From: an uncultured Tateyamaria sp.
GTDB lineage: Bacteria > Pseudomonadota > Alphaproteobacteria > Rhodobacterales > Rhodobacteraceae
DNA: 64,000 nt
Direction: 5' to 3'
Assembly: GCF_947496075.1 (NCBI RefSeq)
Contig: NZ_CANMBJ010000006.1
Span: 543,001 to 607,000, forward strand
Position 1 is the first letter of the stretch; each line of letters begins with the position of its first letter. Positions 1-64,000 of the stretch are shown here, piece by piece. A program made the translations under genes and the position numbers. Under the pieces are notes generated by a model. It worked only from the letters and a program-made list of their open reading frames with translations, was not told the origin of the DNA and did no database searches.

Positions 1-443
1 CCAAGGCTCGCGGCGGCCCATGCGCCAATCAGCTCACCAGCCAGAAAATTGTCGGTGGCGAATGTCATGTCGGCGGCGTCAATGGGCTCAAGCGGGGTGT
101 CGAGCGCAATGACCAAAAGGCCCGCGTCACGTGCCTGTTGGACGACAGGCACAATGCTGGCGGTGTCCGAGGCAGTCAGCAGGATGCCCTTGGCGCCGTT
201 GGCGATGCAAGTTTCGATGGCCTGCACTTGCGTCTCGTGGTCGCCATCCACCTTGCCCGCGAACGAGCTGAGGTTGATGCCAAGCTCTTCCGCCTTTGCG
301 GTGGCGCCTTCGCGCATCTTGACGAAGAACGGATTGGTGTCGGTTTTTGTGATCAGACAGGCCGAAATCGCGTGCCCATCTGCCAATGCAGCGCCCGCCA
401 TCGTGGTCAAGGCACAGGCTGTGCCCAGCAAGAGTTTCTTCAT
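1..443 (-). CDS. frcB: Fructose-type sugar ABC transporter substrate-binding protein (partial, FrcB-like)
   Basis: Only the first 147 codons are in the window; the 3' part runs off the left edge. The ATG at 441-443 opens a clear Sec signal peptide ending near AALADG. A periplasmic-binding-protein (type I, ribose/fructose class) N-domain follows, with the typical [10 protein letters not shown] and [12 protein letters not shown] stretches. Proteins of this class capture a sugar in the periplasm and hand it to ABC permeases, which would lie beyond the left edge. It is divergent from a ROK regulator, the arrangement of rhizobial frc (fructose) loci, so the fructose assignment is by family and context. 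The sugar itself cannot be proven from this fragment. Confidence 0.8.
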
Positions 444-521
444 GGTGTCCTCCCAGTCGTTGTCGGATCGGGAAAATGCCCGACCCAAACTGACCCAAGG
501 GAAACGCGATTCTGTGATCCT

Positions 522-556
522 GTCAATTAATAATTCAACTTGATTTATTAATTGAC
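522..556. promoter_or_regulatory. 35-bp near-perfect palindrome, probable ROK operator
   Basis: Centred on base 539, the two halves pair at every position except 534/544. The outer arms are a perfect 12-bp inverted repeat (GTCAATTAATAA), and the inner core is TCAA-C-TTGA. It is very AT-rich against a GC-rich background. It lies between the divergent binding-protein gene and the ROK regulator gene, 35 bases before the regulator's likely start. AT-rich palindromes of this sort are typical ROK (Mlc/NagC/XylR class) operators. Binding is inferred. Confidence 0.7.
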
Positions 557-591
557 GCGCGCAAAGATTGATGAAGGGAGGATACGGTCAG

Positions 592-1794
592 ATGACACTG
601 GACCACGTGCGCACCCTGTCCGGAGGCATCAACCAGACCGGCGTGCGCGCTTACAATGAACGGCTGATCCTATCGATCCTGCAGCGCAATAGCGGACTGC
701 CGGGCAGGGATCTTGCGCGACGGACCGGTCTATCGCCACAGACCGCATCCGTGATCCTGCGCAAGCTGGAACAGGACGGTCTGCTGCTGAAAGGCGATCC
801 GGTCAAAGGCAAGGTGGGCAAGCCGTCAGTGCCGTACTTGCTGAACGCGGACGGCGTGTTTTCTATTGGGCTCAAGATCGGGCGACGGACCGCCGATCTG
901 CTTGTGCTGGATGCGCTTGGACAGGTGCGCCATCAGCTACGCGACACCTATGACTATCCGCTGCCCAACGCTGTCTTTGCCTTTCTGCGTGACGGGTTTG
1001 CGCGGTTGATGGAGGAAATGGACCATAATACACGCACGCGCTTGTGTGGCGTTGGCATAGCCGCCCCATTTGAGCTGTGGAGCTGGCACGAATTGCTGGA
1101 TGCTCCGGCCGACGAGTTCGCCGCTTGGAAAGACGCTGATTTCGTCGCCGAGGTGGGGCGCATCACTGATCTGCCGGTGCGCATGGTCAATGACGCCACC
1201 GCTGCCTGCCGCGCCGAGCATGTGTTCGGCATAGGGCGGGAGTATCGGGATTACATCTACTTCTTCCTGGGGGCTTTTGTCGGCGGAGGCGTGGTGCTGG
1301 ATCATGCCGTGTTCGAGGGCAATCAGAAGAACGCAGGTGCCTTCGGAACGATGCCGGTGGCGGACTTGCGGGGCAGGCCCGCGCATTTGATTGACCTGGC
1401 GTCGATCCGAACGCTCGAGCTGCGTCTGATCGAGGCCAGGCAAGACCCCCGGCAACTGTGGGAACAACCGCAGGACTGGTCCCATCTGGAAGCCTTTGTT
1501 CAGCCGTGGTTGGAGCAGGCGGCCGACGCCTTGGCACTGGCCAGTGTGGCGTCATGCGCGGTGATCGACGTCGAGGCTATGGTAATCGATGGCGCCATGC
1601 CCAACGGTATACGCGAACGGTTGGTCGACATGACCCGCGCAGCACTTGCGACCAAGGACATGCGCGGTTTGATCCCCCCGGTGACGGTCGCCGGGCAGAT
1701 CGGTGGCAATGCACGCGGAATTGGGGCGGCTGCCGGACCGATCATCGGGCAATTGCTGCTGGATCGGTCCGCGGCCTTGTTCGATCAGGGGTAG
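592..1794 (+). CDS. ROK family transcriptional regulator
   Basis: A 400-residue sugar-responsive regulator. The N-terminal winged helix-turn-helix (about residues 18-70, RTGLSPQTASVILRKLEQDG) is followed by a ROK sugar-kinase-like domain. I chose the ATG at 592 because AGGGAGG at 575-581 is correctly spaced; an in-frame TTG at 568 is also open but has no ribosome-binding site. It is divergent from a fructose-type binding protein, and a large palindrome between them fits autoregulation and control of the transporter. By analogy to rhizobial FrcR it probably represses the sugar uptake genes, but the ligand is unknown. Confidence 0.85.
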   Translation: MTLDHVRTLSGGINQTGVRAYNERLILSILQRNSGLPGRDLARRTGLSPQTASVILRKLEQDGLLLKGDPVKGKVGKPSVPYLLNADGVFSIGLKIGRRTADLLVLDALGQVRHQLRDTYDYPLPNAVFAFLRDGFARLMEEMDHNTRTRLCGVGIAAPFELWSWHELLDAPADEFAAWKDADFVAEVGRITDLPVRMVNDATAACRAEHVFGIGREYRDYIYFFLGAFVGGGVVLDHAVFEGNQKNAGAFGTMPVADLRGRPAHLIDLASIRTLELRLIEARQDPRQLWEQPQDWSHLEAFVQPWLEQAADALALASVASCAVIDVEAMVIDGAMPNGIRERLVDMTRAALATKDMRGLIPPVTVAGQIGGNARGIGAAAGPIIGQLLLDRSAALFDQG

Positions 1795-1809
1795 GGCGCC
1801 GAGGCGCCC
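1791..1809 (+). repeat. GTAG-footed hairpin (REP-like), possible terminator
   Basis: GTAG is followed by GGCGCC-GA-GGCGCC, a perfect stem. The TAG stop of the ROK gene lies inside the GTAG foot. It sits between convergent genes (ROK regulator and aglK) and has no strong T-run, so it may act as a weak bidirectional terminator or be a member of the dispersed GTAG/GTAAG hairpin family seen elsewhere in the window. Confidence 0.5.
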
Positions 1810-1815
1810 AAATCC

Positions 1816-2904
1816 TTAGCGGTAGTACAGTGACTGTCCGTTTGAAAACAGCTGCACCTTCTCTGGCGCAGCCGTCACCTTGACGGATTTGCCGCGCAGA
1901 TCCTTGTGGATGCCGGGCATCTTGGCCAGTACGGCCTGTTCGCCCTCGGGGGCTTCGAAATACAGGATCGTGACTTCGCCCAAAGCTTCGGTGAAATCGA
2001 CCTTGCCTTCAAACACGGCGTCACCATCGGTTTCGACCATATCTTCGGGACGGACCCCTACATTGACCTGCATCCCCTTGTCGCCATCCTGCGTGGGTAC
2101 GGCAGAAGTGATGACGGATCCGTTGCCCATCTTCACCTTGGTCTGTGCGCCGGTCTCGACAATCTCGCCCGGTAGCAGGTTCATCGAAGGCGAGCCGATG
2201 AACTGTGCCACGAACTCGTTCTCGGGGCGTTCATAGAGATCAAGGGGCGAACCCACCTGCGCGATGCCCTTGTTGGCCAGAACCACGATGCGGCTGGCAA
2301 GGGTCATGGCTTCGACCTGATCATGCGTCACGTAGATCATGGTGGAGTCGGGCATCGACTCTTTCAACTGCGCAATCTCGATCCGTGTGGCGACGCGCAG
2401 GGCGGCGTCAAGGTTCGAAAGCGGTTCGTCGAACAGGTACACCTTGGGATCGCGCACGATGGAGCGGCCAATGGCAACCCGCTGACGCTGACCACCGGAC
2501 AGGGCCTTGGGCAGCCGATCCAGATAGGGCTCAAGCTGCAGGATACGCGCAGCGCGGTTCACCGCCTCATCAATCTCTGACTGCGATTTCTTTGCCAGCT
2601 TCAGGGCAAAAGTCATGTTATCCCGCACGGTCATGTGCGGATAAAGTGCGTAGGACTGGAACACCATGGCGATGCCGCGCTGGGCGGGTGGCACGTCATT
2701 CACGACAGTCCCGTCAATCTCAAGCGTGCCGCCGGTGATCTTTTCCAGCCCCGCGATCATGCGCAGCAGCGTGGACTTGCCGCATCCGGACGGGCCGACA
2801 AAGACAATCAGCTCGCCTTTTTCGATGTCGAGGTTGATGTTGTTGAGCACGTTGACCGTGCCGCCATATGTCTTTTCGACATCTGTCAGTTTCAAGTCGG
2901 CCAT
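1816..2904 (-). CDS. aglK: Alpha-glucoside ABC transporter ATP-binding protein
   Basis: A 362-residue MalK/UgpC-class ATPase that energises sugar import at the cytoplasmic face. Visible motifs: Walker A GPSGCGKST (about residue 37), ABC signature LSGGQRQRVAIGR (about 135), Walker B VYLFDEPLSNLD, switch histidine in YVTHDQ, and a C-terminal TOBE/regulatory region (GVRPEDM). It is the last gene of the E-F-G-A-K operon and follows the alpha-glucosidase after a 53-bp gap containing a perfect 8-bp stem. Order and content match the aglEFGAK operons of rhizobia, which supports the symbol. Such ATPases sometimes serve several sugar permeases. Confidence 0.9.
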   Translation of the reverse strand: MADLKLTDVEKTYGGTVNVLNNINLDIEKGELIVFVGPSGCGKSTLLRMIAGLEKITGGTLEIDGTVVNDVPPAQRGIAMVFQSYALYPHMTVRDNMTFALKLAKKSQSEIDEAVNRAARILQLEPYLDRLPKALSGGQRQRVAIGRSIVRDPKVYLFDEPLSNLDAALRVATRIEIAQLKESMPDSTMIYVTHDQVEAMTLASRIVVLANKGIAQVGSPLDLYERPENEFVAQFIGSPSMNLLPGEIVETGAQTKVKMGNGSVITSAVPTQDGDKGMQVNVGVRPEDMVETDGDAVFEGKVDFTEALGEVTILYFEAPEGEQAVLAKMPGIHKDLRGKSVKVTAAPEKVQLFSNGQSLYYR

Positions 2905-2925
2905 GGTTGGTCCCTCCCTTCGGGC

Positions 2926-2943
2926 GCCCGGTCAGGACCGGGC
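2926..2943 (-). other. Intercistronic stem-loop between aglA and aglK
   Basis: GCCCGGTC-AG-GACCGGGC is a perfect 8-bp inverted repeat with a 2-base loop as written, in the 53-bp gap between aglA and aglK. No T-run follows on the minus strand, so it is more likely an mRNA-stability or processing structure than a full terminator. Confidence 0.4.
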
Positions 2944-2957
2944 CCCGTTCTCCTCGT

Positions 2958-4613
2958 TTACGTCTTCAAGGCCAGCGCCACCTGCCACGCGCCCATATGG
3001 ACATGCCCATCGGGGCTGGGGGCGGTGCTGCCAAGTTCTGACCCGATGGTGACCCAGGCCCCATCGGGCAGGTCCAGCGTGGCCGGTTCGTCGCTCAGGT
3101 TCACGGCGCAAAAGATCACCTGGCCATCATGCGTGCGGGCGAAATGCACGACGTCGCCGGTCGCATTGACCCCGTCATGCGCACCTTTCGACAGCGCCTT
3201 GTGGGCGTGGCGCAGGGCGATGGCCTTGCGATAATGATGCAGCAGGGCGGCGGGGTCGTGCTCCTGTGTTGATACTGCGTTGTGCAGATGATCACGGCTG
3301 ACAGGCAGCCACGGCTCACCGGTGGTGAACCCGCCATGGCTGTTCGATGGCTCCCACACCATGGGGGTGCGGCACCCGTCGCGACCCTTGAACTCGGGCC
3401 AGAATTCGATGCCATAAGGGTCTTGCAAGTCTTCAAAGGCCACGTCGGCCTCCGGCAGACCCAACTCTTCGCCTTGGTACAAGCAGACCGAGCCGCGCAG
3501 GCACAGGATCAGCGTTGCATAGGCGCGCATCGCGGCGGGGGACAGGTCCCACCGGCTGGCATGGCGGATGACGTCGTGGTTGGAAAACGCCCAGCAAGCC
3601 CAGCCATCCGTAGCCACATCATCCACTTTGTTCAGCACCTCGACAACACGCGCAGCGGTCAGCGGATCCTTGGCGAGGAATTCAAAGGCATAGCACATCT
3701 GTACGCGCTCATCGCCCTCAGTGTACTGGCCCATGATCTCAAGCCCGCGCTGTGCGTCGCCGACTTCGCCCACGGCAGCCGCGCCGGGGTATTCGTCCAG
3801 CAGTGACCGGAACCGCGCCAGGAACTCCAAGTTCTCGACTTGGTTCTTGGAATAGAGGTGTTCCTGATGATTATACGGGTTCACCGACGGCGCAATGGTT
3901 GCGTTGCGCTGTTCGGGCGGCAGGGCCGGATTGTCGCGCAACTCCTTGTCCGCGTAGTAGAAGTTGATCGTGTCCAGACGGAAACCATCCACGCCACGAT
4001 CCAGCCAGAAGCGGGTCACGTCCAGCAGCGCATCCTGCACTTGCACGTTGTGGAAGTTCAGGTCGGGCTGCGTCGACAGGAAGTTGTGCAGGTAATACTG
4101 CTCGCGCCGCGGTTCCCACGTCCAGGCGGGACCACCAAAGATCGACAGCCAGTTGTTGGGTGGCGTGCCATCGGGCTTGGGATCGGACCAGACATACCAA
4201 TCGGATTTGTCGTTGCTGCGGTCCACATGGCTCTTTGCGAACCATGGATGCTGGTCCGAAGTGTGCGACAGAACAAGGTCGATCATCACGCGCAGCCCAA
4301 GGGCATGCGCCGTTTCGACCAGCGCGTCGAAATCGGCCAGCGTGCCGAACATCGGGTCGACGCCACGATAGTCGCTGACGTCATAGCCAAAGTCCTTCAT
4401 CGGCGAGGTGAAGAAGGGCGAAATCCAGATCGCATCAACCCCAAGTGACGCAACATAGGGCAGGCGGCTGGTGATCCCGTTCAGATCACCGATACCATCG
4501 CCATTGCTGTCCTGGAAGCTGCGCGGATAGATCTGATAGATCACCGCCCCGCGCCACCAGTCCTTGTCCGCCACAAGAGTCCGAGCCATGTCGAATTCCG
4601 CTTTCTTGTTCAT
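2958..4613 (-). CDS. aglA: Alpha-glucosidase, GH13 family
   Basis: A 551-residue GH13 enzyme that hydrolyses imported alpha-glucosides (maltose, sucrose, trehalose class) to glucose in the cytoplasm; there is no signal peptide. The three catalytic acids are visible: Asp214 in VDGFRLD (nucleophile), Glu283 in VGEVGD (acid/base) and Asp347 in FSNHD. The N-terminal WWRGAVIYQIYPRSF block is typical of oligo-1,6-/alpha-glucosidases. It lies 10 bp downstream of the AglG permease gene and before aglK. A start at the internal ATG (residue 9) is possible. Exact substrate range cannot be read from sequence. Confidence 0.93.
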   Translation of the reverse strand: MNKKAEFDMARTLVADKDWWRGAVIYQIYPRSFQDSNGDGIGDLNGITSRLPYVASLGVDAIWISPFFTSPMKDFGYDVSDYRGVDPMFGTLADFDALVETAHALGLRVMIDLVLSHTSDQHPWFAKSHVDRSNDKSDWYVWSDPKPDGTPPNNWLSIFGGPAWTWEPRREQYYLHNFLSTQPDLNFHNVQVQDALLDVTRFWLDRGVDGFRLDTINFYYADKELRDNPALPPEQRNATIAPSVNPYNHQEHLYSKNQVENLEFLARFRSLLDEYPGAAAVGEVGDAQRGLEIMGQYTEGDERVQMCYAFEFLAKDPLTAARVVEVLNKVDDVATDGWACWAFSNHDVIRHASRWDLSPAAMRAYATLILCLRGSVCLYQGEELGLPEADVAFEDLQDPYGIEFWPEFKGRDGCRTPMVWEPSNSHGGFTTGEPWLPVSRDHLHNAVSTQEHDPAALLHHYRKAIALRHAHKALSKGAHDGVNATGDVVHFARTHDGQVIFCAVNLSDEPATLDLPDGAWVTIGSELGSTAPSPDGHVHMGAWQVALALKT

Positions 4614-4623
4614 ACACTAGATC

Positions 4624-5778
4624 CTATTTAACCGACCCGGCCAGCAGACCGCGCACCAGGTACTTCTGCATTGCAAAGAACACGCACAGCGGCACCGCAA
4701 TCGACACGAACGCCGCCGTCGCAAGGATTTCCCAGTTGCCACCCCGTGTGCCCAGCAAGTTGACGATCTGGTCGGTCATCACTGTCGTCTGCCCCGTGGC
4801 GTCAATCAGGAACACCTTGGCCACCAAAAGGTCGTTCCAGGTCCACAGGAACTGGAAGATCGCAAAGGACGCCAAGGCGGGGAACGACAGTGGGAGGATG
4901 ATCTTGGTAAAGATCTGGAAATCCGTCGCGCCGTCCACCTTGGCGTTTTCGATGATGTCTCGCGGCAGGCCAACCATGTAATTTCGCAAGAGGTATATCG
5001 CGAGTGGAAGGCCAAAGCCGGTATGGGCCAGCCAGACGCCCAGATACCCTTTGCCGATGCCGATCCCCACGTGCAGTTTCAGCAGTGGGATCAGCGCCAA
5101 TTGTAGCGGCACCACCAGCAGTCCCACGACACAGGCAATCAGGATCGCCCGACCGGGGAAGTCCATCCACGCCAGCGCATATGCGGCGAATGCGGCCACC
5201 ACGATGGGAATGATGGTTGCCGGAATGGTCACTGTGAGAGTGTTGAAAAACGCCTTGGCCATGTTGTCGTTGGAATCGCCGCTCGTCATGATGTTGACGT
5301 AGTTCTCGGTCGTGAACTCGGGCGGTGAAACGGCCGTGACAAAGGCGCGCTGCCCTCGCCCACTGATCTGCTCGTCATTGCCGGACCAGACATAGTTGCC
5401 TTCCGCGTCGACCGAGAATGTCTCGCCGTCACCCAGGTCCGCCACGTCACCCGCCTGATAGGCATCGACAGCGCGGGACGATGTGCCCCAGCTTTGAATT
5501 TCACCCGGCGCGCCGTTGTCGCCAAAGAAGTTGCCCTCGACCACGAACAGGTCTCCGCGCTGTACACGGTTTTCATCGGGGTCAGCGGCGCGATACCGTT
5601 CTGTCTGTTCTGACGGAAACAGGGATGCCCACCAGCCCGATCCGACGATCTGATCTGCCGTGCGGAACGAGGACACCAGCAAGCCGAAGGTTGGGAATAC
5701 CCACAAGGCCACAAGCAGCACGACCGAGATGTTGACCACCCAGCCCAGAGACGATTTGGAACCAGCTATATTGTCCAT
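4624..5778 (-). CDS. aglG: Alpha-glucoside ABC transporter permease
   Basis: A 384-residue MalG-class inner-membrane permease. One N-terminal membrane segment is followed by about 110 polar residues predicted to be periplasmic, then five hydrophobic segments. The cytoplasmic EAA-like loop is visible around NAKVDGATDFQIFTKIILP. The long soluble insertion is unusual for MalG-type proteins but fits the AglG group, which is longer than MalG. Its start overlaps the aglF stop by one base (TAATG), so translation is coupled. It pairs with AglF to form the channel served by AglE and AglK. Confidence 0.9.
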   Translation of the reverse strand: MDNIAGSKSSLGWVVNISVVLLVALWVFPTFGLLVSSFRTADQIVGSGWWASLFPSEQTERYRAADPDENRVQRGDLFVVEGNFFGDNGAPGEIQSWGTSSRAVDAYQAGDVADLGDGETFSVDAEGNYVWSGNDEQISGRGQRAFVTAVSPPEFTTENYVNIMTSGDSNDNMAKAFFNTLTVTIPATIIPIVVAAFAAYALAWMDFPGRAILIACVVGLLVVPLQLALIPLLKLHVGIGIGKGYLGVWLAHTGFGLPLAIYLLRNYMVGLPRDIIENAKVDGATDFQIFTKIILPLSFPALASFAIFQFLWTWNDLLVAKVFLIDATGQTTVMTDQIVNLLGTRGGNWEILATAAFVSIAVPLCVFFAMQKYLVRGLLAGSVK

Positions 5779-7013
5779 TATTTCATCTCCTTACGGGCGT
5801 TGTAGACGTTCCAGACCAGGATCGGGGACACCATGATCATGATGATGATCGCGGATGCCGACCCCACGCCCCAATCGTTGGCGCGGAACAGTTTGTCGAA
5901 CATGTAATTGGCCAGAACCTGCGTCTCCCACTGGCCGTTGGTCATCGCGAACACGATGTCGAACACCTTGAGGACGGTGATGGTGATGGTTGTCCAGACC
6001 ACCACGATGGTGCCCATGATCTGCGGCACCTTGATCTTGAAGAAAATCTGGAACGGGTTGGCCCCATCGACGATGGCTGCTTCAACCGTTTCTTCCGGGA
6101 TGCCGCGCAGGGCGGCAGACAGGATCACCATGGCAAAGCCGGTCTGGATCCAGATCAACACGACCATCAGCAGGAAGCTGTTCCAGAACGGAATGGTCAG
6201 CCATGTCTGCGGCTGGCCGTAGGGATAGTCGAAGGTGAAAATACCGACCAGCGAGGTCAGCGACAGGTACACGAGGTAAAGCGCCGCAACACCCACGAAC
6301 AGGCGCAGGGGCACGTATCCGGCCCCGCCGCCCCGCTGTTTGCTTTCAGCAATAGGGCGCACGAAAATCCAGCCGACATAGGCGACAATCGCAGCAAAGG
6401 CCAAAAGCATGATGGCAGGCAGCACCTGCAGGAACAGGAACGACCCGATGCCGCCGTCAAATTGCAGCCAGACCGAATTCAGCACACCGATCTGGTTCTG
6501 ATCAGCAGGCCGAGCTTCATAAACCAGTTTGAAAATTACGCCCGCACCAACGAATGAAATCGCCATGGGCATGAAGATCAGCGACTTGGCGGCTGATCCC
6601 CACTTGATGCGGTCAGTAAGCTGGGCTGCCAGCAAACCAAAGGCCGTCGACGCAGCAGGCACGACGATCAACCACAACAGGTTGTTGCGTAGTGCTTCCC
6701 AAAACTTCGGCTCGCCCATCATCTGGTTGTAGTTGGCAAGGCCGACAAAGGCGCCGCCTTGATCCCGGTCAGTCAGGGACAGGCGCAGCGTTTCGAACAC
6801 AGGGTAGGCTAGGTAAAGACCCAGCGCGAACATGGCAGGAAACAGGAACAGCCAGGGGCGCACGATGTTGGCCCGGTTGATGTTCTGACCCGCTTGCGGC
6901 CCTTTCGCCGGAAAGATCACCTTGTCGAGGATCTGGTTCGATCCCCAGAAATACAAAAGACATCCGCCGACGCCGGCGAGAATGGTCACAAGTCCCAACA
7001 GTGCAGGGTTCAT
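5778..7013 (-). CDS. aglF: Alpha-glucoside ABC transporter permease
   Basis: A 411-residue MalF-class permease with several hydrophobic segments, starting with one at residues 3-25. The EAA loop EAAIVDGANPFQIFFKIKVP precedes the last membrane segments. It is the partner of AglG. The gene follows the binding-protein gene after a 118-bp gap that holds two stem-loops, a common device for making the binding protein in excess over the membrane components. A GGAGG ribosome-binding site lies just before the ATG. Confidence 0.9.
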   Translation of the reverse strand: MNPALLGLVTILAGVGGCLLYFWGSNQILDKVIFPAKGPQAGQNINRANIVRPWLFLFPAMFALGLYLAYPVFETLRLSLTDRDQGGAFVGLANYNQMMGEPKFWEALRNNLLWLIVVPAASTAFGLLAAQLTDRIKWGSAAKSLIFMPMAISFVGAGVIFKLVYEARPADQNQIGVLNSVWLQFDGGIGSFLFLQVLPAIMLLAFAAIVAYVGWIFVRPIAESKQRGGGAGYVPLRLFVGVAALYLVYLSLTSLVGIFTFDYPYGQPQTWLTIPFWNSFLLMVVLIWIQTGFAMVILSAALRGIPEETVEAAIVDGANPFQIFFKIKVPQIMGTIVVVWTTITITVLKVFDIVFAMTNGQWETQVLANYMFDKLFRANDWGVGSASAIIIMIMVSPILVWNVYNARKEMK

Positions 7014-7061
7014 CTGGCTTCCTCCCTAGGGGCGAGGCCCGGTTTTTAGGGGTCTCTCGCG

Positions 7062-7110
7062 ACCGGCGCAGGCCGGTTCTTGGGACCAGCCCGCGCGCAG
7101 CGGACTGGTC
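7062..7110 (-). other. Two stem-loops between aglE and aglF
   Basis: The larger stem pairs 7084-7094 with 7100-7110 (11 bp, one G-U pair on the transcript, 5-base loop). The smaller pairs ACCGGC at 7062-7067 with GCCGGT at 7072-7077. Neither is followed by a T-run on the minus strand. Position after a binding-protein gene and before its permeases suggests 3'-end protection and differential expression; this is inference. Confidence 0.5.
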
Positions 7111-7131
7111 GGTCTTTTGTGAGGTTGGCGC

Positions 7132-8490
7132 TTACTTCAAAGCGTCCCAGCTGGACTGGATTTCGCCTGCTACGGTGGCTGCATCTTTGCCACCGGCATA
7201 GTCAACCATACCCGTCCAGAACGTACCGGCACCAACGCCACCAGGCATCAGGTCCGACCCGTCAAAGCGGAAGGTCGTGGCACCCAGCAGAACTTCACCC
7301 AGCGCACGCAGCGTGTCGTCCTTGTAGGCGTCCAGGTTCACACCGTTATGGGGGGTGAGGAAGCCGGTTTGCGCCATCATGAGCTCGTGGCTGATCGGCT
7401 CCTGGAAGAACTCCATCAACGCGTTTGCGCCATCCGACGGATTGGTGATCGCCATCAGCGTACCGCCACCCAGAACCGGGTCGCCCAGATCCTTTTCAGC
7501 ATAGGAGGGGAAGTAGAAGAAGTTGGTGTCGACACCAAACTCCACATCCTCGGGGAAGAAGGCGGGTACGAACGACGCCTGGCGGTGCATGTAGCACTGT
7601 GGCGGCGAGGTGAAGAGGCCCTTGGGCGAGTCGCGGAAATCGGTCGATGCAACGGCACCAGACCCACCGGCGACCTTGGCATCATCACGTGCAAACCAGC
7701 CGAACTCCTCGATCGCAGCAACGACACGTTCGTCGTCAAACGGGATCTCGTTGCTGGTCCACTGGTCATAGACGTCTGGCGACACGGTGCGCAGCATCAT
7801 GTCCTCGACCCAGTCGGTCGCAGGCCAGCCTGTCGCTGCACCTGATCCCAGACCGATGCACCACGGCGTGTCCCCGTCGGCGACGATCTGATCCGTCAGC
7901 GCCTTCAGGTCTTCCATGGTTTCCGGCACGTCATAGCCAGCATCCTCGAAGTTCTCGGGGTTGTACCAGACCAGCGATTTGACGTTCACGTTGTAGAAGA
8001 AGCCAAACACCTGATCGTTGCCATCGGCATCCGCATAGGTGCCCAGATCAACCCAGGACTGACCGGCGGCATAGTTTTCCTTGACCCAGTCACCCATGCC
8101 TTCAGGCAGGGGATGCAGTTGGCCTTTGCCCGCCATCACGGAAGCCAGACCCGGCTGCGGGAACACGGCAATGTTCGGGGCCGAACCGGCCTCGGCATCG
8201 ATCACGATCTGCTGCTCGAAGCTGTCGGATCCGGTGTAGATCACATCGGCGCCGGTGGCCGCTTCGAAATAGGCCAGAGCGTTGTTCAGATAGCCATCCT
8301 CGGGTGTCAGCCAGGGGCCGAACACGGTGATGGTCTGACCGCTCAGGTCAGGGGCCCCTTCGGCCCATGCGTCATAGCTGTCCCAGCTGAACGGGCCTTC
8401 GCCCGGTGCAAAGGCCAGATGGCCGTCGGCCTGTGCCGATGCAGCCGTGATAGCCAACGCCGCGGCGCTGGCCAGAAGTTTCTTTGTCAT
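7132..8490 (-). CDS. aglE: Alpha-glucoside ABC transporter substrate-binding protein
   Basis: A 452-residue periplasmic binding protein (family 1 class) that delivers alpha-glucosides to AglF/AglG. The ATG at 8490 begins MTKKLLASAAALAITAASAQADG, a typical signal peptide, and has GGGAGGA upstream. A longer open frame upstream lacks a ribosome-binding site and would bury the signal peptide, so I rejected it. It is the first gene of the operon, divergent from the LacI-type regulator across a region with two matching palindromic operators. Confidence 0.9.
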   Translation of the reverse strand: MTKKLLASAAALAITAASAQADGHLAFAPGEGPFSWDSYDAWAEGAPDLSGQTITVFGPWLTPEDGYLNNALAYFEAATGADVIYTGSDSFEQQIVIDAEAGSAPNIAVFPQPGLASVMAGKGQLHPLPEGMGDWVKENYAAGQSWVDLGTYADADGNDQVFGFFYNVNVKSLVWYNPENFEDAGYDVPETMEDLKALTDQIVADGDTPWCIGLGSGAATGWPATDWVEDMMLRTVSPDVYDQWTSNEIPFDDERVVAAIEEFGWFARDDAKVAGGSGAVASTDFRDSPKGLFTSPPQCYMHRQASFVPAFFPEDVEFGVDTNFFYFPSYAEKDLGDPVLGGGTLMAITNPSDGANALMEFFQEPISHELMMAQTGFLTPHNGVNLDAYKDDTLRALGEVLLGATTFRFDGSDLMPGGVGAGTFWTGMVDYAGGKDAATVAGEIQSSWDALK

Positions 8491-8562
8491 TCTGGTCGTC
8501 CTCCCATTCGTGTTCAAATCCAACATGCTGATTGACCAGTTCATGCCCGCTTTCATATTTGT

Positions 8563-8574
8563 CAAAGCGCTTTG
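8563..8574. promoter_or_regulatory. LacI-family operator (perfect 12-bp palindrome)
   Basis: CAAAGCGCTTTG is a perfect palindrome 73 bases upstream of the aglE start. It has the A-rich/CG-centred form typical of LacI-family operators and is nearly identical to a second copy at 8712-8721 next to the aglR start. Confidence 0.75.
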
Positions 8575-8711
8575 GATGCCGTGAACGTTGCCGAATTTTT
8601 GCGTCCTGTCAAACGCTGAGCTGTCTCCGGTACAAATTAGCCTAACACGTTATGCGAGAGTGATGAGATGTTTTGACGTTAGCGCAACCAGCCGTTAGCG
8701 TCGCTATAACT

Positions 8712-8721
8712 AAAGCGCTTT
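8712..8721. promoter_or_regulatory. Second LacI-family operator copy
   Basis: AAAGCGCTTT lies 15 bases before the regulator's GTG start. It repeats the core of the palindrome at 8563-8574; the two centres are 148 bp apart, so looping or independent control of both divergent transcripts is possible. Confidence 0.7.
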
Positions 8722-8736
8722 GGAACGAATCCGCCT

Positions 8737-9774
8737 GTGAATCTTAAGGAACTGTCATCTTTGTTGGGTCTTAGTCAGACCACGGTCAGCAGGGCCCTGA
8801 ACGGTTATCCCGAGGTGTCCGAGAAAACCCGCGCCCGCGTGGTTCAGGCGGCCGAGGCGCACGCCTACAGCCCCAATACACGGGCCCAGGGCCTCGCCAC
8901 CGGTCATTCCAAGTGCATCGGCCACGTGATTTCGGTGAGTGATTCGGCGGAAATGGTGAACCCGATCTTCGGGGACTTCATGGCCGGGGCGGGCGAGACC
9001 TATTCGGCGCACGGCTATGACATGATGGTCACGCGCGTCGGCGCGCAGGACGAGGCGGACACTTATCGCAGCCTCAAGGCTCGTGGCGCAGTGGATGGCA
9101 TCGTGGTGCACGCCCCGCGCCGCAACGATGCGCGGCTGGCACTGCTCGACAAGATCGGGCTGCCCTACGTCGTCCACGGCCGCTCAACCGGTATCAAGAC
9201 GCCATACTCGTGGCTCGATGTGAACAACACCCGCGCCTTTTCCGAGGCGACGTCCTATCTCGCGGGCCTTGGCCACAGTCGCATCGCTCTGATCAACGGG
9301 CAGGAAACGATGGACTTCGCCATCCGCCGCCGCTCGGGCTACGAATCCTCTCTGCGCTTCGCTGGCCTCTCCATCGACCCCGCATTGATGAGCACGGGCG
9401 AGATGACCGAAGCCTACGGCTATACGCAAGCCAACGCGATGCTTGAGCTCGACCAGCCGCCGACCGCCTTCCTTGCGGCCTCGATCATCTGTGCCGCCGG
9501 CATCCGCCGCGCGCTGGACGAACGCGGCCTGCGGGTGGGGCAGGACGTGTCCATCGCCACTTTCGATGACTGCCTGAGCTATTTTGGCAATGGCGGCGAC
9601 CAGCCCGTATTCACCGCTTGGCAATCCTCCGTGCGGGCGGCTGGAGCGACGCTGGCCCAAATGCTCATTGACCGCATTCGTGCCCCGCACGCCCCGCATA
9701 TCACCAAGCTCTGGGAGGCCGAGTTCGTCTCGGGCGCCTCGACCGGCCCGGCACCGGGCACATCCAAGGACTGA
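8737..9774 (+). CDS. aglR: LacI family transcriptional regulator of alpha-glucoside genes
   Basis: A 345-residue LacI/GalR repressor. The helix-turn-helix is at the very N-terminus (NLKELSSLLGLSQTTVSRAL), with the hinge near residues 45-58 and a periplasmic-binding-protein-like effector domain after it. The start is GTG at 8737; almost no residues precede the HTH, so it cannot be much later. It is divergent from aglE, and two palindromes in the shared region are the likely targets. The beta-glucosidase gene starts 2 bp after its stop, so it is co-transcribed. Confidence 0.9.
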   Translation: MNLKELSSLLGLSQTTVSRALNGYPEVSEKTRARVVQAAEAHAYSPNTRAQGLATGHSKCIGHVISVSDSAEMVNPIFGDFMAGAGETYSAHGYDMMVTRVGAQDEADTYRSLKARGAVDGIVVHAPRRNDARLALLDKIGLPYVVHGRSTGIKTPYSWLDVNNTRAFSEATSYLAGLGHSRIALINGQETMDFAIRRRSGYESSLRFAGLSIDPALMSTGEMTEAYGYTQANAMLELDQPPTAFLAASIICAAGIRRALDERGLRVGQDVSIATFDDCLSYFGNGGDQPVFTAWQSSVRAAGATLAQMLIDRIRAPHAPHITKLWEAEFVSGASTGPAPGTSKD

Positions 9775-9776
9775 TC

Positions 9777-11102
9777 ATGTTCACGCACAAACGTACCGAT
9801 TTCCCCGAGGGCTTCCTCTTCGGGGCTGCAACCTCTGCTTACCAGATCGAAGGGCACGCCTATGGTGGCGCGGGCCGCGCCATGTGGGATGATTTCGCCG
9901 CCACGCCCGGCAATGTTGTCCGGGCCGAAGACGGCGCGCGCGCCTGCGACCATTACCACCGGTACGAAAGCGATTTGGACCTGCTGCGCGACGGTGGCTT
10001 TGACGCCTACCGCTTTTCGACAAGCTGGGCGCGGGTCATGCCGGACGGGCGCAATGTGAACCCCGAAGGGCTCGATTTCTACGACCGGCTTGTCGACGCG
10101 ATGCTGGAACGGAACCTCAAACCCTGCGCCACGCTCTACCATTGGGAACTGCCCTCGGCGCTCGCCGATCTGGGCGGCTGGCGCAACCGCGGCATCGCAG
10201 GCTGGTTCGGCGATTTCACCGAAGCGGTCATGGCCCGCATCGGCGACCGCACTTATTCCGTGGCGACGATCAACGAATTCTGGTGCGTGTCCTTCCTGTC
10301 CCATTTCCTCGGCCACCACGCGCCGGGCCTGCGCGACATCAGGGCGACAGCCCGCGCCATGCACCACGTGCTTTTGGCCCACGGTACATCCATCGAACGG
10401 ATGCGCGGTCTGGGGATCAAAAACCTCGGAGCCGTCTTCAACATGGAATGGGCTACACCCGCCGATGACAGCCTCGAAGCGGCAGAGGCCGCGGCCCTCT
10501 ACGATGATTACTACAACCACTTCTTCGTTTCCGGCGCGTTCAAGGGCACCTATCCCGACCGCTTGACCGCAGCGCTTGGCCCCCATTTTCCTGACGGCTG
10601 GCAAGACGACATGACCACCATCAAGGCCCCGCTGGACTGGGCCGGGATCAACTACTACACGCGGTCGATCCTTGCCCCGAATGATGGTCCTTGGCCGCAT
10701 CATCACAGCGTTGAAGGCCCACTGGAAAAGACGCAAATGGGGTGGGAGGTCTACCCGCAGGGCCTGCATGATTTCCTCGTGCGGACAGCGTCTGAATACA
10801 CCGGCGATCTACCCCTCTTTGTGACCGAAAATGGCATGGCGAATGCCGATGTGATCGTCGACGGGGTGGTGCAGGACGACGCCCGCATCGCCTACTTCCA
10901 AAACCACCTGCAAGCGGTCCGCGACGCCATCGCCAAGGGCGTGCCGGTGCAGGGCTACATGGCGTGGTCGCTCATGGACAATTACGAATGGGCGCTGGGT
11001 TATGAAAAGCGGTTCGGCATGGTCCACGTGGATTTCGACAGCCTCGAACGCACGCCCAAAGCGTCATGGCATGCGTTCAAGGACATGCTGACCGCTAGCT
11101 GA
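9777..11102 (+). CDS. Beta-glucosidase, GH1 family
   Basis: A 441-residue cytoplasmic GH1 enzyme cleaving beta-glucosides. The N-terminal signature FPEGFLFGAATSAYQIEG is intact. The acid/base is Glu167 in TINEF (most relatives have NEP) and the nucleophile is Glu351 in VTENG. C-terminal YEKRFGMVHVDF is typical. It is coupled to aglR, so a beta-glucosidase sits in a regulon otherwise devoted to alpha-glucosides. Its last 8 bases overlap the end of the convergent SDR gene. Confidence 0.93.
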   Translation: MFTHKRTDFPEGFLFGAATSAYQIEGHAYGGAGRAMWDDFAATPGNVVRAEDGARACDHYHRYESDLDLLRDGGFDAYRFSTSWARVMPDGRNVNPEGLDFYDRLVDAMLERNLKPCATLYHWELPSALADLGGWRNRGIAGWFGDFTEAVMARIGDRTYSVATINEFWCVSFLSHFLGHHAPGLRDIRATARAMHHVLLAHGTSIERMRGLGIKNLGAVFNMEWATPADDSLEAAEAAALYDDYYNHFFVSGAFKGTYPDRLTAALGPHFPDGWQDDMTTIKAPLDWAGINYYTRSILAPNDGPWPHHHSVEGPLEKTQMGWEVYPQGLHDFLVRTASEYTGDLPLFVTENGMANADVIVDGVVQDDARIAYFQNHLQAVRDAIAKGVPVQGYMAWSLMDNYEWALGYEKRFGMVHVDFDSLERTPKASWHAFKDMLTAS

Positions 11103-11952
11103 GGAACGTATCCACCACCTGCTGTTGCAGCTTCTTTCCATCGGGGTCGAGGTCGGTTTTCAGTGCACAGAACGCCTCGCCCCATTTTGACGTCCGGGTG
11201 CGGATGGGCGGGGCATCGGATGCCACGCACTCCATGACAACAGCCGCCACTTCATCGGCGGTCTGGTAGATGTCACTGCCCGCCTGCCGGGTCTGCGACC
11301 CGCCCACATATTTCTGCAGAATGGGCAGATATTCATCGTCCAGCATCCCGCCGGTCTCTTCCACCTGCTTCATCACGTTGGCAGCAAACTCCGACGCGAT
11401 CCCGCCCGGCTCAACCACTGTGAAGTTGATCCCGAAATGGGGCGAGATGTAGGACGCCATCGCCTCCATATACCCTTCGACCGCGAACTTGGCGGCGCAG
11501 TAAATCTCGTTGAACGGCTGACCAACCAGCCCACCGACTGAGGATATGGTGATCACATGCCCGGCGCGACGCTCGCGGAAATGGGCGATCACCGCCTTGG
11601 TGCAGCGCACGACACCCATGAAATTGACGTCCATGACCCAGTTGATGTCATCTTCGCTGGCCTGCTCGGTCGACCGCACAAACCCGGCGCCCGCATTGTT
11701 GATCAGCACATCAACATGCCCTTGCGCACCCAGCACGTCCTCAACGCAGGCAGCGATCGACGCGCTGTCCTGCACGTCCAACTGCGCGACATTCAGGGTG
11801 ACACCTGCCGCCTCGGCCGCCTCATCCAGCGCGGTCCGCTTGTCCAGATTGCGCATGGTGGCATAGACCGTGTGGCCCGCCTGCGCGGCCTGCACGGCCA
11901 GGGAAATGCCCAGACCCGAGGAGCATCCGGTGATGAGAATGACTTTGGACAT
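11095..11952 (-). CDS. Short-chain dehydrogenase/reductase
   Basis: A 285-residue classical SDR. The nucleotide motif is TGCSSGLG at the N-terminus, followed by NNAGAG. The catalytic Ser is in ISSVGG and Tyr-Lys in YCAAK. It probably uses NADP(H) or NAD(H) on a small alcohol or ketone; the substrate is not readable. It lies 87 bp downstream of the Gfo/Idh/MocA gene on the same strand and may belong to the same operon, in which case it could act on a sugar or the sugar's aglycone. Its 3' end overlaps the beta-glucosidase by 8 bp. Confidence 0.85.
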   Translation of the reverse strand: MSKVILITGCSSGLGISLAVQAAQAGHTVYATMRNLDKRTALDEAAEAAGVTLNVAQLDVQDSASIAACVEDVLGAQGHVDVLINNAGAGFVRSTEQASEDDINWVMDVNFMGVVRCTKAVIAHFRERRAGHVITISSVGGLVGQPFNEIYCAAKFAVEGYMEAMASYISPHFGINFTVVEPGGIASEFAANVMKQVEETGGMLDDEYLPILQKYVGGSQTRQAGSDIYQTADEVAAVVMECVASDAPPIRTRTSKWGEAFCALKTDLDPDGKKLQQQVVDTFLS

Positions 11953-12039
11953 GGGTCAGCTCCCTTTGATGATTGCGATACAACCAGCAATGGGCCCGCA
12001 CCAAAGGATAGTCAAATCCACCGTGCGGCAAAGCCCCGC

Positions 12040-13140
12040 CTACATCCACTGACGCGGATCAACCGCTTGCCCGGTGCGCGCGCTTTCCTGGGCTGCGATC
12101 CCCATCGCCACGGCGGCCCAGCCGTCGCGCAGCGTGACCTCTGGCGCACCCTGACCACGCACCAGCGCGGCAAAGCGTTGATGTTGATAAAAGGTCGATC
12201 CGTTGTGATCGCCCGCCTCCAACAGTGTTGGATCGACGGGAATGTCATGGGTCACAGGCCCTTGCGGTTGGCGCGGTGATGTCACCAGCTTGGCAATCGG
12301 GGCAGGGCCCAGATGCGCGGGCCAGAACCGGCCCGGTCCGGGCACAAACGCCTCGATTTTACCGATCGGCCCAACGGCAGACAGCTCTTCCTGATAGGCG
12401 GACCCTTCGGCGAACATGCACAATTCCAGCATCGCGCGGGTGCCATTGTCGAATTCGACCAGCGCATAGCCGCTGTCGACGATGTCTGGCACCTCGCCGC
12501 CATAATCCTCGTCCAGATGATTTACGGCTTGGCTGGCCGAGGCCATGACACGCACCGGCTCCGCGCCCATCGCCAGACGCATCAGGTCAAAGAAATGGCA
12601 GCATTTTTCGACAAAAGTTCCACCCGTGTAGCGGTTGAAGCGGTTCCAGTCGCCGACCTTTTCCAGAAACGGAAAGCGGTGTTCGCGCACCGACAACTGC
12701 CTGATGCCCCCGGTCGCCTCCGCAGCCTTTTCAAGAAACTGCGCGATGACGGGCATATAGCGGTACTCCATCGCCACCCAGATCGGCGCAGGGTAGCTGT
12801 CGCGGAACGCGGCCAGCTTTGCGGCATCGGCGGGGTCCGTGAACAAGGGCTTTTCGACCAGCAGGGGCAGGGGGCGCGTGGCCGCGATCTCTTCCATCTG
12901 TGCCACGTGGCAGAAGTTCGGGCTGACGATCAGCAGGCAATCCAAGTCTTCAACGGCCAGCAACTCCTGAACAGAACCCACCACCTGTGCCTCGGGCACG
13001 ATGGCTGACGCCTGTGCAGCCATGCCCGCATCCGGTTCATAGAACGCGGCGACACTTGCCTCGGGCAACAGCGCAATATTGCGCATGTGTTCCTGCCCCA
13101 TCATCCCGCATCCGATAATGCCATAGCGTACCTGGTCCAA
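12040..13140 (-). CDS. Gfo/Idh/MocA family protein; candidate NAD-dependent sulfoquinovosidase (GH188-like)
   Basis: A 366-residue protein with an N-terminal Rossmann fold (YGIIGCGMMG) and the EKP motif (Glu96-Lys97-Pro98). A C-terminal Gfo/Idh/MocA domain carries GGTFVEKCCHFFDLMR (Glu178, Lys179, His182, Asp185). The start is probably TTG at 13140, with AAGGA 7 bases upstream; GTG at 13155 is an alternative that overlaps the gntR stop. Most relatives are sugar dehydrogenases. A subgroup reported in Roseobacter sulfoquinovose clusters acts as NAD-dependent glycosidase through transient C3 oxidation. The divergent monooxygenase, aldo/keto reductase and flavin reductase genes make that role plausible here. 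The assignment is contextual, not proven. Confidence 0.7.
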   Translation of the reverse strand: MDQVRYGIIGCGMMGQEHMRNIALLPEASVAAFYEPDAGMAAQASAIVPEAQVVGSVQELLAVEDLDCLLIVSPNFCHVAQMEEIAATRPLPLLVEKPLFTDPADAAKLAAFRDSYPAPIWVAMEYRYMPVIAQFLEKAAEATGGIRQLSVREHRFPFLEKVGDWNRFNRYTGGTFVEKCCHFFDLMRLAMGAEPVRVMASASQAVNHLDEDYGGEVPDIVDSGYALVEFDNGTRAMLELCMFAEGSAYQEELSAVGPIGKIEAFVPGPGRFWPAHLGPAPIAKLVTSPRQPQGPVTHDIPVDPTLLEAGDHNGSTFYQHQRFAALVRGQGAPEVTLRDGWAAVAMGIAAQESARTGQAVDPRQWM

Positions 13141-13151
13141 CCTGCGTTCCT

Positions 13152-13862
13152 TCACTTCATGCGTTGCACATAAACGGCCCGCGCGGGGTCGTACCATGTG
13201 CGGGAAAATTCAATGGGTGCCGCTGCGTCTGCCCAGCTCAGGCGCTCGACATACCCGACCGTGTCGCCGGGACGCGGGCCATAGGCATCGGGCGCCCAGT
13301 CCGGCACCGCGCCCAGCGACACCCGGTCCTCGGCCCGCTGGATCCACAGACCCAGCTCTTTGCGGTACGTGGCATAAAGGGATTCGGACATCGTGGCTTC
13401 CGACACGATTCCCGCATCCGCATCCAGCCAAATCTCTTCGACAGCGATGATTGTGTCATTCAGGGACCGCAGCCGCCGGATGCGCGTGCCCCGGACTGCA
13501 CTTCCGAAATCTGGCAGGTCAGCGGGCTTGCCCATCAGATCAACAGACAGAACCTGCGCCCGCGGCAGCCCACCACCTTCAAGCAGTTCCAGCCGGAACA
13601 TGGCATAGACGGTGCCCGTGTCGCCCCCCGCCCGGATATAGTTGCCGGAGCCTTGAACGCTCTGCACCAACCCCTTTTCGCCCATGTCCCGCAGGGCTTT
13701 GCGCAACGTGCCGACGCTCACGCCCAGCTCGGCGGCCATGTCGCGTTCGGGCGGCAAACGCTCGCCATCGATCAAGCGGCCAGAAATGATATCCCGGGTC
13801 AGAAGCTCGGCGATCTGCACGTAGATGGGCAGCGACTGAGGGGATTGTTTTTGCGTGGTCAC
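13152..13862 (-). CDS. GntR family transcriptional regulator (HutC/UTRA type)
   Basis: A 236-residue regulator. The winged helix lies at residues 15-75 (ELLTRDIISGRLIDGERLPP and MAAELGVSVGTLRKALRDM), and a UTRA ligand-binding domain follows. The start is GTG at 13862; the preceding ribosome-binding site is weak. It is divergent from the monooxygenase operon and upstream of the Gfo/Idh/MocA gene. It therefore probably controls both arms of the cluster in response to the sugar sulfonate or a breakdown product. Confidence 0.85.
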   Translation of the reverse strand: MTTQKQSPQSLPIYVQIAELLTRDIISGRLIDGERLPPERDMAAELGVSVGTLRKALRDMGEKGLVQSVQGSGNYIRAGGDTGTVYAMFRLELLEGGGLPRAQVLSVDLMGKPADLPDFGSAVRGTRIRRLRSLNDTIIAVEEIWLDADAGIVSEATMSESLYATYRKELGLWIQRAEDRVSLGAVPDWAPDAYGPRPGDTVGYVERLSWADAAAPIEFSRTWYDPARAVYVQRMK

Positions 13863-13899
13863 GTGAGGTTACAGGCTGGAGTGCATAAAATTGATACAC

Positions 13900-13917
13900 C
13901 ATTGATCTACATCAATG
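13900..13917. promoter_or_regulatory. Palindrome in gntR-monooxygenase divergent region (FNR-like box or GntR operator)
   Basis: CATTGAT-CTAC-ATCAATG is a perfect 7-bp inverted repeat with a 4-base spacer. Its core TTGAT-N4-ATCAA matches the FNR/FnrL consensus. A further half-site, ATTGAT, lies 10 bases upstream at 13890-13895. The palindrome lies 38 bases before the divergent gntR start and 46 bases before the monooxygenase start, so it could equally be the GntR operator. Confidence 0.6.
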
Positions 13918-13962
13918 ACAGTGTTACGCAAGTGCCAAGTTGAAGCCATTGAAAGACCGTAG

Positions 13963-15117
13963 ATGACGATCGTCCCCATCACATCCCCAGACCTTGATGC
14001 GGCCGAAGTGTCGTGGTTCTCGGCTCTTTGCTCGGACGACTATCAGTTTCTTGGCGTGCCTGACGGCAATTTGCGGTCCAGCTGGGCGCACTGTTCCGAC
14101 ATCGTGAAAGAGGCCGAGGCGCAAGGTTTCCGCAACATCCTCTGCCCCTCCTCCTACCAGGTGGGGCAGGACACGCTGTCCTTCGTTGCCGGCTGCGCGC
14201 CCATCACATCCAAGATCAACCTGCTTGCCGCCGTCCGCTGCGGCGAGGTGCAGCCGATCATGCTGGCCCGCACCATCGCCACACTTGACCACATGCTTGA
14301 AGGGCGGCTGACTGTGAACATCATTTCGTCCGATTTTCCGGGCGAAAAGGCCGATAGCGAATACCGCTACCAACGCTCGCGCGAGGTGGTCGAAATCCTG
14401 AAACAGGCGTGGACGCGGGACGAAATCACGTACAAGGGCGAGGTGTACAACTTCGAAGGTCTCACCACAGACCCCGTGCGCCCCTACCAGACAGGCGGTC
14501 CGCTGCTCTATTTCGGGGGCTATTCCCCATCAGCACTCGACCTGTGCGGCCAGCATTGTGATGTCTACCTGATGTGGCCCGAGCCAAAGGAAAACCTCGC
14601 GCAGCGCATGCGCGACGTGAACGCCGTGGCCGAGAAATACAACCGTACGCTCGACTACGGCCTGCGGGTGCACATGATCGTGCGGGACACGGAAGCCGAG
14701 GCGCGCGAATACGCAGACTACATCGTGTCAAAACTTGATGACGAATACGGCCAGCTGATCCGTGACCGGGCTTTGGACAGCACGTCGCTTGGCGTGGCGC
14801 ATCAGGCCAAGGCGCGCGAACTGGCGGACAAGTTCGGCTATGTCGAACCCAACCTCTGGACCGGTGTTGGCCGGGCGCGTTCGGGCTGTGGCGCGGCGCT
14901 TGTCGGCTCGACCGATCAGGTGATGTCGAAAATCGAAGAATATCAAAAGATGGGCATCCGCGCCTTCATCTTCTCGGGCTACCCGCACCTGGACGAAGCA
15001 AAGCATTTTGGCGCGCTTGTCATGCCGCACTTGAAAACCTGCTCATTGCCCCATGCTTATGGCCGGGTGCCATCGACCGCCCCCGCAACACCCCTTGCCG
15101 CAGGAGAGCGCCGCTAA
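13963..15117 (+). CDS. smoC: FMNH2-dependent sulfonate monooxygenase, LLM family (SmoC/SsuD-like)
   Basis: A 384-residue luciferase-like monooxygenase. By eye it follows SsuD closely through the C-terminal half: LRVHMIVRDTEAEA, LDDE, PNLWTGVGRARSGCGAALVG and FIFSGYPHLDEA. SsuD-type enzymes use reduced FMN and O2 to cleave a C-S bond, releasing sulfite and an aldehyde. Here the gene overlaps an aldo/keto reductase by one base and a flavin reductase comes next, the set known as SmoC-SmoB-SmoA for sulfoquinovose. No ABC sulfonate genes are nearby. Substrate assignment rests on this context; other alkanesulfonates are possible. Confidence 0.75.
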   Translation: MTIVPITSPDLDAAEVSWFSALCSDDYQFLGVPDGNLRSSWAHCSDIVKEAEAQGFRNILCPSSYQVGQDTLSFVAGCAPITSKINLLAAVRCGEVQPIMLARTIATLDHMLEGRLTVNIISSDFPGEKADSEYRYQRSREVVEILKQAWTRDEITYKGEVYNFEGLTTDPVRPYQTGGPLLYFGGYSPSALDLCGQHCDVYLMWPEPKENLAQRMRDVNAVAEKYNRTLDYGLRVHMIVRDTEAEAREYADYIVSKLDDEYGQLIRDRALDSTSLGVAHQAKARELADKFGYVEPNLWTGVGRARSGCGAALVGSTDQVMSKIEEYQKMGIRAFIFSGYPHLDEAKHFGALVMPHLKTCSLPHAYGRVPSTAPATPLAAGERR

Positions 15118-16007
15118 TGGACCGCGTCCAACTATCCGATACCCTGAATTTCTCGCGCATCGTCTATGGCATGTGGCGCTTGGCTGACGACAGCGACACG
15201 TCGGTGGGCCACGTCCAGGCCAAGATCCACGCCTGCCTTGACCAGGGGATCACCACCTTTGACCAGGCCGACATCTACGGTGGCTACGTGGCCGAGGCTG
15301 TGCTGGGCGAGGCGCTCAAGGCCGATACCGGCCTGCGGTCCAAGATGGAGATCGTGACCAAATGCGATATCGTCGCGCCCGTGGGCCGCTATGCTGACGC
15401 GCCGGTCAAATACTACGACACCAGCCGCGCCCACATCATGCAAAGCATCGAAAACTCGCTGCGGGACATGAACGTCGATCACATCGACCTGTTGCTGATC
15501 CACCGCCCTGACCCGTTCATGGATCACCATGAAACAGGTGCCGCGCTGGACGAAGCGGTCGCGAGCGGCAAGGTCGGCGCCGTAGGCGTGTCCAACTTCC
15601 GCCCCTGGGACTGGAAGCTGCTGCAATCGGGTATGAAATCGCAACTGGTCACCAACCAGATCGAAATTTCCCTCAGTGAAATCAACCCGTTCACCAACGG
15701 GGACCTGTCGTTCCACCAGCGGCACGGCCAGCCTGTGATGGCGTGGTCACCACTTGGTGGCGGCGGCCTGATGACGGGCAATGACAAACTGCACGCTGTC
15801 ATGGATGAGATTGCTGGCGCACAAGGCGTAGATCGCGCTGCCGTCGCGACCGCGTTTTTGCTGGCACACCCCGCAAACATCATTCCGGTGATGGGTACGA
15901 ATAATATCGACCGGATCAGCAAGATCGGCAATGCTGCACAGGTGTCACTGGACCGGCCCACATGGTTCCGCTTGTATGAAGCGGCCCTGGGACATGAGGT
16001 GGCTTGA
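15117..16007 (+). CDS. smoB: Aldo/keto reductase (SmoB-like, 6-oxo-glucose reductase candidate)
   Basis: A 296-residue AKR of the YdhF-like group. The catalytic tetrad is visible: Asp49 and Tyr54 (FDQADIYG), Lys82 (TKCD) and His129 (LLIHRPDP). The ATG overlaps the stop of the monooxygenase gene (TAATG). In the sulfo-SMO pathway the monooxygenase product is 6-oxo-glucose and an AKR reduces it to glucose with NADPH. That fits this gene's place between monooxygenase and flavin reductase. Without that context it would only be a general AKR. Confidence 0.72.
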   Translation: MDRVQLSDTLNFSRIVYGMWRLADDSDTSVGHVQAKIHACLDQGITTFDQADIYGGYVAEAVLGEALKADTGLRSKMEIVTKCDIVAPVGRYADAPVKYYDTSRAHIMQSIENSLRDMNVDHIDLLLIHRPDPFMDHHETGAALDEAVASGKVGAVGVSNFRPWDWKLLQSGMKSQLVTNQIEISLSEINPFTNGDLSFHQRHGQPVMAWSPLGGGGLMTGNDKLHAVMDEIAGAQGVDRAAVATAFLLAHPANIIPVMGTNNIDRISKIGNAAQVSLDRPTWFRLYEAALGHEVA

Positions 16008-16519
16008 TGACAATGCAAAGCCCGGACCAATCGACAGTGTTTTCCCCCGATGCCAATTCCAGCCGCCAGCTCCGCGACGCCTTCGGCAAGTTCGCCACTG
16101 GCGTAACCCTGATCACAGCGCCCAGCGTCGACGGCCCCATCGCCATCGTGGCCAACAGCTTTTCGTCCGTCTCTCTGGATCCGGCGCTTGTCTTATGGTC
16201 CGTGGACCGCGATGCCCGCCGCTTCCGCTATTTCGAAGCGGCCGACCACTACGCAATCCACGTTCTGGCCGCAGAACAGCACGAAATCTGCAAACGTGCA
16301 GCGCGCGATGGGCACATGCTGAACGACCATACGCATCACTTCAACGCCGATGGTGTTCCTTTGATTGATCATTGCCTTGCGCGGTTCGAATGTCGCAGGG
16401 TGGCAGCACATGACGCAGGCGACCACGTGATTATCGTGGGCCAGGTCCAGCGCACCGAGATGCGCGACGGACAGCCGCTCACATTCTTCGGGGGCAACTT
16501 CGGCTCCGTCACGTCCTGA
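16007..16519 (+). CDS. smoA: NAD(P)H:flavin reductase (SmoA-like)
   Basis: A 170-residue flavin reductase domain protein (FMN-binding split barrel): AFGKFATGVTLITA, VANSFSSVSLDPALVLWSV and FFGGNFG are visible. It would supply FMNH2 to the monooxygenase two genes upstream. The ATG at 16007 overlaps the AKR stop by one base (TGATG); an in-frame TTG at 16004 is less likely. It is the third gene of the coupled operon. Confidence 0.8.
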   Translation: MTMQSPDQSTVFSPDANSSRQLRDAFGKFATGVTLITAPSVDGPIAIVANSFSSVSLDPALVLWSVDRDARRFRYFEAADHYAIHVLAAEQHEICKRAARDGHMLNDHTHHFNADGVPLIDHCLARFECRRVAAHDAGDHVIIVGQVQRTEMRDGQPLTFFGGNFGSVTS

Positions 16520-16607
16520 CGTGAAAAACGACCCGCCCGCGGGGTGAAAGCGGAAAATGGGCCACGGTGGATTAACCGCCGGGCGACCGACAAAGGGAGG
16601 GCCCTTC

Positions 16608-17192
16608 ATGGGTCTATTACTGACGGTGCTCGCGCCGATCAGCTGGTTGAATGGCCTGCTGCTCAAGATCGGGCGAGCCATAGGCATCGTGGCCATTGCG
16701 GCCATGGTGATTGCGATCCTGATTCAGGTCGTGGCCCGCTATCTCTTCAACAATGCATTGCCCTGGCCGGACGAGGCGGCACGCTTCTGCATGCTCTGGA
16801 TGACCGGCCTGATGGCACCCACGGCCTTCCGGCGCGGGGGCTTCGTGGCGCTCGACATGATCTCGGGCGTGTTGCCACGACCCGTCGCAGCACTCCTTGG
16901 TCTGGTCCTGCTCCTGATCTCCATCGCGATCCTGCTGGTCGCCTTGCCCATCGGCTATTCCGAGGTGACAGGCTTTGGCGGCAAGTTTGCCACCGCATCG
17001 CTCTACCTGCCCACATTCGATGGCTGGTTCCGCGTTCCACGCAGCTGGATGATGCTGTCTTTGCTCATCGGTGTGGTTCTTCTGCTCATGGTCAATGTCG
17101 AATTGATCCTGCGCAAACTGGTCGAGTTGATGGGCGGCGGCGATCAATTGCCCGATCTCGATCTGGGCGACATGGCTGCGGGGAGCGAATGA
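16608..17192 (+). CDS. dctQ: TRAP transporter small permease (DctQ)
   Basis: A 194-residue protein with four predicted membrane helices and the DctQ pattern RYLFNNALPWPDEAARFCMLW, in which an E-x-A-R block marks the family. I chose the ATG at 16608 because AAGGGAGG lies at 16593-16600; an upstream in-frame ATG lacks a site. It forms the membrane unit with the large permease starting two bases after its stop. It follows the monooxygenase operon by about 90 bp on the same strand, so its cargo is probably the pathway substrate, an organic acid or sulfonate. Confidence 0.9.
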   Translation: MGLLLTVLAPISWLNGLLLKIGRAIGIVAIAAMVIAILIQVVARYLFNNALPWPDEAARFCMLWMTGLMAPTAFRRGGFVALDMISGVLPRPVAALLGLVLLLISIAILLVALPIGYSEVTGFGGKFATASLYLPTFDGWFRVPRSWMMLSLLIGVVLLLMVNVELILRKLVELMGGGDQLPDLDLGDMAAGSE

Positions 17193-17193
17193 T

Positions 17194-18666
17194 ATGCTGA
17201 TCTGGTTCCTTCCGCTTTTCCTGCTGTTCCTGATGATCGGCCTGCCGGTCTTCTTCGGCCTGCTCGCCGCCCCTGGCATCCTGCTGTACCTCAACGGGCA
17301 AGAGCGTGACATCACGCTGCTCTACCGGAACGTCTACAACGGCATGGACAGCTTCCCGCTCATGGCAATCCCGTTCTTCATGCTGGCGGGCGAGTTGATG
17401 AACAAGGGTGGGATCACCATCCGCCTTGTCCAGTTTTCCCAAGCGCTCATGGGCCACCTGCGCGGTGGCCTCGCGCAAGTGAACGTGCTGTCGTCCATCC
17501 TCTTCGCGGGCCTCTCCGGCTCTGCCGTGGCCGACACCTCGGCGCTTGGTTCCATGCTGGTGCCAGCGATGGAGAAAGAGGGTTATACCCGCCGCTACGC
17601 TGCAGCGATCACCGCCGCCTCATCCGTCATCGGCCCGATCATCCCGCCCTCGGGCATCATGATCATCTACGCCTATGTTATGGGCGAAAGCGTTGCGGCC
17701 CTGTTCCTCGCGGGCATCGTGCCGGGTATCCTCGTGGGTGTCGGCCTCATGGTGATGATCCGCCTCACCGCTGACCGCTACGACCTGCCCGCGGCGCACA
17801 AAGTCAAATTCGACGGCGTTGCGCTCAGCCCCATGGAACGTTGGGTGTCCTGGGCGCTGGTGCGTCTGAACATCGGCCTGCTGCTCTGGGCCTTCCTGCC
17901 CTTGGGCGAGACATCCCCGCTGATCCTCTGGGGCACCTTCGCAGGCGCGGTCGTCGTGGCCCACGCGCTGATGCTTGCGCTCCGTACCCAGGTCAGCAGC
18001 GAATTCCGCACCATCTGCAAACGCGCGATCGTGCCCTTGCAAACGCCGGTCCTAATCCTCGGCGGAATCCTCGGCGGCGTCTTCACCCCGACCGAGGCGG
18101 CAGCGGTCGCCGTGGCCTACGCCGTCTTCGTCGCCTTCTTTGTCCTGCGCACCATGCGCCTGTCGGATCTGCCCGACATCCTCAGCCGCGCGGGGCTGAC
18201 CAGCGCCGTGGTCTTGTTGCTGGTGGGGGCAGCACTTGCGTTCAAAACGGTGGTCTCGCTCAGCTACGCGCCCCAGATCCTCGCGGATTTCATTCTGACG
18301 CTGTCGGAAAACCCTCTGGTCCTGCTTTTCCTGATCAACCTGCTGTTGTTCATCGTCGGCATGTTCCTTGATGCAGGGCCCGCGATCATCATCCTTGGGC
18401 CCATCCTCGGCCCCATCTTCGTCGATCTCGGCGTCGACCCGATCCACTTTGCCATCATCATGTCGGTGAACCTGACGGTGGGGCTGGCAACGCCACCCAT
18501 GGGGCTGGTGCTTTTCGTTGCGGCGGCGGTCAGTCGGGAAAAGGTGGAAACCATCGCCAAGGCGATCCTGCCCTTCCTCGCCATCGAGATCGCAGTGATC
18601 TTCCTGATCACCTACGTGCCCGCAATATCCATGACCATTCCCCGCCTGACGGGGTTTGCAAACTAA
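17194..18666 (+). CDS. dctM: TRAP transporter large permease (DctM)
   Basis: A 490-residue, strongly hydrophobic protein with about 12-13 membrane segments. Conserved DctM features are visible: SGSAVADTSALGSMLVPAM, IGPIIPPSGIMIIYAYV and PTEAAAVAVAYA. It carries out sodium-driven uptake of the ligand delivered by the DctP protein encoded downstream. It is longer than many DctMs (about 425) because of a polar insert near residues 185-250. Gene order Q-M-P and the short gaps show one operon. Confidence 0.92.
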   Translation: MLIWFLPLFLLFLMIGLPVFFGLLAAPGILLYLNGQERDITLLYRNVYNGMDSFPLMAIPFFMLAGELMNKGGITIRLVQFSQALMGHLRGGLAQVNVLSSILFAGLSGSAVADTSALGSMLVPAMEKEGYTRRYAAAITAASSVIGPIIPPSGIMIIYAYVMGESVAALFLAGIVPGILVGVGLMVMIRLTADRYDLPAAHKVKFDGVALSPMERWVSWALVRLNIGLLLWAFLPLGETSPLILWGTFAGAVVVAHALMLALRTQVSSEFRTICKRAIVPLQTPVLILGGILGGVFTPTEAAAVAVAYAVFVAFFVLRTMRLSDLPDILSRAGLTSAVVLLLVGAALAFKTVVSLSYAPQILADFILTLSENPLVLLFLINLLLFIVGMFLDAGPAIIILGPILGPIFVDLGVDPIHFAIIMSVNLTVGLATPPMGLVLFVAAAVSREKVETIAKAILPFLAIEIAVIFLITYVPAISMTIPRLTGFAN

Positions 18667-18695
18667 TCCAGAGCTTAACGGGAGGACCTAACATA

Positions 18696-19754
18696 ATGCT
18701 CAAAACGACCCTCAAAACCCTCACAGCCGCCGCGCTTGTCGCAGGCTCGGCCATGATGGCGACAGCGCAGGATTACACGATCCGCGCCACCGCCAACTCG
18801 AATACCAATGACGAAGATTATGACGGCCTCGTCGTCTTCAAGAACTATGTCGAGGCAGCTTCAAACGGCGCCATCGCCGTGGAACTCTTCATCGGCACGC
18901 AACTCTGCTCGAACGGTGCGGAATGCCTGCAAGGCGTGGCCGACGGCTCGATCGATGTCTACATCTCCACCTCCGGCGGTGCCTCGGGCATCTTTCCTTA
19001 CGTGCAGGTGCTCGACCTGCCATACCTGATGGCCGACGACCGCATCGCGGAACACGTGCTGTCGGGTGACTTCACCCGCACCATGCGTGACATGGCGCTT
19101 GAGGATTCCGGTGGCGCGATCCGCCTGATGACCATCGGGAACACCGGCGGCTGGCGCAACTTTGCCAACACGCAACGCCGTGTGGCCGAGCCGGGCGATA
19201 TGGAAGGTCTGAAAATCCGTACCGTGGTCGCCGACCTGCCGCAAGAACTGGTCAAAGCCCTTGGCGCGTCCCCAACCCCGATCCCGTGGCCCGAGCTTTT
19301 CACCTCGTTCCAGACCGGCGTTGTCGAAGGATCCAAGAACGGCATCACCGACATCATGGGTATGAAGTTCCCCGATGCGGGCCTGCAATACGTCACCCTC
19401 GACGGCCACGCCTACATGGGTGCGCTGTGGTGGATGTCGAACGAAAACTTCCTCGCAATGCCCGAAGACATGCGCCGCGTCGTGGTTGATGGCTTCTACG
19501 CCCTGCAACAGGCGACATTCGCCTCGCCCAAGCGCAAGTCGATCCAGGCTTACGAAGAGTTTGTCGCCGGTGGCGGTGATCTCTACGTGCCAACACCTGC
19601 GCAAAAGGCTGCGTTTGCCGAAGCGTCCACACCGGTCTACGACTGGTTCAAGGACAACGTGGCCCGTGGCCCTGAAATCTTTGACGCTCTGACAGCTGCC
19701 GTTGCAGCCGCCGAAGAAGACGTGAACGCGTCGCGCGCCGCCGACCTGAACTAA
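18696..19754 (+). CDS. dctP: TRAP transporter substrate-binding protein (DctP family)
   Basis: A 352-residue periplasmic protein with a signal peptide ending near MMATAQD. The core DctP stretch MEGLKIRTV includes the arginine that normally binds a ligand carboxylate. PIPWPELFTSFQTGVVEGSK and LYVPTPAQKAAFAEAS are also typical. GGGAGGA precedes the ATG. It lies downstream of a probable sulfoquinovose desulfonation operon, so a sulfonated sugar or its glyceride is a candidate ligand. TRAP proteins normally prefer carboxylates, so this is inference. Confidence 0.9.
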   Translation: MLKTTLKTLTAAALVAGSAMMATAQDYTIRATANSNTNDEDYDGLVVFKNYVEAASNGAIAVELFIGTQLCSNGAECLQGVADGSIDVYISTSGGASGIFPYVQVLDLPYLMADDRIAEHVLSGDFTRTMRDMALEDSGGAIRLMTIGNTGGWRNFANTQRRVAEPGDMEGLKIRTVVADLPQELVKALGASPTPIPWPELFTSFQTGVVEGSKNGITDIMGMKFPDAGLQYVTLDGHAYMGALWWMSNENFLAMPEDMRRVVVDGFYALQQATFASPKRKSIQAYEEFVAGGGDLYVPTPAQKAAFAEASTPVYDWFKDNVARGPEIFDALTAAVAAAEEDVNASRAADLN

Positions 19755-19779
19755 AGCGGACCAATATCCGCGTTATCCC

Positions 19780-19806
19780 AAGGCCGTCCCATATCGGGGC
19801 GGCCTT
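19780..19806 (+). terminator. Rho-independent terminator after dctP
   Basis: AAGGCCGTCCC pairs with GGGGCGGCCTT across a 5-base loop (one G-U pair), followed by TCC and a short T-poor tail. It ends the TRAP operon and separates it from the convergent ydcF-like gene. Confidence 0.65.
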
Positions 19807-19845
19807 TCCTCGTTGGTGCATCTGAACGACAAGGAAACGGATGGG

Positions 19846-20490
19846 CTAAGGGCGCGGTTGCGGCAAGTGATCGACATAGCCAGCCGCCACAAGTGCGTCG
19901 AAGGCCTGTAGAACAGGCTCAGGAACATCCACGTGCCGTTGAAAACCCAACGTGGTGTAGGTACGCATCCGGTCCAGATCTCCAACCATTTCGCAAATCA
20001 ATGCGCGTTGATCGTGATGGGGAAGGGGTTGATCCTCAAATGCGGTGTCGGGCGCTGTGACCAAGGATTTCACCCCCGGCCACTGGTGTTCAGCCGTCGC
20101 CAGACACCGCAATTGCGTCTGCGGTTTGGTCACAAAGATCACCTGCTTTGCATCAGGGACAAGATCCGCGCAGAAACGCACATTCTCACCGATATTCGTG
20201 GCGCGGGGTTCCAGTGTGATCGCCTCTGTCGGCACGCCCAACTGATGCGCGTGATCACAGAATGCCTCTGCCTCGCTTGCCGGGAAAAGGTCGCTTGTCC
20301 AATTCCCTGATGCGCCGGTGAATATGATCCGGGGCGCAAAACCGTCCTTGAACAGTTCCGCGCAACGCGCGGCCACCCGGATGTCATAGGATCCCAATCC
20401 AATAATGACGTCCGCCGCGCTTGGTGTGCTGTTGACATGATGAAAGTGCCAGAGTGTGCGGGCGGCCTCTGGAACGTCATTTGCGGTCAT
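19846..20490 (-). CDS. YdcF family protein (DUF218)
   Basis: A 214-residue DUF218 protein: ADVIIGLGSYD, IIFTGASGNW, SEAEAF and LEPRATNIGENVRF are the family blocks. Family members are thought to bind nucleotides (S-adenosylmethionine reported for E. coli YdcF), but the reaction is unknown. There is no signal peptide, so it is probably cytoplasmic. The ATG at 20490 has AGAGGGCC upstream and was preferred to a longer frame. It is convergent with dctP and divergent from the PEP mutase family gene. Confidence 0.82.
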   Translation of the reverse strand: MTANDVPEAARTLWHFHHVNSTPSAADVIIGLGSYDIRVAARCAELFKDGFAPRIIFTGASGNWTSDLFPASEAEAFCDHAHQLGVPTEAITLEPRATNIGENVRFCADLVPDAKQVIFVTKPQTQLRCLATAEHQWPGVKSLVTAPDTAFEDQPLPHHDQRALICEMVGDLDRMRTYTTLGFQRHVDVPEPVLQAFDALVAAGYVDHLPQPRP

Positions 20491-20654
20491 CTGGCCCTCT
20501 TTGTCTGCACGGTCGACCCTCGCTGCAAGGGAATGGACATGCAAGGCGGATCGGTCCCTCAGACTTGTCCGGATGCAATACGCCAAGCCCCTCTTGCGCT
20601 TCGGTGCTGTCACGGCAAAGCTGCCGCTACCTGTCCCGAACAAAGGTCACTCCC

Positions 20655-21419
20655 ATGTCCCAAATCGACAAAGCCAACGCCTTCGCCGCCTTGCACATCC
20701 CCGGCACACCCGTCGTTATCTACAACATCTGGGACGCGGGCACGGCCAAGGCCGTGACCAAGGCGGGCGCCAAGGCCCTTGCCACCGGCAGCTGGTCCGT
20801 GGCCGAGGCGCAGGGTTACCCTGACGGCGAAAACATCCCGCTCGACGATCTGCTCGCCATCGCCACCCGCATTGTGAACAGCACGGACCTGCCGGTCAGC
20901 ATCGATTTCGAAGGAGGCTATACCGCCGACCCCGAACCGCTGGCCGCCAACATCACGGCCCTGATCGGCACGGGCGCCATCGGGCTCAACTTCGAGGATC
21001 AAGTGGTCGGCAGCTCAGACCTCTATCCCATCGACACACAAGCTGCCCGGGTCAAGGCGATCCGCGCTACGGCTGACGCAGCGGGCGTGCCGCTCTTCAT
21101 CAACGCGCGCACCGATCTGTTCTTGAAAGCCAAGCCCGACACCCACGCGACCCATCTGGTCGAGGCAAAAGAACGTGGCGCAGCCTATGCCGAGGCCGGG
21201 GCCAGCGGCTTCTTCATCCCCGGCTTGACGGACCACGGCATGATCCGTGGCATCTGCGATGCGTCATCCTTGCCAATCAACGTGATGATGCGCGGTGCCC
21301 TGAGTTCGATTGCCGAAGTCGCCGCCCTCGGCGTTGCGCGGGCCAGCTATGGCCCGGGTCCTTTCGCCCAATCCATGACGCAGGTGGCCGAAGGTTACAG
21401 CGCAGCCGCCGCCAGCTAA
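20655..21419 (+). CDS. Isocitrate lyase/PEP mutase family protein
   Basis: A 254-residue TIM-barrel enzyme of the PEP mutase/isocitrate lyase superfamily. Visible: PVVIYNIWDAGTAKAV, SIDFEGGYTADP (metal-binding acids), GLNFEDQV and INARTDLF. Members cleave or form C-C or C-P bonds next to a carboxylate (2-methylisocitrate lyase, oxaloacetate hydrolase, phosphonopyruvate hydrolase). The K-K-C-G-H loop of true isocitrate lyases is not evident, so the exact reaction is open. The start at 20655 gives normal family length; the upstream open frame is not convincing. It appears monocistronic and ends at a GTAG-footed hairpin. Confidence 0.8.
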   Translation: MSQIDKANAFAALHIPGTPVVIYNIWDAGTAKAVTKAGAKALATGSWSVAEAQGYPDGENIPLDDLLAIATRIVNSTDLPVSIDFEGGYTADPEPLAANITALIGTGAIGLNFEDQVVGSSDLYPIDTQAARVKAIRATADAAGVPLFINARTDLFLKAKPDTHATHLVEAKERGAAYAEAGASGFFIPGLTDHGMIRGICDASSLPINVMMRGALSSIAEVAALGVARASYGPGPFAQSMTQVAEGYSAAAAS

Positions 21420-21716
21420 CGGTAGGGCGGGGTTCACCCCGCCTCTCCTAACAAAAGGTAAAGCGCCGCGTTCAAACGTTAACGCCGCCCAAATCTTAAC
21501 CGGTTGTTAACGCGCAGTGGCAATGCAAAATGTGCAGTCTCGGACTGCTAATGCGCAGTTTCAGCATATGAGGCTGAAACAGGCTGGTATGACCCGCACC
21601 AAACTGTGCACTTTTTGCCGCAAAATGCGCGTTTTATCCGAATTTAACCATCGTACGCAGCGTTAACGCCACCGTACGGTGACAAGGCTTCCCAAGGCGA
21701 AAATCTGCTGCCACAC
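21420..21716. other. Intergenic region without a convincing gene
   Basis: About 300 bases between convergent genes. It holds the GTAG hairpin at its left end, a perfect 8-bp inverted repeat GTTTCAGC...GCTGAAAC (21558-21565 with 21573-21580), and several scattered GTTAAC and TGCGCAG motifs. A 32-codon ATG frame starts at 21568 but has no supporting ribosome-binding site. A small RNA cannot be excluded. Confidence 0.4.
21422..21443 (+). repeat. GTAG-footed hairpin (REP-like), possible terminator
   Basis: GTAG then GGCGGGG-TTCA-CCCCGCC, a perfect 7-bp stem directly after the stop codon of the PEP mutase family gene. It belongs to the same foot-plus-stem family as 1791-1809 and three copies near 59000. 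Confidence 0.55.
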
Positions 21717-22187
21717 TCACCGGAACGGATACATCCACACCTTGTAGTCAGCGACCAGAATATGCGCCCGATCAATCTGATCCTTGGTCATTTTCTTGAC
21801 CACCTCTTCCAGCGAAATCGCCGCGTCGGGATCGCCGCCAATCGCGGACAGGGTGTACCACATATACGCGCGCACAAGGTCCGGTGCGGGCATCCCGCGC
21901 CCAACCTCGTAGTACCATCCGACACCGGATTGCGCGCCCGGATGCCCCTTCATCGACGACCGCAAATACCACTCGAACGCCCGTTCATCATCGCGCTCGA
22001 CGCCAAGGCCCAAGGCGTACATGACACCGATCAGTTCCTCGGCATCCGCATTGCCCGACCGGGCCGCGGGCCACAGCGCATCATAGGCTGCCTTGTAGTC
22101 TCCGGCCTCCATCAGATCGCGCGCTTCCTCAATCTCGGCCAGTGCCGGGAAGGCCATAAAAACAAGGGCTATCGCAAGTTTGCGCAT
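21717..22187 (-). CDS. Sel1-repeat (TPR-like) periplasmic protein
   Basis: A 156-residue protein with a signal peptide (MRKLAIALVFMAFPALAE) and two or three Sel1-like helical repeats. ADAEELIGVMYALGLGVERD and GAQSGVGWYYEVGRGM are the recognisable pieces. Such proteins usually mediate protein-protein contacts; the partner is unknown. The ATG at 22187 has AAAGGAG upstream. Its 5' end lies directly opposite the signal-peptide region of the divergent di-heme peroxidase. Confidence 0.8.
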   Translation of the reverse strand: MRKLAIALVFMAFPALAEIEEARDLMEAGDYKAAYDALWPAARSGNADAEELIGVMYALGLGVERDDERAFEWYLRSSMKGHPGAQSGVGWYYEVGRGMPAPDLVRAYMWYTLSAIGGDPDAAISLEEVVKKMTKDQIDRAHILVADYKVWMYPFR

Positions 22188-22238
22188 GTACTTCTCCTTT
22201 GCGGCGCACCCGCCTTTGCCGACGGTGTACCACGTGCT

Positions 22239-23498
22239 TTGACCGCGGATGATTTCATCGCTGTGGACCCGGCGCAAGCCAAACTCGGCCAGCTTCTGTT
22301 CTATGATCGCATCCTGTCCGGCAACCGCAATATCGCCTGTTCCACCTGTCACCATCCCGACCTTGGCACCGGTGACGGTCTGAGCCTCGGCATCGGCGAA
22401 GGGGGCGAAGGTTTGGGCCCGCAGCGGACTGCCGGCGTGGGCGATGACCGCATCCGCAAACGCATCCCCCGCAACGCGCCCGGCCTCTGGAACCTCGGGG
22501 CCAAGGACCTGCACACCATCTTCCACGACGGACGCCTCAGCGTCGCCGACACCTATGAGAACGGATTTAACTCCCCGGCCGAGGAATGGCTGCCCGAGGG
22601 ATTGAATAACCTATTGGCAGCACAGGCAATTTTCCCGCTGGTCGCCCAGTTTGAAATGGCTGGAAACCCCAAGGAAAACGAGGTTGCTGGGGCCATCCAC
22701 CAGCGTATGGATTACGCGTGGCCCATCCTTGCAGACCGTGTGCGCCACATCCCTCCATATGCCGAAGGGTTCGCGGGGGCGTATGACCATATCAAAACGG
22801 CCAAGGACATCACCATTGCCGATATCGCGAATGCGCTCAGTGCCTTCATGACCTGGGAATGGACCAGCACGGACAGCCCCTTCGACGCCTATCTGTCGGG
22901 CGATGAAAAAGCCCTGAATACTCAACAAAAGCAGGGGCTTGAACTGTTCTATGGCAAGGCGAATTGCAGCAGTTGCCACAGTGGCCCACTGATGACTGAT
23001 CAGGCATTCCACGCCCTCGGCCTGCCGCCCTTTGGCCCTGGTCGAACCCGCCGCTTTGATCCCATGGTGCGGGATGTCGGACGCATGGGGGAAAGCGACG
23101 CGCTCGAAGATGCCTATGCCTTCAAAACACCGATGCTCCGAAACGTGGCCCTGACCGCCCCCTATGGGCACAACGGTGCATATCCGACCCTCGAAGGGAT
23201 CGTGCGGCATCATATGAACCCCTTGCAATCATTGGATAATTGGACGCCAGAGATAGCAGCTCTGCCGTCCGTTCCGTGGCTTGAGGCGATCGATTTCATG
23301 GTTTGGCAAGACAGCCGCGAAATGGCGCGTCAACGCGCGGCGGTGCAGATTGAAAATAACCTTCTTACGGACAGCGAAGTCGATCAGATCGTGGCGTTCC
23401 TACATGCCCTGACAGGTGAAACCGCAAATGACGGCAAACTGGGCGTGGCAAAGGCAGTGCCAAGCGGCCTGCCGGTTGATCCGAGAATAACGCCCTAG
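22239..23498 (+). CDS. Di-heme cytochrome c peroxidase (MauG/CcpA family), start uncertain
   Basis: A periplasmic di-heme enzyme that reduces H2O2 or oxidises protein sites. Two CXXCH heme sites are present: CSTCHHPD near the N-terminus and CSSCHSGP in the C-terminal half. LGQLLFYDRILSGNRNIAC, FHDGRL, TPMLRNVALTAPYGHNG and a distal-half methionine are typical. The position given is the first in-frame TTG (22239), but that would remove the signal peptide. The open frame continues upstream and encodes a good signal-like stretch (KFAHVLLLCGAPAFADG) with no ATG, GTG or TTG just before it. Either an unusual start is used or the 5' end is damaged. It overlaps the next, convergent gene by 4 bp. Confidence 0.8.
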   Translation: MTADDFIAVDPAQAKLGQLLFYDRILSGNRNIACSTCHHPDLGTGDGLSLGIGEGGEGLGPQRTAGVGDDRIRKRIPRNAPGLWNLGAKDLHTIFHDGRLSVADTYENGFNSPAEEWLPEGLNNLLAAQAIFPLVAQFEMAGNPKENEVAGAIHQRMDYAWPILADRVRHIPPYAEGFAGAYDHIKTAKDITIADIANALSAFMTWEWTSTDSPFDAYLSGDEKALNTQQKQGLELFYGKANCSSCHSGPLMTDQAFHALGLPPFGPGRTRRFDPMVRDVGRMGESDALEDAYAFKTPMLRNVALTAPYGHNGAYPTLEGIVRHHMNPLQSLDNWTPEIAALPSVPWLEAIDFMVWQDSREMARQRAAVQIENNLLTDSEVDQIVAFLHALTGETANDGKLGVAKAVPSGLPVDPRITP

Positions 23499-24274
23499 CG
23501 GCCCTTCCAGACCGGATCGCGTTTCTCGGCAAATGCGCGGGCACCTTCCAGTTGATCTTCGGAACGATATAGCGTCTCGACCGTGGGCAACTGGCTGTTG
23601 GTAATGCGGTTCATTGCGTCCTGAAACTTGGAGTCCTCGGCGTCCCGTACCACTTCCTTGATCGCGGCGTAGACCAACGGTGGACCCGATGCGATCAACC
23701 GGGCCAAGTCCCACGCGCGGTCCATAAGCCCCTGGACGGAAACGATTTCATTGACCAAGCCCCAGCGGTGCCCTTCCTCCGCATCGAACCAGCGCCCGGT
23801 CAGCAAAAGCTCCATCGCGATGTGGTAGGGGATGCGCTTGGGAAGTTTGATGCTGGCGGCATCGGCAACGGTGCCGGACCGGATTTCCGGCAAGGCAAAT
23901 GTCGCATGCTCGGCCGCCAGGATCATGTCTGCGCTCAATGCCAGTTCCAGCCCGCCACCACAGGCAATGCCGTTCACGGCCGCGATGACCGGTTTGTTGA
24001 GGCCGCGCAATTCCTGCAATCCGCCGAAGCCCCCGACGCCATAATCGCCATCAACAGCATCCCCGTCCGCGGCGGCCTTGAGGTCCCAGCCGGGGCAAAA
24101 GAACTTCTCGCCCGCGCCCGTTATGATGGCCACGCGCAGCTCGGGATCGTCGCGGAACGCCATAAAGGTTTCACCCATGATCCGGCTTGTGGCGAGGTCG
24201 ATGGCATTGGCCTTGGGCCGGTCCAACGTGACTTCCAGGATCGCGCCTTCGCGCCTTGTTTTTATGGGGCTCAT
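23495..24274 (-). CDS. Enoyl-CoA hydratase/isomerase family protein (CaiD-like)
   Basis: A 259-residue crotonase. Oxyanion-hole segments are around AIITGAGEKFFCPGWDLKA and GIACGGGLELALSADMI, with the acidic residue in LPEIRSGTVADA. The length and the GWDLKA block resemble crotonobetainyl-CoA hydratase more than fatty-acid hydratases. It lies three bases after the acyl-CoA ligase gene, so it acts in the same pathway: hydration of an alpha,beta-unsaturated acyl-CoA. Exact substrate is inferred from neighbours only. Confidence 0.8.
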   Translation of the reverse strand: MSPIKTRREGAILEVTLDRPKANAIDLATSRIMGETFMAFRDDPELRVAIITGAGEKFFCPGWDLKAAADGDAVDGDYGVGGFGGLQELRGLNKPVIAAVNGIACGGGLELALSADMILAAEHATFALPEIRSGTVADAASIKLPKRIPYHIAMELLLTGRWFDAEEGHRWGLVNEIVSVQGLMDRAWDLARLIASGPPLVYAAIKEVVRDAEDSKFQDAMNRITNSQLPTVETLYRSEDQLEGARAFAEKRDPVWKGR

Positions 24275-24277
24275 CGA

Positions 24278-26368
24278 TCAGGCCTTTCGTATCAGCGCAT
24301 CAACGGCAACAGCGCGGGTGGGGGTGCAGATCAGCGGGTTCACTTCAACCTCGCTGAGGGTGTCGGCATGTGCAAGCACGTAGGATTGGATGGCCAGTAC
24401 TGCCTCGCGGATGGCCGAAGGATCAGCAGCTGGTTTACCGCGATACCCGCGAAGCAGCACAGAGCAGCGCAAGCGCGACAGGGCCGTGTCGATATCTGTC
24501 GCAGTAACGGGCAAAAGCAGTGATTGCGTGTCTTGCATCAGTTCGGTCAACACTCCGCCCGCACCAAGGGTCAGAACAAACCCGTGGGCCGGATCGCGAA
24601 CAACACCAACCAGCAGTTCTGCGACGCCATCCGTCACCATTTCCTCGATGAGAATTGTTCGTGTCCCGATGCTGTCGGCGACCGCGCCAATGTCCGCTGC
24701 AGATACATTCAGGTGGACAGCATTCGCTTCCGTCTTGTGCGCGAGCCCAACCCCTTTCACAGCCAAAGGCCCTTCAAGGGCGGTCGCTTCTTGCTCAGCG
24801 TCCTTGGCTGAAAAAAGACGGTTCTCCGGCACGTTCAACCCATGCAGTGCAAGCTCCGCTTTCGCCTCAGCCTCAGTCAGATGCATTGTGGCCTCCGACG
24901 TGCCGGGCACACATATCGGGGTCGGGTGGGGGGCATGAATGTGGTACGCAGCCTCAATGGCGGCAAGAGCTTCGCGCAGGCCGAGGAAGGGGACGACGCC
25001 ACCTTCGGCCAATTGCTGCGCGGTCTGCTCAGGCATCAATTCCGGCAAGGTGGCCACGACGCCAAAGGGGGCTTTGGTGTTCGCACGTACTTTCAGGGCA
25101 GCATCAGTTGCGCAGGCCCAATCAGAGCTGTCGGTGAACGGGTAGTCCACGATCGACAGGGTCATGTTGACCCCGTCACCGGTCATGGCCGACCATGCAC
25201 ATGCCATCGTGTCGGAATCGCGCCAGATATAGGTGTGGTAATCCAATGGGTTCGCAACCGCGACCATGGGGCCGAGAGAGGCGCGCAGATCGGTTTTCTG
25301 TGCGTCTGTCAGGTCAGGGAACGTCAGGCCCGTGTCCAGCGCCATATCCGCTATCAAGCTGGCCTCACCACCCGAACAGCTAATGGATGCAATCCTGTTC
25401 CCTGACATCGGGCCATACAGATGCAGCAGTTTCAGGGTTTCCAGAAAGTCGGGCAATGCATTGACGCGGGCAATGCCCAAACGGTCCAGAAATGCCTGAG
25501 CCCCTGTATCCGACCCAGCCAGGGATGCGGTGTGCGAAACTGTCGCCAGCCGCGCTTGGTCCGACGCACCAACCTTCAGAGCGACCAATGGAATGCCACG
25601 ATCATATGCCTTTGCGGCCAAGGCTTCCCACTGGCGCACATCACCGAAGCCTTCGATATGCAGTCCAATGGCTGTAACCCGCTGATCCTCAAGCAGCGAA
25701 AGCGCCAGCTCGGCTTGGCTCGTTTGCGCCATATTCCCCGAGGTGATCGCATAGGCGACGGGCAGTGCCCGTTGCTGCATCGTCAGGTTGATCGCGATGT
25801 TCGAACTTTGGGTAAGGATGGCGACACCCCTATCCACGGGCGTGCATCCATGCTGGTCCGGCCAAAGAAGCGCCTGGTCCAACGCGTTGATGAAGCCATA
25901 GCAGTTCGGGCCAAGGATAGGCATATCGCCGGCCGCTTGGATCAACTGCGCCTGCAAGTCAGCGGAGCTTTCATCTTCGGCCGTGGCTTCCGCAAAGCCG
26001 GAGGCGAAACAGACAGCACCGCCCGCGCCGAGGCACGATAGGGTGGATACAACGTCAATAGTTGCAGCACGATTCACACCGATGAACGTGGCATCGGGGG
26101 GCGCTGGCAAATCCTCGACCGATGGGAATGCGCCGTGGTTTGCAAGCACCGGCTTGTTTGGGTGTACTGGCCAGATTGCGCCATCAAAACCGAAACGCTT
26201 GGCCTGTTCGATAACGGAAGTGCACCACGGGCCGCCGCCGATGACGGCGATTGATTTGGGGCGCAACAGTCGCGAAAGCTTGCTCTTCCCTGTTTCAAAA
26301 AAATCCCGGGGAGCGCGAGGGGCTGGCCCCTCGCTCCGGTCGGATGGGCTTTGCCCATGCGAAACCAT
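24278..26368 (-). CDS. Acetate-CoA ligase family protein (ADP-forming acyl-CoA synthetase)
   Basis: A 696-residue three-part ligase: a CoA-binding Rossmann domain (SIAVIGGGPWCTSV), a succinyl-CoA-ligase-like domain with the phosphorylated histidine in VSHTASLAGSD, and an ATP-grasp domain (GPLAVKGVGLAHKTEANAV). It would activate a carboxylic acid to its CoA thioester, forming ADP. The ATG at 26368 follows the acyl-CoA dehydrogenase stop after a single base, so it is coupled. Residues 3-30 are encoded by a palindromic repeat element found elsewhere in the window, which looks like an in-frame insertion; homology begins around SKLSRLLRPKS. Confidence 0.85.
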   Translation of the reverse strand: MVSHGQSPSDRSEGPAPRAPRDFFETGKSKLSRLLRPKSIAVIGGGPWCTSVIEQAKRFGFDGAIWPVHPNKPVLANHGAFPSVEDLPAPPDATFIGVNRAATIDVVSTLSCLGAGGAVCFASGFAEATAEDESSADLQAQLIQAAGDMPILGPNCYGFINALDQALLWPDQHGCTPVDRGVAILTQSSNIAINLTMQQRALPVAYAITSGNMAQTSQAELALSLLEDQRVTAIGLHIEGFGDVRQWEALAAKAYDRGIPLVALKVGASDQARLATVSHTASLAGSDTGAQAFLDRLGIARVNALPDFLETLKLLHLYGPMSGNRIASISCSGGEASLIADMALDTGLTFPDLTDAQKTDLRASLGPMVAVANPLDYHTYIWRDSDTMACAWSAMTGDGVNMTLSIVDYPFTDSSDWACATDAALKVRANTKAPFGVVATLPELMPEQTAQQLAEGGVVPFLGLREALAAIEAAYHIHAPHPTPICVPGTSEATMHLTEAEAKAELALHGLNVPENRLFSAKDAEQEATALEGPLAVKGVGLAHKTEANAVHLNVSAADIGAVADSIGTRTILIEEMVTDGVAELLVGVVRDPAHGFVLTLGAGGVLTELMQDTQSLLLPVTATDIDTALSRLRCSVLLRGYRGKPAADPSAIREAVLAIQSYVLAHADTLSEVEVNPLICTPTRAVAVDALIRKA
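26286..26334 (-). repeat. Hairpin plus T-run repeat element, copy A (inside a CDS)
   Basis: Reading the minus strand: GAGGGG-CCAG-CCCCTC, a short spacer, then CCCCGGGATTTTTTT and GAAACAGGGAA. The same tail occurs at 46179-46201 (+) and 62644-62667 (-). This copy lies in frame within the first 30 codons of the acyl-CoA ligase. Confidence 0.65.
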
Positions 26369-26369
26369 C

Positions 26370-27530
26370 TCAGGCACCCAAGGGCCGCAAAAGATCGCGG
26401 CTGATGATGTGGCGTTGGATTTCGCTGGTGCCATCCCAGATGCGCTCGACCCGCGCGTCGCGCCAGAACCGCTCAATCGGGAAGTCATCCATCAAACCCA
26501 TGCCACCATAGATTTGTAACGTGGTGTCGGTGACCCGCGCCAGGGCTTCGGAGGCGTAAAGCTTGGCTGACGCGATCTCGCGGTTCGACGGCAGCCCCTG
26601 ATCCAACCGCCACGCAGCCGCCAGGGTAAGCCAGTCGGCGGCATCAATCTCGGTGATCATGTCCGCGATTTGAAAGCTGACGCCCTGGAACTTTCCGATG
26701 GGCTGGCCAAACTGCTTGCGCTCGGCCGCATATTTCAGGGCATAGTCAAAGCACCGTCGCGCCCGGCCCACGCTGAAGGCCGCAACCGTCAGGCGCGTCG
26801 CATAAAGCCATTCATTCATCACGGCAAAACCGCCATCGACCTCACCCAGAACCTGCGCATCGGGCAGGCGGCACTCATCGAAATACAGGATGCAATTCTT
26901 GTACCCCTTGTGGCTGACTGAATTGTAGCCGTCGCGCACTTCGAACCCCGGCGTGCCACGATCCACAAGGAATGTGGTGATCCGCTTCTTTGGTCCCTTA
27001 GGCGTGTCATCGACGCCGGTGGCGATGAACACGATGAAGAAATCAGCGTGTTCCGCGCCCGAGATGAAGTGTTTGGACCCGTTAATGACCCAATCGCCAC
27101 CGTCGCGGAAGGCGGTACATTTCATACCGCGCACATCTGAACCAGCATCAGGCTCGGTCATGGCCAGCGCATCCATCCGCTCGCCCCGCACGGCAGGCAG
27201 CAGGTAGCGTTCACGCTGGTCTTCGTTACAGGCCATCAGGATGTTTTGCGGACGACCAAAGAAATGGGTCAGCGCCATCGATCCGCGCCCCAACTCGCGC
27301 TCGACCAGCGTAAAGTCCATATGGCTGAGGCCCGCACCGCCAACCTCTTCTGGGAAGTTGCAGGCATAGAACCCCATATCGATGACCTTGCGCTTGATCT
27401 CTTCCCCCAACTCGTGGGGAACCTGCCCGGTTCGTTCGACCTCGGCCTCGTGGGGGTAAATCTCTTTCTCGACGAAACTGCGGACAGTCGAGACGATCAT
27501 GTCCTGCTCTTCGGTCAAACCAAACTGCAT
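26370..27530 (-). CDS. Acyl-CoA dehydrogenase
   Basis: A 386-residue FAD enzyme that introduces a double bond into an acyl-CoA. Family signatures ALAMTEPDAGSDVRGMKCTA and QIYGGMGLMDDFPIERFWRD are complete; the C-terminal ERIWDGTSEIQRHIISRDL fits medium-chain-type members. The ATG at 27530 (MQFGLTEEQ) is the normal start for the family. It is the first gene of the dehydrogenase-ligase-hydratase operon and is divergent from a GlxA-type activator. Confidence 0.92.
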   Translation of the reverse strand: MQFGLTEEQDMIVSTVRSFVEKEIYPHEAEVERTGQVPHELGEEIKRKVIDMGFYACNFPEEVGGAGLSHMDFTLVERELGRGSMALTHFFGRPQNILMACNEDQRERYLLPAVRGERMDALAMTEPDAGSDVRGMKCTAFRDGGDWVINGSKHFISGAEHADFFIVFIATGVDDTPKGPKKRITTFLVDRGTPGFEVRDGYNSVSHKGYKNCILYFDECRLPDAQVLGEVDGGFAVMNEWLYATRLTVAAFSVGRARRCFDYALKYAAERKQFGQPIGKFQGVSFQIADMITEIDAADWLTLAAAWRLDQGLPSNREIASAKLYASEALARVTDTTLQIYGGMGLMDDFPIERFWRDARVERIWDGTSEIQRHIISRDLLRPLGA

Positions 27531-27606
27531 CGGTGCGTTCCCTGTTGTGGCTGCAGGATCAGAGCGCGGCTTGCCGACATACAACGTGCAGTGCTAGGCA
27601 TTTATC

Positions 27607-28548
27607 ATGCAGGAATGGTCGAAAATCCATGACGCGATGCAGCATGTGGACATCGTCCTGTTTGATCGGTTTTCGAACCACTGCCTCGCGAATTTCGTTG
27701 AACCGCTGCGGGCTGCGAACGGGTTCTTGCGGCGCACCGCTTATCAATGGCGGTTTTTCACGCTGGATGGCACGCCGGTCTCCAGCTCAAGCGGGTTGCA
27801 GATTGAGCCACATGATGCTCTCGCAAACGCCGAGGGCACCGCGCTGATGCTTATGCCGTCTTACGGCATTCGCGACTTGGATCAGGATCGTATCTTGGGT
27901 GCCGTCCGCAGTGCCGCACGGCGATACGCTGTTCTGGGTGGCCTCGACACAGGAAGCTGGCTCTTGGCGCGTGCCGGTTTTTTGGATGACCACCGCGCAA
28001 CCATTCATTGGGACATGCTCGATGCCTTTTCCGAGGCGTTCCCGGATGTTGAGACTGTGCGGCAACGCTATGTCATCGATGCCGATCGCATCACGTGTTC
28101 AGGTGCCATGGCGGCCTTTGATCTGGCAAACAGCCTGATTGCGTCCGCACATGGACCGCTGGTCGCCATGGAGGTTGCCCAACTGTTCATGTCGCGCGAA
28201 ACGGTGCAAGCGCTGCCAGTCCGCGCGTCGGGACGAATGGTCGGCCGGGCGGTGGCGATGATGCAGGACAATATCGAGTATCCGCTTCCCATTCCCGAGA
28301 TCGCGCGTCGCGTCGGGTGCACCCAGAAAACGCTGGAGCATCGTATGAAGACTGCGATGGTCGCAACGCCAGCGACCGTGTACCGGCGTCTGCGCCTCAA
28401 CGCCGTTTTGCGCCTTGTGCAGGACACCGATCTGCCCGTGTCAGAGATCGCGGGCAGATGCGGGTATGAGAACGCCAGCGCCATGACACGTGCCTTCAGG
28501 GCAGCCTTTGGTCAAAGCCCGCAAGCCATGCGCCAGGACAACCCTTAG
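27607..28548 (+). CDS. GlxA/CdhR-type AraC family regulator
   Basis: A 313-residue regulator with an N-terminal DJ-1/PfpI amidotransferase-like sensor domain (VDIVLFDRFSNHCLANFVEPL to about residue 190). Two helix-turn-helix motifs at the C-terminus are of AraC type (PIPEIARRVGCTQKTLEHRM and PVSEIAGRCGYENASAMTRAF). This architecture includes CdhR (carnitine) and GbdR (glycine betaine). Divergent placement from a CoA-linked operon with a CaiD-like hydratase suggests it activates that operon on a quaternary-amine or similar acid. The ligand is unproven. Confidence 0.88.
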   Translation: MQEWSKIHDAMQHVDIVLFDRFSNHCLANFVEPLRAANGFLRRTAYQWRFFTLDGTPVSSSSGLQIEPHDALANAEGTALMLMPSYGIRDLDQDRILGAVRSAARRYAVLGGLDTGSWLLARAGFLDDHRATIHWDMLDAFSEAFPDVETVRQRYVIDADRITCSGAMAAFDLANSLIASAHGPLVAMEVAQLFMSRETVQALPVRASGRMVGRAVAMMQDNIEYPLPIPEIARRVGCTQKTLEHRMKTAMVATPATVYRRLRLNAVLRLVQDTDLPVSEIAGRCGYENASAMTRAFRAAFGQSPQAMRQDNP

Positions 28549-31500
28549 CTGGGCGTTGGCTCTGATGCCGTTTCGGTGCTTTCCACATCCTTTGCTTTTC
28601 CGGGGAAGATGCGGCGCAGGGCAACATAGAACACCGGCGTGAAGAACAGGCCAAGGAAGGTCACGCCGGACATCCCGAAAAAGACAGCGGTGCCCAAGGC
28701 TTGCCGCATCTCGGACCCGGGGCCAGTGGCGATCATCAGTGGTACCACACCAAGGATGAAGGCAAAGGCTGTCATCAGGATCGGTCGCAGACGCAGGCGG
28801 CACGCGTCCACGGCGGCGTCAATCGCGGACATCCCCTTTTCCTCTTGCGCTTGTTTTGCGAATTCCACGATTAGGATGGCGTTCTTGGCCGACAGGCCCA
28901 CCAATACGATAAGTCCCACCTGCGTCAGAATGTTGTTGTCCATGCCGCGCAGCATCACACCCGACAAGGCAGACAGGACTGCAAGTGGCACCACAAGAAT
29001 GATGGCAAGTGGCAAGACCCAGCTTTCATAGAGAGCGGCAAGAAAGAGGAAAGCAAACAGAACCGAGAAGGCAAAGATGTATGTTGCCGTGTCACCCTGA
29101 TTGCGTTCCTGCAGCGCCAATTCGGTCCATTCGTAATCCACGCCGGGCGGCAGCAGTTGTTCAGCCAATTCCTCCATAGCGATCAGGGCGTCACCCGTGG
29201 ACACACCCGGGATGGCGTTGCCCTGGATCGGCACAGACACGAGTTGGTTATAGCGCTGCACCAGTGCAGGGCCTGCCGTGTCGACCACGGATACAAGGGT
29301 TCCCAATGGAACAAGTGCACCAGTTGCCGTCCGGACACGCAGGGATCGAATGTCTTCTTCGTCCAGTCGGAACTGCTGGTCGGCCTGCGCGCGCACCTGG
29401 AACAGGCGGCCAAAGGCGTTGAAGTCGTTCACATAGGCTGAACCAAGGTTGATCGACAATGTCTCAAAGATCTCTCCAATCGGAACGTTCAGCATTTGCG
29501 CGCGCACGCGGTCAATCTCGAGGTACACCTGAGGCGAACTGGCTGAGAATGTCGTGAAGACGCCCGTCACCTTGTCCGATTGTTGTGCGGCACCCATGAT
29601 GGCGTAGGCACTGTTCAACACGCGGCGCATGTCCGCACTGTCAGTGTCCTGCAGCTGCATCTTGAAGCCACCACCGGTGCCGACACCCCGTACCGAAGGG
29701 GGCGCGATGGCAATGATGAATGCCTCTCGGATCACCTGCATGCGGCCAAAGAGCTGCCCGACAATTGCATTGGCATCCAACCCGCTTTCCAGACGGTCCT
29801 CGAACGGGGCGAAGGTCGTGAAGATCACGCCCTGATTGCTGGCGTTGGTGAAGGTGGCACCCGAGAACCCGGCGAACGCAACGGCATTGGTGACGCCAGG
29901 CGTTTCAAGCGCAATCTCGGTGGCTTGCTTCATCACCGTGTCGGTCCGGTCCAGCGATGCCCCCTCGGGCAATTGCACCACGACGATGGCATAGCCTTGG
30001 TCCGCGTCAGGGATGAAGCCCGTCGGCACCTGTTCATTGATCCACCATGCTGTGCCCAAAAGACCTGCGAAGGCGACAATTGCGACCGCGATCATGCCCC
30101 ACGTACCAACAAGCACCCGCACAACGGCGGCATAGCCGCGCGTGACGATATCAAGACCGCCGTTGAAGGCGTTGGCAAAATAAGCACCAAGCTGCGACAG
30201 CGGGTTGCGTGACAGTGAGTTGCTATTCGGTTTCAGAAAAATTGCGGCAAGGGCGGGGGACAGGCTGAGCGAGTTGATGCTTGAGATCACGGTTGCCACC
30301 GAGATGGTGACGGCGAACTGCCTGTAGAACTGTCCGGTGATACCGGGCACCAGCGCGGCAGGGACAAAGACCGCGATCAGAACAAGTGTTGTGCCGATGA
30401 TGGCACTTTGCACCTCGTCCATGGATCTGGCCGACGCCTGGCGCGGTGTCATGCCGTTGCGGATGTTTCGTTCGACGTTTTCGACAACAACGATGGCGTC
30501 ATCCACCACAATGCCGATGGCAAGGATTAACCCGAACAACGTCAGCAGGTTCAGCGTGTAGCCAAGCGCCAGCATCACCGCGAATGTCCCGATCAGAGAC
30601 ACCGGTATCGCAAGCAGCGGAATAAGGGCGGTGCGCCAGCTTTGCAGGAAGACGATGATGACGATGACGACCAACAACACAGCTTCAAACAGCGTTTTGT
30701 AGACGGCGTCGATGGAGGCGCTGATGAATTCGGTTGGGTTGTAGACGACCTGGTATTCCAACCCGTTCGGGAAGTCCTGGGCCAGTTCGTCCATCGTCGC
30801 CCGCACTTCGTCTGCGGTGGCCAACGCGTTCGAACCGGGTCGCTGGAAGATACCAAGCGCTACAGCAGGTTTGTTGTTGAGATAGGAGTTGGTGACGTAG
30901 GACCGCGCACCGATCTCGATCCGTGCGACATCACGCACCCGGACAACACGCCCGGTATCCGACGCCTTTACGATGACCCGCCCGAATTCCCTTGGGTCTT
31001 CCAATCTCCCTTGGGTCGTGACGGACACCTGAAAGGCATTGTCTGCGGTGTTCGGAGGGGCACCAAGCGAGCCACCAGATACCTGAACATTCTGCTCTCT
31101 AAGCGCGTCTACCACGTCACTGGCCGTCAGGCTGAGGGAGGCCAGCTTGTCCGGGTCCAGCCAGACGCGCGCTGAAAACTCGCGTTCCCCAAAGATGATC
31201 AGATCGCCCACGCCGTCCAAGCGCACCAGCCGGTCGCGCACCCGCGCGCGGGCATAGTTGGACACATAAAGCTGGTCGAACGTGGCGTCCGGCGACAGCA
31301 TATGCACAACCATCATCAGGTCCGGGGATGACTTGGTCGTTGTCACACCCAATGCGCGCACCTCTTGGGGCAGGCGCGGTTCGGCAATGGCGACCCGGTT
31401 TTGCACCAGCACCTGCGCCGTATCCAGATCGGTGCCCAGTTCAAAAGTGACGGTCAGGCTCATCGCGCCGTCTGCCGTTGCGTATGAGGACATGTACAAC

Positions 31501-31724
31501 ATGCCTTCGATCCCGTTGATTTCCTGCTCAAGCGGGGTTGCAACGGTGTTTGCAATGGTCGTCGCATCAGCCCCCGGATAAGAGGCGCGCACCACGATCG
31601 AGGGCGGTGCGATTTCGGGGTATTGTTCAATCGGCAACTGATAGTACGAGATCAAGCCGACAATCGTCATGATCACGGATACAACGACGGCAAAGATTGG
31701 GCGGCTGACGAAAAAGCGGCCCAT
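28545..31724 (-). CDS. RND efflux transporter permease (HAE1 family)
   Basis: A 1059-residue inner-membrane pump subunit with the usual 12-helix, two-loop plan. The proton-relay aspartates are in VVDDAIVVVENVERN and the relay lysine in LSAKNAILIVEFAK; the N-terminus MGRFFVSRPIFAVVVSV is typical. It exports drugs or other hydrophobic compounds with the adaptor encoded just upstream. No outer-membrane channel gene is adjacent, so it probably recruits a TolC encoded elsewhere. It overlaps the convergent regulator gene by 4 bp at the stop codons. Confidence 0.95.
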   Translation of the reverse strand: MGRFFVSRPIFAVVVSVIMTIVGLISYYQLPIEQYPEIAPPSIVVRASYPGADATTIANTVATPLEQEINGIEGMLYMSSYATADGAMSLTVTFELGTDLDTAQVLVQNRVAIAEPRLPQEVRALGVTTTKSSPDLMMVVHMLSPDATFDQLYVSNYARARVRDRLVRLDGVGDLIIFGEREFSARVWLDPDKLASLSLTASDVVDALREQNVQVSGGSLGAPPNTADNAFQVSVTTQGRLEDPREFGRVIVKASDTGRVVRVRDVARIEIGARSYVTNSYLNNKPAVALGIFQRPGSNALATADEVRATMDELAQDFPNGLEYQVVYNPTEFISASIDAVYKTLFEAVLLVVIVIIVFLQSWRTALIPLLAIPVSLIGTFAVMLALGYTLNLLTLFGLILAIGIVVDDAIVVVENVERNIRNGMTPRQASARSMDEVQSAIIGTTLVLIAVFVPAALVPGITGQFYRQFAVTISVATVISSINSLSLSPALAAIFLKPNSNSLSRNPLSQLGAYFANAFNGGLDIVTRGYAAVVRVLVGTWGMIAVAIVAFAGLLGTAWWINEQVPTGFIPDADQGYAIVVVQLPEGASLDRTDTVMKQATEIALETPGVTNAVAFAGFSGATFTNASNQGVIFTTFAPFEDRLESGLDANAIVGQLFGRMQVIREAFIIAIAPPSVRGVGTGGGFKMQLQDTDSADMRRVLNSAYAIMGAAQQSDKVTGVFTTFSASSPQVYLEIDRVRAQMLNVPIGEIFETLSINLGSAYVNDFNAFGRLFQVRAQADQQFRLDEEDIRSLRVRTATGALVPLGTLVSVVDTAGPALVQRYNQLVSVPIQGNAIPGVSTGDALIAMEELAEQLLPPGVDYEWTELALQERNQGDTATYIFAFSVLFAFLFLAALYESWVLPLAIILVVPLAVLSALSGVMLRGMDNNILTQVGLIVLVGLSAKNAILIVEFAKQAQEEKGMSAIDAAVDACRLRLRPILMTAFAFILGVVPLMIATGPGSEMRQALGTAVFFGMSGVTFLGLFFTPVFYVALRRIFPGKAKDVESTETASEPTPS

Positions 31725-31725
31725 A

Positions 31726-32850
31726 TCAGTTCTCCGCGATGAGTGGCAGTTCGACCATATCCGGGTTCACTGTCATGCCCGGGCGGGCGGTCACCAGACC
31801 GTCAATCACGATTGTTTCGGTTCCATCCATACCTTCGCGCACGACGCGGTATCCATCTATTCCGGGTCCGGGACGGATTGGCAAAGGCGTGACCACACCA
31901 TCGGCGTCGACGGTCATCACAAGCCGCCGGTTTTGATCGGCAACAATTGCCCGGTCGGGGATCAGAATACCTTCATATGGAAGCGATCCCGGCACATTGA
32001 CCCGACCAAACAGCCCAGGCGTTAGTAACTCATCCGGGTTTTCCAGAACGGCGCGGACGCGCATTGTGCCGGTTTCGGCATCGATCCTGTTCTCCGAAAA
32101 ATCGAGGTATCCTGTTTGCGGCGGGATTTTGTTATCCGACAGCGTCACCTTGACCTCCAACGCACCACCCCCTTCTTGCAGGGCGGTTCCGCGTGCGCGC
32201 GCATCCCGCGCGTAGGCAAGGAAATACCGTTCATCGATGTCGAAGACGAAGTAGATGGGATCGTTCGAAACAATGGACGTCAGCACGGTTTGATCCGCAG
32301 AAACCAGGTTGCCGGGATCAATCAGTGATCGATCAATCCGTCCGGACATCGGTGCGCGTATCTCTGAAAACTCCAGATCCAGCTCGGCCAATTCCAATGC
32401 CGCACGGGCCTGTTCCAAGGCCCCTTGCGCGGCCAGATACGCCTCGCGCCGTTCATCCAGAACACTTTGCGGGATGGTGCCGTTTCCGATCAGCGCTTGC
32501 GCCCGCTCCAGCTGTTCAGTTGCAAACTCATATGTCGCATCGGCGACATCAATCTGCGCCTGCGCCTGTCTGAGGGCGGTGCGGAACTGCCGTTGGTCGA
32601 TTGTGAACAGAAGCTGGCCCGCCTCGACCAGACTGCCCTCCTTGAAATGAACCTCCTCGAGGTAACCTGAGACACGCGACCGCAAGGACACTTCGGACCT
32701 TGCCTCGAACCGGCCCACAAATTCGTCATCTTCGACGATTGTTTTGACGACCGGCTTGGCCGCCGTCACGGTTGGTGGACCCTGCTGCGCTGTGGCTGCG
32801 GCCCCGAAAACCAAAAGCAAAACAAAGGAGAGTGACGCCAAAGTCTTCAT
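31726..32850 (-). CDS. RND efflux periplasmic adaptor subunit
   Basis: A 374-residue membrane-fusion protein with a signal peptide (MKTLASLSFVLLLVFGAAATAQ). Barrel-sandwich/lipoyl halves are visible around residues 55-85 (LRSRVSGYLEEVHFKEGSLV) and 165-195 (IRAPMSGRIDRSLIDPGNLV), flanking a helical hairpin. No lipobox is present, so it is probably not lipidated. Its stop is one base before the pump gene's ATG, so the two are coupled. It was called from the ATG at 32850, since the upstream extension would bury the signal peptide. Confidence 0.93.
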   Translation of the reverse strand: MKTLASLSFVLLLVFGAAATAQQGPPTVTAAKPVVKTIVEDDEFVGRFEARSEVSLRSRVSGYLEEVHFKEGSLVEAGQLLFTIDQRQFRTALRQAQAQIDVADATYEFATEQLERAQALIGNGTIPQSVLDERREAYLAAQGALEQARAALELAELDLEFSEIRAPMSGRIDRSLIDPGNLVSADQTVLTSIVSNDPIYFVFDIDERYFLAYARDARARGTALQEGGGALEVKVTLSDNKIPPQTGYLDFSENRIDAETGTMRVRAVLENPDELLTPGLFGRVNVPGSLPYEGILIPDRAIVADQNRRLVMTVDADGVVTPLPIRPGPGIDGYRVVREGMDGTETIVIDGLVTARPGMTVNPDMVELPLIAEN

Positions 32851-33064
32851 AAGAACTGTCCCGGTATTGTGGCTTGATCTGCGCGCCGACATGTCACGTA
32901 GGGTGTGATTGGTATGGATCAACCTGATCTCGTAGAACTAGTAAGCCAAGGTGGCTGTCTTTGAGTCCACAAATTCACACAGTTCGTGTGCGCGTGATCT
33001 GCGTGATGACGCCAAATTCACCACTTGCCACAACTTAAGCTGGCATTGCGGGTCACTTTGGCGG

Positions 33065-34666
33065 ATGCTGATGGCATTCATTCTTTCAATTATTGAGCCA
33101 GCTATGTCATTTCTTCCGTATTCCGTCCAAAAGGCAGTCTTTTCGATTGTCGAAGCCATTCCGTTCTTGGCCAAACGCGTCAACCGGTGGGCAATCAATC
33201 GCGTTGTCAATCGCGCCCGCCCGCGCCCGCATCCACTGAGCACGGAGCGCGACTATGTCTGGTGGGGTGGTTTGACCGACCGCCGTTGGAGTGGCCGACA
33301 CCTGCCACCGCGTCCCCGGGCCAATGCCGCCGATCCCGAAGATCTCGCCACGCTGTTTCGTCGCAAGGACGGCAAACAACGCATGTGCCCCAAGTCGACA
33401 TGTCTGTTTCCGGCCTTTGCGCAATATCTGACGGACGGTTTTATCCGCACGGAATCCGAAGACTTGGTGCCTGCGGGCGAAGACCCCACTCACCGCTTGA
33501 AACGCAACACGTCGAACCACGAGATTGACCTTTGTCCTCTCTACGGCCGCACCCGCGCACAGACTCTGGCGCTGCGTCTTCGGTCTGACGAAAAAGGCCG
33601 CAAGGGGCGGCTCGCTTCGCAGATGATCGACGGAGAGGAATACGCACCGTTCCTTTACAAGGACGGCAAGGTCGATCCGCAGTTCGATGTCCTTGACCCA
33701 CCGCTCGGGCAAAGCACGCTTGATGATACGCGCCGGCCCACGATCTTTGCCTTCGGTGGTGACCGTGCAAACTCGGTCCCTCAGGTTGCCATGTTGAACA
33801 CGTTGTTCCTGCGGGAACACAACCGCCTCGCGGCAGAGATTGAGGCCGATCATCCAGATTGGGATGACGACCGGGTGTTTGAGACCGCGCGCAACGCGGT
33901 CATCGTCATATTCATCAAGATCGTAGTCGAGGATTACATCAACCACATTTCTCCGCTGCCCTTCAGCCTGCGCGCCGATCCGTCCGTTGCCTGGAACGCG
34001 CCATGGAACAAACCAAACTGGATCACCACCGAATTCAGCCTGCTCTATCGCTGGCACGCGCTGATCCCCGATGCGCTGAAATGGGGGGGCGAAAAACGCC
34101 CGGTACACACCACATTCATGAATAATGCGCTGCTGATCGATCACGGCCTGCTTGCTGCATTTTCAGGGATCAGCGACACCCAAGCGGCCGAGTTGGGACC
34201 GTGCAACACCGCCGAACCGCTCCTGCATATTGAGGTGGCCTCGATCAAACAGGACCGCGACTGTGCATTGGCCAGCTTTTCAGATTATTGCGACTACATG
34301 AGCCAGCGCAGGCCCGCGAATTTCGAGGCGATCTCGTCTGATCCCGAGGTCGCAGGCCTGCTCCGCCAATTCTATGACGGCCCGCGCGACGTGGATTTCC
34401 ACGTCGGACTGTTCTGTGAAGATCGGGTGCCCAACAGCCCGCTGCCCAGCCTTGTGCTCAAGTTCGTGGCGCTTGATGCATTCAGTCAGGCCCTGACTAA
34501 CCCGCTTTTGTCGCGGCATGTGTTCAAGCGCTCGACCTTCTCCGGAGCGGGGTGGCGTGCGATCAACCGCACGGAAACACTGCGGGATGTGGTTGATCGC
34601 AATGTGACCGGTGGGGCGGGGGACACGTTTATCGGGATGACCCGACCGGCTTGGACGCCTGAGTAG
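33065..34666 (+). CDS. Cyclooxygenase-like animal-type heme peroxidase
   Basis: A protein of about 533 residues from the animal heme-peroxidase superfamily, closest by eye to the COX/fatty-acid dioxygenase branch. LFLREHNRLAAEI and EFSLLYRWHALIPD match COX landmarks: Tyr328 lines up with the cyclooxygenase tyrosyl radical (Tyr385) and His331 with the proximal heme ligand (His388). The distal-side block FAQYLTDGF keeps the glutamine (Gln120) but has Asp124 where COX has histidine. No N-glycan or EGF-type region is present. It may oxygenate unsaturated fatty acids. Starts at 33065, 33071 or 33104 are possible; none has a strong ribosome-binding site. It overlaps the convergent racemase-family gene by 38 bp. 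Confidence 0.85.
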   Translation: MLMAFILSIIEPAMSFLPYSVQKAVFSIVEAIPFLAKRVNRWAINRVVNRARPRPHPLSTERDYVWWGGLTDRRWSGRHLPPRPRANAADPEDLATLFRRKDGKQRMCPKSTCLFPAFAQYLTDGFIRTESEDLVPAGEDPTHRLKRNTSNHEIDLCPLYGRTRAQTLALRLRSDEKGRKGRLASQMIDGEEYAPFLYKDGKVDPQFDVLDPPLGQSTLDDTRRPTIFAFGGDRANSVPQVAMLNTLFLREHNRLAAEIEADHPDWDDDRVFETARNAVIVIFIKIVVEDYINHISPLPFSLRADPSVAWNAPWNKPNWITTEFSLLYRWHALIPDALKWGGEKRPVHTTFMNNALLIDHGLLAAFSGISDTQAAELGPCNTAEPLLHIEVASIKQDRDCALASFSDYCDYMSQRRPANFEAISSDPEVAGLLRQFYDGPRDVDFHVGLFCEDRVPNSPLPSLVLKFVALDAFSQALTNPLLSRHVFKRSTFSGAGWRAINRTETLRDVVDRNVTGGAGDTFIGMTRPAWTPE

Positions 34667-35390
34667 TCAGGCGGAAGGGTAGATCAGCGGCAAGCGGCGT
34701 CTGTGCCAGTTGCGCCATGTGCCAAGCCAGAACAAGGTTGCTGGACAGGACCGGCATGTCGCGCGCGGCTTCGATGTCCGGGATGGCGTTCAGCGTACGC
34801 AAGTTGGTGCAAGATAAAAACAGGGCATCCAGTTCTGTTTCCCGGCCAAGGTCTTGGGCCGCGTTGATGACGGACTGCGCCGTGATGCGGACCACACGCT
34901 CTTCCAGGGGCTCATCGAAGCTGGCAAATGCCACGACGTCGATTCCGGCGTCCCCCAGAACGGTACGCAAACGGTCCGACACGCTCTCGATATAGGGGCT
35001 CAACAGGCCAAGCCGAGTGACGCCAAGATGCTGGCAGGCGGCGATCAGTGCCGTGACCGGGTCCGTGACGTGGGGAGTGTCCACGCCTGCTTGCACCAGA
35101 TCAGCGATGTTTCCTGCGCCAATTTCGGCGGTACCCGAGGTGCAGGCATAGGCGACGCAGGCCATCTCAGCACCCCGCGGCAACAGCGCTGCGGCACCGG
35201 TCAGGTTGCCTGCCATCTCGCGCAACGTGTCGGGTGTCACCGATGTGCCGGATGGGACGCGACTGATCATGTATTCAACATCCGGGGGCATCAGGACGCG
35301 CATGTCCTGTTCGATCGTTTCATCCGCCTGCAGGACGATCAGTCCAAGCTGCGTGGGACGGGTGTCGTCGATGTCATAAGGGACACTCAT
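34629..35390 (-). CDS. Asp/Glu racemase superfamily protein (arylmalonate decarboxylase/EutA-like)
   Basis: A 253-residue protein of the Asp/Glu racemase fold. Two catalytic-type cysteines are visible: one in VAYACTSGTAEIG and one in LFLSCTNLRTL, with SPY and DPV blocks between. This pattern fits the maleate isomerase/arylmalonate decarboxylase/EutA group rather than true amino acid racemases. Its ATG overlaps the stop of the M24 gene (ATGA), so it is the third gene of a coupled operon with an M24 hydrolase and a PLP lyase. Reaction unknown; isomerisation or racemisation of a small acid is likely. Confidence 0.8.
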   Translation of the reverse strand: MSVPYDIDDTRPTQLGLIVLQADETIEQDMRVLMPPDVEYMISRVPSGTSVTPDTLREMAGNLTGAAALLPRGAEMACVAYACTSGTAEIGAGNIADLVQAGVDTPHVTDPVTALIAACQHLGVTRLGLLSPYIESVSDRLRTVLGDAGIDVVAFASFDEPLEERVVRITAQSVINAAQDLGRETELDALFLSCTNLRTLNAIPDIEAARDMPVLSSNLVLAWHMAQLAQTPLAADLPFRLTTQASKPVGSSR

Positions 35391-36550
35391 TTCAGCACCC
35401 GAATGGCAGGGCCTTGGGGGGATGACAGCCACTCCGCTCCGGTCTCGCGGACCACGATGTTTTCTTCATGGACCATGATGCGCCCATCGCCCAAGGATAC
35501 CGATGGCTCCAGCGTCAGCACCATGCCTGGATTTAGTGGGGTGTGGTCCGCCACAATAATGGATGGCCACTCGGTCAGCTGCATACCCAGCCCGTGACCA
35601 AGGCGCCCCGCCTCCATCGCCTCACCTCCTGGATTGGCGATGGTGTTCATGGCGTGGAAAATGTCGGAAATCGTCGCGCCGGGGCGGGCCGCGTCAAACC
35701 CGGCTTGGGTGGAATCGATCAATCGTGCATGGGCATCCCGCACCTCGGTACTCGGTACATCGATGCTGAAGTTGCGATCGAAATCGCAGAAGTACCCATC
35801 ATGCACGAGGCCGGTGTCGAGCATCAGCACATCCCCCTGCGCCAAAGGCACATCCGTCGCCGGAGAAATCACATCGCCGTACCCGCCCTGATTCGATGCC
35901 CCTGCAAGGTACGGCACCCAATCGGCCCCTTCTTCAAGGCAAAGCGCTTGAAACAGGCGAAACACCTCGGACAATGGTGTTCCTGTTCGGGCGACCTCGG
36001 CCACGCGATCAAAGGCTCGGTCGGCGATGTTTGCAGCGGTTCGTATCTTTGAAATCTCGGCCTCGGATTTGGTCAATCGCAAACGCCGCGTGATCTGCAT
36101 ATCGCTCACCAGCCTGCGCGATCCCAGCTTTTGCTCGAGGCTGCGCAGATCGCCCAAAGGCATGCGGACATAGCTTTCCATCGCATCGGCAATGCCGATT
36201 GAGCCGCCGGGCGGAGTGTGCTCGGACAATGTGTCGACCAGCAATGCGATACCGTCATCGTCATAGTCCGGTGCCTGCCACGTCCGAATATCGGTGATCC
36301 ATGTCTGGCCCATCAGATGTGCGCCGATGGATGGAATAACGGCAATCGGGTTGCCTTCCGCTGGAACGACAACGAACCAAGGGCGCGTCGGGCTTTCCCA
36401 GAAGCGGGTGAGAAAGCCGGTGTAGTACCTGATCTCCGGCTCAGTTGTGAGCAGCAGGGCAGACAGGCCAGCACCTTCCATCATCGACTGGGCCTTGCGG
36501 GTGCGCTCCGCAAATTCAGCCGTGGGGAAACCGCGCGCGTGCGGTGTCAT
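35387..36550 (-). CDS. M24 family metallohydrolase (Xaa-Pro peptidase/creatinase fold)
   Basis: A 387-residue pita-bread enzyme. All five metal ligands appear: Asp in LMLDTG, Asp eleven residues on in CDFDR, His in GHGLGMQLTEW, Glu in LTLEP and Glu in VHEEN. An N-terminal creatinase-type domain precedes it. M24 members include aminopeptidases, creatinase, ectoine hydrolase (DoeA/EutD) and the DMSP lyase DddP. The operon with a PLP lyase and an EutA-like protein suggests hydrolysis of a small amide or imine rather than peptides. It overlaps both neighbours by 4 bp. Confidence 0.85.
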   Translation of the reverse strand: MTPHARGFPTAEFAERTRKAQSMMEGAGLSALLLTTEPEIRYYTGFLTRFWESPTRPWFVVVPAEGNPIAVIPSIGAHLMGQTWITDIRTWQAPDYDDDGIALLVDTLSEHTPPGGSIGIADAMESYVRMPLGDLRSLEQKLGSRRLVSDMQITRRLRLTKSEAEISKIRTAANIADRAFDRVAEVARTGTPLSEVFRLFQALCLEEGADWVPYLAGASNQGGYGDVISPATDVPLAQGDVLMLDTGLVHDGYFCDFDRNFSIDVPSTEVRDAHARLIDSTQAGFDAARPGATISDIFHAMNTIANPGGEAMEAGRLGHGLGMQLTEWPSIIVADHTPLNPGMVLTLEPSVSLGDGRIMVHEENIVVRETGAEWLSSPQGPAIRVLK

Positions 36551-37590
36551 TCCGACGCCTCCTCGCTCAGGATCAACAGCACGCGTGACGCGTCCGTCAG
36601 ACCCAATGCGTCACGATGGGGGGCGCTTGCCAGCAAGGCAGACAGACCCGCCGCCCCGGAGGGCGTGGATGCCAAGCCAACTTTGGCCGAAACAGCGCTG
36701 CCGTGCGCGCCTTCCTCCTCGGAAATCAGCACGTAGTCATTGGCGTCTCGCGCCAACCCTTTGAGTGCGATCAGCGATGGTTCTTTGCAATCAAGCCGCC
36801 CCATGTCCGAACTTGGCCCTTCGGTCACTTGCGGGGCGCCCGCCTGAACGGACGCGAAAAGGGCGGGGGCCACCTCGGGTTCAACCACGATGATCCGGGG
36901 CGCCTGTCCCCATGCGTCGCGCGCATAGGCGGCACAGGCCGCGGCCAGTCCACCAACGCCCGCCTGCAGGAAGATGTGGGTGGGCGCATCCATAGCGGCC
37001 ACGGTTTCCTGCATCAGTACAGTATACCCTTCCATCAAACGGTGCGGGATGTCGAAGTAGCCGGGCCAGGAGCTGTCAGAAAGAAGCGTCCAGCCATTGG
37101 CCTCCGCCGCACGGGCCGCTTCGGCCATGCTGTCTTCGTAGACCGAGCCATGACGCCGTACATCCGCACCAAAGCTACGCAGCCGGTCGGCAAACACCTC
37201 CGGCACGGTGTCTGCCAGATAGATAACCGCCTTTGCACCGAAGGCTTGCGCACCCGCCGCGACTGACAAGCCGTGATTGCCAGCGCTGGCCGTCACATAA
37301 GTTCGTCCAGACGCTGCGCCGGTCTCGGCGTCGCAGGCAATGACATAAGCCGCACCAAGCGCCTTGAAGCTGCCCAAACCCATGCGCGCCCGTTCGTCCT
37401 TGATCTGCACCTCGGCTACATTCGCACTGTCCGCCAAGACAGGCGAGGACACCAATGGTGTTGGCGCCGCCGCCGGGCACCGGCGCAGCAGGCGCGCTGG
37501 ATTGTCTGCGCTCACGCTGGGATCTGGAACGTCAGTTAGCGTGGCAATGGCTGCGTCGGCGCGGGTGTCTGTACGGGCAAGATGTTTCAT
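36547..37590 (-). CDS. PLP-dependent lyase, diaminopropionate ammonia-lyase/threonine dehydratase type
   Basis: A 347-residue fold-type II PLP enzyme. The Schiff-base lysine is in GLGSFKALGAAY, the phosphate-binding asparagine in SAGNHGLS, and a glycine-rich loop is at FLQAGVGGLAAA. The stretch SDSSWPGYFDIPHRLMEGY resembles diaminopropionate ammonia-lyase. Expected chemistry is ammonia elimination from a small amino acid. The ATG at 37590 is preferred over an in-frame TTG six bases earlier. It is the first gene of the three-gene operon. The combination PLP lyase-M24-Asp/Glu racemase partly mirrors the eut (hydroxyectoine) set, but eutC and eutE are missing. Confidence 0.82.
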   Translation of the reverse strand: MKHLARTDTRADAAIATLTDVPDPSVSADNPARLLRRCPAAAPTPLVSSPVLADSANVAEVQIKDERARMGLGSFKALGAAYVIACDAETGAASGRTYVTASAGNHGLSVAAGAQAFGAKAVIYLADTVPEVFADRLRSFGADVRRHGSVYEDSMAEAARAAEANGWTLLSDSSWPGYFDIPHRLMEGYTVLMQETVAAMDAPTHIFLQAGVGGLAAACAAYARDAWGQAPRIIVVEPEVAPALFASVQAGAPQVTEGPSSDMGRLDCKEPSLIALKGLARDANDYVLISEEEGAHGSAVSAKVGLASTPSGAAGLSALLASAPHRDALGLTDASRVLLILSEEASE

Positions 37591-37682
37591 GCCCAAACGC
37601 TATCAGGTGCTGCAGTCCACGCTAGATAGAATCGCGACATCGCGCGGTGCTGATGCGGCGAGTGCAGTGATATTGCGGAAAG

Positions 37683-37758
37683 TGGCTGGGATGGTAGGAC
37701 TCGAACCTACAACCTACTGTACCAAAAACAGTTGATCTACCAATTGATCTACATCCCA
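37683..37758 (-). tRNA. tRNA-Gln (anticodon TTG)
   Basis: A 76-base cloverleaf on the minus strand. The acceptor stem is TGGGATG/CATCCCA, with discriminator G and an encoded CCA. The D arm is GATC/GATC with the AATTGGTA loop, the anticodon stem ACTGT/ACAGT with loop TTTTGGT, and the T arm GTAGG-TTCGAGT-CCTAC. The anticodon is TTG and the U1-A72 start is characteristic of glutamine tRNAs. Confidence 0.95.
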
Positions 37759-37821
37759 ACGTGCCGCGCTAATTAGAGCGGCAAAGCGATGTGCGCAAGC
37801 CCCTTTACATCAAAAATCCGA

Positions 37822-39153
37822 CTATTCCTTGGGGGCCGCATCTGTCAGCAAATCGGGGGCGTCGGGGTCATTGCGTTCCGCATCCACCAGCTTGTCCAGT
37901 CCCGGCTCTGACATGTCGGTAACATCGGCGGCTTCGACCTCTGGGGCTGTCGGCAAAGCGGGTGCCTGTTCGCTTGGTCCGGGCTGGTCCAATTCTGCGT
38001 CGAGTGCCGCACCGCCCAGCAACTGAATGCGATAGGTGGTGTCGGGCACTTCGATTCCGGCCCCTTCGATTCGTGCCTTGACCAGACGCAGGGCCTCCCC
38101 CTTGGCTCGGACCAGCGATGTCGCCTCTTGATCGATCCAGCCCGTGACTGTCATGAAAATCGCGCCATCCCCGATCCGTTCGATCCACGACATTGGAGCG
38201 GGCTCGGAAAGGATAAAGGGCAGCTCCGCCACGGTTTCTTCTGCCATGCGCCGCACCTCGGCCAGATCGGCGTCCGAACTCACGCCAATCTCAAAGCTGA
38301 AGCGGCGTTCGGTGTTGGTGGAGTAGTTCACGATGCGGCTTTTGAAGACGGTCGCATTGGGGATGCGAATGTGGTTGCCGTCAAAGCTCAGCAGAATAGT
38401 CGCCCGACTGGTCAGGCGAATGACCTTGCCCGTGTCGCCTTCGATTTCGACGACATCATTGGGACGAAAGGGTTGGCGGATCGACAACATGATCGATGCG
38501 ATAAAGTTTTCGACGGTGTCACGCACGGCAAAACCGATGGCCAGACCCACGATCCCCGCCGCGCCCAGTATCGTGCCCAGCAAGGCCGTCGCTCCAAGGA
38601 TATCCAGCGCGATGACCACACCTGCGATAAAGAACAGGATACGTACCACCTGGCGGTAGATGTTGGCGATAAAGGCATTTGGCGCGATCCGGTCCCAAGG
38701 ATAACGTGCGCGAGCCAGCAACATCCCAAGGGTCAGAACCAGAACAAAGGCCAAAAGGGCAACCGCAATCAGCGGCAGCATCGCAACGGCCTGTGTCATG
38801 CGGGCCTGAAAGCGCTCGACCGCCGGGTTCAACCGGGCGACCACATCCGTCGTTTCGGTCACTTCGTTCTCGATGGCAACGACGCCTTCGACACGGCCAA
38901 CCAGTTCGTTCAGGCGGTCGGCGGTTGCGGTGTCCACGGTCGTGCCCCGCAGTGTCACGATGCCAGACGTGACAGACACAGTTACCCCGTCGAACCCGTC
39001 AAGCTCGTTCAGAATATCGCGGATACGCACCGCAATTGCGGCGTCCTGTGCGGCACTGTCCGTGATGGCAATCGTGCCTTGGGGCTGGCTCGCGTTCTGT
39101 GCCGAAAGTGGTGCAGCGCACAGGCACAGGATGATCAATAGCGCACGGATCAC
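37822..39153 (-). CDS. BON domain-MscS mechanosensitive channel
   Basis: A 443-residue membrane protein. A signal peptide (ending near PLSAQN) is followed by a BON domain (about residues 38-100, VRIRDILNELDGFDGVTVSV), several membrane helices, and a complete MscS pore/beta domain (GLAIGFAVRDTVENFIASIM then DVVEIEGDTGKVIRL). About 50 acidic, Pro-rich residues end the protein. MscS channels release solutes on osmotic downshock; BON domains often bind membranes or lipids in the periplasm. The start is GTG at 39153, overlapping the quinone-reductase stop (GTGA). Confidence 0.88.
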   Translation of the reverse strand: MIRALLIILCLCAAPLSAQNASQPQGTIAITDSAAQDAAIAVRIRDILNELDGFDGVTVSVTSGIVTLRGTTVDTATADRLNELVGRVEGVVAIENEVTETTDVVARLNPAVERFQARMTQAVAMLPLIAVALLAFVLVLTLGMLLARARYPWDRIAPNAFIANIYRQVVRILFFIAGVVIALDILGATALLGTILGAAGIVGLAIGFAVRDTVENFIASIMLSIRQPFRPNDVVEIEGDTGKVIRLTSRATILLSFDGNHIRIPNATVFKSRIVNYSTNTERRFSFEIGVSSDADLAEVRRMAEETVAELPFILSEPAPMSWIERIGDGAIFMTVTGWIDQEATSLVRAKGEALRLVKARIEGAGIEVPDTTYRIQLLGGAALDAELDQPGPSEQAPALPTAPEVEAADVTDMSEPGLDKLVDAERNDPDAPDLLTDAAPKE

Positions 39154-40142
39154 GTCTGCACCTCGACCAGAATGGCTCCGGCCCGCCGACCTGCTTCGAC
39201 CGCATCATGTGCTGCTGCTGTGTCTGCCAGCGCAAAGGTTTGGGCAATCGGGCAGGTCAGCGCGCCTGTAAGCAGCGCATCATGCAGATGCTCGATCGCC
39301 ACGGCGCGTTGATCTGGCGGCAGAAGATAGATCAACAGGATGTCGACCGTCGCAGCCTTGAACAGCAATGGACCAAAGGGCAGCGTGGGCGCCATGTCCT
39401 GCGCCGAGCCATAGGCCGCGATGGTGCCATTGGGGGCAATCACCTCCGCATCGGTCCCCACATTGCGGCCAAATTCCACTTCGATGATGCGCGATATAGG
39501 CGCGCCGTCATTGGCCGCCAGAATGTGCTGTGCAAGGTCAGGGTCGGAGTAGTTCAGAACAACGTCTGCACCTGCGTCCTCCGCGGCGGTCAATCCGTCC
39601 CCCCGGGCTGTTGCGATCACCTTGGCACCACCCCATTTCGCCAGTTGCACGGCCAGCAGGCCGACAGTGCCTGCACCGCCTTGGATAAGAAGCGTTTGGC
39701 CTGCAACAGCGCCACCTCCGAAAACAGCATGTGCTGCGGTCAGGCCGGGAATGCCCAACACGGCCCCTGTGTCCATGGTGATCGGGTCTGGCAGCGGTAC
39801 CGCTTGGTCTGCGGGCAGACAGATATGTGTTGCGGCCGTGCCGAAGGGGCGCTGCCACTGGCCGTTCCAGATCCAGACACGTTGCCCGATCCGTGTCTCT
39901 GGCACATCATCGCCAACGGCCACGATCCGTCCCGCGCCATCGCTATGTGGGATGATCTGGTCAAACGGAGGCTTTGTCACACCGGGCCGTGTGCCAGAGC
40001 GTGCTTTGACATCTGACGGGTTCACGCCGGAAAAGGTCAACTCGACCAGCACCTCGCCCGGTGCGGGGTCCGGCGTTGGCATCTCTGCCAAGGTCAGAAC
40101 ATCCGAGGCCGGGCCGAAACGGGTGTAGTGAATGGCTTTCAT
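39150..40142 (-). CDS. Zinc-independent MDR quinone oxidoreductase (NADPH:quinone reductase type)
   Basis: A 330-residue medium-chain dehydrogenase/reductase. The N-terminus MKAIHYTRFGPASDVLTLAE and FSGVNPSDVKARSG match the QOR group; the NADPH fold is at LIQGGAGTVGLLAVQLAKW. The structural zinc cysteines are absent, as expected. It reduces quinones or reactive carbonyls. The ATG at 40142 is the family-typical start. It is coupled to the downstream mscS gene and divergent from ridA. Confidence 0.88.
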   Translation of the reverse strand: MKAIHYTRFGPASDVLTLAEMPTPDPAPGEVLVELTFSGVNPSDVKARSGTRPGVTKPPFDQIIPHSDGAGRIVAVGDDVPETRIGQRVWIWNGQWQRPFGTAATHICLPADQAVPLPDPITMDTGAVLGIPGLTAAHAVFGGGAVAGQTLLIQGGAGTVGLLAVQLAKWGGAKVIATARGDGLTAAEDAGADVVLNYSDPDLAQHILAANDGAPISRIIEVEFGRNVGTDAEVIAPNGTIAAYGSAQDMAPTLPFGPLLFKAATVDILLIYLLPPDQRAVAIEHLHDALLTGALTCPIAQTFALADTAAAHDAVEAGRRAGAILVEVQT

Positions 40143-40222
40143 TGGAATGTTCTTCTTGGATACGCGTTGTGCAATGCTTTGAATGCTAAACAAGATAAGG
40201 GCAAGAGCAAGGAGAGTTGCTG

Positions 40223-40612
40223 ATGACGCGACGGGTATTGATACCACCGGGGCTCGAGGCCGCCTGTGACGCGGCGGGCATGTCGCCGGGGGTCCTATCG
40301 CACAATCATGTATTCATGACAGGTGTCACCGGGGCAGCGGCGGACGGAACGATGCCAGTGTCGGAGGAGGCACAATTCCACGCCTGTTTCACCAAGATTG
40401 GCGAGGTGCTGGCCCAAGCCGACCTTACCCTGAACGCCGTTGTCGAGATGACCAGTTACCACGTGGGGCTCCACGCCCATTTCGATGCGTTTGATGCCGT
40501 GCGCCGCGCACATCTGTCACAACCTTACCCTGCTTGGACAGCGGTCGAGGTGGCAGGGTTGCGCCGCGAAGGGGCGGTCGTGGAAATCCGTATTGTGGCG
40601 GAGCTGGGTTAG
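40223..40612 (+). CDS. RidA family protein
   Basis: A 129-residue RidA/YjgF/UK114-type protein, usually a deaminase clearing reactive enamine/imine intermediates such as those made by PLP lyases. Visible: LSHNHVFMTGVTG, VEMTSYHVG and PAWTAVEVAGLRREGAVVEI. The canonical catalytic arginine near the C-terminal part (R in RxxVEI-type blocks) seems shifted, so deaminase activity is uncertain. AAGGAGAG precedes the ATG at 40223. Four bases overlap with the convergent SH3 gene. Confidence 0.82.
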   Translation: MTRRVLIPPGLEAACDAAGMSPGVLSHNHVFMTGVTGAAADGTMPVSEEAQFHACFTKIGEVLAQADLTLNAVVEMTSYHVGLHAHFDAFDAVRRAHLSQPYPAWTAVEVAGLRREGAVVEIRIVAELG

Positions 40613-41109
40613 TCGCGCAGTTCGTCTATCGCAACACCCCAAAGCCGTGCTTTGGGTGCCCAACCGCGATAGCCGCCAGAACTCAGGCGGCACCACTCGG
40701 GTCCGCATTTGCCCAATCGGGCGACAACGCCAGCTTCCAATGCAGCGGTGACGGGCGCATTGGCATCAGGTTTGGTGCGAAGGGTCAGCATGTCCTGTTC
40801 GACAATGACCGTGCGTGTGCCGGAAAGCAGCGAATAGTGCACCCAGCCGCCCAGTCCGTCCCGGTCTTCGACCCGGCGCCAGTGGCCATGTTCGGCCGTG
40901 ATGCGCAGCGGCATGTCGCGCCGCTTGAACACCCAGTCGATTCTGTGGGTCAGGGAGGGGCCGCGGCGCACGTTACCCTCTGCCGCTTTCATCGACACAA
41001 AGCGCGGCAAGGGCAGGTTGGTCACGGGACCCGTGTCTCGTGCAACAGCGGGCAGGGTCAGGCCCAGCACCAAAAGCATCGATAGCACAAACCGCCAAAC
41101 CGCAATCAT
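40609..41109 (-). CDS. Secreted SH3-domain protein
   Basis: A 166-residue exported protein with a signal peptide (MIAVWRFVLSMLLVLGLTLPAVA) and two bacterial SH3-like segments. These are VSMKAAEGNVRRGPSLTHRIDWVF with WRRVEDRDGLGGWVHYSLL, and LTLRTKPDANAPVTAALEAG with WCRLSSGGYRGWAPKARLWG. Such proteins are thought to bind the cell wall. The ATG at 41109 places the signal peptide at the N-terminus; a longer frame upstream overlaps the start of the divergent 2-hydroxyacid dehydrogenase. Confidence 0.85.
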   Translation of the reverse strand: MIAVWRFVLSMLLVLGLTLPAVARDTGPVTNLPLPRFVSMKAAEGNVRRGPSLTHRIDWVFKRRDMPLRITAEHGHWRRVEDRDGLGGWVHYSLLSGTRTVIVEQDMLTLRTKPDANAPVTAALEAGVVARLGKCGPEWCRLSSGGYRGWAPKARLWGVAIDELRD

Positions 41110-41225
41110 CGGGAACTTTCCGCTCGTCACTCGCCTTTTGATGTGGCCGAGGTTCTTGTGCCTCGTGCTCACATCCGCCACCATGCCAAAGATAGGACCC
41201 AAGGCCAAGCACCGGGGAGGGCGCA

Positions 41226-42212
41226 ATGCCAAAGGAACGTCTGAGTGTTGTCGTTACGCGACGGTTGCCCGCCGAGGTGGAAACCCGGTTGAGCGAACTG
41301 TTCGACGTCACCTTGCGCGACAGCGATGCGCCCATGACCCGCACCGAGTTGGTCGAGGCGATGAAGGCGGCTGATGTTCTGGTTCCCACGATCACCGACA
41401 CCGTGGATGGGGCCATGATCGGGCAAGCTGGCGAACGTTTGAAACTGATCGCGAACTATGGCGCAGGTGTTGATAATATTGATGTCTCGACGGCGCGGCA
41501 GCGCGGTATCCTGGTGTCAAACACGCCCGGTGTACTGACCGATGACACTGCCGACATGACCATGGGTCTGATCCTTGCCGTGACCCGCCGCCTGCCCGAA
41601 GGGCTGGCTGCGATGCAATCGGGCACATGGGACGGATGGGCGCCCACCGCATTCCTTGGCGGCCGGGTGGCCGGGCGCAGGCTCGGCATCCTTGGCATGG
41701 GTCGCATCGGACAGGCGGTTGCCCGCCGAGCGGCGGCTTTCGGGATGCAGGTGCACTACCACAACCGCCGCCGCCTGCGGCCCGAGATCGAAGAAGAGTT
41801 GCAAGCCACGTGGTGGGAGAGCCTGGACCAGATGGTGGCGCGCATGGACGTTATCAGCGTCAACTGTCCGCACACGCCCTCTACCTTTCACCTGATGAAT
41901 GCACGCCGTTTGAAACTGATGAAGCCGGATGCCGTGATCGTGAACACGTCGCGTGGCGAGGTGATTGATGAAAACGCCCTGACACGCATGTTGCGGGCGG
42001 GCGAGATCGCGGGGGCGGGCCTCGATGTCTATGAAAACGGGACCGAGGTGAACCCGCGCCTGCGCGAACTGAACAACGTTGTATTGTTGCCCCATATGGG
42101 TTCGGCCACCCGCGAAAGCCGGATCGAAATGGGCGAAAAGGTCATTATCAATATCAAGACCTTTGACGATGGTCACCGCCCACCTGATCAGGTCGTGCCG
42201 TCCATGCTTTGA
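41226..42212 (+). CDS. D-2-hydroxyacid dehydrogenase (glyoxylate/glycerate type)
   Basis: A 328-residue NAD(P)-dependent dehydrogenase. The nucleotide motif is LGILGMGRIGQAVA. Catalytic Arg is in VNTSRGEVIDE, Glu in the following segment (DVYENGTEVNP) and His in LLPHMGSATRE. The substrate-binding NYGAGVDNIDV is complete. It interconverts D-hydroxyacids such as glycerate or glyoxylate-derived glycolate. GGGAGGG precedes the ATG. It is about 70 bp upstream of ggt on the same strand. Confidence 0.9.
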   Translation: MPKERLSVVVTRRLPAEVETRLSELFDVTLRDSDAPMTRTELVEAMKAADVLVPTITDTVDGAMIGQAGERLKLIANYGAGVDNIDVSTARQRGILVSNTPGVLTDDTADMTMGLILAVTRRLPEGLAAMQSGTWDGWAPTAFLGGRVAGRRLGILGMGRIGQAVARRAAAFGMQVHYHNRRRLRPEIEEELQATWWESLDQMVARMDVISVNCPHTPSTFHLMNARRLKLMKPDAVIVNTSRGEVIDENALTRMLRAGEIAGAGLDVYENGTEVNPRLRELNNVVLLPHMGSATRESRIEMGEKVIINIKTFDDGHRPPDQVVPSML

Positions 42213-42285
42213 TGCCCCGGGCGGCACAGCTGCCCGGTTTTTTGACCGCCGAATTGACGAGCCTGCCGCGCCAAAGGAGGATCCC

Positions 42286-44067
42286 ATGCGCTTTTCCCTG
42301 ACCGTTGCCTTTACCCTGATCGCAGGGGCCGCGTTGGCCCAGCAAACCGCGGACGCCGTCCAGCCCGAAGGCGGGACTGAAGGCGCAGCGGTTGCGACCA
42401 CAGAAGCCATTGCCGCGGCACAAGTATCCAAGGATGCAGGCCAGCCCGTCACGGCGCAAAGCTATATGGTTGCCGCTGCCAACCCGTTGGCCGTGCAGGC
42501 CGGCGCCGAAGTGCTTGCGAAGGGCGGCACCGCAGCGGACGCACTTGTGGCCGTGCAGGTCGTTCTGGGATTGGTTGAGCCACAATCGTCCGGCCTGGGA
42601 GGAGGCGCGTTCCTGGTCTGGTATGATGCTGAAACACAGGAATTGACGACACTTGATGGGCGCGAAACGGCGCCGTTGGCAGCAACGCCGCAGCTATTCC
42701 AGACAGAGGATGGGGAGCCCATGGGCTTCTTCGATGCGGTCGTTGGAGGGCGGTCCGTTGGCACGCCGGGAACACCCGCGCTCTTGGAAGAGGTGCATCA
42801 ACGTTGGGGCAGCCAACCTTGGCCCAGCCTTTTCGACTCAGCGATTGGGCTGGCCGATGACGGGTTCGAAGTATCACCACGTCTTGCGGGTTTGATCGAA
42901 CAGGATGCAGAACGCCTGGGTCGCTTCCCCGTGACTGCTGACTATTTCCTGCCTGATGGCACGCCGCTGAGCGCGGGCACAGTGTTGCAGAACCCGGAAT
43001 ATGCCGAAACCTTGCGGGTCTTGGCGGCCGAAGGTGCGGACGGCTTTTACACCGGCAAAATCGCGCAGGACATCATGGCGACGGTGCAGTTTGCAGCGGG
43101 CAATCCCGGCGTTCTGTCCGAGCTTGATCTGGCGGTCTACCAGGTCAAGGAACGTGCACCGGTCTGTGTTACCTACCGGGCACATGATGTCTGCGGGATG
43201 GGTCCGCCATCGTCGGGGGCGCTGACTGTGGGTCAGATCCTGGGGATGCTGAACAGCTACGATCTTGCCGAGCTTGGGGCAGAAAATCCGGAAAGCTGGC
43301 GGTTGATCGGTGACGCATCGCGTCTCGCGTTTGCGGATCGGGGGCGGTACATGGCTGATAGCGACTTCGTTCCAATGCCCACCGCCGGTCTGGTCGATCC
43401 TGCCTACCTTGCCGACCGCGCCGGGCAACTGAACGGAGAGACTGCCCTGGCCGATGTTGCCCCGGGCAATCCGGCCTTTGATCACAGCAGTCTTTGGGCC
43501 GATGACCAAAGCCTAGAACTGCCTTCGACGTCACACATCTCGATTGTTGATGCGTATGGCAATGTGGCTTCGATGACGACGACCATTGAAAACGCATTTG
43601 GCTCACGGCTGATGGTGCATGGGTTCCTTCTGAACAACGAGCTGACCGACTTCAGCTTCAGCACCCATGTGGACGGCGTGCCGATTGCGAATGCGCTTGC
43701 ACCGGGCAAACGTCCCCGCTCGTCCATGTCGCCGACCATCGTGATGAAGGATGACGCGCCGGTGCTGGCCATCGGCTCGCCCGGTGGCAGCCGCATCATC
43801 GGCTACACAGCCAAGTCGATCATCGCATGGATGGACTGGGGGATGGACGTGCAGCAGGCCGTCAGTCTGCCCCACGCCGTGAACCGGTTTGGCACCTACG
43901 ATTTCGAAGAAGGCACATCGGCGGCCGATCTGGCCCCCGCAATGGAAGCGCTTGGCTTTGAAGTCAATGTGCGTGGGTTGAATTCCGGTCTGCATGCGAT
44001 TGAGATTGGTGAAACGCTGCAAGGCGGGGCCGATCCGCGCCGTGAAGGCATTGCGCTGGGCGACTGA
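42286..44067 (+). CDS. ggt: Gamma-glutamyltransferase
   Basis: A 593-residue exported N-terminal nucleophile hydrolase. The signal peptide (MRFSLTVAFTLIAGAALAQ) follows AAAGGAGG. The autoprocessing nucleophile is expected at Thr415, in STSHIS; LNNELTDFSF and GSPGGSRIIGY are conserved in the small subunit. It cleaves glutathione and other gamma-glutamyl compounds in the periplasm. It precedes a D-lactate/glycolate dehydrogenase by 26 bp. A much longer upstream frame would overlap the dehydrogenase and lacks support. Confidence 0.93.
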   Translation: MRFSLTVAFTLIAGAALAQQTADAVQPEGGTEGAAVATTEAIAAAQVSKDAGQPVTAQSYMVAAANPLAVQAGAEVLAKGGTAADALVAVQVVLGLVEPQSSGLGGGAFLVWYDAETQELTTLDGRETAPLAATPQLFQTEDGEPMGFFDAVVGGRSVGTPGTPALLEEVHQRWGSQPWPSLFDSAIGLADDGFEVSPRLAGLIEQDAERLGRFPVTADYFLPDGTPLSAGTVLQNPEYAETLRVLAAEGADGFYTGKIAQDIMATVQFAAGNPGVLSELDLAVYQVKERAPVCVTYRAHDVCGMGPPSSGALTVGQILGMLNSYDLAELGAENPESWRLIGDASRLAFADRGRYMADSDFVPMPTAGLVDPAYLADRAGQLNGETALADVAPGNPAFDHSSLWADDQSLELPSTSHISIVDAYGNVASMTTTIENAFGSRLMVHGFLLNNELTDFSFSTHVDGVPIANALAPGKRPRSSMSPTIVMKDDAPVLAIGSPGGSRIIGYTAKSIIAWMDWGMDVQQAVSLPHAVNRFGTYDFEEGTSAADLAPAMEALGFEVNVRGLNSGLHAIEIGETLQGGADPRREGIALGD

Positions 44068-44093
44068 CGCTCGGCGACAAGGGGAGAATACAC

Positions 44094-45503
44094 ATGCCGC
44101 AGGCCATTGATCTGCCACGCAACGAAGAGGGGATTGCCACGGCGCTTGGCATCCTCAAGCAGAAGTTCGGGGACCAATTCCATACCGGTCAGGCCATGCG
44201 CGACCAGCACGCCCACACCACGACGTGGATCCGGGCGCAGGCGCCGGATGCGGTTGTGTTCCCCACCTCGACTAAGGAAGTGTCGGACATCATAAAGGTG
44301 TGCGCGACGCATCAGGTGCCTGTGATCCCCTTTGGCACTGGCACGTCGCTCGAGGGACACGTGAATGCGCCGGCGGGTGGCGTATCCGTGGATCTGACCC
44401 AGATGGACCAGATACTCGCCGTGAATGCCGAAGACCTTGATTGCGTCGTGCAACCGGGTGTGACGCGAGAGCAGTTGAACACCTATCTGCGGGACAGGGG
44501 GCTCTTCTTTCCCATTGATCCCGGTGCGAATGCATCGCTGGGTGGGATGGCCTCGACCCGCGCTTCGGGCACCAACGCGGTGCGCTATGGCACGATGAAG
44601 GACAATGTGCTGGCGCTTGAGGCTGTGATGGCCGATGGGCGGGTCATCCGCACGGCGCAGCGGGCCAAGAAAACATCAGCAGGCTATGACATGACACGCT
44701 TGCTGATCGGGTCCGAGGGCACGCTGGGTCTGATCACCGAGATCACGCTGAAACTGCAGGGTATCCCGGAGGCTATCTCTGCGGCGCGCATGTCCTTTCC
44801 CTCCATCGATGCCGCCTGCCAGGCCGTGATGACGACGATCCAGTATGGCATTCCCGTTGCGCGGATCGAGCTGATGGACGCGCTGAACGTGAAGGCGGCG
44901 AATGATTATGCAGGTCTAACCCTGCCAGAGACACCGTTGCTTTTGCTGGAATTCCACGGCTCGGACAGTGGTGTGATCGAACAGGCAGAGATGTTTGGTT
45001 CTATCGCCGAGGATGCGGGAGGCACCGACTTTGCAACGACCGCGACGGCAGAAGAACGCAACAAGCTGTGGAAAGCGCGGCACGACCTGTATTGGGCAAC
45101 CTTGCAATTGCGCCCCGGCGCACAAGGGATCTCGACCGATGTTTGCGTGCCCATCTCGCGACTGGCTGAGGCCGTGACAGGCGCGCAGGCCAAGGCGGAG
45201 GAGCTTGGGCTTCTGGCCCCAATCGTCGGGCATGTGGGTGATGGCAATTTTCATAGCCTCGTGCTGATCGATATGGAAAACGCCGAGGAGGTGCGTCGCG
45301 CCGAGGAGTTCACGGCCTTCCTTGCGGACGAGGCAATCCGGATGGACGGCACCTGCACCGGTGAGCATGGCATCGGTCAGGGCAAGATGCCCTATCTGGT
45401 CAAGGAACTGGGGCCCACGGTCGAATATATGGCCGCGATCAAGACGGCGCTGGATCCACAAAACATCATGAACCCGGGTAAGATCTTTGGCCCGCGTCGC
45501 TAA
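44094..45503 (+). CDS. FAD-binding D-lactate/glycolate dehydrogenase (GlcD/Dld type)
   Basis: A 469-residue VAO-family flavoprotein. The N-terminal FAD domain has PVIPFGTGTSLEGHV and the IDPGANASLGGM block. The C-terminal cap has GHVGDGNFH, GTCTGEHGIGQGK and the terminal PQNIMNPGKIF signature. It oxidises D-lactate or glycolate, passing electrons to a quinone or cytochrome. AAGGGGAGA precedes the ATG. It may extend the role of the upstream 2-hydroxyacid dehydrogenase. Confidence 0.9.
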   Translation: MPQAIDLPRNEEGIATALGILKQKFGDQFHTGQAMRDQHAHTTTWIRAQAPDAVVFPTSTKEVSDIIKVCATHQVPVIPFGTGTSLEGHVNAPAGGVSVDLTQMDQILAVNAEDLDCVVQPGVTREQLNTYLRDRGLFFPIDPGANASLGGMASTRASGTNAVRYGTMKDNVLALEAVMADGRVIRTAQRAKKTSAGYDMTRLLIGSEGTLGLITEITLKLQGIPEAISAARMSFPSIDAACQAVMTTIQYGIPVARIELMDALNVKAANDYAGLTLPETPLLLLEFHGSDSGVIEQAEMFGSIAEDAGGTDFATTATAEERNKLWKARHDLYWATLQLRPGAQGISTDVCVPISRLAEAVTGAQAKAEELGLLAPIVGHVGDGNFHSLVLIDMENAEEVRRAEEFTAFLADEAIRMDGTCTGEHGIGQGKMPYLVKELGPTVEYMAAIKTALDPQNIMNPGKIFGPRR

Positions 45504-46122
45504 GGCAATCGCGACGTTTCTGTGCGTGGTGATGGCAGGTGTCGCGCTGGCGCAAGACACGGCGCGCTACCGTGTCGATGTGACGTTCAATTGGACGGCA
45601 GCGGATGACCTGGACGCGCATTGGAGCAGGTTGATCGCCTTTGCGCATTCATCGCGGTACAGCCTTTTCCAGGACGGAGAAACAGCCTCGAGCGGTTTGG
45701 CCCTTGTCGCCACAAACGGGCGCGTCAGCGTGCTTGAAGCGGAACTGGCCGAGGGGCGCAGGCGTGGCCGCGTCGGCGAGCATGTGGTGTTGCCGGGAGT
45801 CGCCAGCCCAGGGGCGTTTTCCTTTGAGTTGATGGTGGATGAGACGTTGAGCCGTGTGTCCTTTGCGACGATGCTTGCGCCCAGTCCGGATTGGTTTTCC
45901 GGCGCCAGCGGCGTGCAATTGCGCGCCGAAGACATATGGCGGGATCAGGTGACCGTTGTGCTGTGGCCGTGGGACGCGGGGGCAGACAGTGGACCGGATT
46001 ACACCGGCCCAAATGTCGAAACGCAGCCGCGCCAGTCTGTCCGCCTGCTGACCCATCCCGATTTTCTGACCGCAGATGGTCTTGCCCCCATCGGACAGGC
46101 CTCCTTTACCCGTTTGCCTTGA
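45487..46122 (+). CDS. Secreted spondin-domain protein
   Basis: A 211-residue protein with a signal peptide (ending near VALAQD) and one spondin N-type domain. YRVDVTFNWTA, FSFELMVDETLSRVSFATML, APSPDWFSGASGVQL and LWPWDAGADSGPDYTGPN are the conserved blocks, including the metal-binding DAGxDSG. Function in bacteria is unknown; spondin domains bind extracellular partners in animals. The only upstream start is TTG at 45487, overlapping the previous gene by 17 bp; a GTG or ATG within the signal peptide would truncate it. Confidence 0.8.
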   Translation: MARVAKAIATFLCVVMAGVALAQDTARYRVDVTFNWTAADDLDAHWSRLIAFAHSSRYSLFQDGETASSGLALVATNGRVSVLEAELAEGRRRGRVGEHVVLPGVASPGAFSFELMVDETLSRVSFATMLAPSPDWFSGASGVQLRAEDIWRDQVTVVLWPWDAGADSGPDYTGPNVETQPRQSVRLLTHPDFLTADGLAPIGQASFTRLP

Positions 46123-46156
46123 TCCTGCGGACGCCTGCGGCGACGCTGTCTGTTTA

Positions 46157-46202
46157 TTGGGGGCCAGCCCCCAAACCCCCGGGATTTTTTGAAACAGGGA
46201 AG
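46157..46202 (+). repeat. Hairpin plus T-run repeat element, copy B
   Basis: GGGGG-CCAG-CCCCC at 46159-46172, then CCCCCGGGATTTTTT and GAAACAGGGAA. It lies in the 190-bp gap before the dimethylglycine dehydrogenase gene and can act as terminator for the spondin gene or as leader of the next. It shares its tail with copies A (26286) and C (62644). Confidence 0.65.
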
Positions 46203-46312
46203 AAGGGACGTGTCGCGGGCGTCGTTTTTCTGCAGCGTTCGGTCGGCTTGTTGGCGCGGCGCGCGTGTTGTTTTCCTAGAACAACGGGGACGGATTGCGA
46301 AGGAATCGGGAC

Positions 46313-48814
46313 ATGAAAACTCAGGTCAAAGCATTGGTTGTCGGCGGCGGCGCTGTCGGAACCTCGATTGCCTACCATCTGGCGCGTGCGGGCTGGGACG
46401 ACGTGATGCTGCTTGAACGGGACGAGTTGACCTCTGGCTCGACATGGCATGCTGCTGGCTTGCTGCCCTATTTCAACATGTCCTATGCCACGACCCACAT
46501 CCACGACTACTCGATCAAGTTCTACAAGACACTTGAGGAAGAGACGGGGCTGAACGCGGGCTTCGCCGTTGTGGGCAACCTCCGCATGGCGCAAACTCAA
46601 GAGCGCATGGACGAATACATGCTCTATGCCTCAACGGCCGAGACCTGCGGGGTGCCTTACGAGTTCATGACGCCTGATGAGATCAAGGCGAAGTGGCCCC
46701 TGATCCGGACTGAGGATTTGAAGGGCGCGCTGTATCACCAGACGGACGGCTATATTAACCCCGCTGATGTCACGATGGCGATGGCCAAGGGTGCGCGCCA
46801 GCGCGGCGTGATGATCGAGCGGAAGTGGCAGGCCGATGCCTTTCACTGGAACGGTGAGGCTTGGGAGGTCACGGCCACCAAGATGGTGGAGAAGGGCGGC
46901 AATCTTGTACCCTCTGACGAGCAGGTGGTGATCACGGCTGAGCATGTTGTGACTGCCAGCGGCAACCATGCGCAGCGCACGGCCCAAATGCTGGGTATCA
47001 AGATGCCCGCCATCCCTGTTGAACACCAGTTCATCGTGATGGAGCAGGACCCCGAGCTTGTGAAGTACCGGGCCGAGGGCAATGCCGAGCACCCGGTCAT
47101 TCGCGATGCCGACGCGCAGTCCTACGTCCGCGAGGAGCGCGGCGGTTGGATCCTTGGGGTGTATGAAAAGAATGCGCCTGCGCGATTCGAACATGGGGTG
47201 CCGGACAGCTTCCGGGCGGACCTGTTCCAGCTGGATCTGGAGCGGATCGAAGACCAGTACATGGCGATGATCCATCGCGTGCCGTCTTGCGAAGAAAGCG
47301 GTCTCAAGGACGATTTCAATGGCCCGATCTGCTACACGCCGGATGGCAACCCGCTGGTCGGCCCCGCGCCCGGGTTGGACAACATGTGGCTGGCCGAAGG
47401 GTTCTCATTTGGCATCACCGCCGCTGGCGGCACCGGGTATTACCTTGCCCAGATGATGGTCGAGGGGGAGGCCGAGATCGACATGGCCTCGCTTGATCCC
47501 AAGCGCTACGGCGACTGGATGACGACCGAATATGCTGCGCGCAAGAACGAGGAATGCTACGAGCACGTCTATATCCTGCACCACCCCGACGAAGAGCGTG
47601 AAGCGTGCCGTCCGTTGCGGACAGGTCCGGCCTATGACCGGCAAAAGGCGGCAGGCGCACAGTTTGGCTGCGTGAACGGGTTCGAGCGCCCCAACTATTA
47701 CGGCCCTCTGGATGCGCCGGACAGTTTTGATCACGATGCCAGGTCCTTCCGCCGGGGCGGTTGGTGGCAATACGCCCATGATGAGGCCCAGGCGATCCGT
47801 GAGGGCGTTGGTCTCGTCGACGCGACGGCGTTTACCAAGCACCGGATCAGTGGGCCGGGGGCCACGGCATTCCTGGATTGGTTCACCACCAACAAGCTGC
47901 CCAAGGTCGGGCGCATCAACCTGACCTATGCCTTGACCGTTGCGGGCACGACACGCACGGAATACACCATCGTGCGGCTGGCCCAGGATGACTATTACCT
48001 CGTGTCGGCAGGCGCATGGCACGCCTATGATCAGGATTACCTCTACAAGGCGATCATGGAGAAAGAGGCCGAGTTCGGGCGCATCAACGAAGAGGACGTG
48101 ACGACCAAGTGGGGCGTATTCGCCATTGCCGGGCCAAAATCGCGGGATGTGCTGAACGAGCTGGTCAAGGATGCGGACCCGTCGACCGTGCTGTCAAACA
48201 AGCGTTTCCCTTGGCTGTCCTACCGGGATATCGAACTGGGCATGTGCCCCGTACGCGCCATCCGCGTGGCCTATACTGGCGAGCTGGGGTGGGAACTGCA
48301 CCATCCAATCGAGATGCAGAACTACCTGTGGGATCAGCTTGTCCAGGCGGGCGAGAAGCACGGGATGAAACTGGTGGGCGCACGCGCGCAGAACTGGTTG
48401 CGACAGGAAAAATCCTATCGCGCGTTCGGGACCGAACTGGGCCGCGATGCGACCCCGATGGAAGCTGATTTGCCCCGTTTCGTTGACCTGTCCAAGGATT
48501 TCCATGGCAAGGCGGCGATGGAAAAGATTGGCGTCCGTTCGACTTGCGTCACCGTATTGATCGACGGGCCTGATGATGCAGACCCTTGGGGACGTGAAGC
48601 CCTCTATCACGGGGATACACGTGTCGGACGTTTGACCTCTGGCGGGTATTCGGTCGCTTTCGGCAAATCGATTGGCATGGGATATGTCCAGCCCGATCTG
48701 GCTTTACCGGGCACACAGCTGCAGGTCAGGATGTTCGACAAACTTTGGCAGGCAGAAATTGTCAGCGACAGCCCCTACGATCCAAAGAACGAGGTGATCC
48801 GCAAGGATGGGTGA
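46313..48814 (+). CDS. Dimethylglycine/sarcosine dehydrogenase-type FAD oxidoreductase
   Basis: An 833-residue two-module enzyme. The N-terminal DAO module has the dinucleotide motif VVGGGAVGTS and SGSTWHAAGL, where His46 matches the residue that covalently binds FAD in dimethylglycine dehydrogenase. The C-terminal half is a GcvT-type folate-binding module (GVFAIAGPKSRDVLNEL, YTGELGWELHHP, RLTSGGYS). It demethylates N-methylglycines and transfers the one-carbon unit to tetrahydrofolate. GAAGGAATC precedes the ATG at 46313. It fits catabolism of betaine-type osmolytes. Confidence 0.88.
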   Translation: MKTQVKALVVGGGAVGTSIAYHLARAGWDDVMLLERDELTSGSTWHAAGLLPYFNMSYATTHIHDYSIKFYKTLEEETGLNAGFAVVGNLRMAQTQERMDEYMLYASTAETCGVPYEFMTPDEIKAKWPLIRTEDLKGALYHQTDGYINPADVTMAMAKGARQRGVMIERKWQADAFHWNGEAWEVTATKMVEKGGNLVPSDEQVVITAEHVVTASGNHAQRTAQMLGIKMPAIPVEHQFIVMEQDPELVKYRAEGNAEHPVIRDADAQSYVREERGGWILGVYEKNAPARFEHGVPDSFRADLFQLDLERIEDQYMAMIHRVPSCEESGLKDDFNGPICYTPDGNPLVGPAPGLDNMWLAEGFSFGITAAGGTGYYLAQMMVEGEAEIDMASLDPKRYGDWMTTEYAARKNEECYEHVYILHHPDEEREACRPLRTGPAYDRQKAAGAQFGCVNGFERPNYYGPLDAPDSFDHDARSFRRGGWWQYAHDEAQAIREGVGLVDATAFTKHRISGPGATAFLDWFTTNKLPKVGRINLTYALTVAGTTRTEYTIVRLAQDDYYLVSAGAWHAYDQDYLYKAIMEKEAEFGRINEEDVTTKWGVFAIAGPKSRDVLNELVKDADPSTVLSNKRFPWLSYRDIELGMCPVRAIRVAYTGELGWELHHPIEMQNYLWDQLVQAGEKHGMKLVGARAQNWLRQEKSYRAFGTELGRDATPMEADLPRFVDLSKDFHGKAAMEKIGVRSTCVTVLIDGPDDADPWGREALYHGDTRVGRLTSGGYSVAFGKSIGMGYVQPDLALPGTQLQVRMFDKLWQAEIVSDSPYDPKNEVIRKDG

Positions 48815-48912
48815 ACCCGCCGATTGAAGGGGGATCACTCGCCTGTTGGTTGACTCGGCTGGCGCGTCGCTTAATTGTCCGCTTCAATATTGGAAAAAGG
48901 CGTTGCACCACG

Positions 48913-50157
48913 ATGAATCTAATAAAGATTTTTGTATTTGGCATCGGCGCAGCGCTTGCATCAGCGGTGTCACTCAGCGCTCAGGACGTTTTGCGCCCTG
49001 CCAAGATCGCCACCGTTCAGGAAACAGAAGCAACGATCCAGCGTACGTATCCTGCGATTGTGTTGCCCTCCGAAGAGGTTGAGCTGTCGTTTCGCGTCAG
49101 TGGGCGGGTCATTGAACTCCCCATTCGTGGTGCACAGGATGTGGCGCTGGGTGCGTTGATTGCGCAGATCGACCCGCGCGACTTCGAACGCCAGATTGCC
49201 CAGCTTGAAAGCTCACGTGATCAGTCGGCAGCCCAGCTCCGCGCATTGCGAACAGGCGCGCGTGCGGAAGAGATTGTTGCGCTGGAAGCCGCAGTTGAAT
49301 CGGCCCAGGCCCAAGTTGACCAGGCCCGTGATCAGGCCGAACGGACACGCGAGTTGGCGGAACGTGGCGTTGTTGCCGCTGCCCGTCTTGAACAGGATGA
49401 GGCGTCCTTGCGTGTTGCCGAAGCGAACCTGCGGGCGCAGCAAGAACAATTGATCATCGGGCAATCCGGTGGTCGAGCGGAAGACATTGAAGCGGCTGAG
49501 GCGGCCTTGCGCGGGCTTGAAGCGCAATTGCAGGTGGCAAACGACAATCTTGATGACGCAACGCTGACGGCGCCTTTTGCGGGCATCATCTCGCGCCGTG
49601 ATATCGACAACTTCACGAATGTGCAGGCGGGCCAAAGCATTGCGCTGCTGCAAAACATCGACACCGTGCACCTTGCCTTTGATGTGCCGGGGCCGGATGT
49701 GGTCGCGCTGTCCGCAAACGGACAGGACCAGATCCAATCCCAGGTTCAGTTTGACGCGTTGCCGGGGCAAACCTTTGACGCAGAGGTGGTGGAATTCTCT
49801 GTTCAGGCCGACGCCGCCACCCAAACCTATCGGGGGCGGGTCAGTGTCGCGCAACCAAACGGGTCCATCATTCTGCCTGGCATGGTTGGCCGCGCCTTGG
49901 CAACGGCCCCGGGGTCGGCGCCGGAGTTGCGTATTCCGCTGACATCAGTGGGCGCAGACCCCGATGGTTCGCCGTTTGTATGGCTGCTGGATGATGACAA
50001 CGCCGTGTCCAAGCAATCCGTCACGTTGGGCGAGGCCAGCGGCGCTGAGGTTGCCGTGACCGATGGGGTCAGCGCGGGGGACCGCGTGATTGCTGCTGGG
50101 GTCAGTCAGATCGTTGACGGGATGACCATACGCCCGATCACTCGGGTTGGAGATTAA
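48913..50157 (+). CDS. RND efflux periplasmic adaptor subunit (second system)
   Basis: A 414-residue membrane-fusion protein with a signal peptide (MNLIKIFVFGIGAALASAVSLSA). The barrel half ELSFRVSGRVIELPI, a long helical hairpin rich in Ala-Gln (about residues 85-185) and the return strand LTAPFAGIISRRDIDNFTNV are clear. It was called from the ATG at 48913. Its stop lies 3 bases before the pump gene's ATG, so the pair is coupled. Confidence 0.92.
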   Translation: MNLIKIFVFGIGAALASAVSLSAQDVLRPAKIATVQETEATIQRTYPAIVLPSEEVELSFRVSGRVIELPIRGAQDVALGALIAQIDPRDFERQIAQLESSRDQSAAQLRALRTGARAEEIVALEAAVESAQAQVDQARDQAERTRELAERGVVAAARLEQDEASLRVAEANLRAQQEQLIIGQSGGRAEDIEAAEAALRGLEAQLQVANDNLDDATLTAPFAGIISRRDIDNFTNVQAGQSIALLQNIDTVHLAFDVPGPDVVALSANGQDQIQSQVQFDALPGQTFDAEVVEFSVQADAATQTYRGRVSVAQPNGSIILPGMVGRALATAPGSAPELRIPLTSVGADPDGSPFVWLLDDDNAVSKQSVTLGEASGAEVAVTDGVSAGDRVIAAGVSQIVDGMTIRPITRVGD

Positions 50158-50160
50158 GCT

Positions 50161-53100
50161 ATGGATCTGGCCCGGTTTGCCATCGAAAAGCGTCTGATCT
50201 CGGCGATCTCGACGCTCCTTATTCTGATCTCGGGGTACTTTGCCTACACCGTGCTCCCGCGGTTCGAAGACCCTGAATTCATCATCCGTCAGGCCCAGAT
50301 CATCACGCCCTATCCCGGTGCCAGCGCCGAAGAGGTGGCAGAGGAAGTGACCGAGGTTGTCGAAAACGCCTTGCAGCAATTGCAAGGCGTGGATGAAGTG
50401 CGGTCGGTGTCCTCGCCAGGTCTCAGCATCGTGAATGTTGAATTCACCATTCCTTCGGTGCCGGACTACCCTGTGCTCTATGAACGGTTCGCACAGATGC
50501 GCGCCAAGGTCGACGATGCGCAGGGGGACCTGCCCCCTAACGCGCTTGAAAGCCTGATCTTTGATGATTTTGGTGACGTTTATGCCCTGTATTTCGCTGT
50601 TGTAGGGGATGGGTTCTCCATCAGCGAGTTGCATGAATACGCCAAGGACCTGCAACGCGAACTGGTGACGGTCGATGGCGTGTCCAAGGTGGTTCTGAAC
50701 GGCGTCCAGGACGAGGTCATCTATGTCGAATACTCGTCGGCCCGCTTGATTGAGCTTGGCTTGGCACCGGATCAGATCGCACAAATCCTTGAAGGCCAGA
50801 ACCTCGTTCGTCCCGCCGGGTCAATCAAGGCGGGGCAAACCCGCCTGATGGTCCGCCCGGAAAGTGCGGTGTCCTCGACCGAGGCCATCGGCAACCTGAT
50901 GATCACCAATCCGCAGACCGGCGCGTCCTTCCGCCTGTCCGATATTGCAACGATCAGCCGCGGGGTCGAGGACCCGGCCACCATGTTGCTGTACCGCGAT
51001 GGGAAACAAGCCATCGGGATCGGGATATCAAACACGTTGGGCGGTAACGTCGTGAACATGGGTGTGGCGGTCAAGGAACGGATGGACGCCCTGATTGATC
51101 AGCGCCCCATTGGTATCGATGTGCTGGCGATTTCGGATCAGTCCGTCACGGTCAAAGAGTCGGTCGACGATTTCGTCATGAACGTCGTGTTGGCGCTCGC
51201 CATCGTCGTGGGCACGCTTCTGATCTTCATGGGGCTGCGGTCGGGCATTCTGATGGGCGGCATCCTGATGGTGACTGTGGCCGGGACACTGTTCGGGATG
51301 TACCTCTATGATCTGGATATGCAGCGCATTTCCCTTGGCGCGTTGATTATCGCGCTGGGGATGCTGGTCGACAACGCCATCGTCGTGGTCGAAGGCACGC
51401 TGGTTCGGGTCCAAAGGGGCGAGAGCGCGGCGTCCGCCTCCATCGCGGTTGTGAACCAGACGAAATGGCCGCTGCTGGGGGGGACACTTGTTGGTATCCT
51501 CGCCTTTTCACCCATCGGTTTTTCGCCGGACAACACCGGCGAATATGCGGGCAGCCTGTTCTGGACCATCGCGATTTCACTACTGTTTTCCTGGCTGGTT
51601 GCCATTTGGCTGACACCGTATTTCTGCACCCTTCTGCTCAAACCCGGCACGGCCGTGGAAGAGCGGGAAAATGTGTTTCTGGGGATGTACCGCAGCATTC
51701 TCAAACGTGCGATTGCGGTCCGGTATCTGACCATCGGCCTGGTCGTGGTGCTGTTCGCATCTGCGATTGCGATGTTCAGCATGGTGCCGCCCGGCTTCTT
51801 TCCGACCTCCACCCGCGCGCAATTCGCGATTGACTACTTCCTGCCGCAAGGCGCCGACATCACTGCAACCGAGGCGGACATACTGGAAATCAGTGAGCAC
51901 GTGCGCACGCTGCCCGGGGTCACTGGAACAAACACGGCCATCGGTCGGGGCCACACTCGGTTCATGCTGATCTACGAGGCCGAGACGCAGAACTCGGCCT
52001 ATGGGCAGATTCTGGTCGACGTGGAGAGCTTTGACCAGATTGAGGACCTGCGTACTGAATTGCAGGCGTGGATCGAAGAAAACTATCCCGTGGCCAATAC
52101 CAAAGTGTGGAAATTCGTGCTGGGCCCCGGTGGCGGGTCCAAGGTCGAGGCGCGGTTTTTCGGTCCCGATCCCGTGGTCTTGCGCGAACTGGCCGCCAAG
52201 GCAAAGGCGATCATGTCCGATGCAGGGGCCATTGCGGTCAAGGACGACTGGCGTGAACAGGTGCAGGTCCTCCGGCCTGTCATCGACACCGAAAACGCGC
52301 GCCGTCTGGGCCTGACCCAAAGCGATATCTCGGGTGCCCTTGCCACCCATCTGACCGGATCCACCCTGGGCGTGTATCGCGAGCGGGATGAGCTGTTGAA
52401 CATTGTCATGCGCCCGACAGCCGTAGAACGTGACGACCTGACAGAGCTGCGCGATGTGCAGGTCTTCAGTCAGGTGGCCGGTGGATACATTCCGATCAAT
52501 CAGGTCGTGGACCGATTTGACGTTGTGTTCGAGGCAGGTAACCTGCGTCGCATCGACCGTAAGTTGGCCATCACGGCGCAATCCGACAACGCGGTGGGTG
52601 TCCTGTCAGGCGACCTGTTCAACGATGTCCGGGACCAGATCGAGGATATCGCTCTGCCGCCCGGCTATGCGCTCGAGTGGAAGGGTGAATACGGCAACTC
52701 TCAAGAGGCGAATGCCGGTCTTGCCGCGACCATGCCCTTGGGGTTTGGCGCGATGATCCTTGTTGTGATCTTCCTGTTCAACGCGGTTCGGCAGCCATTA
52801 ATCATCTGGTTGACGGTGCCGCTGGCCCTGATCGGGGTGATCTGGGGGCTGGCGGCCACGCAAACCCCGCTCGAGTTCATGGCGATCCTTGGTGTCCTGT
52901 CCTTGACCGGCCTGCTGATCAAGGCGGCCATCGTGTTGATTGATGAGATCGATAGCCAGATTGCCGACGACAAACCACGCATGGATGCCATCGTGGATTC
53001 TGCGGTCAGTAGGGTGCGACCTGTGTTGCTGGGGGTGCTGACGACCGTGCTGGGCGTTGTGCCACTGGTGTGGGACCCGTTCTTCGCCTCGCTGGCAATC

Positions 53101-53202
53101 GTGATCATCTGCGGGCTCAGCTTTGCAGCGGTTCTCACGTTGATCGTTGTGCCCGCGCTCTATGCCATCTTCTTCCGGGTGAGCGGCGACGAGGTCGCCT
53201 AA
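50161..53202 (+). CDS. RND efflux transporter permease (second system)
   Basis: A 1013-residue RND pump (AcrB/MdtB fold). The helix-4 relay reads LVDNAIVVVEG, so the second of the two usual aspartates is Asn; the helix-10 lysine is present in GLLIKAAIVLIDE. The sequence around PRFEDPEFIIRQAQIITPYPGAS resembles the VexF/YegN-like group of proteobacterial pumps. It is less similar to the first pump (28545-31724) than orthologues would be, so it is a distinct family. It overlaps the convergent GH25 gene by 4 bp at the stops. Confidence 0.93.
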   Translation: MDLARFAIEKRLISAISTLLILISGYFAYTVLPRFEDPEFIIRQAQIITPYPGASAEEVAEEVTEVVENALQQLQGVDEVRSVSSPGLSIVNVEFTIPSVPDYPVLYERFAQMRAKVDDAQGDLPPNALESLIFDDFGDVYALYFAVVGDGFSISELHEYAKDLQRELVTVDGVSKVVLNGVQDEVIYVEYSSARLIELGLAPDQIAQILEGQNLVRPAGSIKAGQTRLMVRPESAVSSTEAIGNLMITNPQTGASFRLSDIATISRGVEDPATMLLYRDGKQAIGIGISNTLGGNVVNMGVAVKERMDALIDQRPIGIDVLAISDQSVTVKESVDDFVMNVVLALAIVVGTLLIFMGLRSGILMGGILMVTVAGTLFGMYLYDLDMQRISLGALIIALGMLVDNAIVVVEGTLVRVQRGESAASASIAVVNQTKWPLLGGTLVGILAFSPIGFSPDNTGEYAGSLFWTIAISLLFSWLVAIWLTPYFCTLLLKPGTAVEERENVFLGMYRSILKRAIAVRYLTIGLVVVLFASAIAMFSMVPPGFFPTSTRAQFAIDYFLPQGADITATEADILEISEHVRTLPGVTGTNTAIGRGHTRFMLIYEAETQNSAYGQILVDVESFDQIEDLRTELQAWIEENYPVANTKVWKFVLGPGGGSKVEARFFGPDPVVLRELAAKAKAIMSDAGAIAVKDDWREQVQVLRPVIDTENARRLGLTQSDISGALATHLTGSTLGVYRERDELLNIVMRPTAVERDDLTELRDVQVFSQVAGGYIPINQVVDRFDVVFEAGNLRRIDRKLAITAQSDNAVGVLSGDLFNDVRDQIEDIALPPGYALEWKGEYGNSQEANAGLAATMPLGFGAMILVVIFLFNAVRQPLIIWLTVPLALIGVIWGLAATQTPLEFMAILGVLSLTGLLIKAAIVLIDEIDSQIADDKPRMDAIVDSAVSRVRPVLLGVLTTVLGVVPLVWDPFFASLAIVIICGLSFAAVLTLIVVPALYAIFFRVSGDEVA

Positions 53203-53963
53203 CGGATCGTCCGCCGCTCAAGCCAGCTTTGCCAGTCGGCGGCTGAGCCGTTGAAGGCATTGATATCAACGGAACCGGGCGTGTTTGGCAGCGTCCCGGT
53301 TGCCGTGTATTGCCAGAACCGCCACGACTGGCCGGGATAGGCCTGTGCCGGGGTCTTGGCCGTGGTGCGCAGCCAGAATTCGTAGCCCCGCAAACGGTTC
53401 AGCTCCGCATCTTCGTAGAAGCCGGGCGTCGTGTAGATGACGGGCTTCTGACCGTAATGTGCCTCAACAATATTCAGCCAACGCTGCATTTCGTCGCGCA
53501 CCGTGGCCGCATCTGGGCGGCGCTGGCAGGTGGGTGAAAACGGGTTCCATTCCATGTCCAGCACAGGGGGCAAGCTGCCGCGCGTCCGTGGGGCTGTACG
53601 GATAAAGAACTGCGCCTGCACCTCGGGTGTCGTGCAGAAATAGTAGAAGTGGTAGGCCCCACGCCTGATCCCGGCTTGACCCGCGCCACGCCAGTGATCC
53701 TTGAACATCGGATCGGCCAGGTCCCCGCCTTCGGTCGCCTTCAGGAAGGTAAACTCGATCCCCACGGCCTTGGCCCGCACCCAATCTACGCTTGTCTGGA
53801 AACGGGCCGCATCCATGCCGCGCACCGGAAAGGTGCTGGGTTGACGACCGGCAAAGCGCACCGGGTCGGTGTCCCCGATGATCATCGGGCCGGTAAAGGG
53901 GGTGGGGCCGGGGGCGCAGGCGGATAAAATGACGAGGGCGGCAATCAAAAATCGTGTGAACAT
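53199..53963 (-). CDS. GH25 lysozyme-like lipoprotein
   Basis: A 254-residue lipoprotein: lipobox ILSAC after a short hydrophobic signal. The GH25 muramidase fold follows: GMDAARFQTSVDW, FLKATEGGDLADPMF, GAYHFYYF, the catalytic acids in VLDMEWN, and WQYTATG...DINAFNG near the end. It would cleave peptidoglycan in the periplasm and takes part in wall turnover. There are no phage genes nearby. It is convergent with the RND pump gene. Confidence 0.9.
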   Translation of the reverse strand: MFTRFLIAALVILSACAPGPTPFTGPMIIGDTDPVRFAGRQPSTFPVRGMDAARFQTSVDWVRAKAVGIEFTFLKATEGGDLADPMFKDHWRGAGQAGIRRGAYHFYYFCTTPEVQAQFFIRTAPRTRGSLPPVLDMEWNPFSPTCQRRPDAATVRDEMQRWLNIVEAHYGQKPVIYTTPGFYEDAELNRLRGYEFWLRTTAKTPAQAYPGQSWRFWQYTATGTLPNTPGSVDINAFNGSAADWQSWLERRTIR

Positions 53964-53981
53964 GAGGCTGAGCCTAGCCGC

Positions 53982-55037
53982 TTAGAACCGCGCTGGCGAC
54001 AAGGATTTGATGGTGGCCACGTCAATGTGCGGAGGACGGCCAAGGACCAGCTCAGCCACAAACTGGCTGGCCGCGGGCGCTGTCTGAAACCCATAGCCGC
54101 CCTGGCCCGCGCACCAAATGAAATCAGGGACTTGGCGGTCGGGTCCCAGCACCAGCGTGCGGTCGGGGGCAAAGCTGCGCAGACCCGCCCATGACGTCTC
54201 AACCCGGGTGACAGGTTCGGTCACGTGCTGGCTATAGCGGTCCAGCCCTTTGGCCAGCACCATGTCGTCGGCCCATGCGTCCTGCGGTGCGACAAGGTCT
54301 TCATCCGCCGGAGAGACCAAAAGTTTCCCCGCATCCGGCTTGGCATACCACGTCTCGCCCACACCAAAGAAGATGGGCCAATCGCTCACGTCGTGGCCGC
54401 CCGGCGCGGGCAGGCGTGCCATGGAACGACGGAGGGGCATGATGCCAATGGGCGCGACCCCCGCCATCGCGGCAATCTGGTCGGCCCAGGCACCCGCAGC
54501 GTTCACGAGTACATCAGCGGTGAACACCTCGTCACCGCAACGCACGGTCCAGGTTTTGTCGTGCTTGATCTCGGTCACCGCCTGACCTGTCAGAACCCGC
54601 CCGCCATTCGCGCGCACGGTCTTTGCAAAATCCTGAATCATCCGGTCCGTATCGATATCAAACGCATCGGCATGATAAGCGGCGCGGGTGATCGCGTCGT
54701 TCAGGATCGGGATGTATGTCCGCGCCTCGTCCACCGAAATCTCGGGGCACTTCAGGGTCTGCGCATCTTCATCGAATTGATCATCTTCGCCTGCGCGCCC
54801 AAGTAACAGGAAGCCACGGGGGCTGAGGTACGGTTGCTGATAGGCGGCGCTGGCCTTGTTCAGTGCCACCACCGAAGGCGACCCATAGTTCTCTTCGAAC
54901 AGCGCGGCAGACCGGCCCGAGGCGTGGTAACCAAGTGCGCTTTCGCCCTCGATCAACGTGACCTGCGCCCCATCCGATAGACGCGCCGCCGCAGACACCC
55001 CGGCGATACCACCGCCGATGACGATGATGTCTGTCAC
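53982..55037 (-). CDS. FAD-dependent amino acid oxidase/dehydrogenase (DAO family)
   Basis: A 351-residue DAO-fold flavoprotein. The FAD motif is IIVIGGGIAGVSAAARL, with a conserved LVNAAGAWADQIA block and C-terminal GQGGYGFQTAPAAS, which closes over FAD. It probably oxidises a D-amino acid, glycine or similar amine. The start is GTG at 55037, overlapping the aldo/keto reductase stop (GTGA). Substrate not readable. Confidence 0.85.
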   Translation of the reverse strand: MTDIIVIGGGIAGVSAAARLSDGAQVTLIEGESALGYHASGRSAALFEENYGSPSVVALNKASAAYQQPYLSPRGFLLLGRAGEDDQFDEDAQTLKCPEISVDEARTYIPILNDAITRAAYHADAFDIDTDRMIQDFAKTVRANGGRVLTGQAVTEIKHDKTWTVRCGDEVFTADVLVNAAGAWADQIAAMAGVAPIGIMPLRRSMARLPAPGGHDVSDWPIFFGVGETWYAKPDAGKLLVSPADEDLVAPQDAWADDMVLAKGLDRYSQHVTEPVTRVETSWAGLRSFAPDRTLVLGPDRQVPDFIWCAGQGGYGFQTAPAASQFVAELVLGRPPHIDVATIKSLSPARF

Positions 55038-55960
55038 GCTTCCTCGATCCGGTCCGTGGCCGGGGGCGGCGTGACGCTGAAGCCGGTGATCTGGTCATAA
55101 AGGTCGGCAGTCATGTCAAAGTCGAGCGCGGCAAGCGACGGTGCCAATTGCTCTGCCGATCGGGCCGAAATGATGGGCCGGGGCCGCGCCGGATGCGCCA
55201 TGGCCCACGCCACGGCAAGCGTTGCAGGGCTGGTGCCAAGGTCAGCTGCCAGCGCAGACAGCTTGGCTGCCGCCTCGCGCATCCAATCCACGTTGTAGCG
55301 CGCGGCATAACGGTCATCCTCGGTCAGCCGCCCGGTGCCGCCATCCGCGTATTTGCCGGTCAACAGCCCGCCACCAAGGGGCGAATAGGGTGCGATTTCA
55401 ATGCCCTGATCGACGGCCATCGGGAAAATCTCGACCTCGGACTGGCGTTTGACGAGGCTGTGCATGGGCTGGATGATGTCGATCCGCACTTCGAACTGTG
55501 CGGCAACCGCCTGCGCCTTCATCACCTGCCATGCGGCAAAGTTGGAGACACCGATATGGCGGATCTTGCCCTGCGCCTTCAGCGTGGCCAGCGAGTCAAA
55601 GGTTTCCTGCAGTGGCGTGTCATCGTCAAAGCGGTGCAGGTACAGAATATCGACCATATCCATCTGCAACCGCTGCTGAGACGTGGCAAAGCCGGTCAGG
55701 ATGTTGTCGCGCCCGGACCCACCCTCGTATGCCGCCTTGGTCGCGATGATCAAGTCATCGCGGTCGGCCTTGACCATCTCACCCAACAGCGTTTCGGATG
55801 CGCCGCCCGTATAAACAAAGGCGGTGTCGAAATGGGTGATGCCCGCGGCGCGGGCGGCGTCGAACATCGCCCGGCTTTCGCTGGCGTCGGCCTTGCCGCC
55901 GAACTGCATGGTGCCGAAGGTCAGCGGTGAAAGCGGGGTGCCGTTGAGAGAGGTAATCAT
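55034..55960 (-). CDS. Aldo/keto reductase
   Basis: A 308-residue AKR. The tetrad is visible: Asp in HFDTAFVY (with the Tyr), Lys in IATKAAY and His in LYLHRFDD. C-terminal PRPIISARSAEQL is typical of YajO/Tas-like members. The ATG at 55960 (MITSLNGTPLSPL) is the family start; the upstream open frame is not supported. It is coupled to the DAO-family gene and divergent from the DUF2461 gene. Confidence 0.87.
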   Translation of the reverse strand: MITSLNGTPLSPLTFGTMQFGGKADASESRAMFDAARAAGITHFDTAFVYTGGASETLLGEMVKADRDDLIIATKAAYEGGSGRDNILTGFATSQQRLQMDMVDILYLHRFDDDTPLQETFDSLATLKAQGKIRHIGVSNFAAWQVMKAQAVAAQFEVRIDIIQPMHSLVKRQSEVEIFPMAVDQGIEIAPYSPLGGGLLTGKYADGGTGRLTEDDRYAARYNVDWMREAAAKLSALAADLGTSPATLAVAWAMAHPARPRPIISARSAEQLAPSLAALDFDMTADLYDQITGFSVTPPPATDRIEEA

Positions 55961-56214
55961 GCGCCAAATCGTGCCATGCAGAACACAGTGGGCGCAACGG
56001 CTAACGCGTGTTTTGGTGCGAAGAATGCGGATGCGCCGTGCTGGTCTGTATGGACAGAGTGCACCGGGCGTACATCCCCGAAGCGCCATGGGTGTGTCTC
56101 GGCAAACTGTGGTCGGGTGCGTGAACACGGCACAAATGCACGCCACTGCCGCAATCTGGCAGCAGCTTGCGGTGGACTGACCCCCGCTGTGCGATAGGTT
56201 CGGAAGGGAACGAC

Positions 56215-56892
56215 ATGCAGGGGGCGGATATGGCCGACGGGTTTGAACAGATGGTGGATGAGGCGCTCAGCTTCTTTGCCAAGCTGGAGAAGAACAACAC
56301 CAAGGACTGGTTCGAGCCGCACAAGGCCCACTACAAGGAGGCCATCGCTGGCCCTGCCGGGTTCTTTTCAGACCTGATGGCCGAGGATATCGCCCGCATC
56401 ACCGGCAAGCCGCACAGCCCAAAGGTCTTCCGCATCTACCGCGATGTGCGCTTTTCCAAGGACAAGACACCACTCAACACGCATCTGCACATCATGTGGT
56501 CCCCTGCGGATAAGGACCCGCTGGCCCCCTCGTGGTTCTGGGGGCTGTCGAAGGACTATTTCATCCTTGGTATGGGGGTGATGGGCCTGCAGGGCGAGCA
56601 TCTGACCCGCTACCGCGCCTTCGTCGACAGTTGGGGGGACAGCTTGCAGGAGGCGCTGGATGCGGCCGCCGACACCGGTGCTGAGATCAGTGACTGGGGA
56701 CCAGAGCCGCTGAAGCGCGTACCGAAACCCTATAACCAGGACCATCCGCATGGGGATCTGCTGAAGCGCAAGGCGCTTGCCATGTCGGGGCCGATGCCCG
56801 CCAATTGGCGCGACACTGGCCTGATCAAGGCAACCGTATCGCGGATCAACACCTTGATGCCTGTCTGGAAGGTCTTCGATTCGCACCTGTAA
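56215..56892 (+). CDS. DUF2461 domain protein
   Basis: A 225-residue protein of a family with no known function. Conserved blocks are LSFFAKLEKNNTKDWFEPHK, SPKVFRIYRDVRFSKDKTPL and LKRVPKPYNQDHPHGDLLKRK. No signal peptide or membrane segment is present. GGAAGGGA precedes the ATG at 56215. It lies directly before ppk2 on the same strand, possibly co-transcribed. Confidence 0.82.
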   Translation: MQGADMADGFEQMVDEALSFFAKLEKNNTKDWFEPHKAHYKEAIAGPAGFFSDLMAEDIARITGKPHSPKVFRIYRDVRFSKDKTPLNTHLHIMWSPADKDPLAPSWFWGLSKDYFILGMGVMGLQGEHLTRYRAFVDSWGDSLQEALDAAADTGAEISDWGPEPLKRVPKPYNQDHPHGDLLKRKALAMSGPMPANWRDTGLIKATVSRINTLMPVWKVFDSHL

Positions 56893-56964
56893 ATGACGCA
56901 CATCAATGACAACGCGTACGTGCGGGTTTCTACGTCTTCACCGAATAGCATTAGGAGAAGACTT

Positions 56965-57840
56965 TTGGCACAATCTGTTGAGATCATTGATCGCAAGCCC
57001 TCTAACGCTCAGGCCTTTGACCAGACCCAATGCCCCCACGCCGACAAGATGACGCGTGCCGAATACGAGGCGGAAAAGGCTGCCTTGCAGGTCGAGTTGC
57101 TGAAGGTTCAGTTGTGGGTGCAGGAGACGGGCCAGAAGTTTGTGCTGCTGTTCGAAGGGCGCGATGCGGCAGGCAAGGGCGGCACCATCAAACGGTTCAT
57201 GGAGCATCTGAACCCCCGTGCTGCGCGTGTGGTGGCCCTCAACAAACCCACAGACCAAGAGCGGGGGCAGTGGTTTTTTCAACGCTACATCAAGCATCTG
57301 CCGACCAGCGGCGAGATCGTGCTGTATGACCGATCCTGGTACAACCGGGCGGGTGTGGAACGGGTGATGTCGTTCTGTGCCGCCAACGAATACCTTGAAT
57401 TCATGCGCCAGACACCCGAGTTCGAACGGATGCTGTCGCGGTCGGGCATTCAACTGTTCAAATACTGGTTTTCCGTCACGCAGGATGAACAACGCCGCCG
57501 CTTCAAGGCGCGTGAGACGGACCCGCTGAAACAGTGGAAACTGTCGCCGATCGACCGGGCCAGCCTTGATAAATGGGATGCGTACACCGAAGCGAAAGAG
57601 GCGATGTTTTTCTACACCGATACGGCCGATGCACCTTGGACGGTCGTCAAATCCAACGACAAGAAACGCGCACGCATCAATTGCATGAAGCACTTTCTGT
57701 CGACATTGGACTATCCCGACAAGGACCTGACAGTGGCCACCGTACCCGACCCGCTGATCGTGCAGCAGGCAGATGCTGCTGTGAACGGATCCGAACATAT
57801 CCTGGCGGCATCTCTGCACCCGCATTCCCGCAAAAGCTGA
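56965..57840 (+). CDS. ppk2: Polyphosphate kinase 2
   Basis: A 291-residue PPK2. Walker A is in LLFEGRDAAGKGGTIKRF and Walker B/lid in VLYDRSWYNRAGVERVMSF; FKARETDPLKQWKLSPID and WDAYTEAKEAMFFYTDT are typical. It transfers phosphate between polyphosphate and nucleoside diphosphates. I chose TTG at 56965, with AGGAGAAG 4 bases upstream. An ATG at 56893, directly after the previous stop, is also open but has no ribosome-binding site and adds a non-conserved, basic tail. Confidence 0.9.
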   Translation: MAQSVEIIDRKPSNAQAFDQTQCPHADKMTRAEYEAEKAALQVELLKVQLWVQETGQKFVLLFEGRDAAGKGGTIKRFMEHLNPRAARVVALNKPTDQERGQWFFQRYIKHLPTSGEIVLYDRSWYNRAGVERVMSFCAANEYLEFMRQTPEFERMLSRSGIQLFKYWFSVTQDEQRRRFKARETDPLKQWKLSPIDRASLDKWDAYTEAKEAMFFYTDTADAPWTVVKSNDKKRARINCMKHFLSTLDYPDKDLTVATVPDPLIVQQADAAVNGSEHILAASLHPHSRKS

Positions 57841-57856
57841 CGACCCGGAGGATCAG

Positions 57857-58096
57857 ATGTCGAACACGCCCCACGAGCTTATGCAGGATTTTCCCGAACA
57901 TGCAGATCGCATTTCGGACCTGCGGCAGACCGATGCGCATTTCGCCCGCTTGCTCGATGAATACCACGACGTCAATCGCGCCGTGCACCGCGCCGAGACG
58001 GATGTTGAACCCGTATCAGACGCGCATATGCAAGACATGCGCAAGCAGCGCATGGCGCTGAAGGACCAGCTCTATGCCACGCTGACGGCCGCCTGA
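57857..58096 (+). CDS. DUF465 (YdcH family) small protein
   Basis: A 79-residue, charged, all-helical protein with the family core FARLLDEYHDVNRAVHRAET...MRKQRMALKDQLYATL. YdcH-type proteins are common and uncharacterised. CGGAGGA precedes the ATG, 16 bases after the ppk2 stop, so it is probably co-transcribed with ppk2. Confidence 0.85.
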   Translation: MSNTPHELMQDFPEHADRISDLRQTDAHFARLLDEYHDVNRAVHRAETDVEPVSDAHMQDMRKQRMALKDQLYATLTAA

Positions 58097-58224
58097 ACGG
58101 GGTCGTTCACGCGATAAATCGCATTTGAACTAAACTCGGCTCAAAACGCATTGCGGTGGCAACCCCGTGTTTAGGGATGTCGCCGCACAAACCCCGCACG
58201 CGATGATTTCAGAATGGGATTGCG

Positions 58225-58944
58225 ATGCGGCGGATTTGGGGCCTTTTGGCGTGTGTTGGATTGGTGGGGCAAGGGGCATTTGCCTGGGCGGAGGCGTTGC
58301 CGATGGTCAGTAGGGCCAGCCTGATGACCAAGGCGGCACCGCTGATCAGTACAGAGCCGATGATCCGTCATTCCGGGCCGAGCCTGTTTGCAGGGCGTTC
58401 CATCACTGGCCTTTTTGCGCCGCCCGATCCCAAGGAACTCGACAACTTGCGCAACTATCCCGTCGAAGGGCGGGTAGCGCGGTTGCGCAACCTGATCGCA
58501 CAGGCCGAGGCAGGCAAAAAGGGGTATGACGCGGTGCAATACGGGGCAAAGGTCAAGCCCGCAGCGGCCCCAACCCGGCTGACGATCCAGCAAATCTATG
58601 ACTGGATCGACGCCACGCCGAGCCAGCCCCACGCCATTGGCCGCTACCAGTTCATTCCACCCACCTTGCGGCGGCTCGTGCGGCAGGCGGGGATCAATCC
58701 CAAGACGCAGTTCACACCGCAAGTGCAGGATCGTCTTGCTGACATACTGCTGGCTGACGCTGGCCTTGCACCCTTCCTCGCGGGTGAGATGAAGCGGCAG
58801 ACCTTCATGAACAATCTGGCCAAGATCTGGGCGGGTCTGCCCAATGACACCGGCAAGTCCCATTATCATGGATATGCGGGCAACAAAGCGACAATGTCAT
58901 GGGCGCATTTCGACGCGCAGATGGTCCGGATTTTCACGCAATAA
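58225..58944 (+). CDS. Exported lysozyme-fold protein, lambda R (GH104)-like
   Basis: A 239-residue protein with a signal peptide ending near GAFAWAEA. The C-terminal 150 residues align by eye with the phage lambda R transglycosylase: IAQAEAGKKGYDAVQYG (candidate catalytic Glu in AEAG), AIGRYQFIPPTLRRLVRQAG, NPKTQFTPQVQDRLA and LAKIWAGLPND. It probably cuts peptidoglycan in the periplasm. No holin or other phage gene is nearby, so this is a cell-encoded wall enzyme. The ribosome-binding site is weak. Confidence 0.75.
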   Translation: MRRIWGLLACVGLVGQGAFAWAEALPMVSRASLMTKAAPLISTEPMIRHSGPSLFAGRSITGLFAPPDPKELDNLRNYPVEGRVARLRNLIAQAEAGKKGYDAVQYGAKVKPAAAPTRLTIQQIYDWIDATPSQPHAIGRYQFIPPTLRRLVRQAGINPKTQFTPQVQDRLADILLADAGLAPFLAGEMKRQTFMNNLAKIWAGLPNDTGKSHYHGYAGNKATMSWAHFDAQMVRIFTQ

Positions 58945-58972
58945 AATGTCCCCGGCGCATTTGGCACGGGGT

Positions 58973-58995
58973 GGCGGAGGACACCTCCGCCTTAC
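58973..58995 (-). repeat. GTAAG-footed hairpin, copy 1
   Basis: On the minus strand GTAAGGCGGAGG-TGT-CCTCCGCC: a GTAAG foot and a perfect 8-bp stem. It is 28 bases after the lysozyme-like gene and may terminate it. Confidence 0.55.
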
Positions 58996-59022
58996 AGTGT
59001 CGCGCGTAAAGCTGACGCGCCC

Positions 59023-59045
59023 GTAAGGCGCACGTGCCGTGCGCC
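59023..59045 (+). repeat. GTAAG-footed hairpin, copy 2
   Basis: On the plus strand GTAAGGCGCACG-TGC-CGTGCGCC: same foot and geometry as copy 1 but a different stem sequence, kept perfectly paired. Confidence 0.55.
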
Positions 59046-59052
59046 CCACCCA

Positions 59053-59081
59053 ACAAAAAACCCCCGGCGCGGGGCCGGGGG
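59053..59081 (-). terminator. Rho-independent terminator of the BMP transporter operon
   Basis: On the minus strand CCCCCGGC-CCCGC-GCCGGGGG is followed by a T6 run. It is a strong intrinsic terminator about 40 bases past the BMP binding-protein stop. Confidence 0.85.
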
Positions 59082-59092
59082 CAATCCTGTTC

Positions 59093-59114
59093 GGCGGGGG
59101 AACCCCCGCCTTAC
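59093..59114 (-). repeat. GTAAG-footed hairpin, copy 3
   Basis: On the minus strand GTAAGGCGGGGG-TT-CCCCCGCC: the third copy within 142 bases, immediately after the BMP binding-protein gene. Confidence 0.55.
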
Positions 59115-59120
59115 AACGGC

Positions 59121-60203
59121 TTACTGCGGGATATCGCCTTCGATGCCTTCGACATAGAAGTTCATGCCAGCCAGGGTGCCATCATCGGCGGTCTCACCAT
59201 CTGCCAGGAAGGGCGAGCCGTCCTGCTTGTTCAGCGGGCCGGTGAACGCATGGTACGATCCATCCGCCAAAGCGGCCTTCATCGCCAGTGCCTCTTCCCT
59301 GACCTCGGCAGGAACAGCGTCCGAAATCTCGCCGATGCCAACCATGCCAGCGCCGATGCCGTCCCATGTGTCTTTGGACTCCCAAGTGCCGTCCATCACA
59401 GCGCGGGTGCGCGCGATATAGTAGGGGGCCCAGTCATCAATAATCGACGACACGCGCGGGAAGGGCGCGTACTGACCCATGTCCGACGCTTGGCCAAAGG
59501 TGACAACGCCACCGGCTTCCTGAGCCGCCGCTTGCGGTGCTGTCGAGTCGGTGTGCTGCAGTACCACGTCCGCACCCTGATCGATCAGGGTCTTGGCGGC
59601 GTCGGCTTCTTTTGCGGGGTCAAACCACGTGTAAACCCAGATGATCTTGAACTCGACATCCGGGTTCACCTTCTTGGCGTGGATATAGGCCGAGTTGATG
59701 CCACGGATCACCTCGGGGATCGGGAAGGACCCGATATAACCGATGGTGTTGGTCTTGGTCATCTTGCCCGCGATGTGACCCTGAATGGCACGGCCTTCAT
59801 AGAAGCGGGCCGAGTAGGTGGACACGTTCGGGTGCAGGCGCTTGTAGCCGGTCGCGTGCTCGAACTTCACATCCGGGAACTTGGCCGCGACGTTGTTTGT
59901 CGGGTCCATGTAGCCAAAGGACGTGGTAAAGATCAGGTCAGCCCCATCCAGTGCCATCTGAGTCATCACGCGCTCGCTGTCCGGACCTTCGGCCACGTTC
60001 TCTACGAACACGGTCTCAACCGCATCGCCGAACTCTTCCTCGACCGCAAGACGACCCTGATCATGCTCGTATGTCCAGCCGCCGTCGCCCACGGGCCCTA
60101 CATAGACAAAGCCAACCTTCGTTTTCTCATGGCCATCGGCATAGGCGCCGCCCGCCAGACCAAGCGCCAGCGCAGCACTTGCCATCAAAGTGGTGAATTT
60201 CAT
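59121..60203 (-). CDS. BMP family ABC transporter substrate-binding protein
   Basis: A 360-residue periplasmic protein of the basic-membrane-protein (PnrA/NupA-like) family, which normally binds nucleosides or purines. The signal peptide ends near GGAYADGHE. VGFVYVGPVGDGGWTYEHDQGR, FTTSFGYMDPTNNVAAKFPD and VVLQHTDSTAPQAAAQEAGG are typical. It is the last gene of a four-component operon (ATPase-permease-small protein-permease-binding protein), followed by a strong terminator. Confidence 0.9.
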   Translation of the reverse strand: MKFTTLMASAALALGLAGGAYADGHEKTKVGFVYVGPVGDGGWTYEHDQGRLAVEEEFGDAVETVFVENVAEGPDSERVMTQMALDGADLIFTTSFGYMDPTNNVAAKFPDVKFEHATGYKRLHPNVSTYSARFYEGRAIQGHIAGKMTKTNTIGYIGSFPIPEVIRGINSAYIHAKKVNPDVEFKIIWVYTWFDPAKEADAAKTLIDQGADVVLQHTDSTAPQAAAQEAGGVVTFGQASDMGQYAPFPRVSSIIDDWAPYYIARTRAVMDGTWESKDTWDGIGAGMVGIGEISDAVPAEVREEALAMKAALADGSYHAFTGPLNKQDGSPFLADGETADDGTLAGMNFYVEGIEGDIPQ

Positions 60204-60233
60204 TCAGGTAGTCTCCCCATTTAGGTGCGCCCC

Positions 60234-61154
60234 TTATCCCGAGGCGTGGAATGTGCGCCCCAGTGAGCCGGGGGCGCGTGATTTATCTGCGCTCAGAATC
60301 ACCAGAACGATGATCGTCACGACGTAGGGGGACATTGCCAAATACTCGACCGGAATGGCAACGCCCGCGCCCTGCAGGTTCAACTGGAGCTGGGTAATTC
60401 CGCCAAAAAGATAAGCACCCAGCAACACGCGCCAGGGCTTCCAGCTGGCAAACACAACCAGGGCGAGGGCAATCCACCCCACACCGGCTGTCATCCCCTC
60501 GGTCCACTGTGGCACGCGGATCAGCGAAATGTAGGCGCCACCCAGCCCGGCACAGGCCCCGCCAAACAGGATCGCCAACGTCCGGATGCGCTTGACCTTG
60601 TACCCTAGCGCATGGGCCGCATCGTGGTTTTCCCCCACTGCCCGCAGGACCAGCCCCATGCGGGTGAATTTCAGTACCGCCCACGTGGCGGCAACGATTC
60701 CAAGGCCCAGATAGACCATCAGGTCATGACCAAAGATGATCGGCCCGATGACCGGAATGTCAGCCAGTGGCCCCAGCGGCGTTGCCTCGGCACGGGGCGG
60801 TTTGATCCCCACATAGCTCTGCCCCATGAGCGACGACAACCCAAGGCCAAAAAGGGTGAGGGCAAGGCCCGATGCCACTTGGTTCGCCAGGGCCACCTGC
60901 GTGAGAAAGGCAAAAAGCAGGGACAGCACCGCGCCCCCGACAGCGGCAGCGATGAAGCCCACGGTGGGTGAGCCGGTGTTCACGGCAATGATAAAGCCAC
61001 AGACAGCGCCCGTGATCATCATCCCCTCGACCCCAAGGTTCAGGACACCGGCGCGTTCCACGACAAGCTCGCCGATGGCCGCCAGCAGAATGGGCGTCGC
61101 CGCCGCGATCATGGCAGCGATCAGGAGAATGGGATTGATGGCGGAAAGGTCCAT
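60234..61154 (-). CDS. BMP-type ABC transporter permease (NupQ/YufQ-like)
   Basis: A 306-residue, highly hydrophobic permease with about 8 membrane segments. GELVVERAGVLNLGVEGMMITGA is the hallmark of this branched-chain/nucleoside permease class. The ATG at 61154 lies one base after the stop of the small membrane-protein gene (TGACATG), showing coupling. It pairs with the permease encoded at 61461-62543. Confidence 0.9.
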   Translation of the reverse strand: MDLSAINPILLIAAMIAAATPILLAAIGELVVERAGVLNLGVEGMMITGAVCGFIIAVNTGSPTVGFIAAAVGGAVLSLLFAFLTQVALANQVASGLALTLFGLGLSSLMGQSYVGIKPPRAEATPLGPLADIPVIGPIIFGHDLMVYLGLGIVAATWAVLKFTRMGLVLRAVGENHDAAHALGYKVKRIRTLAILFGGACAGLGGAYISLIRVPQWTEGMTAGVGWIALALVVFASWKPWRVLLGAYLFGGITQLQLNLQGAGVAIPVEYLAMSPYVVTIIVLVILSADKSRAPGSLGRTFHASG

Positions 61155-61155
61155 G

Positions 61156-61464
61156 TCAGTGCCCGAACCCATGCAAGAATACGTGGAGCATCGCGCCACC
61201 CAGTGCAGCGCCACCCAGCATCAGCGTCGCATGCTGACGGCTTGGCCGGTGCACCCGTGCCAACCATGCGCGCAACCGGGGACTTGCAGTAAAGGGCGCG
61301 GCAAGCAGGACCAGAGCCGCCACCGCGTGCGCTCCAACAAAGACAAGCAGCGCCGTCAGGTCCAGCGGTTCTGGCGACATGATCTGCCGGTGTAGCATGA
61401 ACAGCATCATCGCGCCCATCACGAGGCCCAGCCACGTGGGTATCAAGGTTTGTCTTGTCATCAT
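61156..61464 (-). CDS. Small three-helix membrane protein in BMP transporter operon
   Basis: A 102-residue protein that I do not recognise. Three hydrophobic segments are predicted, at about residues 9-25, 36-58 and 80-98, with a His-rich C-terminus (HVFLHGFGH). Its ATG overlaps the stop of the first permease (ATGA), and its stop is one base before the second permease's ATG. This placement strongly suggests a stable part of the transporter or an assembly factor. No catalytic motif is visible. Confidence 0.75.
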   Translation of the reverse strand: MMTRQTLIPTWLGLVMGAMMLFMLHRQIMSPEPLDLTALLVFVGAHAVAALVLLAAPFTASPRLRAWLARVHRPSRQHATLMLGGAALGGAMLHVFLHGFGH

Positions 61465-62543
61465 GCTACCTCTGCCCGGCCGACCCGCACGCGGTAATTC
61501 GTCAACACGTCCAGCGCCAAAAGGAAGAACAGCAGCATGCCCTGAAACACCTGGATCGCCGCCGCAGGCAGACCCAGCTGCGACTGGGCAATGTCGCCGC
61601 CAATATATGTCAACGCCATCAGCAGTCCCGCGGCCACAATGCCCAGCGGGTTCAAACGACCCAGAAAGGCCACGATGATCGCCGTAAACCCGTAACCCAC
61701 ATTGAAATCAATGCTGATCTGACCCGATGGCCCCGCCACTTCGAACATCCCCGCAAGCCCCGCCAAAAGGCCGGACATGCCAAGACAGAACAGCACCAAC
61801 CGCCCCGGATTAACCCCGCCAAACTTGGCCGCCCGTGGCGCCTCACCCGTCACCCGAATGGCAAATCCCAACCGGTGCCGTGTCAGCAAAACATAGGCAA
61901 AGATGACGGCAATCAACGCGGCAACCACACCCCAATGCATGCCAGTGCCCGCAATGATCTCGGCGTTGTGCGCAGACGGATACTGTTGCAGGTTCCGCGA
62001 ACCGGGAAAGCCAAAGCCCTCCGGATTTTTCAGCAATCCCAACGACATCGATGCCAACAACTGCTCGGCCACATAGACCAGCATCAGCGACACCAAAATC
62101 TCATTGGTGCCAAACTTCACCTTCAAAACAGCAGGGATCATCGCCCACGCCCATCCACCCAAGGCCCCGGCCAACACCATGAAAGGAAAGATCAAAACAC
62201 TCTCTGTCGGAAAAAAGGCCAACCCGGCACCGGCACCGCAAATGGCCCCGACAATGTATTGTCCCTCGGCCCCAATGTTCCAGATGCCTGCTCGAAACCC
62301 CAAGGCCAGCCCAATGGCAATCAGCACCAGCGGCGCACCCTTGATCAGCAGTTGCGGCCGGTAAAAGAACGCAAACTCGCCAAAGATCGGCTCCCAGAAA
62401 ATCGTTGCAATGGCCTGCAACGGATCTTTGCCCAAAACAGCAAACAAGATCCCACCAAAGATCATGGTCAGCACCACCGCGAGCACCGGCGTGGCATAAG
62501 CCATAACAGCAGATGGCTGCGGACGCGCCTCGATCCGGATCAT
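61461..62543 (-). CDS. BMP-type ABC transporter permease (NupP/YufP-like)
   Basis: A 360-residue permease with about 9-10 membrane segments. GFRAGIWNIGAEGQYIVGAI, KFGTNEILVSLMLVYVAEQLL and FGGVNPGRLVLFCLGMSGLLAGLAG are class landmarks. The ATG at 62543 has GGAGGA upstream; the open frame continues further but is not conserved. Between it and the ATPase gene lies a 138-bp gap with a hairpin plus T-run element. Confidence 0.9.
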   Translation of the reverse strand: MIRIEARPQPSAVMAYATPVLAVVLTMIFGGILFAVLGKDPLQAIATIFWEPIFGEFAFFYRPQLLIKGAPLVLIAIGLALGFRAGIWNIGAEGQYIVGAICGAGAGLAFFPTESVLIFPFMVLAGALGGWAWAMIPAVLKVKFGTNEILVSLMLVYVAEQLLASMSLGLLKNPEGFGFPGSRNLQQYPSAHNAEIIAGTGMHWGVVAALIAVIFAYVLLTRHRLGFAIRVTGEAPRAAKFGGVNPGRLVLFCLGMSGLLAGLAGMFEVAGPSGQISIDFNVGYGFTAIIVAFLGRLNPLGIVAAGLLMALTYIGGDIAQSQLGLPAAAIQVFQGMLLFFLLALDVLTNYRVRVGRAEVA

Positions 62544-62643
62544 CCCCGCAGTCCTCCGGAATAGGGCAGCAGGTCGAACACCTCGGGGCTCCACCCATTC
62601 GGACCTGAAACCCTCCACTGGAGGCTTTCCAAGACGGTCCTCA

Positions 62644-62681
62644 TTCCCTGTTTCAAAAAAATCCCCCCCGGAGGGCTGGTC
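62644..62681 (-). repeat. Hairpin plus T-run repeat element, copy C
   Basis: On the minus strand CCAGCCCTCC-GG-GGGGGATTTTTTT then GAAACAGGGAA. It lies directly after the ATPase stop and before the first permease, so it may attenuate transcription inside the operon. The tail is shared with copies A and B. Confidence 0.6.
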
Positions 62682-64000
62682 TCAAACATGTGCAACCTCC
62701 ATCCCGTGGGCGCCGCCCAGCATCAAGCCAATCTGCTCGACATCCAGCCCCACAGTCGGACGCGGATCACTCAGCCGCCCTTCGTTCAGGGCCGCAAACC
62801 GGTCCGAGATTTCCATCAACTCATCCAGATCCTGCGAAATCGCAACCACGGCCGACCCGTCAGCCGCCAAATCAAGCAAGGCCTGTCGGATCGCTGCCGC
62901 CGCCGCCGCATCCACGCCCCAGGTCGGCTGGTTCACCACCAGCACCTCGGGGCGCTGCAATACCTCGCGGCCGATCACGAATTTCTGCAGGTTCCCACCC
63001 GACAGCGACCGCGCCGCATTGTCCGGCCCCGGCGTGCGCACGTCAAAACCCGCAATGATCCGTTCGGCGAAATCGCGGGTCTTGGTCCAATTCAGCATCC
63101 CGCGCCGCACCAACCCTTCGCGGGCGGCCCCGGTCAGCATCGCGTTCTCGGTCAGTGACATGTTGGGCGCCGCGGCATGACCCAACCGTTCTTCAGGGGC
63201 CGCCAGCACACCCAGACCGCGCCGCGCTTCCGGTCCGTTCTTCGCCAGGTCGCTGCCCTTGAACTGCACCATGCCGACGCCGCAGGGCAGTTCGCCTGAC
63301 AGAACGGCAAGCAATTCATCCTGCCCGTTGCCCGCGACACCGCCGATGCCCAGCACTTCTCCCGCCCGCACATCAAAGGAAATGCCCCGCAGGGACATGC
63401 CAAAGGCAGACGGCGATGCAACCGAAAGGCCCGTCACCGACAACAAAACCTCACCGGCGTCATGGGCGGCAGCCTTGGGCGTGGCAAGCGTGCTGCCCAC
63501 CATCATTTCGGCCATCGCGCGGGCCGACGTGTCGCGCGGCACGCAGTCGCCCACCACTTTGCCGCCGCGCAGGATCGTAGCGACGTCACACAGGGCGCGG
63601 ATTTCCTCCAGCTTGTGCGAGATATACAGGATCGCCGTGCCCTCCGCGCTCAGCTTGCGCAGGGTTTCAAACAGGATCTCGACCTCCTGCGGGGTCAGGA
63701 CGGACGTAGGTTCGTCCATGATCAACAGCTTGGGGTCCTGCAGCAGGCACCGAATGATCTCGACCCGCTGCCGCTCGCCCGCTGACAGATCACCGACAAC
63801 ACGGTCAGGGGACAGCGGCAGGCCATAGGTTTCGGACACCTCACGGATACGGGCCGCCAGCGTGCGCATGGGCGGTGGTGTCTCCATGCCAAGGGCAATG
63901 TTCTCGGCCACGCTCAGCGCGTCAAACAGCGAAAAGTGCTGGAACACCATGCCCACGCCCGCCGCCCGCGCCATACGTGGATCGGTGGGGGCAAAATCGC
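62682..64000 (-). CDS. BMP-type ABC transporter ATP-binding protein (partial)
   Basis: The 5' end, including the first Walker A, lies beyond the right edge; 439 codons are visible. It is a double ATPase of the sugar/nucleoside class. The first domain shows Q-loop MVFQHFSLF, signature LSAGERQRVEII and Walker B LLIMDEPTSVLT. The second shows IGGVAGNGQDELLAVLSGE, signature LSGGNLQKFVIGR and the degenerate VNQPTWGVDA. The visible reading frame is open to base 64000, so the gene is longer than the window. It is the first gene seen of the BMP operon. Confidence 0.9.
   Translation of the reverse strand, partial: DFAPTDPRMARAAGVGMVFQHFSLFDALSVAENIALGMETPPPMRTLAARIREVSETYGLPLSPDRVVGDLSAGERQRVEIIRCLLQDPKLLIMDEPTSVLTPQEVEILFETLRKLSAEGTAILYISHKLEEIRALCDVATILRGGKVVGDCVPRDTSARAMAEMMVGSTLATPKAAAHDAGEVLLSVTGLSVASPSAFGMSLRGISFDVRAGEVLGIGGVAGNGQDELLAVLSGELPCGVGMVQFKGSDLAKNGPEARRGLGVLAAPEERLGHAAAPNMSLTENAMLTGAAREGLVRRGMLNWTKTRDFAERIIAGFDVRTPGPDNAARSLSGGNLQKFVIGREVLQRPEVLVVNQPTWGVDAAAAAAIRQALLDLAADGSAVVAISQDLDELMEISDRFAALNEGRLSDPRPTVGLDVEQIGLMLGGAHGMEVAHV

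Follow-up and report, generated by a model that had tools for sequence, protein, structure and literature searches.

A probable sulfo-SMO cluster with a GH188 sulfoquinovosidase in an uncultured Tateyamaria sp., and a TRAP transporter and Sel1/peroxidase gene pair that appear to accompany sulfoquinovose clusters

Introduction

The locus described here raises the question of whether a run of overlapping monooxygenase, aldo/keto reductase and flavin reductase genes in an uncultured Tateyamaria sp. serves the degradation of sulfoquinovose (SQ), and of how far the gene set that belongs to it extends. In Kaur et al. 2023 (PMC10755693), the abstract estimates annual SQ production at about 10 billion tonnes and GH188 is described as near-universal in Roseobacter sulfo-SMO clusters, and a passage of PMC13372026 counts Roseobacter-clade bacteria among marine SQ consumers.

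Layout of the cluster

In the window, i.e., the whole stretch of 64,000 nucleotides analysed here, an initial annotation had placed a probable sulfo-SMO cluster at 12040-19754. It was verified that each gene named there is an open frame of the family proposed and that the enzyme genes overlap (SmoC, SmoB and flavin reductase frames by 1 and 4 bp), with the GntR and Gfo/Idh/MocA genes divergent and the TRAP genes downstream. The genes listed for this span were correct, but its end was set too early, as a Sel1/peroxidase pair at 21717-23498 belongs to the same association. The features, with predicted roles and the evidence for each, are as follows:

12040..13140, minus strand: SqgA, GH188 NAD+-dependent sulfoquinovosidase with a Gfo/Idh/MocA fold, P0002 (GH188 structure matches and contact residues)
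13152..13862, minus strand: GntR/UTRA-family regulator, divergent from smoC (Pfam PF00392 and PF07702)
13890..13915, plus strand: operator-like site ATTGATACACCATTGATCTACATCAA in the GntR-SmoC gap, putative GntR target (conserved motif)
13963..15117, plus strand: SmoC (SquD), FMNH2-dependent sulfoquinovose monooxygenase, Bac_luciferase (structure matches and tree)
15117..16007, plus strand: SmoB (SquF), aldo/keto reductase for 6-dehydroglucose (7bby/7bbz matches)
16004..16519, plus strand: flavin reductase (Flavin_Reduct), putative SmoA role (PF01613)
16557..17192, plus strand: TRAP small permease DctQ (PF04290)
17194..18666, plus strand: TRAP large permease DctM (PF06808)
18696..19754, plus strand: TRAP solute receptor DctP, putative SQ or SQ-glycerol binder (PF03480 and GH188 co-location in two cluster types)
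21717..22187, minus strand: Sel1-repeat small protein P0012, partner of the di-heme protein (PF08238)
22150..23498 (5' limit approximate), plus strand: di-heme cytochrome c peroxidase/MauG-family protein P0011 (PF03150)

Enzymes of the core pathway

In the structure-chain search, the monooxygenase shared 79.1% identity with 7olf (713 bits) and 77.8% with 7oh2 (704 bits), against 33.5% with SsuD (186 bits). In the monooxygenase tree, it groups with SmoC, apart from SsuD and other alkanesulfonate monooxygenases; one tree row (own_LLM_L004, the C-terminal 500 residues of a frame of 1280, on a branch of length 10) falls inside SmoC as an artefact and was set aside in the reading. By identity and tree placement, the protein is thus assigned as a SmoC orthologue, and the SsuD/MsuD identity, which had been named as the alternative, is rejected. 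The aldo/keto reductase, whose best matches are 7bby (402 bits) and 7bbz (401), with the next different protein at 202, is assigned as the SmoB orthologue inside the cluster. The operon also carries a PF01613 protein, the putative flavin reductase member of sulfo-SMO; its nearest NCBIfam model, FerA, lies below cut-off, it reaches 187 of 260 bits for NF052639, and it stays under every NCBIfam cut-off listed. The sulfo-SMO reading of the initial annotation was supported.

The Gfo/Idh/MocA protein, previously noted as a GH188-like candidate, shares 67.8% identity with the 8zn9 chain and 46.5% with FlSqgA and ArSqgA (structures 8qc2 and 8qc3). Its scores against GH188 structures were 545 and 343 bits, compared with at most 46 bits for inositol dehydrogenases, and the IolG model reached only 92 bits against a cut-off of 355. 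Four further Gfo/Idh/MocA proteins encoded in the genome (two as part frames) share 18-28% identity with it. In the GH188 tree, two rows from part frames have length-10 branches: own_GIM_L089 (39% of columns), which is placed inside the SMO-type GH188 rows, and L090; both were set aside in the reading. These scores, together with the tree, lead to rejection of an inositol or glucose-fructose oxidoreductase identity, and the protein is placed by sequence within GH188. Neither of the two outcomes that the initial annotation had named as refuting it was observed.

The contact residues agree with this placement. The catalytic and sugar contacts of ArSqgA (Lys107, Tyr136, Glu189, His193 and His321) correspond to K97, Y126, E178, H182 and H312 in P0002, kept in 78/78 aligned loci, and the sulfonate site (Arg166, Leu170 and Lys172) corresponds to R155, L159 and K161, with the leucine changed to methionine in 1/78 loci. 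Thus, all eight placeable contacts from the main text of Kaur et al. (PMC10755693) are present in the window protein; Glu163 of the SqgA published there is one residue off in alignment numbering, and the adjacent Glu is kept (E153). A signal peptide is not evident in SqgA. The expectation that a classical GH31 enzyme would be lacking also held, since PF01055 had no match at E <= 0.001 in the whole genome (completeness 100%).

Taken together, the locus is very probably a sulfo-SMO cluster for SQ glycosides. In the proposed pathway, the TRAP transporter would import SQ and/or SQ-glycerol, and SqgA would open the glycoside via transient NAD+ oxidation at C3, a mechanism published for relatives and whose residues are kept here. 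The flavin reductase would supply FMNH2 to SmoC, as published for relatives; SmoC would split the C-S bond, yielding sulfite and 6-dehydroglucose, and SmoB would reduce the latter to glucose, both reactions being published for relatives and carried over by orthology. Glucose may then enter metabolism through a glucokinase and sulfite may be oxidised by sulfite-oxidase-fold proteins, both families being present in the genome.

Occurrence and regulation

The arrangement was compared in 80 loci, the best 80 of 292 from a SmoC scan. Relatives of SmoB were found in all 80, of GntR in 80/80 (in one case as a fragment cut by a contig end), of SqgA in 78/80 (of the two exceptions, L054 ends at a contig end and L059 does not), of the flavin reductase in 74/80 (missing in six) and of DctP in 63/80, and because of these counts the arrangement is not attributable to chance. 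SmoC and GH188 occur together in 62/63 SmoC genomes, within 12 kb in 59; the genomes compared represent one family, and co-occurrence counts ignore kinship. Two neighbouring genes were rejected as members of the cluster: at E <= 1e-30, the GH1 beta-glucosidase (9777-11102) has relatives in only 14/80 loci and the SDR (11095-11952) in only 3/80.

In the divergent gap, an operator-like 26-bp site was found as the best match of each locus at most 180 bp upstream of smoC in 80/80 loci (again the best 80 of 292 SmoC matches). Its 22-bp form occurs once in the window and in 0 of 100 shuffles, and the arms CATTGAT/ATCAATG lie at 13900-13917; apart from these arms, an inverted-repeat scan of the gaps yielded nothing usable. 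Around the Sel1/peroxidase pair of the window no match to the operator pattern appeared, and scores in the EMP-type loci L091-L100 were at chance level (14-17 of 26). The conserved ATTGATAcAc(T/C)ATTGATcTACAtcAA site is probably the target at which the GntR regulator would act.

Transporter and Sel1/peroxidase pair

The TRAP receptor was found in 56 genomes, 53 of which carry GH188 (within 12 kb in 48; the exceptions are G043, G133 and G087). It adjoins GH188 in 12/16 SmoC-less genomes carrying the receptor, and ten of these 12 have clusters read as sulfo-EMP, one of them scanned fully. In the receptor tree, whose bootstrap had not settled, SMO-type and EMP-type receptors are intermixed, with the EMP-type L092 inside the Tateyamaria group (99/95 support). 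Since the receptor stands beside GH188 in two cluster types and its tree is mixed, the transporter probably carries SQ or SQ-glycerol; the DctP AlphaFold model (mean pLDDT 71) is too weak for pocket reading. The receptor is not obligatory for sulfo-SMO, because 23/63 SmoC genomes do without it. At least L024 and L060 have ABC-type binding proteins close to SmoC, and SQ transport by these is conceivable at most.

The Sel1 and peroxidase genes lie head to head 2 kb past 19754, with P0011 covering 22191-23495 and the peroxidase 5' end abutting or overlapping the Sel1 start; P0012 has a signal-peptide-like start. The pair follows TRAP in 55/63 TRAP-bearing loci and in 0/17 other loci (best 80 of 292). 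Of 150 genera, 41 have a Sel1 orthologue, and in each of these the DctP orthologue is present too; in G052 and G127 the two genes are separated by 634 and 442 kb. Two periplasmic-looking proteins and a transporter appear to travel with SQ clusters.

Like other members of the bacterial di-heme cytochrome c peroxidase/MauG superfamily (PF03150), the peroxidase has two CxxCH motifs (CSTCH and CSSCH) and an invariant Q-P-E set; Q145, P149, E155 and both CxxCH are invariant in 19 alignment rows, and this set is presumably spaced as in a peroxidatic site. In MauG, a Tyr is the distal ligand of the second heme, whereas His stands at that place in 18/19 rows and Met in one, as judged by eye from the alignment and with a weak model (mean pLDDT 67, too low for heme ligands). 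PDB matches were at most 112 bits, and the head-to-head pairing with a Sel1 protein also sets it apart. By sequence criteria, the protein is classed as a distinct subfamily of the superfamily.

Alternative explanations

An ordinary SsuD/MsuD-type operon that scavenges sulfur from alkanesulfonates, in which the aldo/keto reductase and a sugar dehydrogenase are unrelated to that task, would account for the top NCBIfam model of the monooxygenase, an FMNH2-dependent alkanesulfonate monooxygenase matched at 249 of the 518 bits required. However, the 78-79% identity to SmoC against 33% to SsuD and the presence of relatives of both SmoB and GH188 in the operon make this exceedingly improbable. It could also be argued that the main substrate is a different six-carbon sulfosugar or sulfonate, with SQ as a side substrate, since relatives use other sulfosugars, as indicated by the sulfofucose pathway that an excerpt of PMC12421959 reports in a Paracoccus, and several glycosides are conceivable as the imported substrate. 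The high identity of the SmoC, SmoB and SqgA relatives and the retained SQ-binding contacts of SqgA render this very unlikely, and a sulfo-SMO cluster for SQ glycosides is preferred.

A more serious alternative, though still an unlikely one, is that the TRAP genes and the pair owe their position to common descent alone and serve to import or process other compounds. Genes that mostly lie side by side could be inherited together, and the counts come from one family and ignore kinship; moreover, many SmoC genomes lack this TRAP, and G089 and G136, in which no SmoC, DctP or GH188 passes the cuts applied, have a close peroxidase (51 and 58%). On the other hand, the receptor tree mixes both cluster types, every Sel1 genome has the receptor even where the two are far apart, and in the TRAP-less G022 and G138 the peroxidase alone (53-54% identity) adjoins SmoC. 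The opposing proposal, that TRAP, Sel1 and peroxidase form with GH188 a swappable front end, in which the pair is a dedicated periplasmic companion of SQ uptake, found with sulfo-SMO and sulfo-EMP alike although these downstream pathways are unrelated, and TRAP is the SQ/SQ-glycerol importer, is given an even chance of being right. As a guess, the pair might handle periplasmic peroxide while the cells grow on compounds released from algal sulfolipid.

Relation to known systems and significance

The core combination of sulfo-SMO with GH188 in Roseobacter is already published in the main text of Kaur et al. (PMC10755693), and the window, having the same enzyme combination, is a further member of those Roseobacter-clade clusters; the portions of that main text covered here do not mention the TRAP, operator or Sel1/peroxidase pair. 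The sulfo-SMO systems of Agrobacterium tumefaciens and Novosphingobium (sulfo-ASMO; SmoA, SmoB, SmoC; SquD, SquF) share the monooxygenase (78-79%), aldo/keto reductase and flavin reductase, whereas the window has GH188 in place of the GH31 SQase, a GntR/UTRA regulator and the extra Sel1/di-heme pair. Its transporter is of the TRAP type, whereas a passage of PMC9594981 describes an ABC importer of SQ-glycerol for Agrobacterium. Titles and abstract openings of the papers listed yielded no report of the TRAP and Sel1/peroxidase pair travelling with SQ clusters, and the literature passages named no importer for a GH188-type cluster in the Roseobacter clade.

If the pair proved to be needed on SQ, there would be a periplasmic step in SQ use not reported in the literature found. 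The operator motif and the two marker genes are usable for marine genome annotation, and with a single lineage of TRAP receptors adjoining GH188 in both types of cluster, the importer becomes directly testable.

Enzyme assignments

The genome carrying the window spans 4.94 Mb, with a completeness score of 100%. The closest named relatives of its SmoC monooxygenase belong to Tateyamaria (top identity 98%), the Roseobacter-group genus to which the host therefore most likely belongs. All genes named in the initial annotation were found in the window, and the sulfo-SMO identity that it had proposed for the monooxygenase and the aldo/keto reductase was borne out by matches to SmoC and SmoB structures with wide bit margins. 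The 13963-15117 product aligned over its full length with the 7olf and 7oh2 chains (713 and 704 bits; 79.1 and 77.8% identity), which, their table names being generic, we take to be SmoC structures, whereas the next alkanesulfonate monooxygenase scored 201 bits and SsuD 186 (33.5% identity); the product falls with SmoC and not with SsuD. The best matches of the aldo/keto reductase were 7bby (402 bits) and 7bbz (401 bits), presumably SmoB structures, followed by the next protein at 202 bits.

The Gfo/Idh/MocA-fold protein SqgA (12040-13140, minus strand) had been proposed as a candidate GH188-like sulfoquinovosidase, in agreement with its 545 bits to 8zn9 and 343 bits to both 8qc2 and 8qc3, versus at most 46 bits for inositol dehydrogenases. 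The latter two structures are those of FlSqgA and ArSqgA from Kaur et al. (PMC10755693). When ArSqgA was mapped onto the window protein with a chain offset of 13, the contacts that these authors report (Lys107, Tyr136, Glu189, His193 and His321) were all conserved as K97, Y126, E178, H182 and H312, as was their sulfonate site (Arg166, Leu170 through its backbone, and Lys172) as R155, L159 and K161. Except for one L to M replacement, the eight positions were invariant in the 78 of 80 loci having an aligned SqgA; these loci represent the best 80 of 292 SmoC relatives, all with at least 83% identity and hence a close set. The ArSqgA Glu163 described in the same paper maps one residue off, its neighbouring Glu being invariant, and the window SqgA carries the common Leu, not the Tyr reported for the Backlund and Higgins variants. 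The absence of a GH31 sulfoquinovosidase, also anticipated, held across the whole genome, where no GH31 match was found by a search that was positive in 6 of 14 control genomes.

As judged by orthology, these enzyme assignments are near certain. According to Kaur et al. (PMC10755693), GH188 is near-universal in Roseobacter sulfo-SMO clusters, and Ma et al. 2025, as cited by a 2026 review, describe a GH188 enzyme found widely among marine Roseobacteraceae. Therefore, the combination of sulfo-SMO and GH188 in Roseobacter is already a known kind of cluster, of which the window is a further case. A single glucokinase gene lies about 26 kb ahead of the window, and the genome also encodes three sulfite-oxidase-fold proteins (one of them barely above its cut-off) and one DmsC-like protein; all of these could have roles in sulfoquinovose (SQ) use.

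Cluster conservation and a putative operator

Among the 80 loci, relatives of GntR (one a fragment) and SmoB were found in 80, SqgA in 78, the flavin reductase in 74, and the TRAP components DctQ, DctM and DctP in 65, 63 and 63, respectively. A 26-bp element with the consensus ATTGATACACCATTGATCTACATCAA was the top-scoring match of the entire locus in 80/80 cases, at most 180 bp upstream of smoC, scoring 17-26 of 26, while shuffled controls (five sequences) scored 15 or 16; a 22-bp form occurred once in the window and in none of 100 shuffles. This element is likely an operator.

Two SMO clusters devoid of TRAP genes (L024 and L060) have ABC-type binding proteins close by, together with a glucokinase gene in L024 and a permease in L060. 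The window itself harbors a separate sugar cluster (7132-11102) with an ABC-type binding protein, a LacI regulator and a GH1 beta-glucosidase; relatives of the beta-glucosidase lie near SmoC in 14 of the 80 loci.

The TRAP receptor across the family

The survey covered 150 genera of the family, each represented by one genome at least 90% complete. At the cuts used, SmoC was detected in 63 genomes, GH188 in 76 and a DctP orthologue in 56. SmoC and GH188 co-occurred in 62 genomes (at most 12 kb apart in 59), GH188 and DctP in 53 (48), and SmoC and DctP in 40 (38), and none of the 76 GH188 genomes lacked both SmoC and DctP. The window's genome has eight other DctP matches, all on different contigs from the window. 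DctP was present without SmoC in 16 genomes, 14 of which carried GH188, adjoining DctP in 12; two of these (G035 and G129) retained an SMO-type GH188 and GntR, and the other ten (L091-L100) showed a different kind of cluster.

Among the stretches with no SmoC match, L101 retained GH188, GntR, SmoB, flavin reductase and TRAP; L102 retained GH188, GntR, TRAP and a Sel1/peroxidase gene pair; and L104 retained SmoB, flavin reductase and TRAP. Genome G087 (stretch L109), the sole one of 63 SmoC genomes with no GH188 match at the cut used, retained SmoC, GntR and TRAP, and in the 19 kb read nothing scored above 60 bits against the window SmoB or flavin reductase.

Nineteen stretches were fetched, and family libraries were run around the TRAP and GH188 genes of one, L099. 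It encodes GH188, a sulfoquinovose-isomerase-like protein (254 bits versus a 700-bit cut-off), a DeoC/LacD-type aldolase, a PfkB kinase, a succinate-semialdehyde-dehydrogenase-like enzyme, an aldose epimerase, a 2-hydroxyacid dehydrogenase, a DeoR regulator and sulfopyruvate decarboxylase alpha (above its cut-off), and is read as a putative sulfo-EMP cluster feeding sulfolactate breakdown. The remaining L091-L100 were assigned via homology to L099 genes, the aldolase family occurring in 7/10 and the isomerase-like and kinase families in 6/10 each; missing families may be real differences or simple gene-calling losses, gene calling being poor on L094.

When 37 receptors were placed in a tree, the SMO and EMP types were intermingled: SMO type required 8 changes versus 12.2 in shuffles, so that some clustering is left, SMO-type receptors formed one group in 0% of 200 bootstrap trees, and the EMP-type receptor of L092 fell inside Tateyamaria (support 99/95). 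In the GH188 tree, the eight grouped EMP-type rows cohered (support 98). A transporter exchanged between two pathways that share GH188 and their starting sugar would most simply carry SQ or its glycoside, and the TRAP system is likely the importer for the SQ cluster.

A Sel1/di-heme peroxidase pair linked to the transporter

Downstream of DctP (18696-19754, plus strand), the window contains:

19846-20490, between DctP and the pair: DUF218 gene, with relatives there in 1/80 loci (Tateyamaria)
20655-21419, between DctP and the pair: PEP-mutase-family gene, with relatives there in 4/80 loci, all Tateyamaria
21717-22187, minus strand: Sel1-repeat protein of 156 residues (family search)
22150-23498, plus strand: di-heme cytochrome c peroxidase/MauG-family protein (family search)

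The last two genes (21717-23498) are arranged head to head with 5' ends abutting or overlapping, their reference codons lying 4 bp apart in the window and 4-91 bp in 12 loci. Both occurred together in 55/80 loci, every time with DctP, at a median DctP-Sel1 gap of 59 bp (maximum 4.2 kb). The pair was missing in 8 of the 63 DctP loci, 4 of which end within 1.1 kb of DctP, and was found in 0/17 loci without TRAP, two of them (L072 and L078) short contigs. For the 62 loci with at least 9 kb downstream, 43 had both, 4 TRAP only, none the pair only and 15 neither (Fisher 4e-11, which overstates independence because the loci are related). In EMP-type L091-L100, the pair adjoined DctP or lay within about 3 kb in 8/10.

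Of the 150 genera, 41 had a Sel1 orthologue, and each of these also had DctP (Fisher 1e-24, kinship uncorrected); 15 DctP genomes had no Sel1 orthologue. Sel1 lay within 10 kb of a peroxidase gene in 41/41 and of DctP in 33/41; the distance to DctP was 14 kb in G053, 23 kb in G019, 442 kb in G127 and 634 kb in G052, and in four genomes the two were on different contigs, perhaps owing to a contig break. A close peroxidase (about 51% identity or more) was present in 46 genomes, two via short pieces. Five of these lacked DctP: in G022 and G138 the peroxidase adjoins SmoC, in G141 SmoC is on another contig, and in G089 and G136 SmoC and GH188 are both missing at the cuts used, which counts against strict dedication. 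Additionally, a peroxidase match at E <= 1e-40 was seen in 94 genomes in all, 48 of which had only more distant homologues, and therefore the family is broader than SQ; the window's genome has two other matches, on different contigs from the window.

Among the literature matches listed, no title or abstract opening suggested a connection of SQ with a TRAP transporter, DctP, Sel1 or MauG/cytochrome c peroxidase. As the 19-row alignment shows no variation in the two CxxCH motifs or at Q145, P149 and E155, the di-heme protein is likely a working peroxidase. The Sel1/peroxidase pair is real as an association, and one may guess that it removes peroxide in the periplasm or that it oxidizes a partner, for instance the Sel1 protein or DctP.
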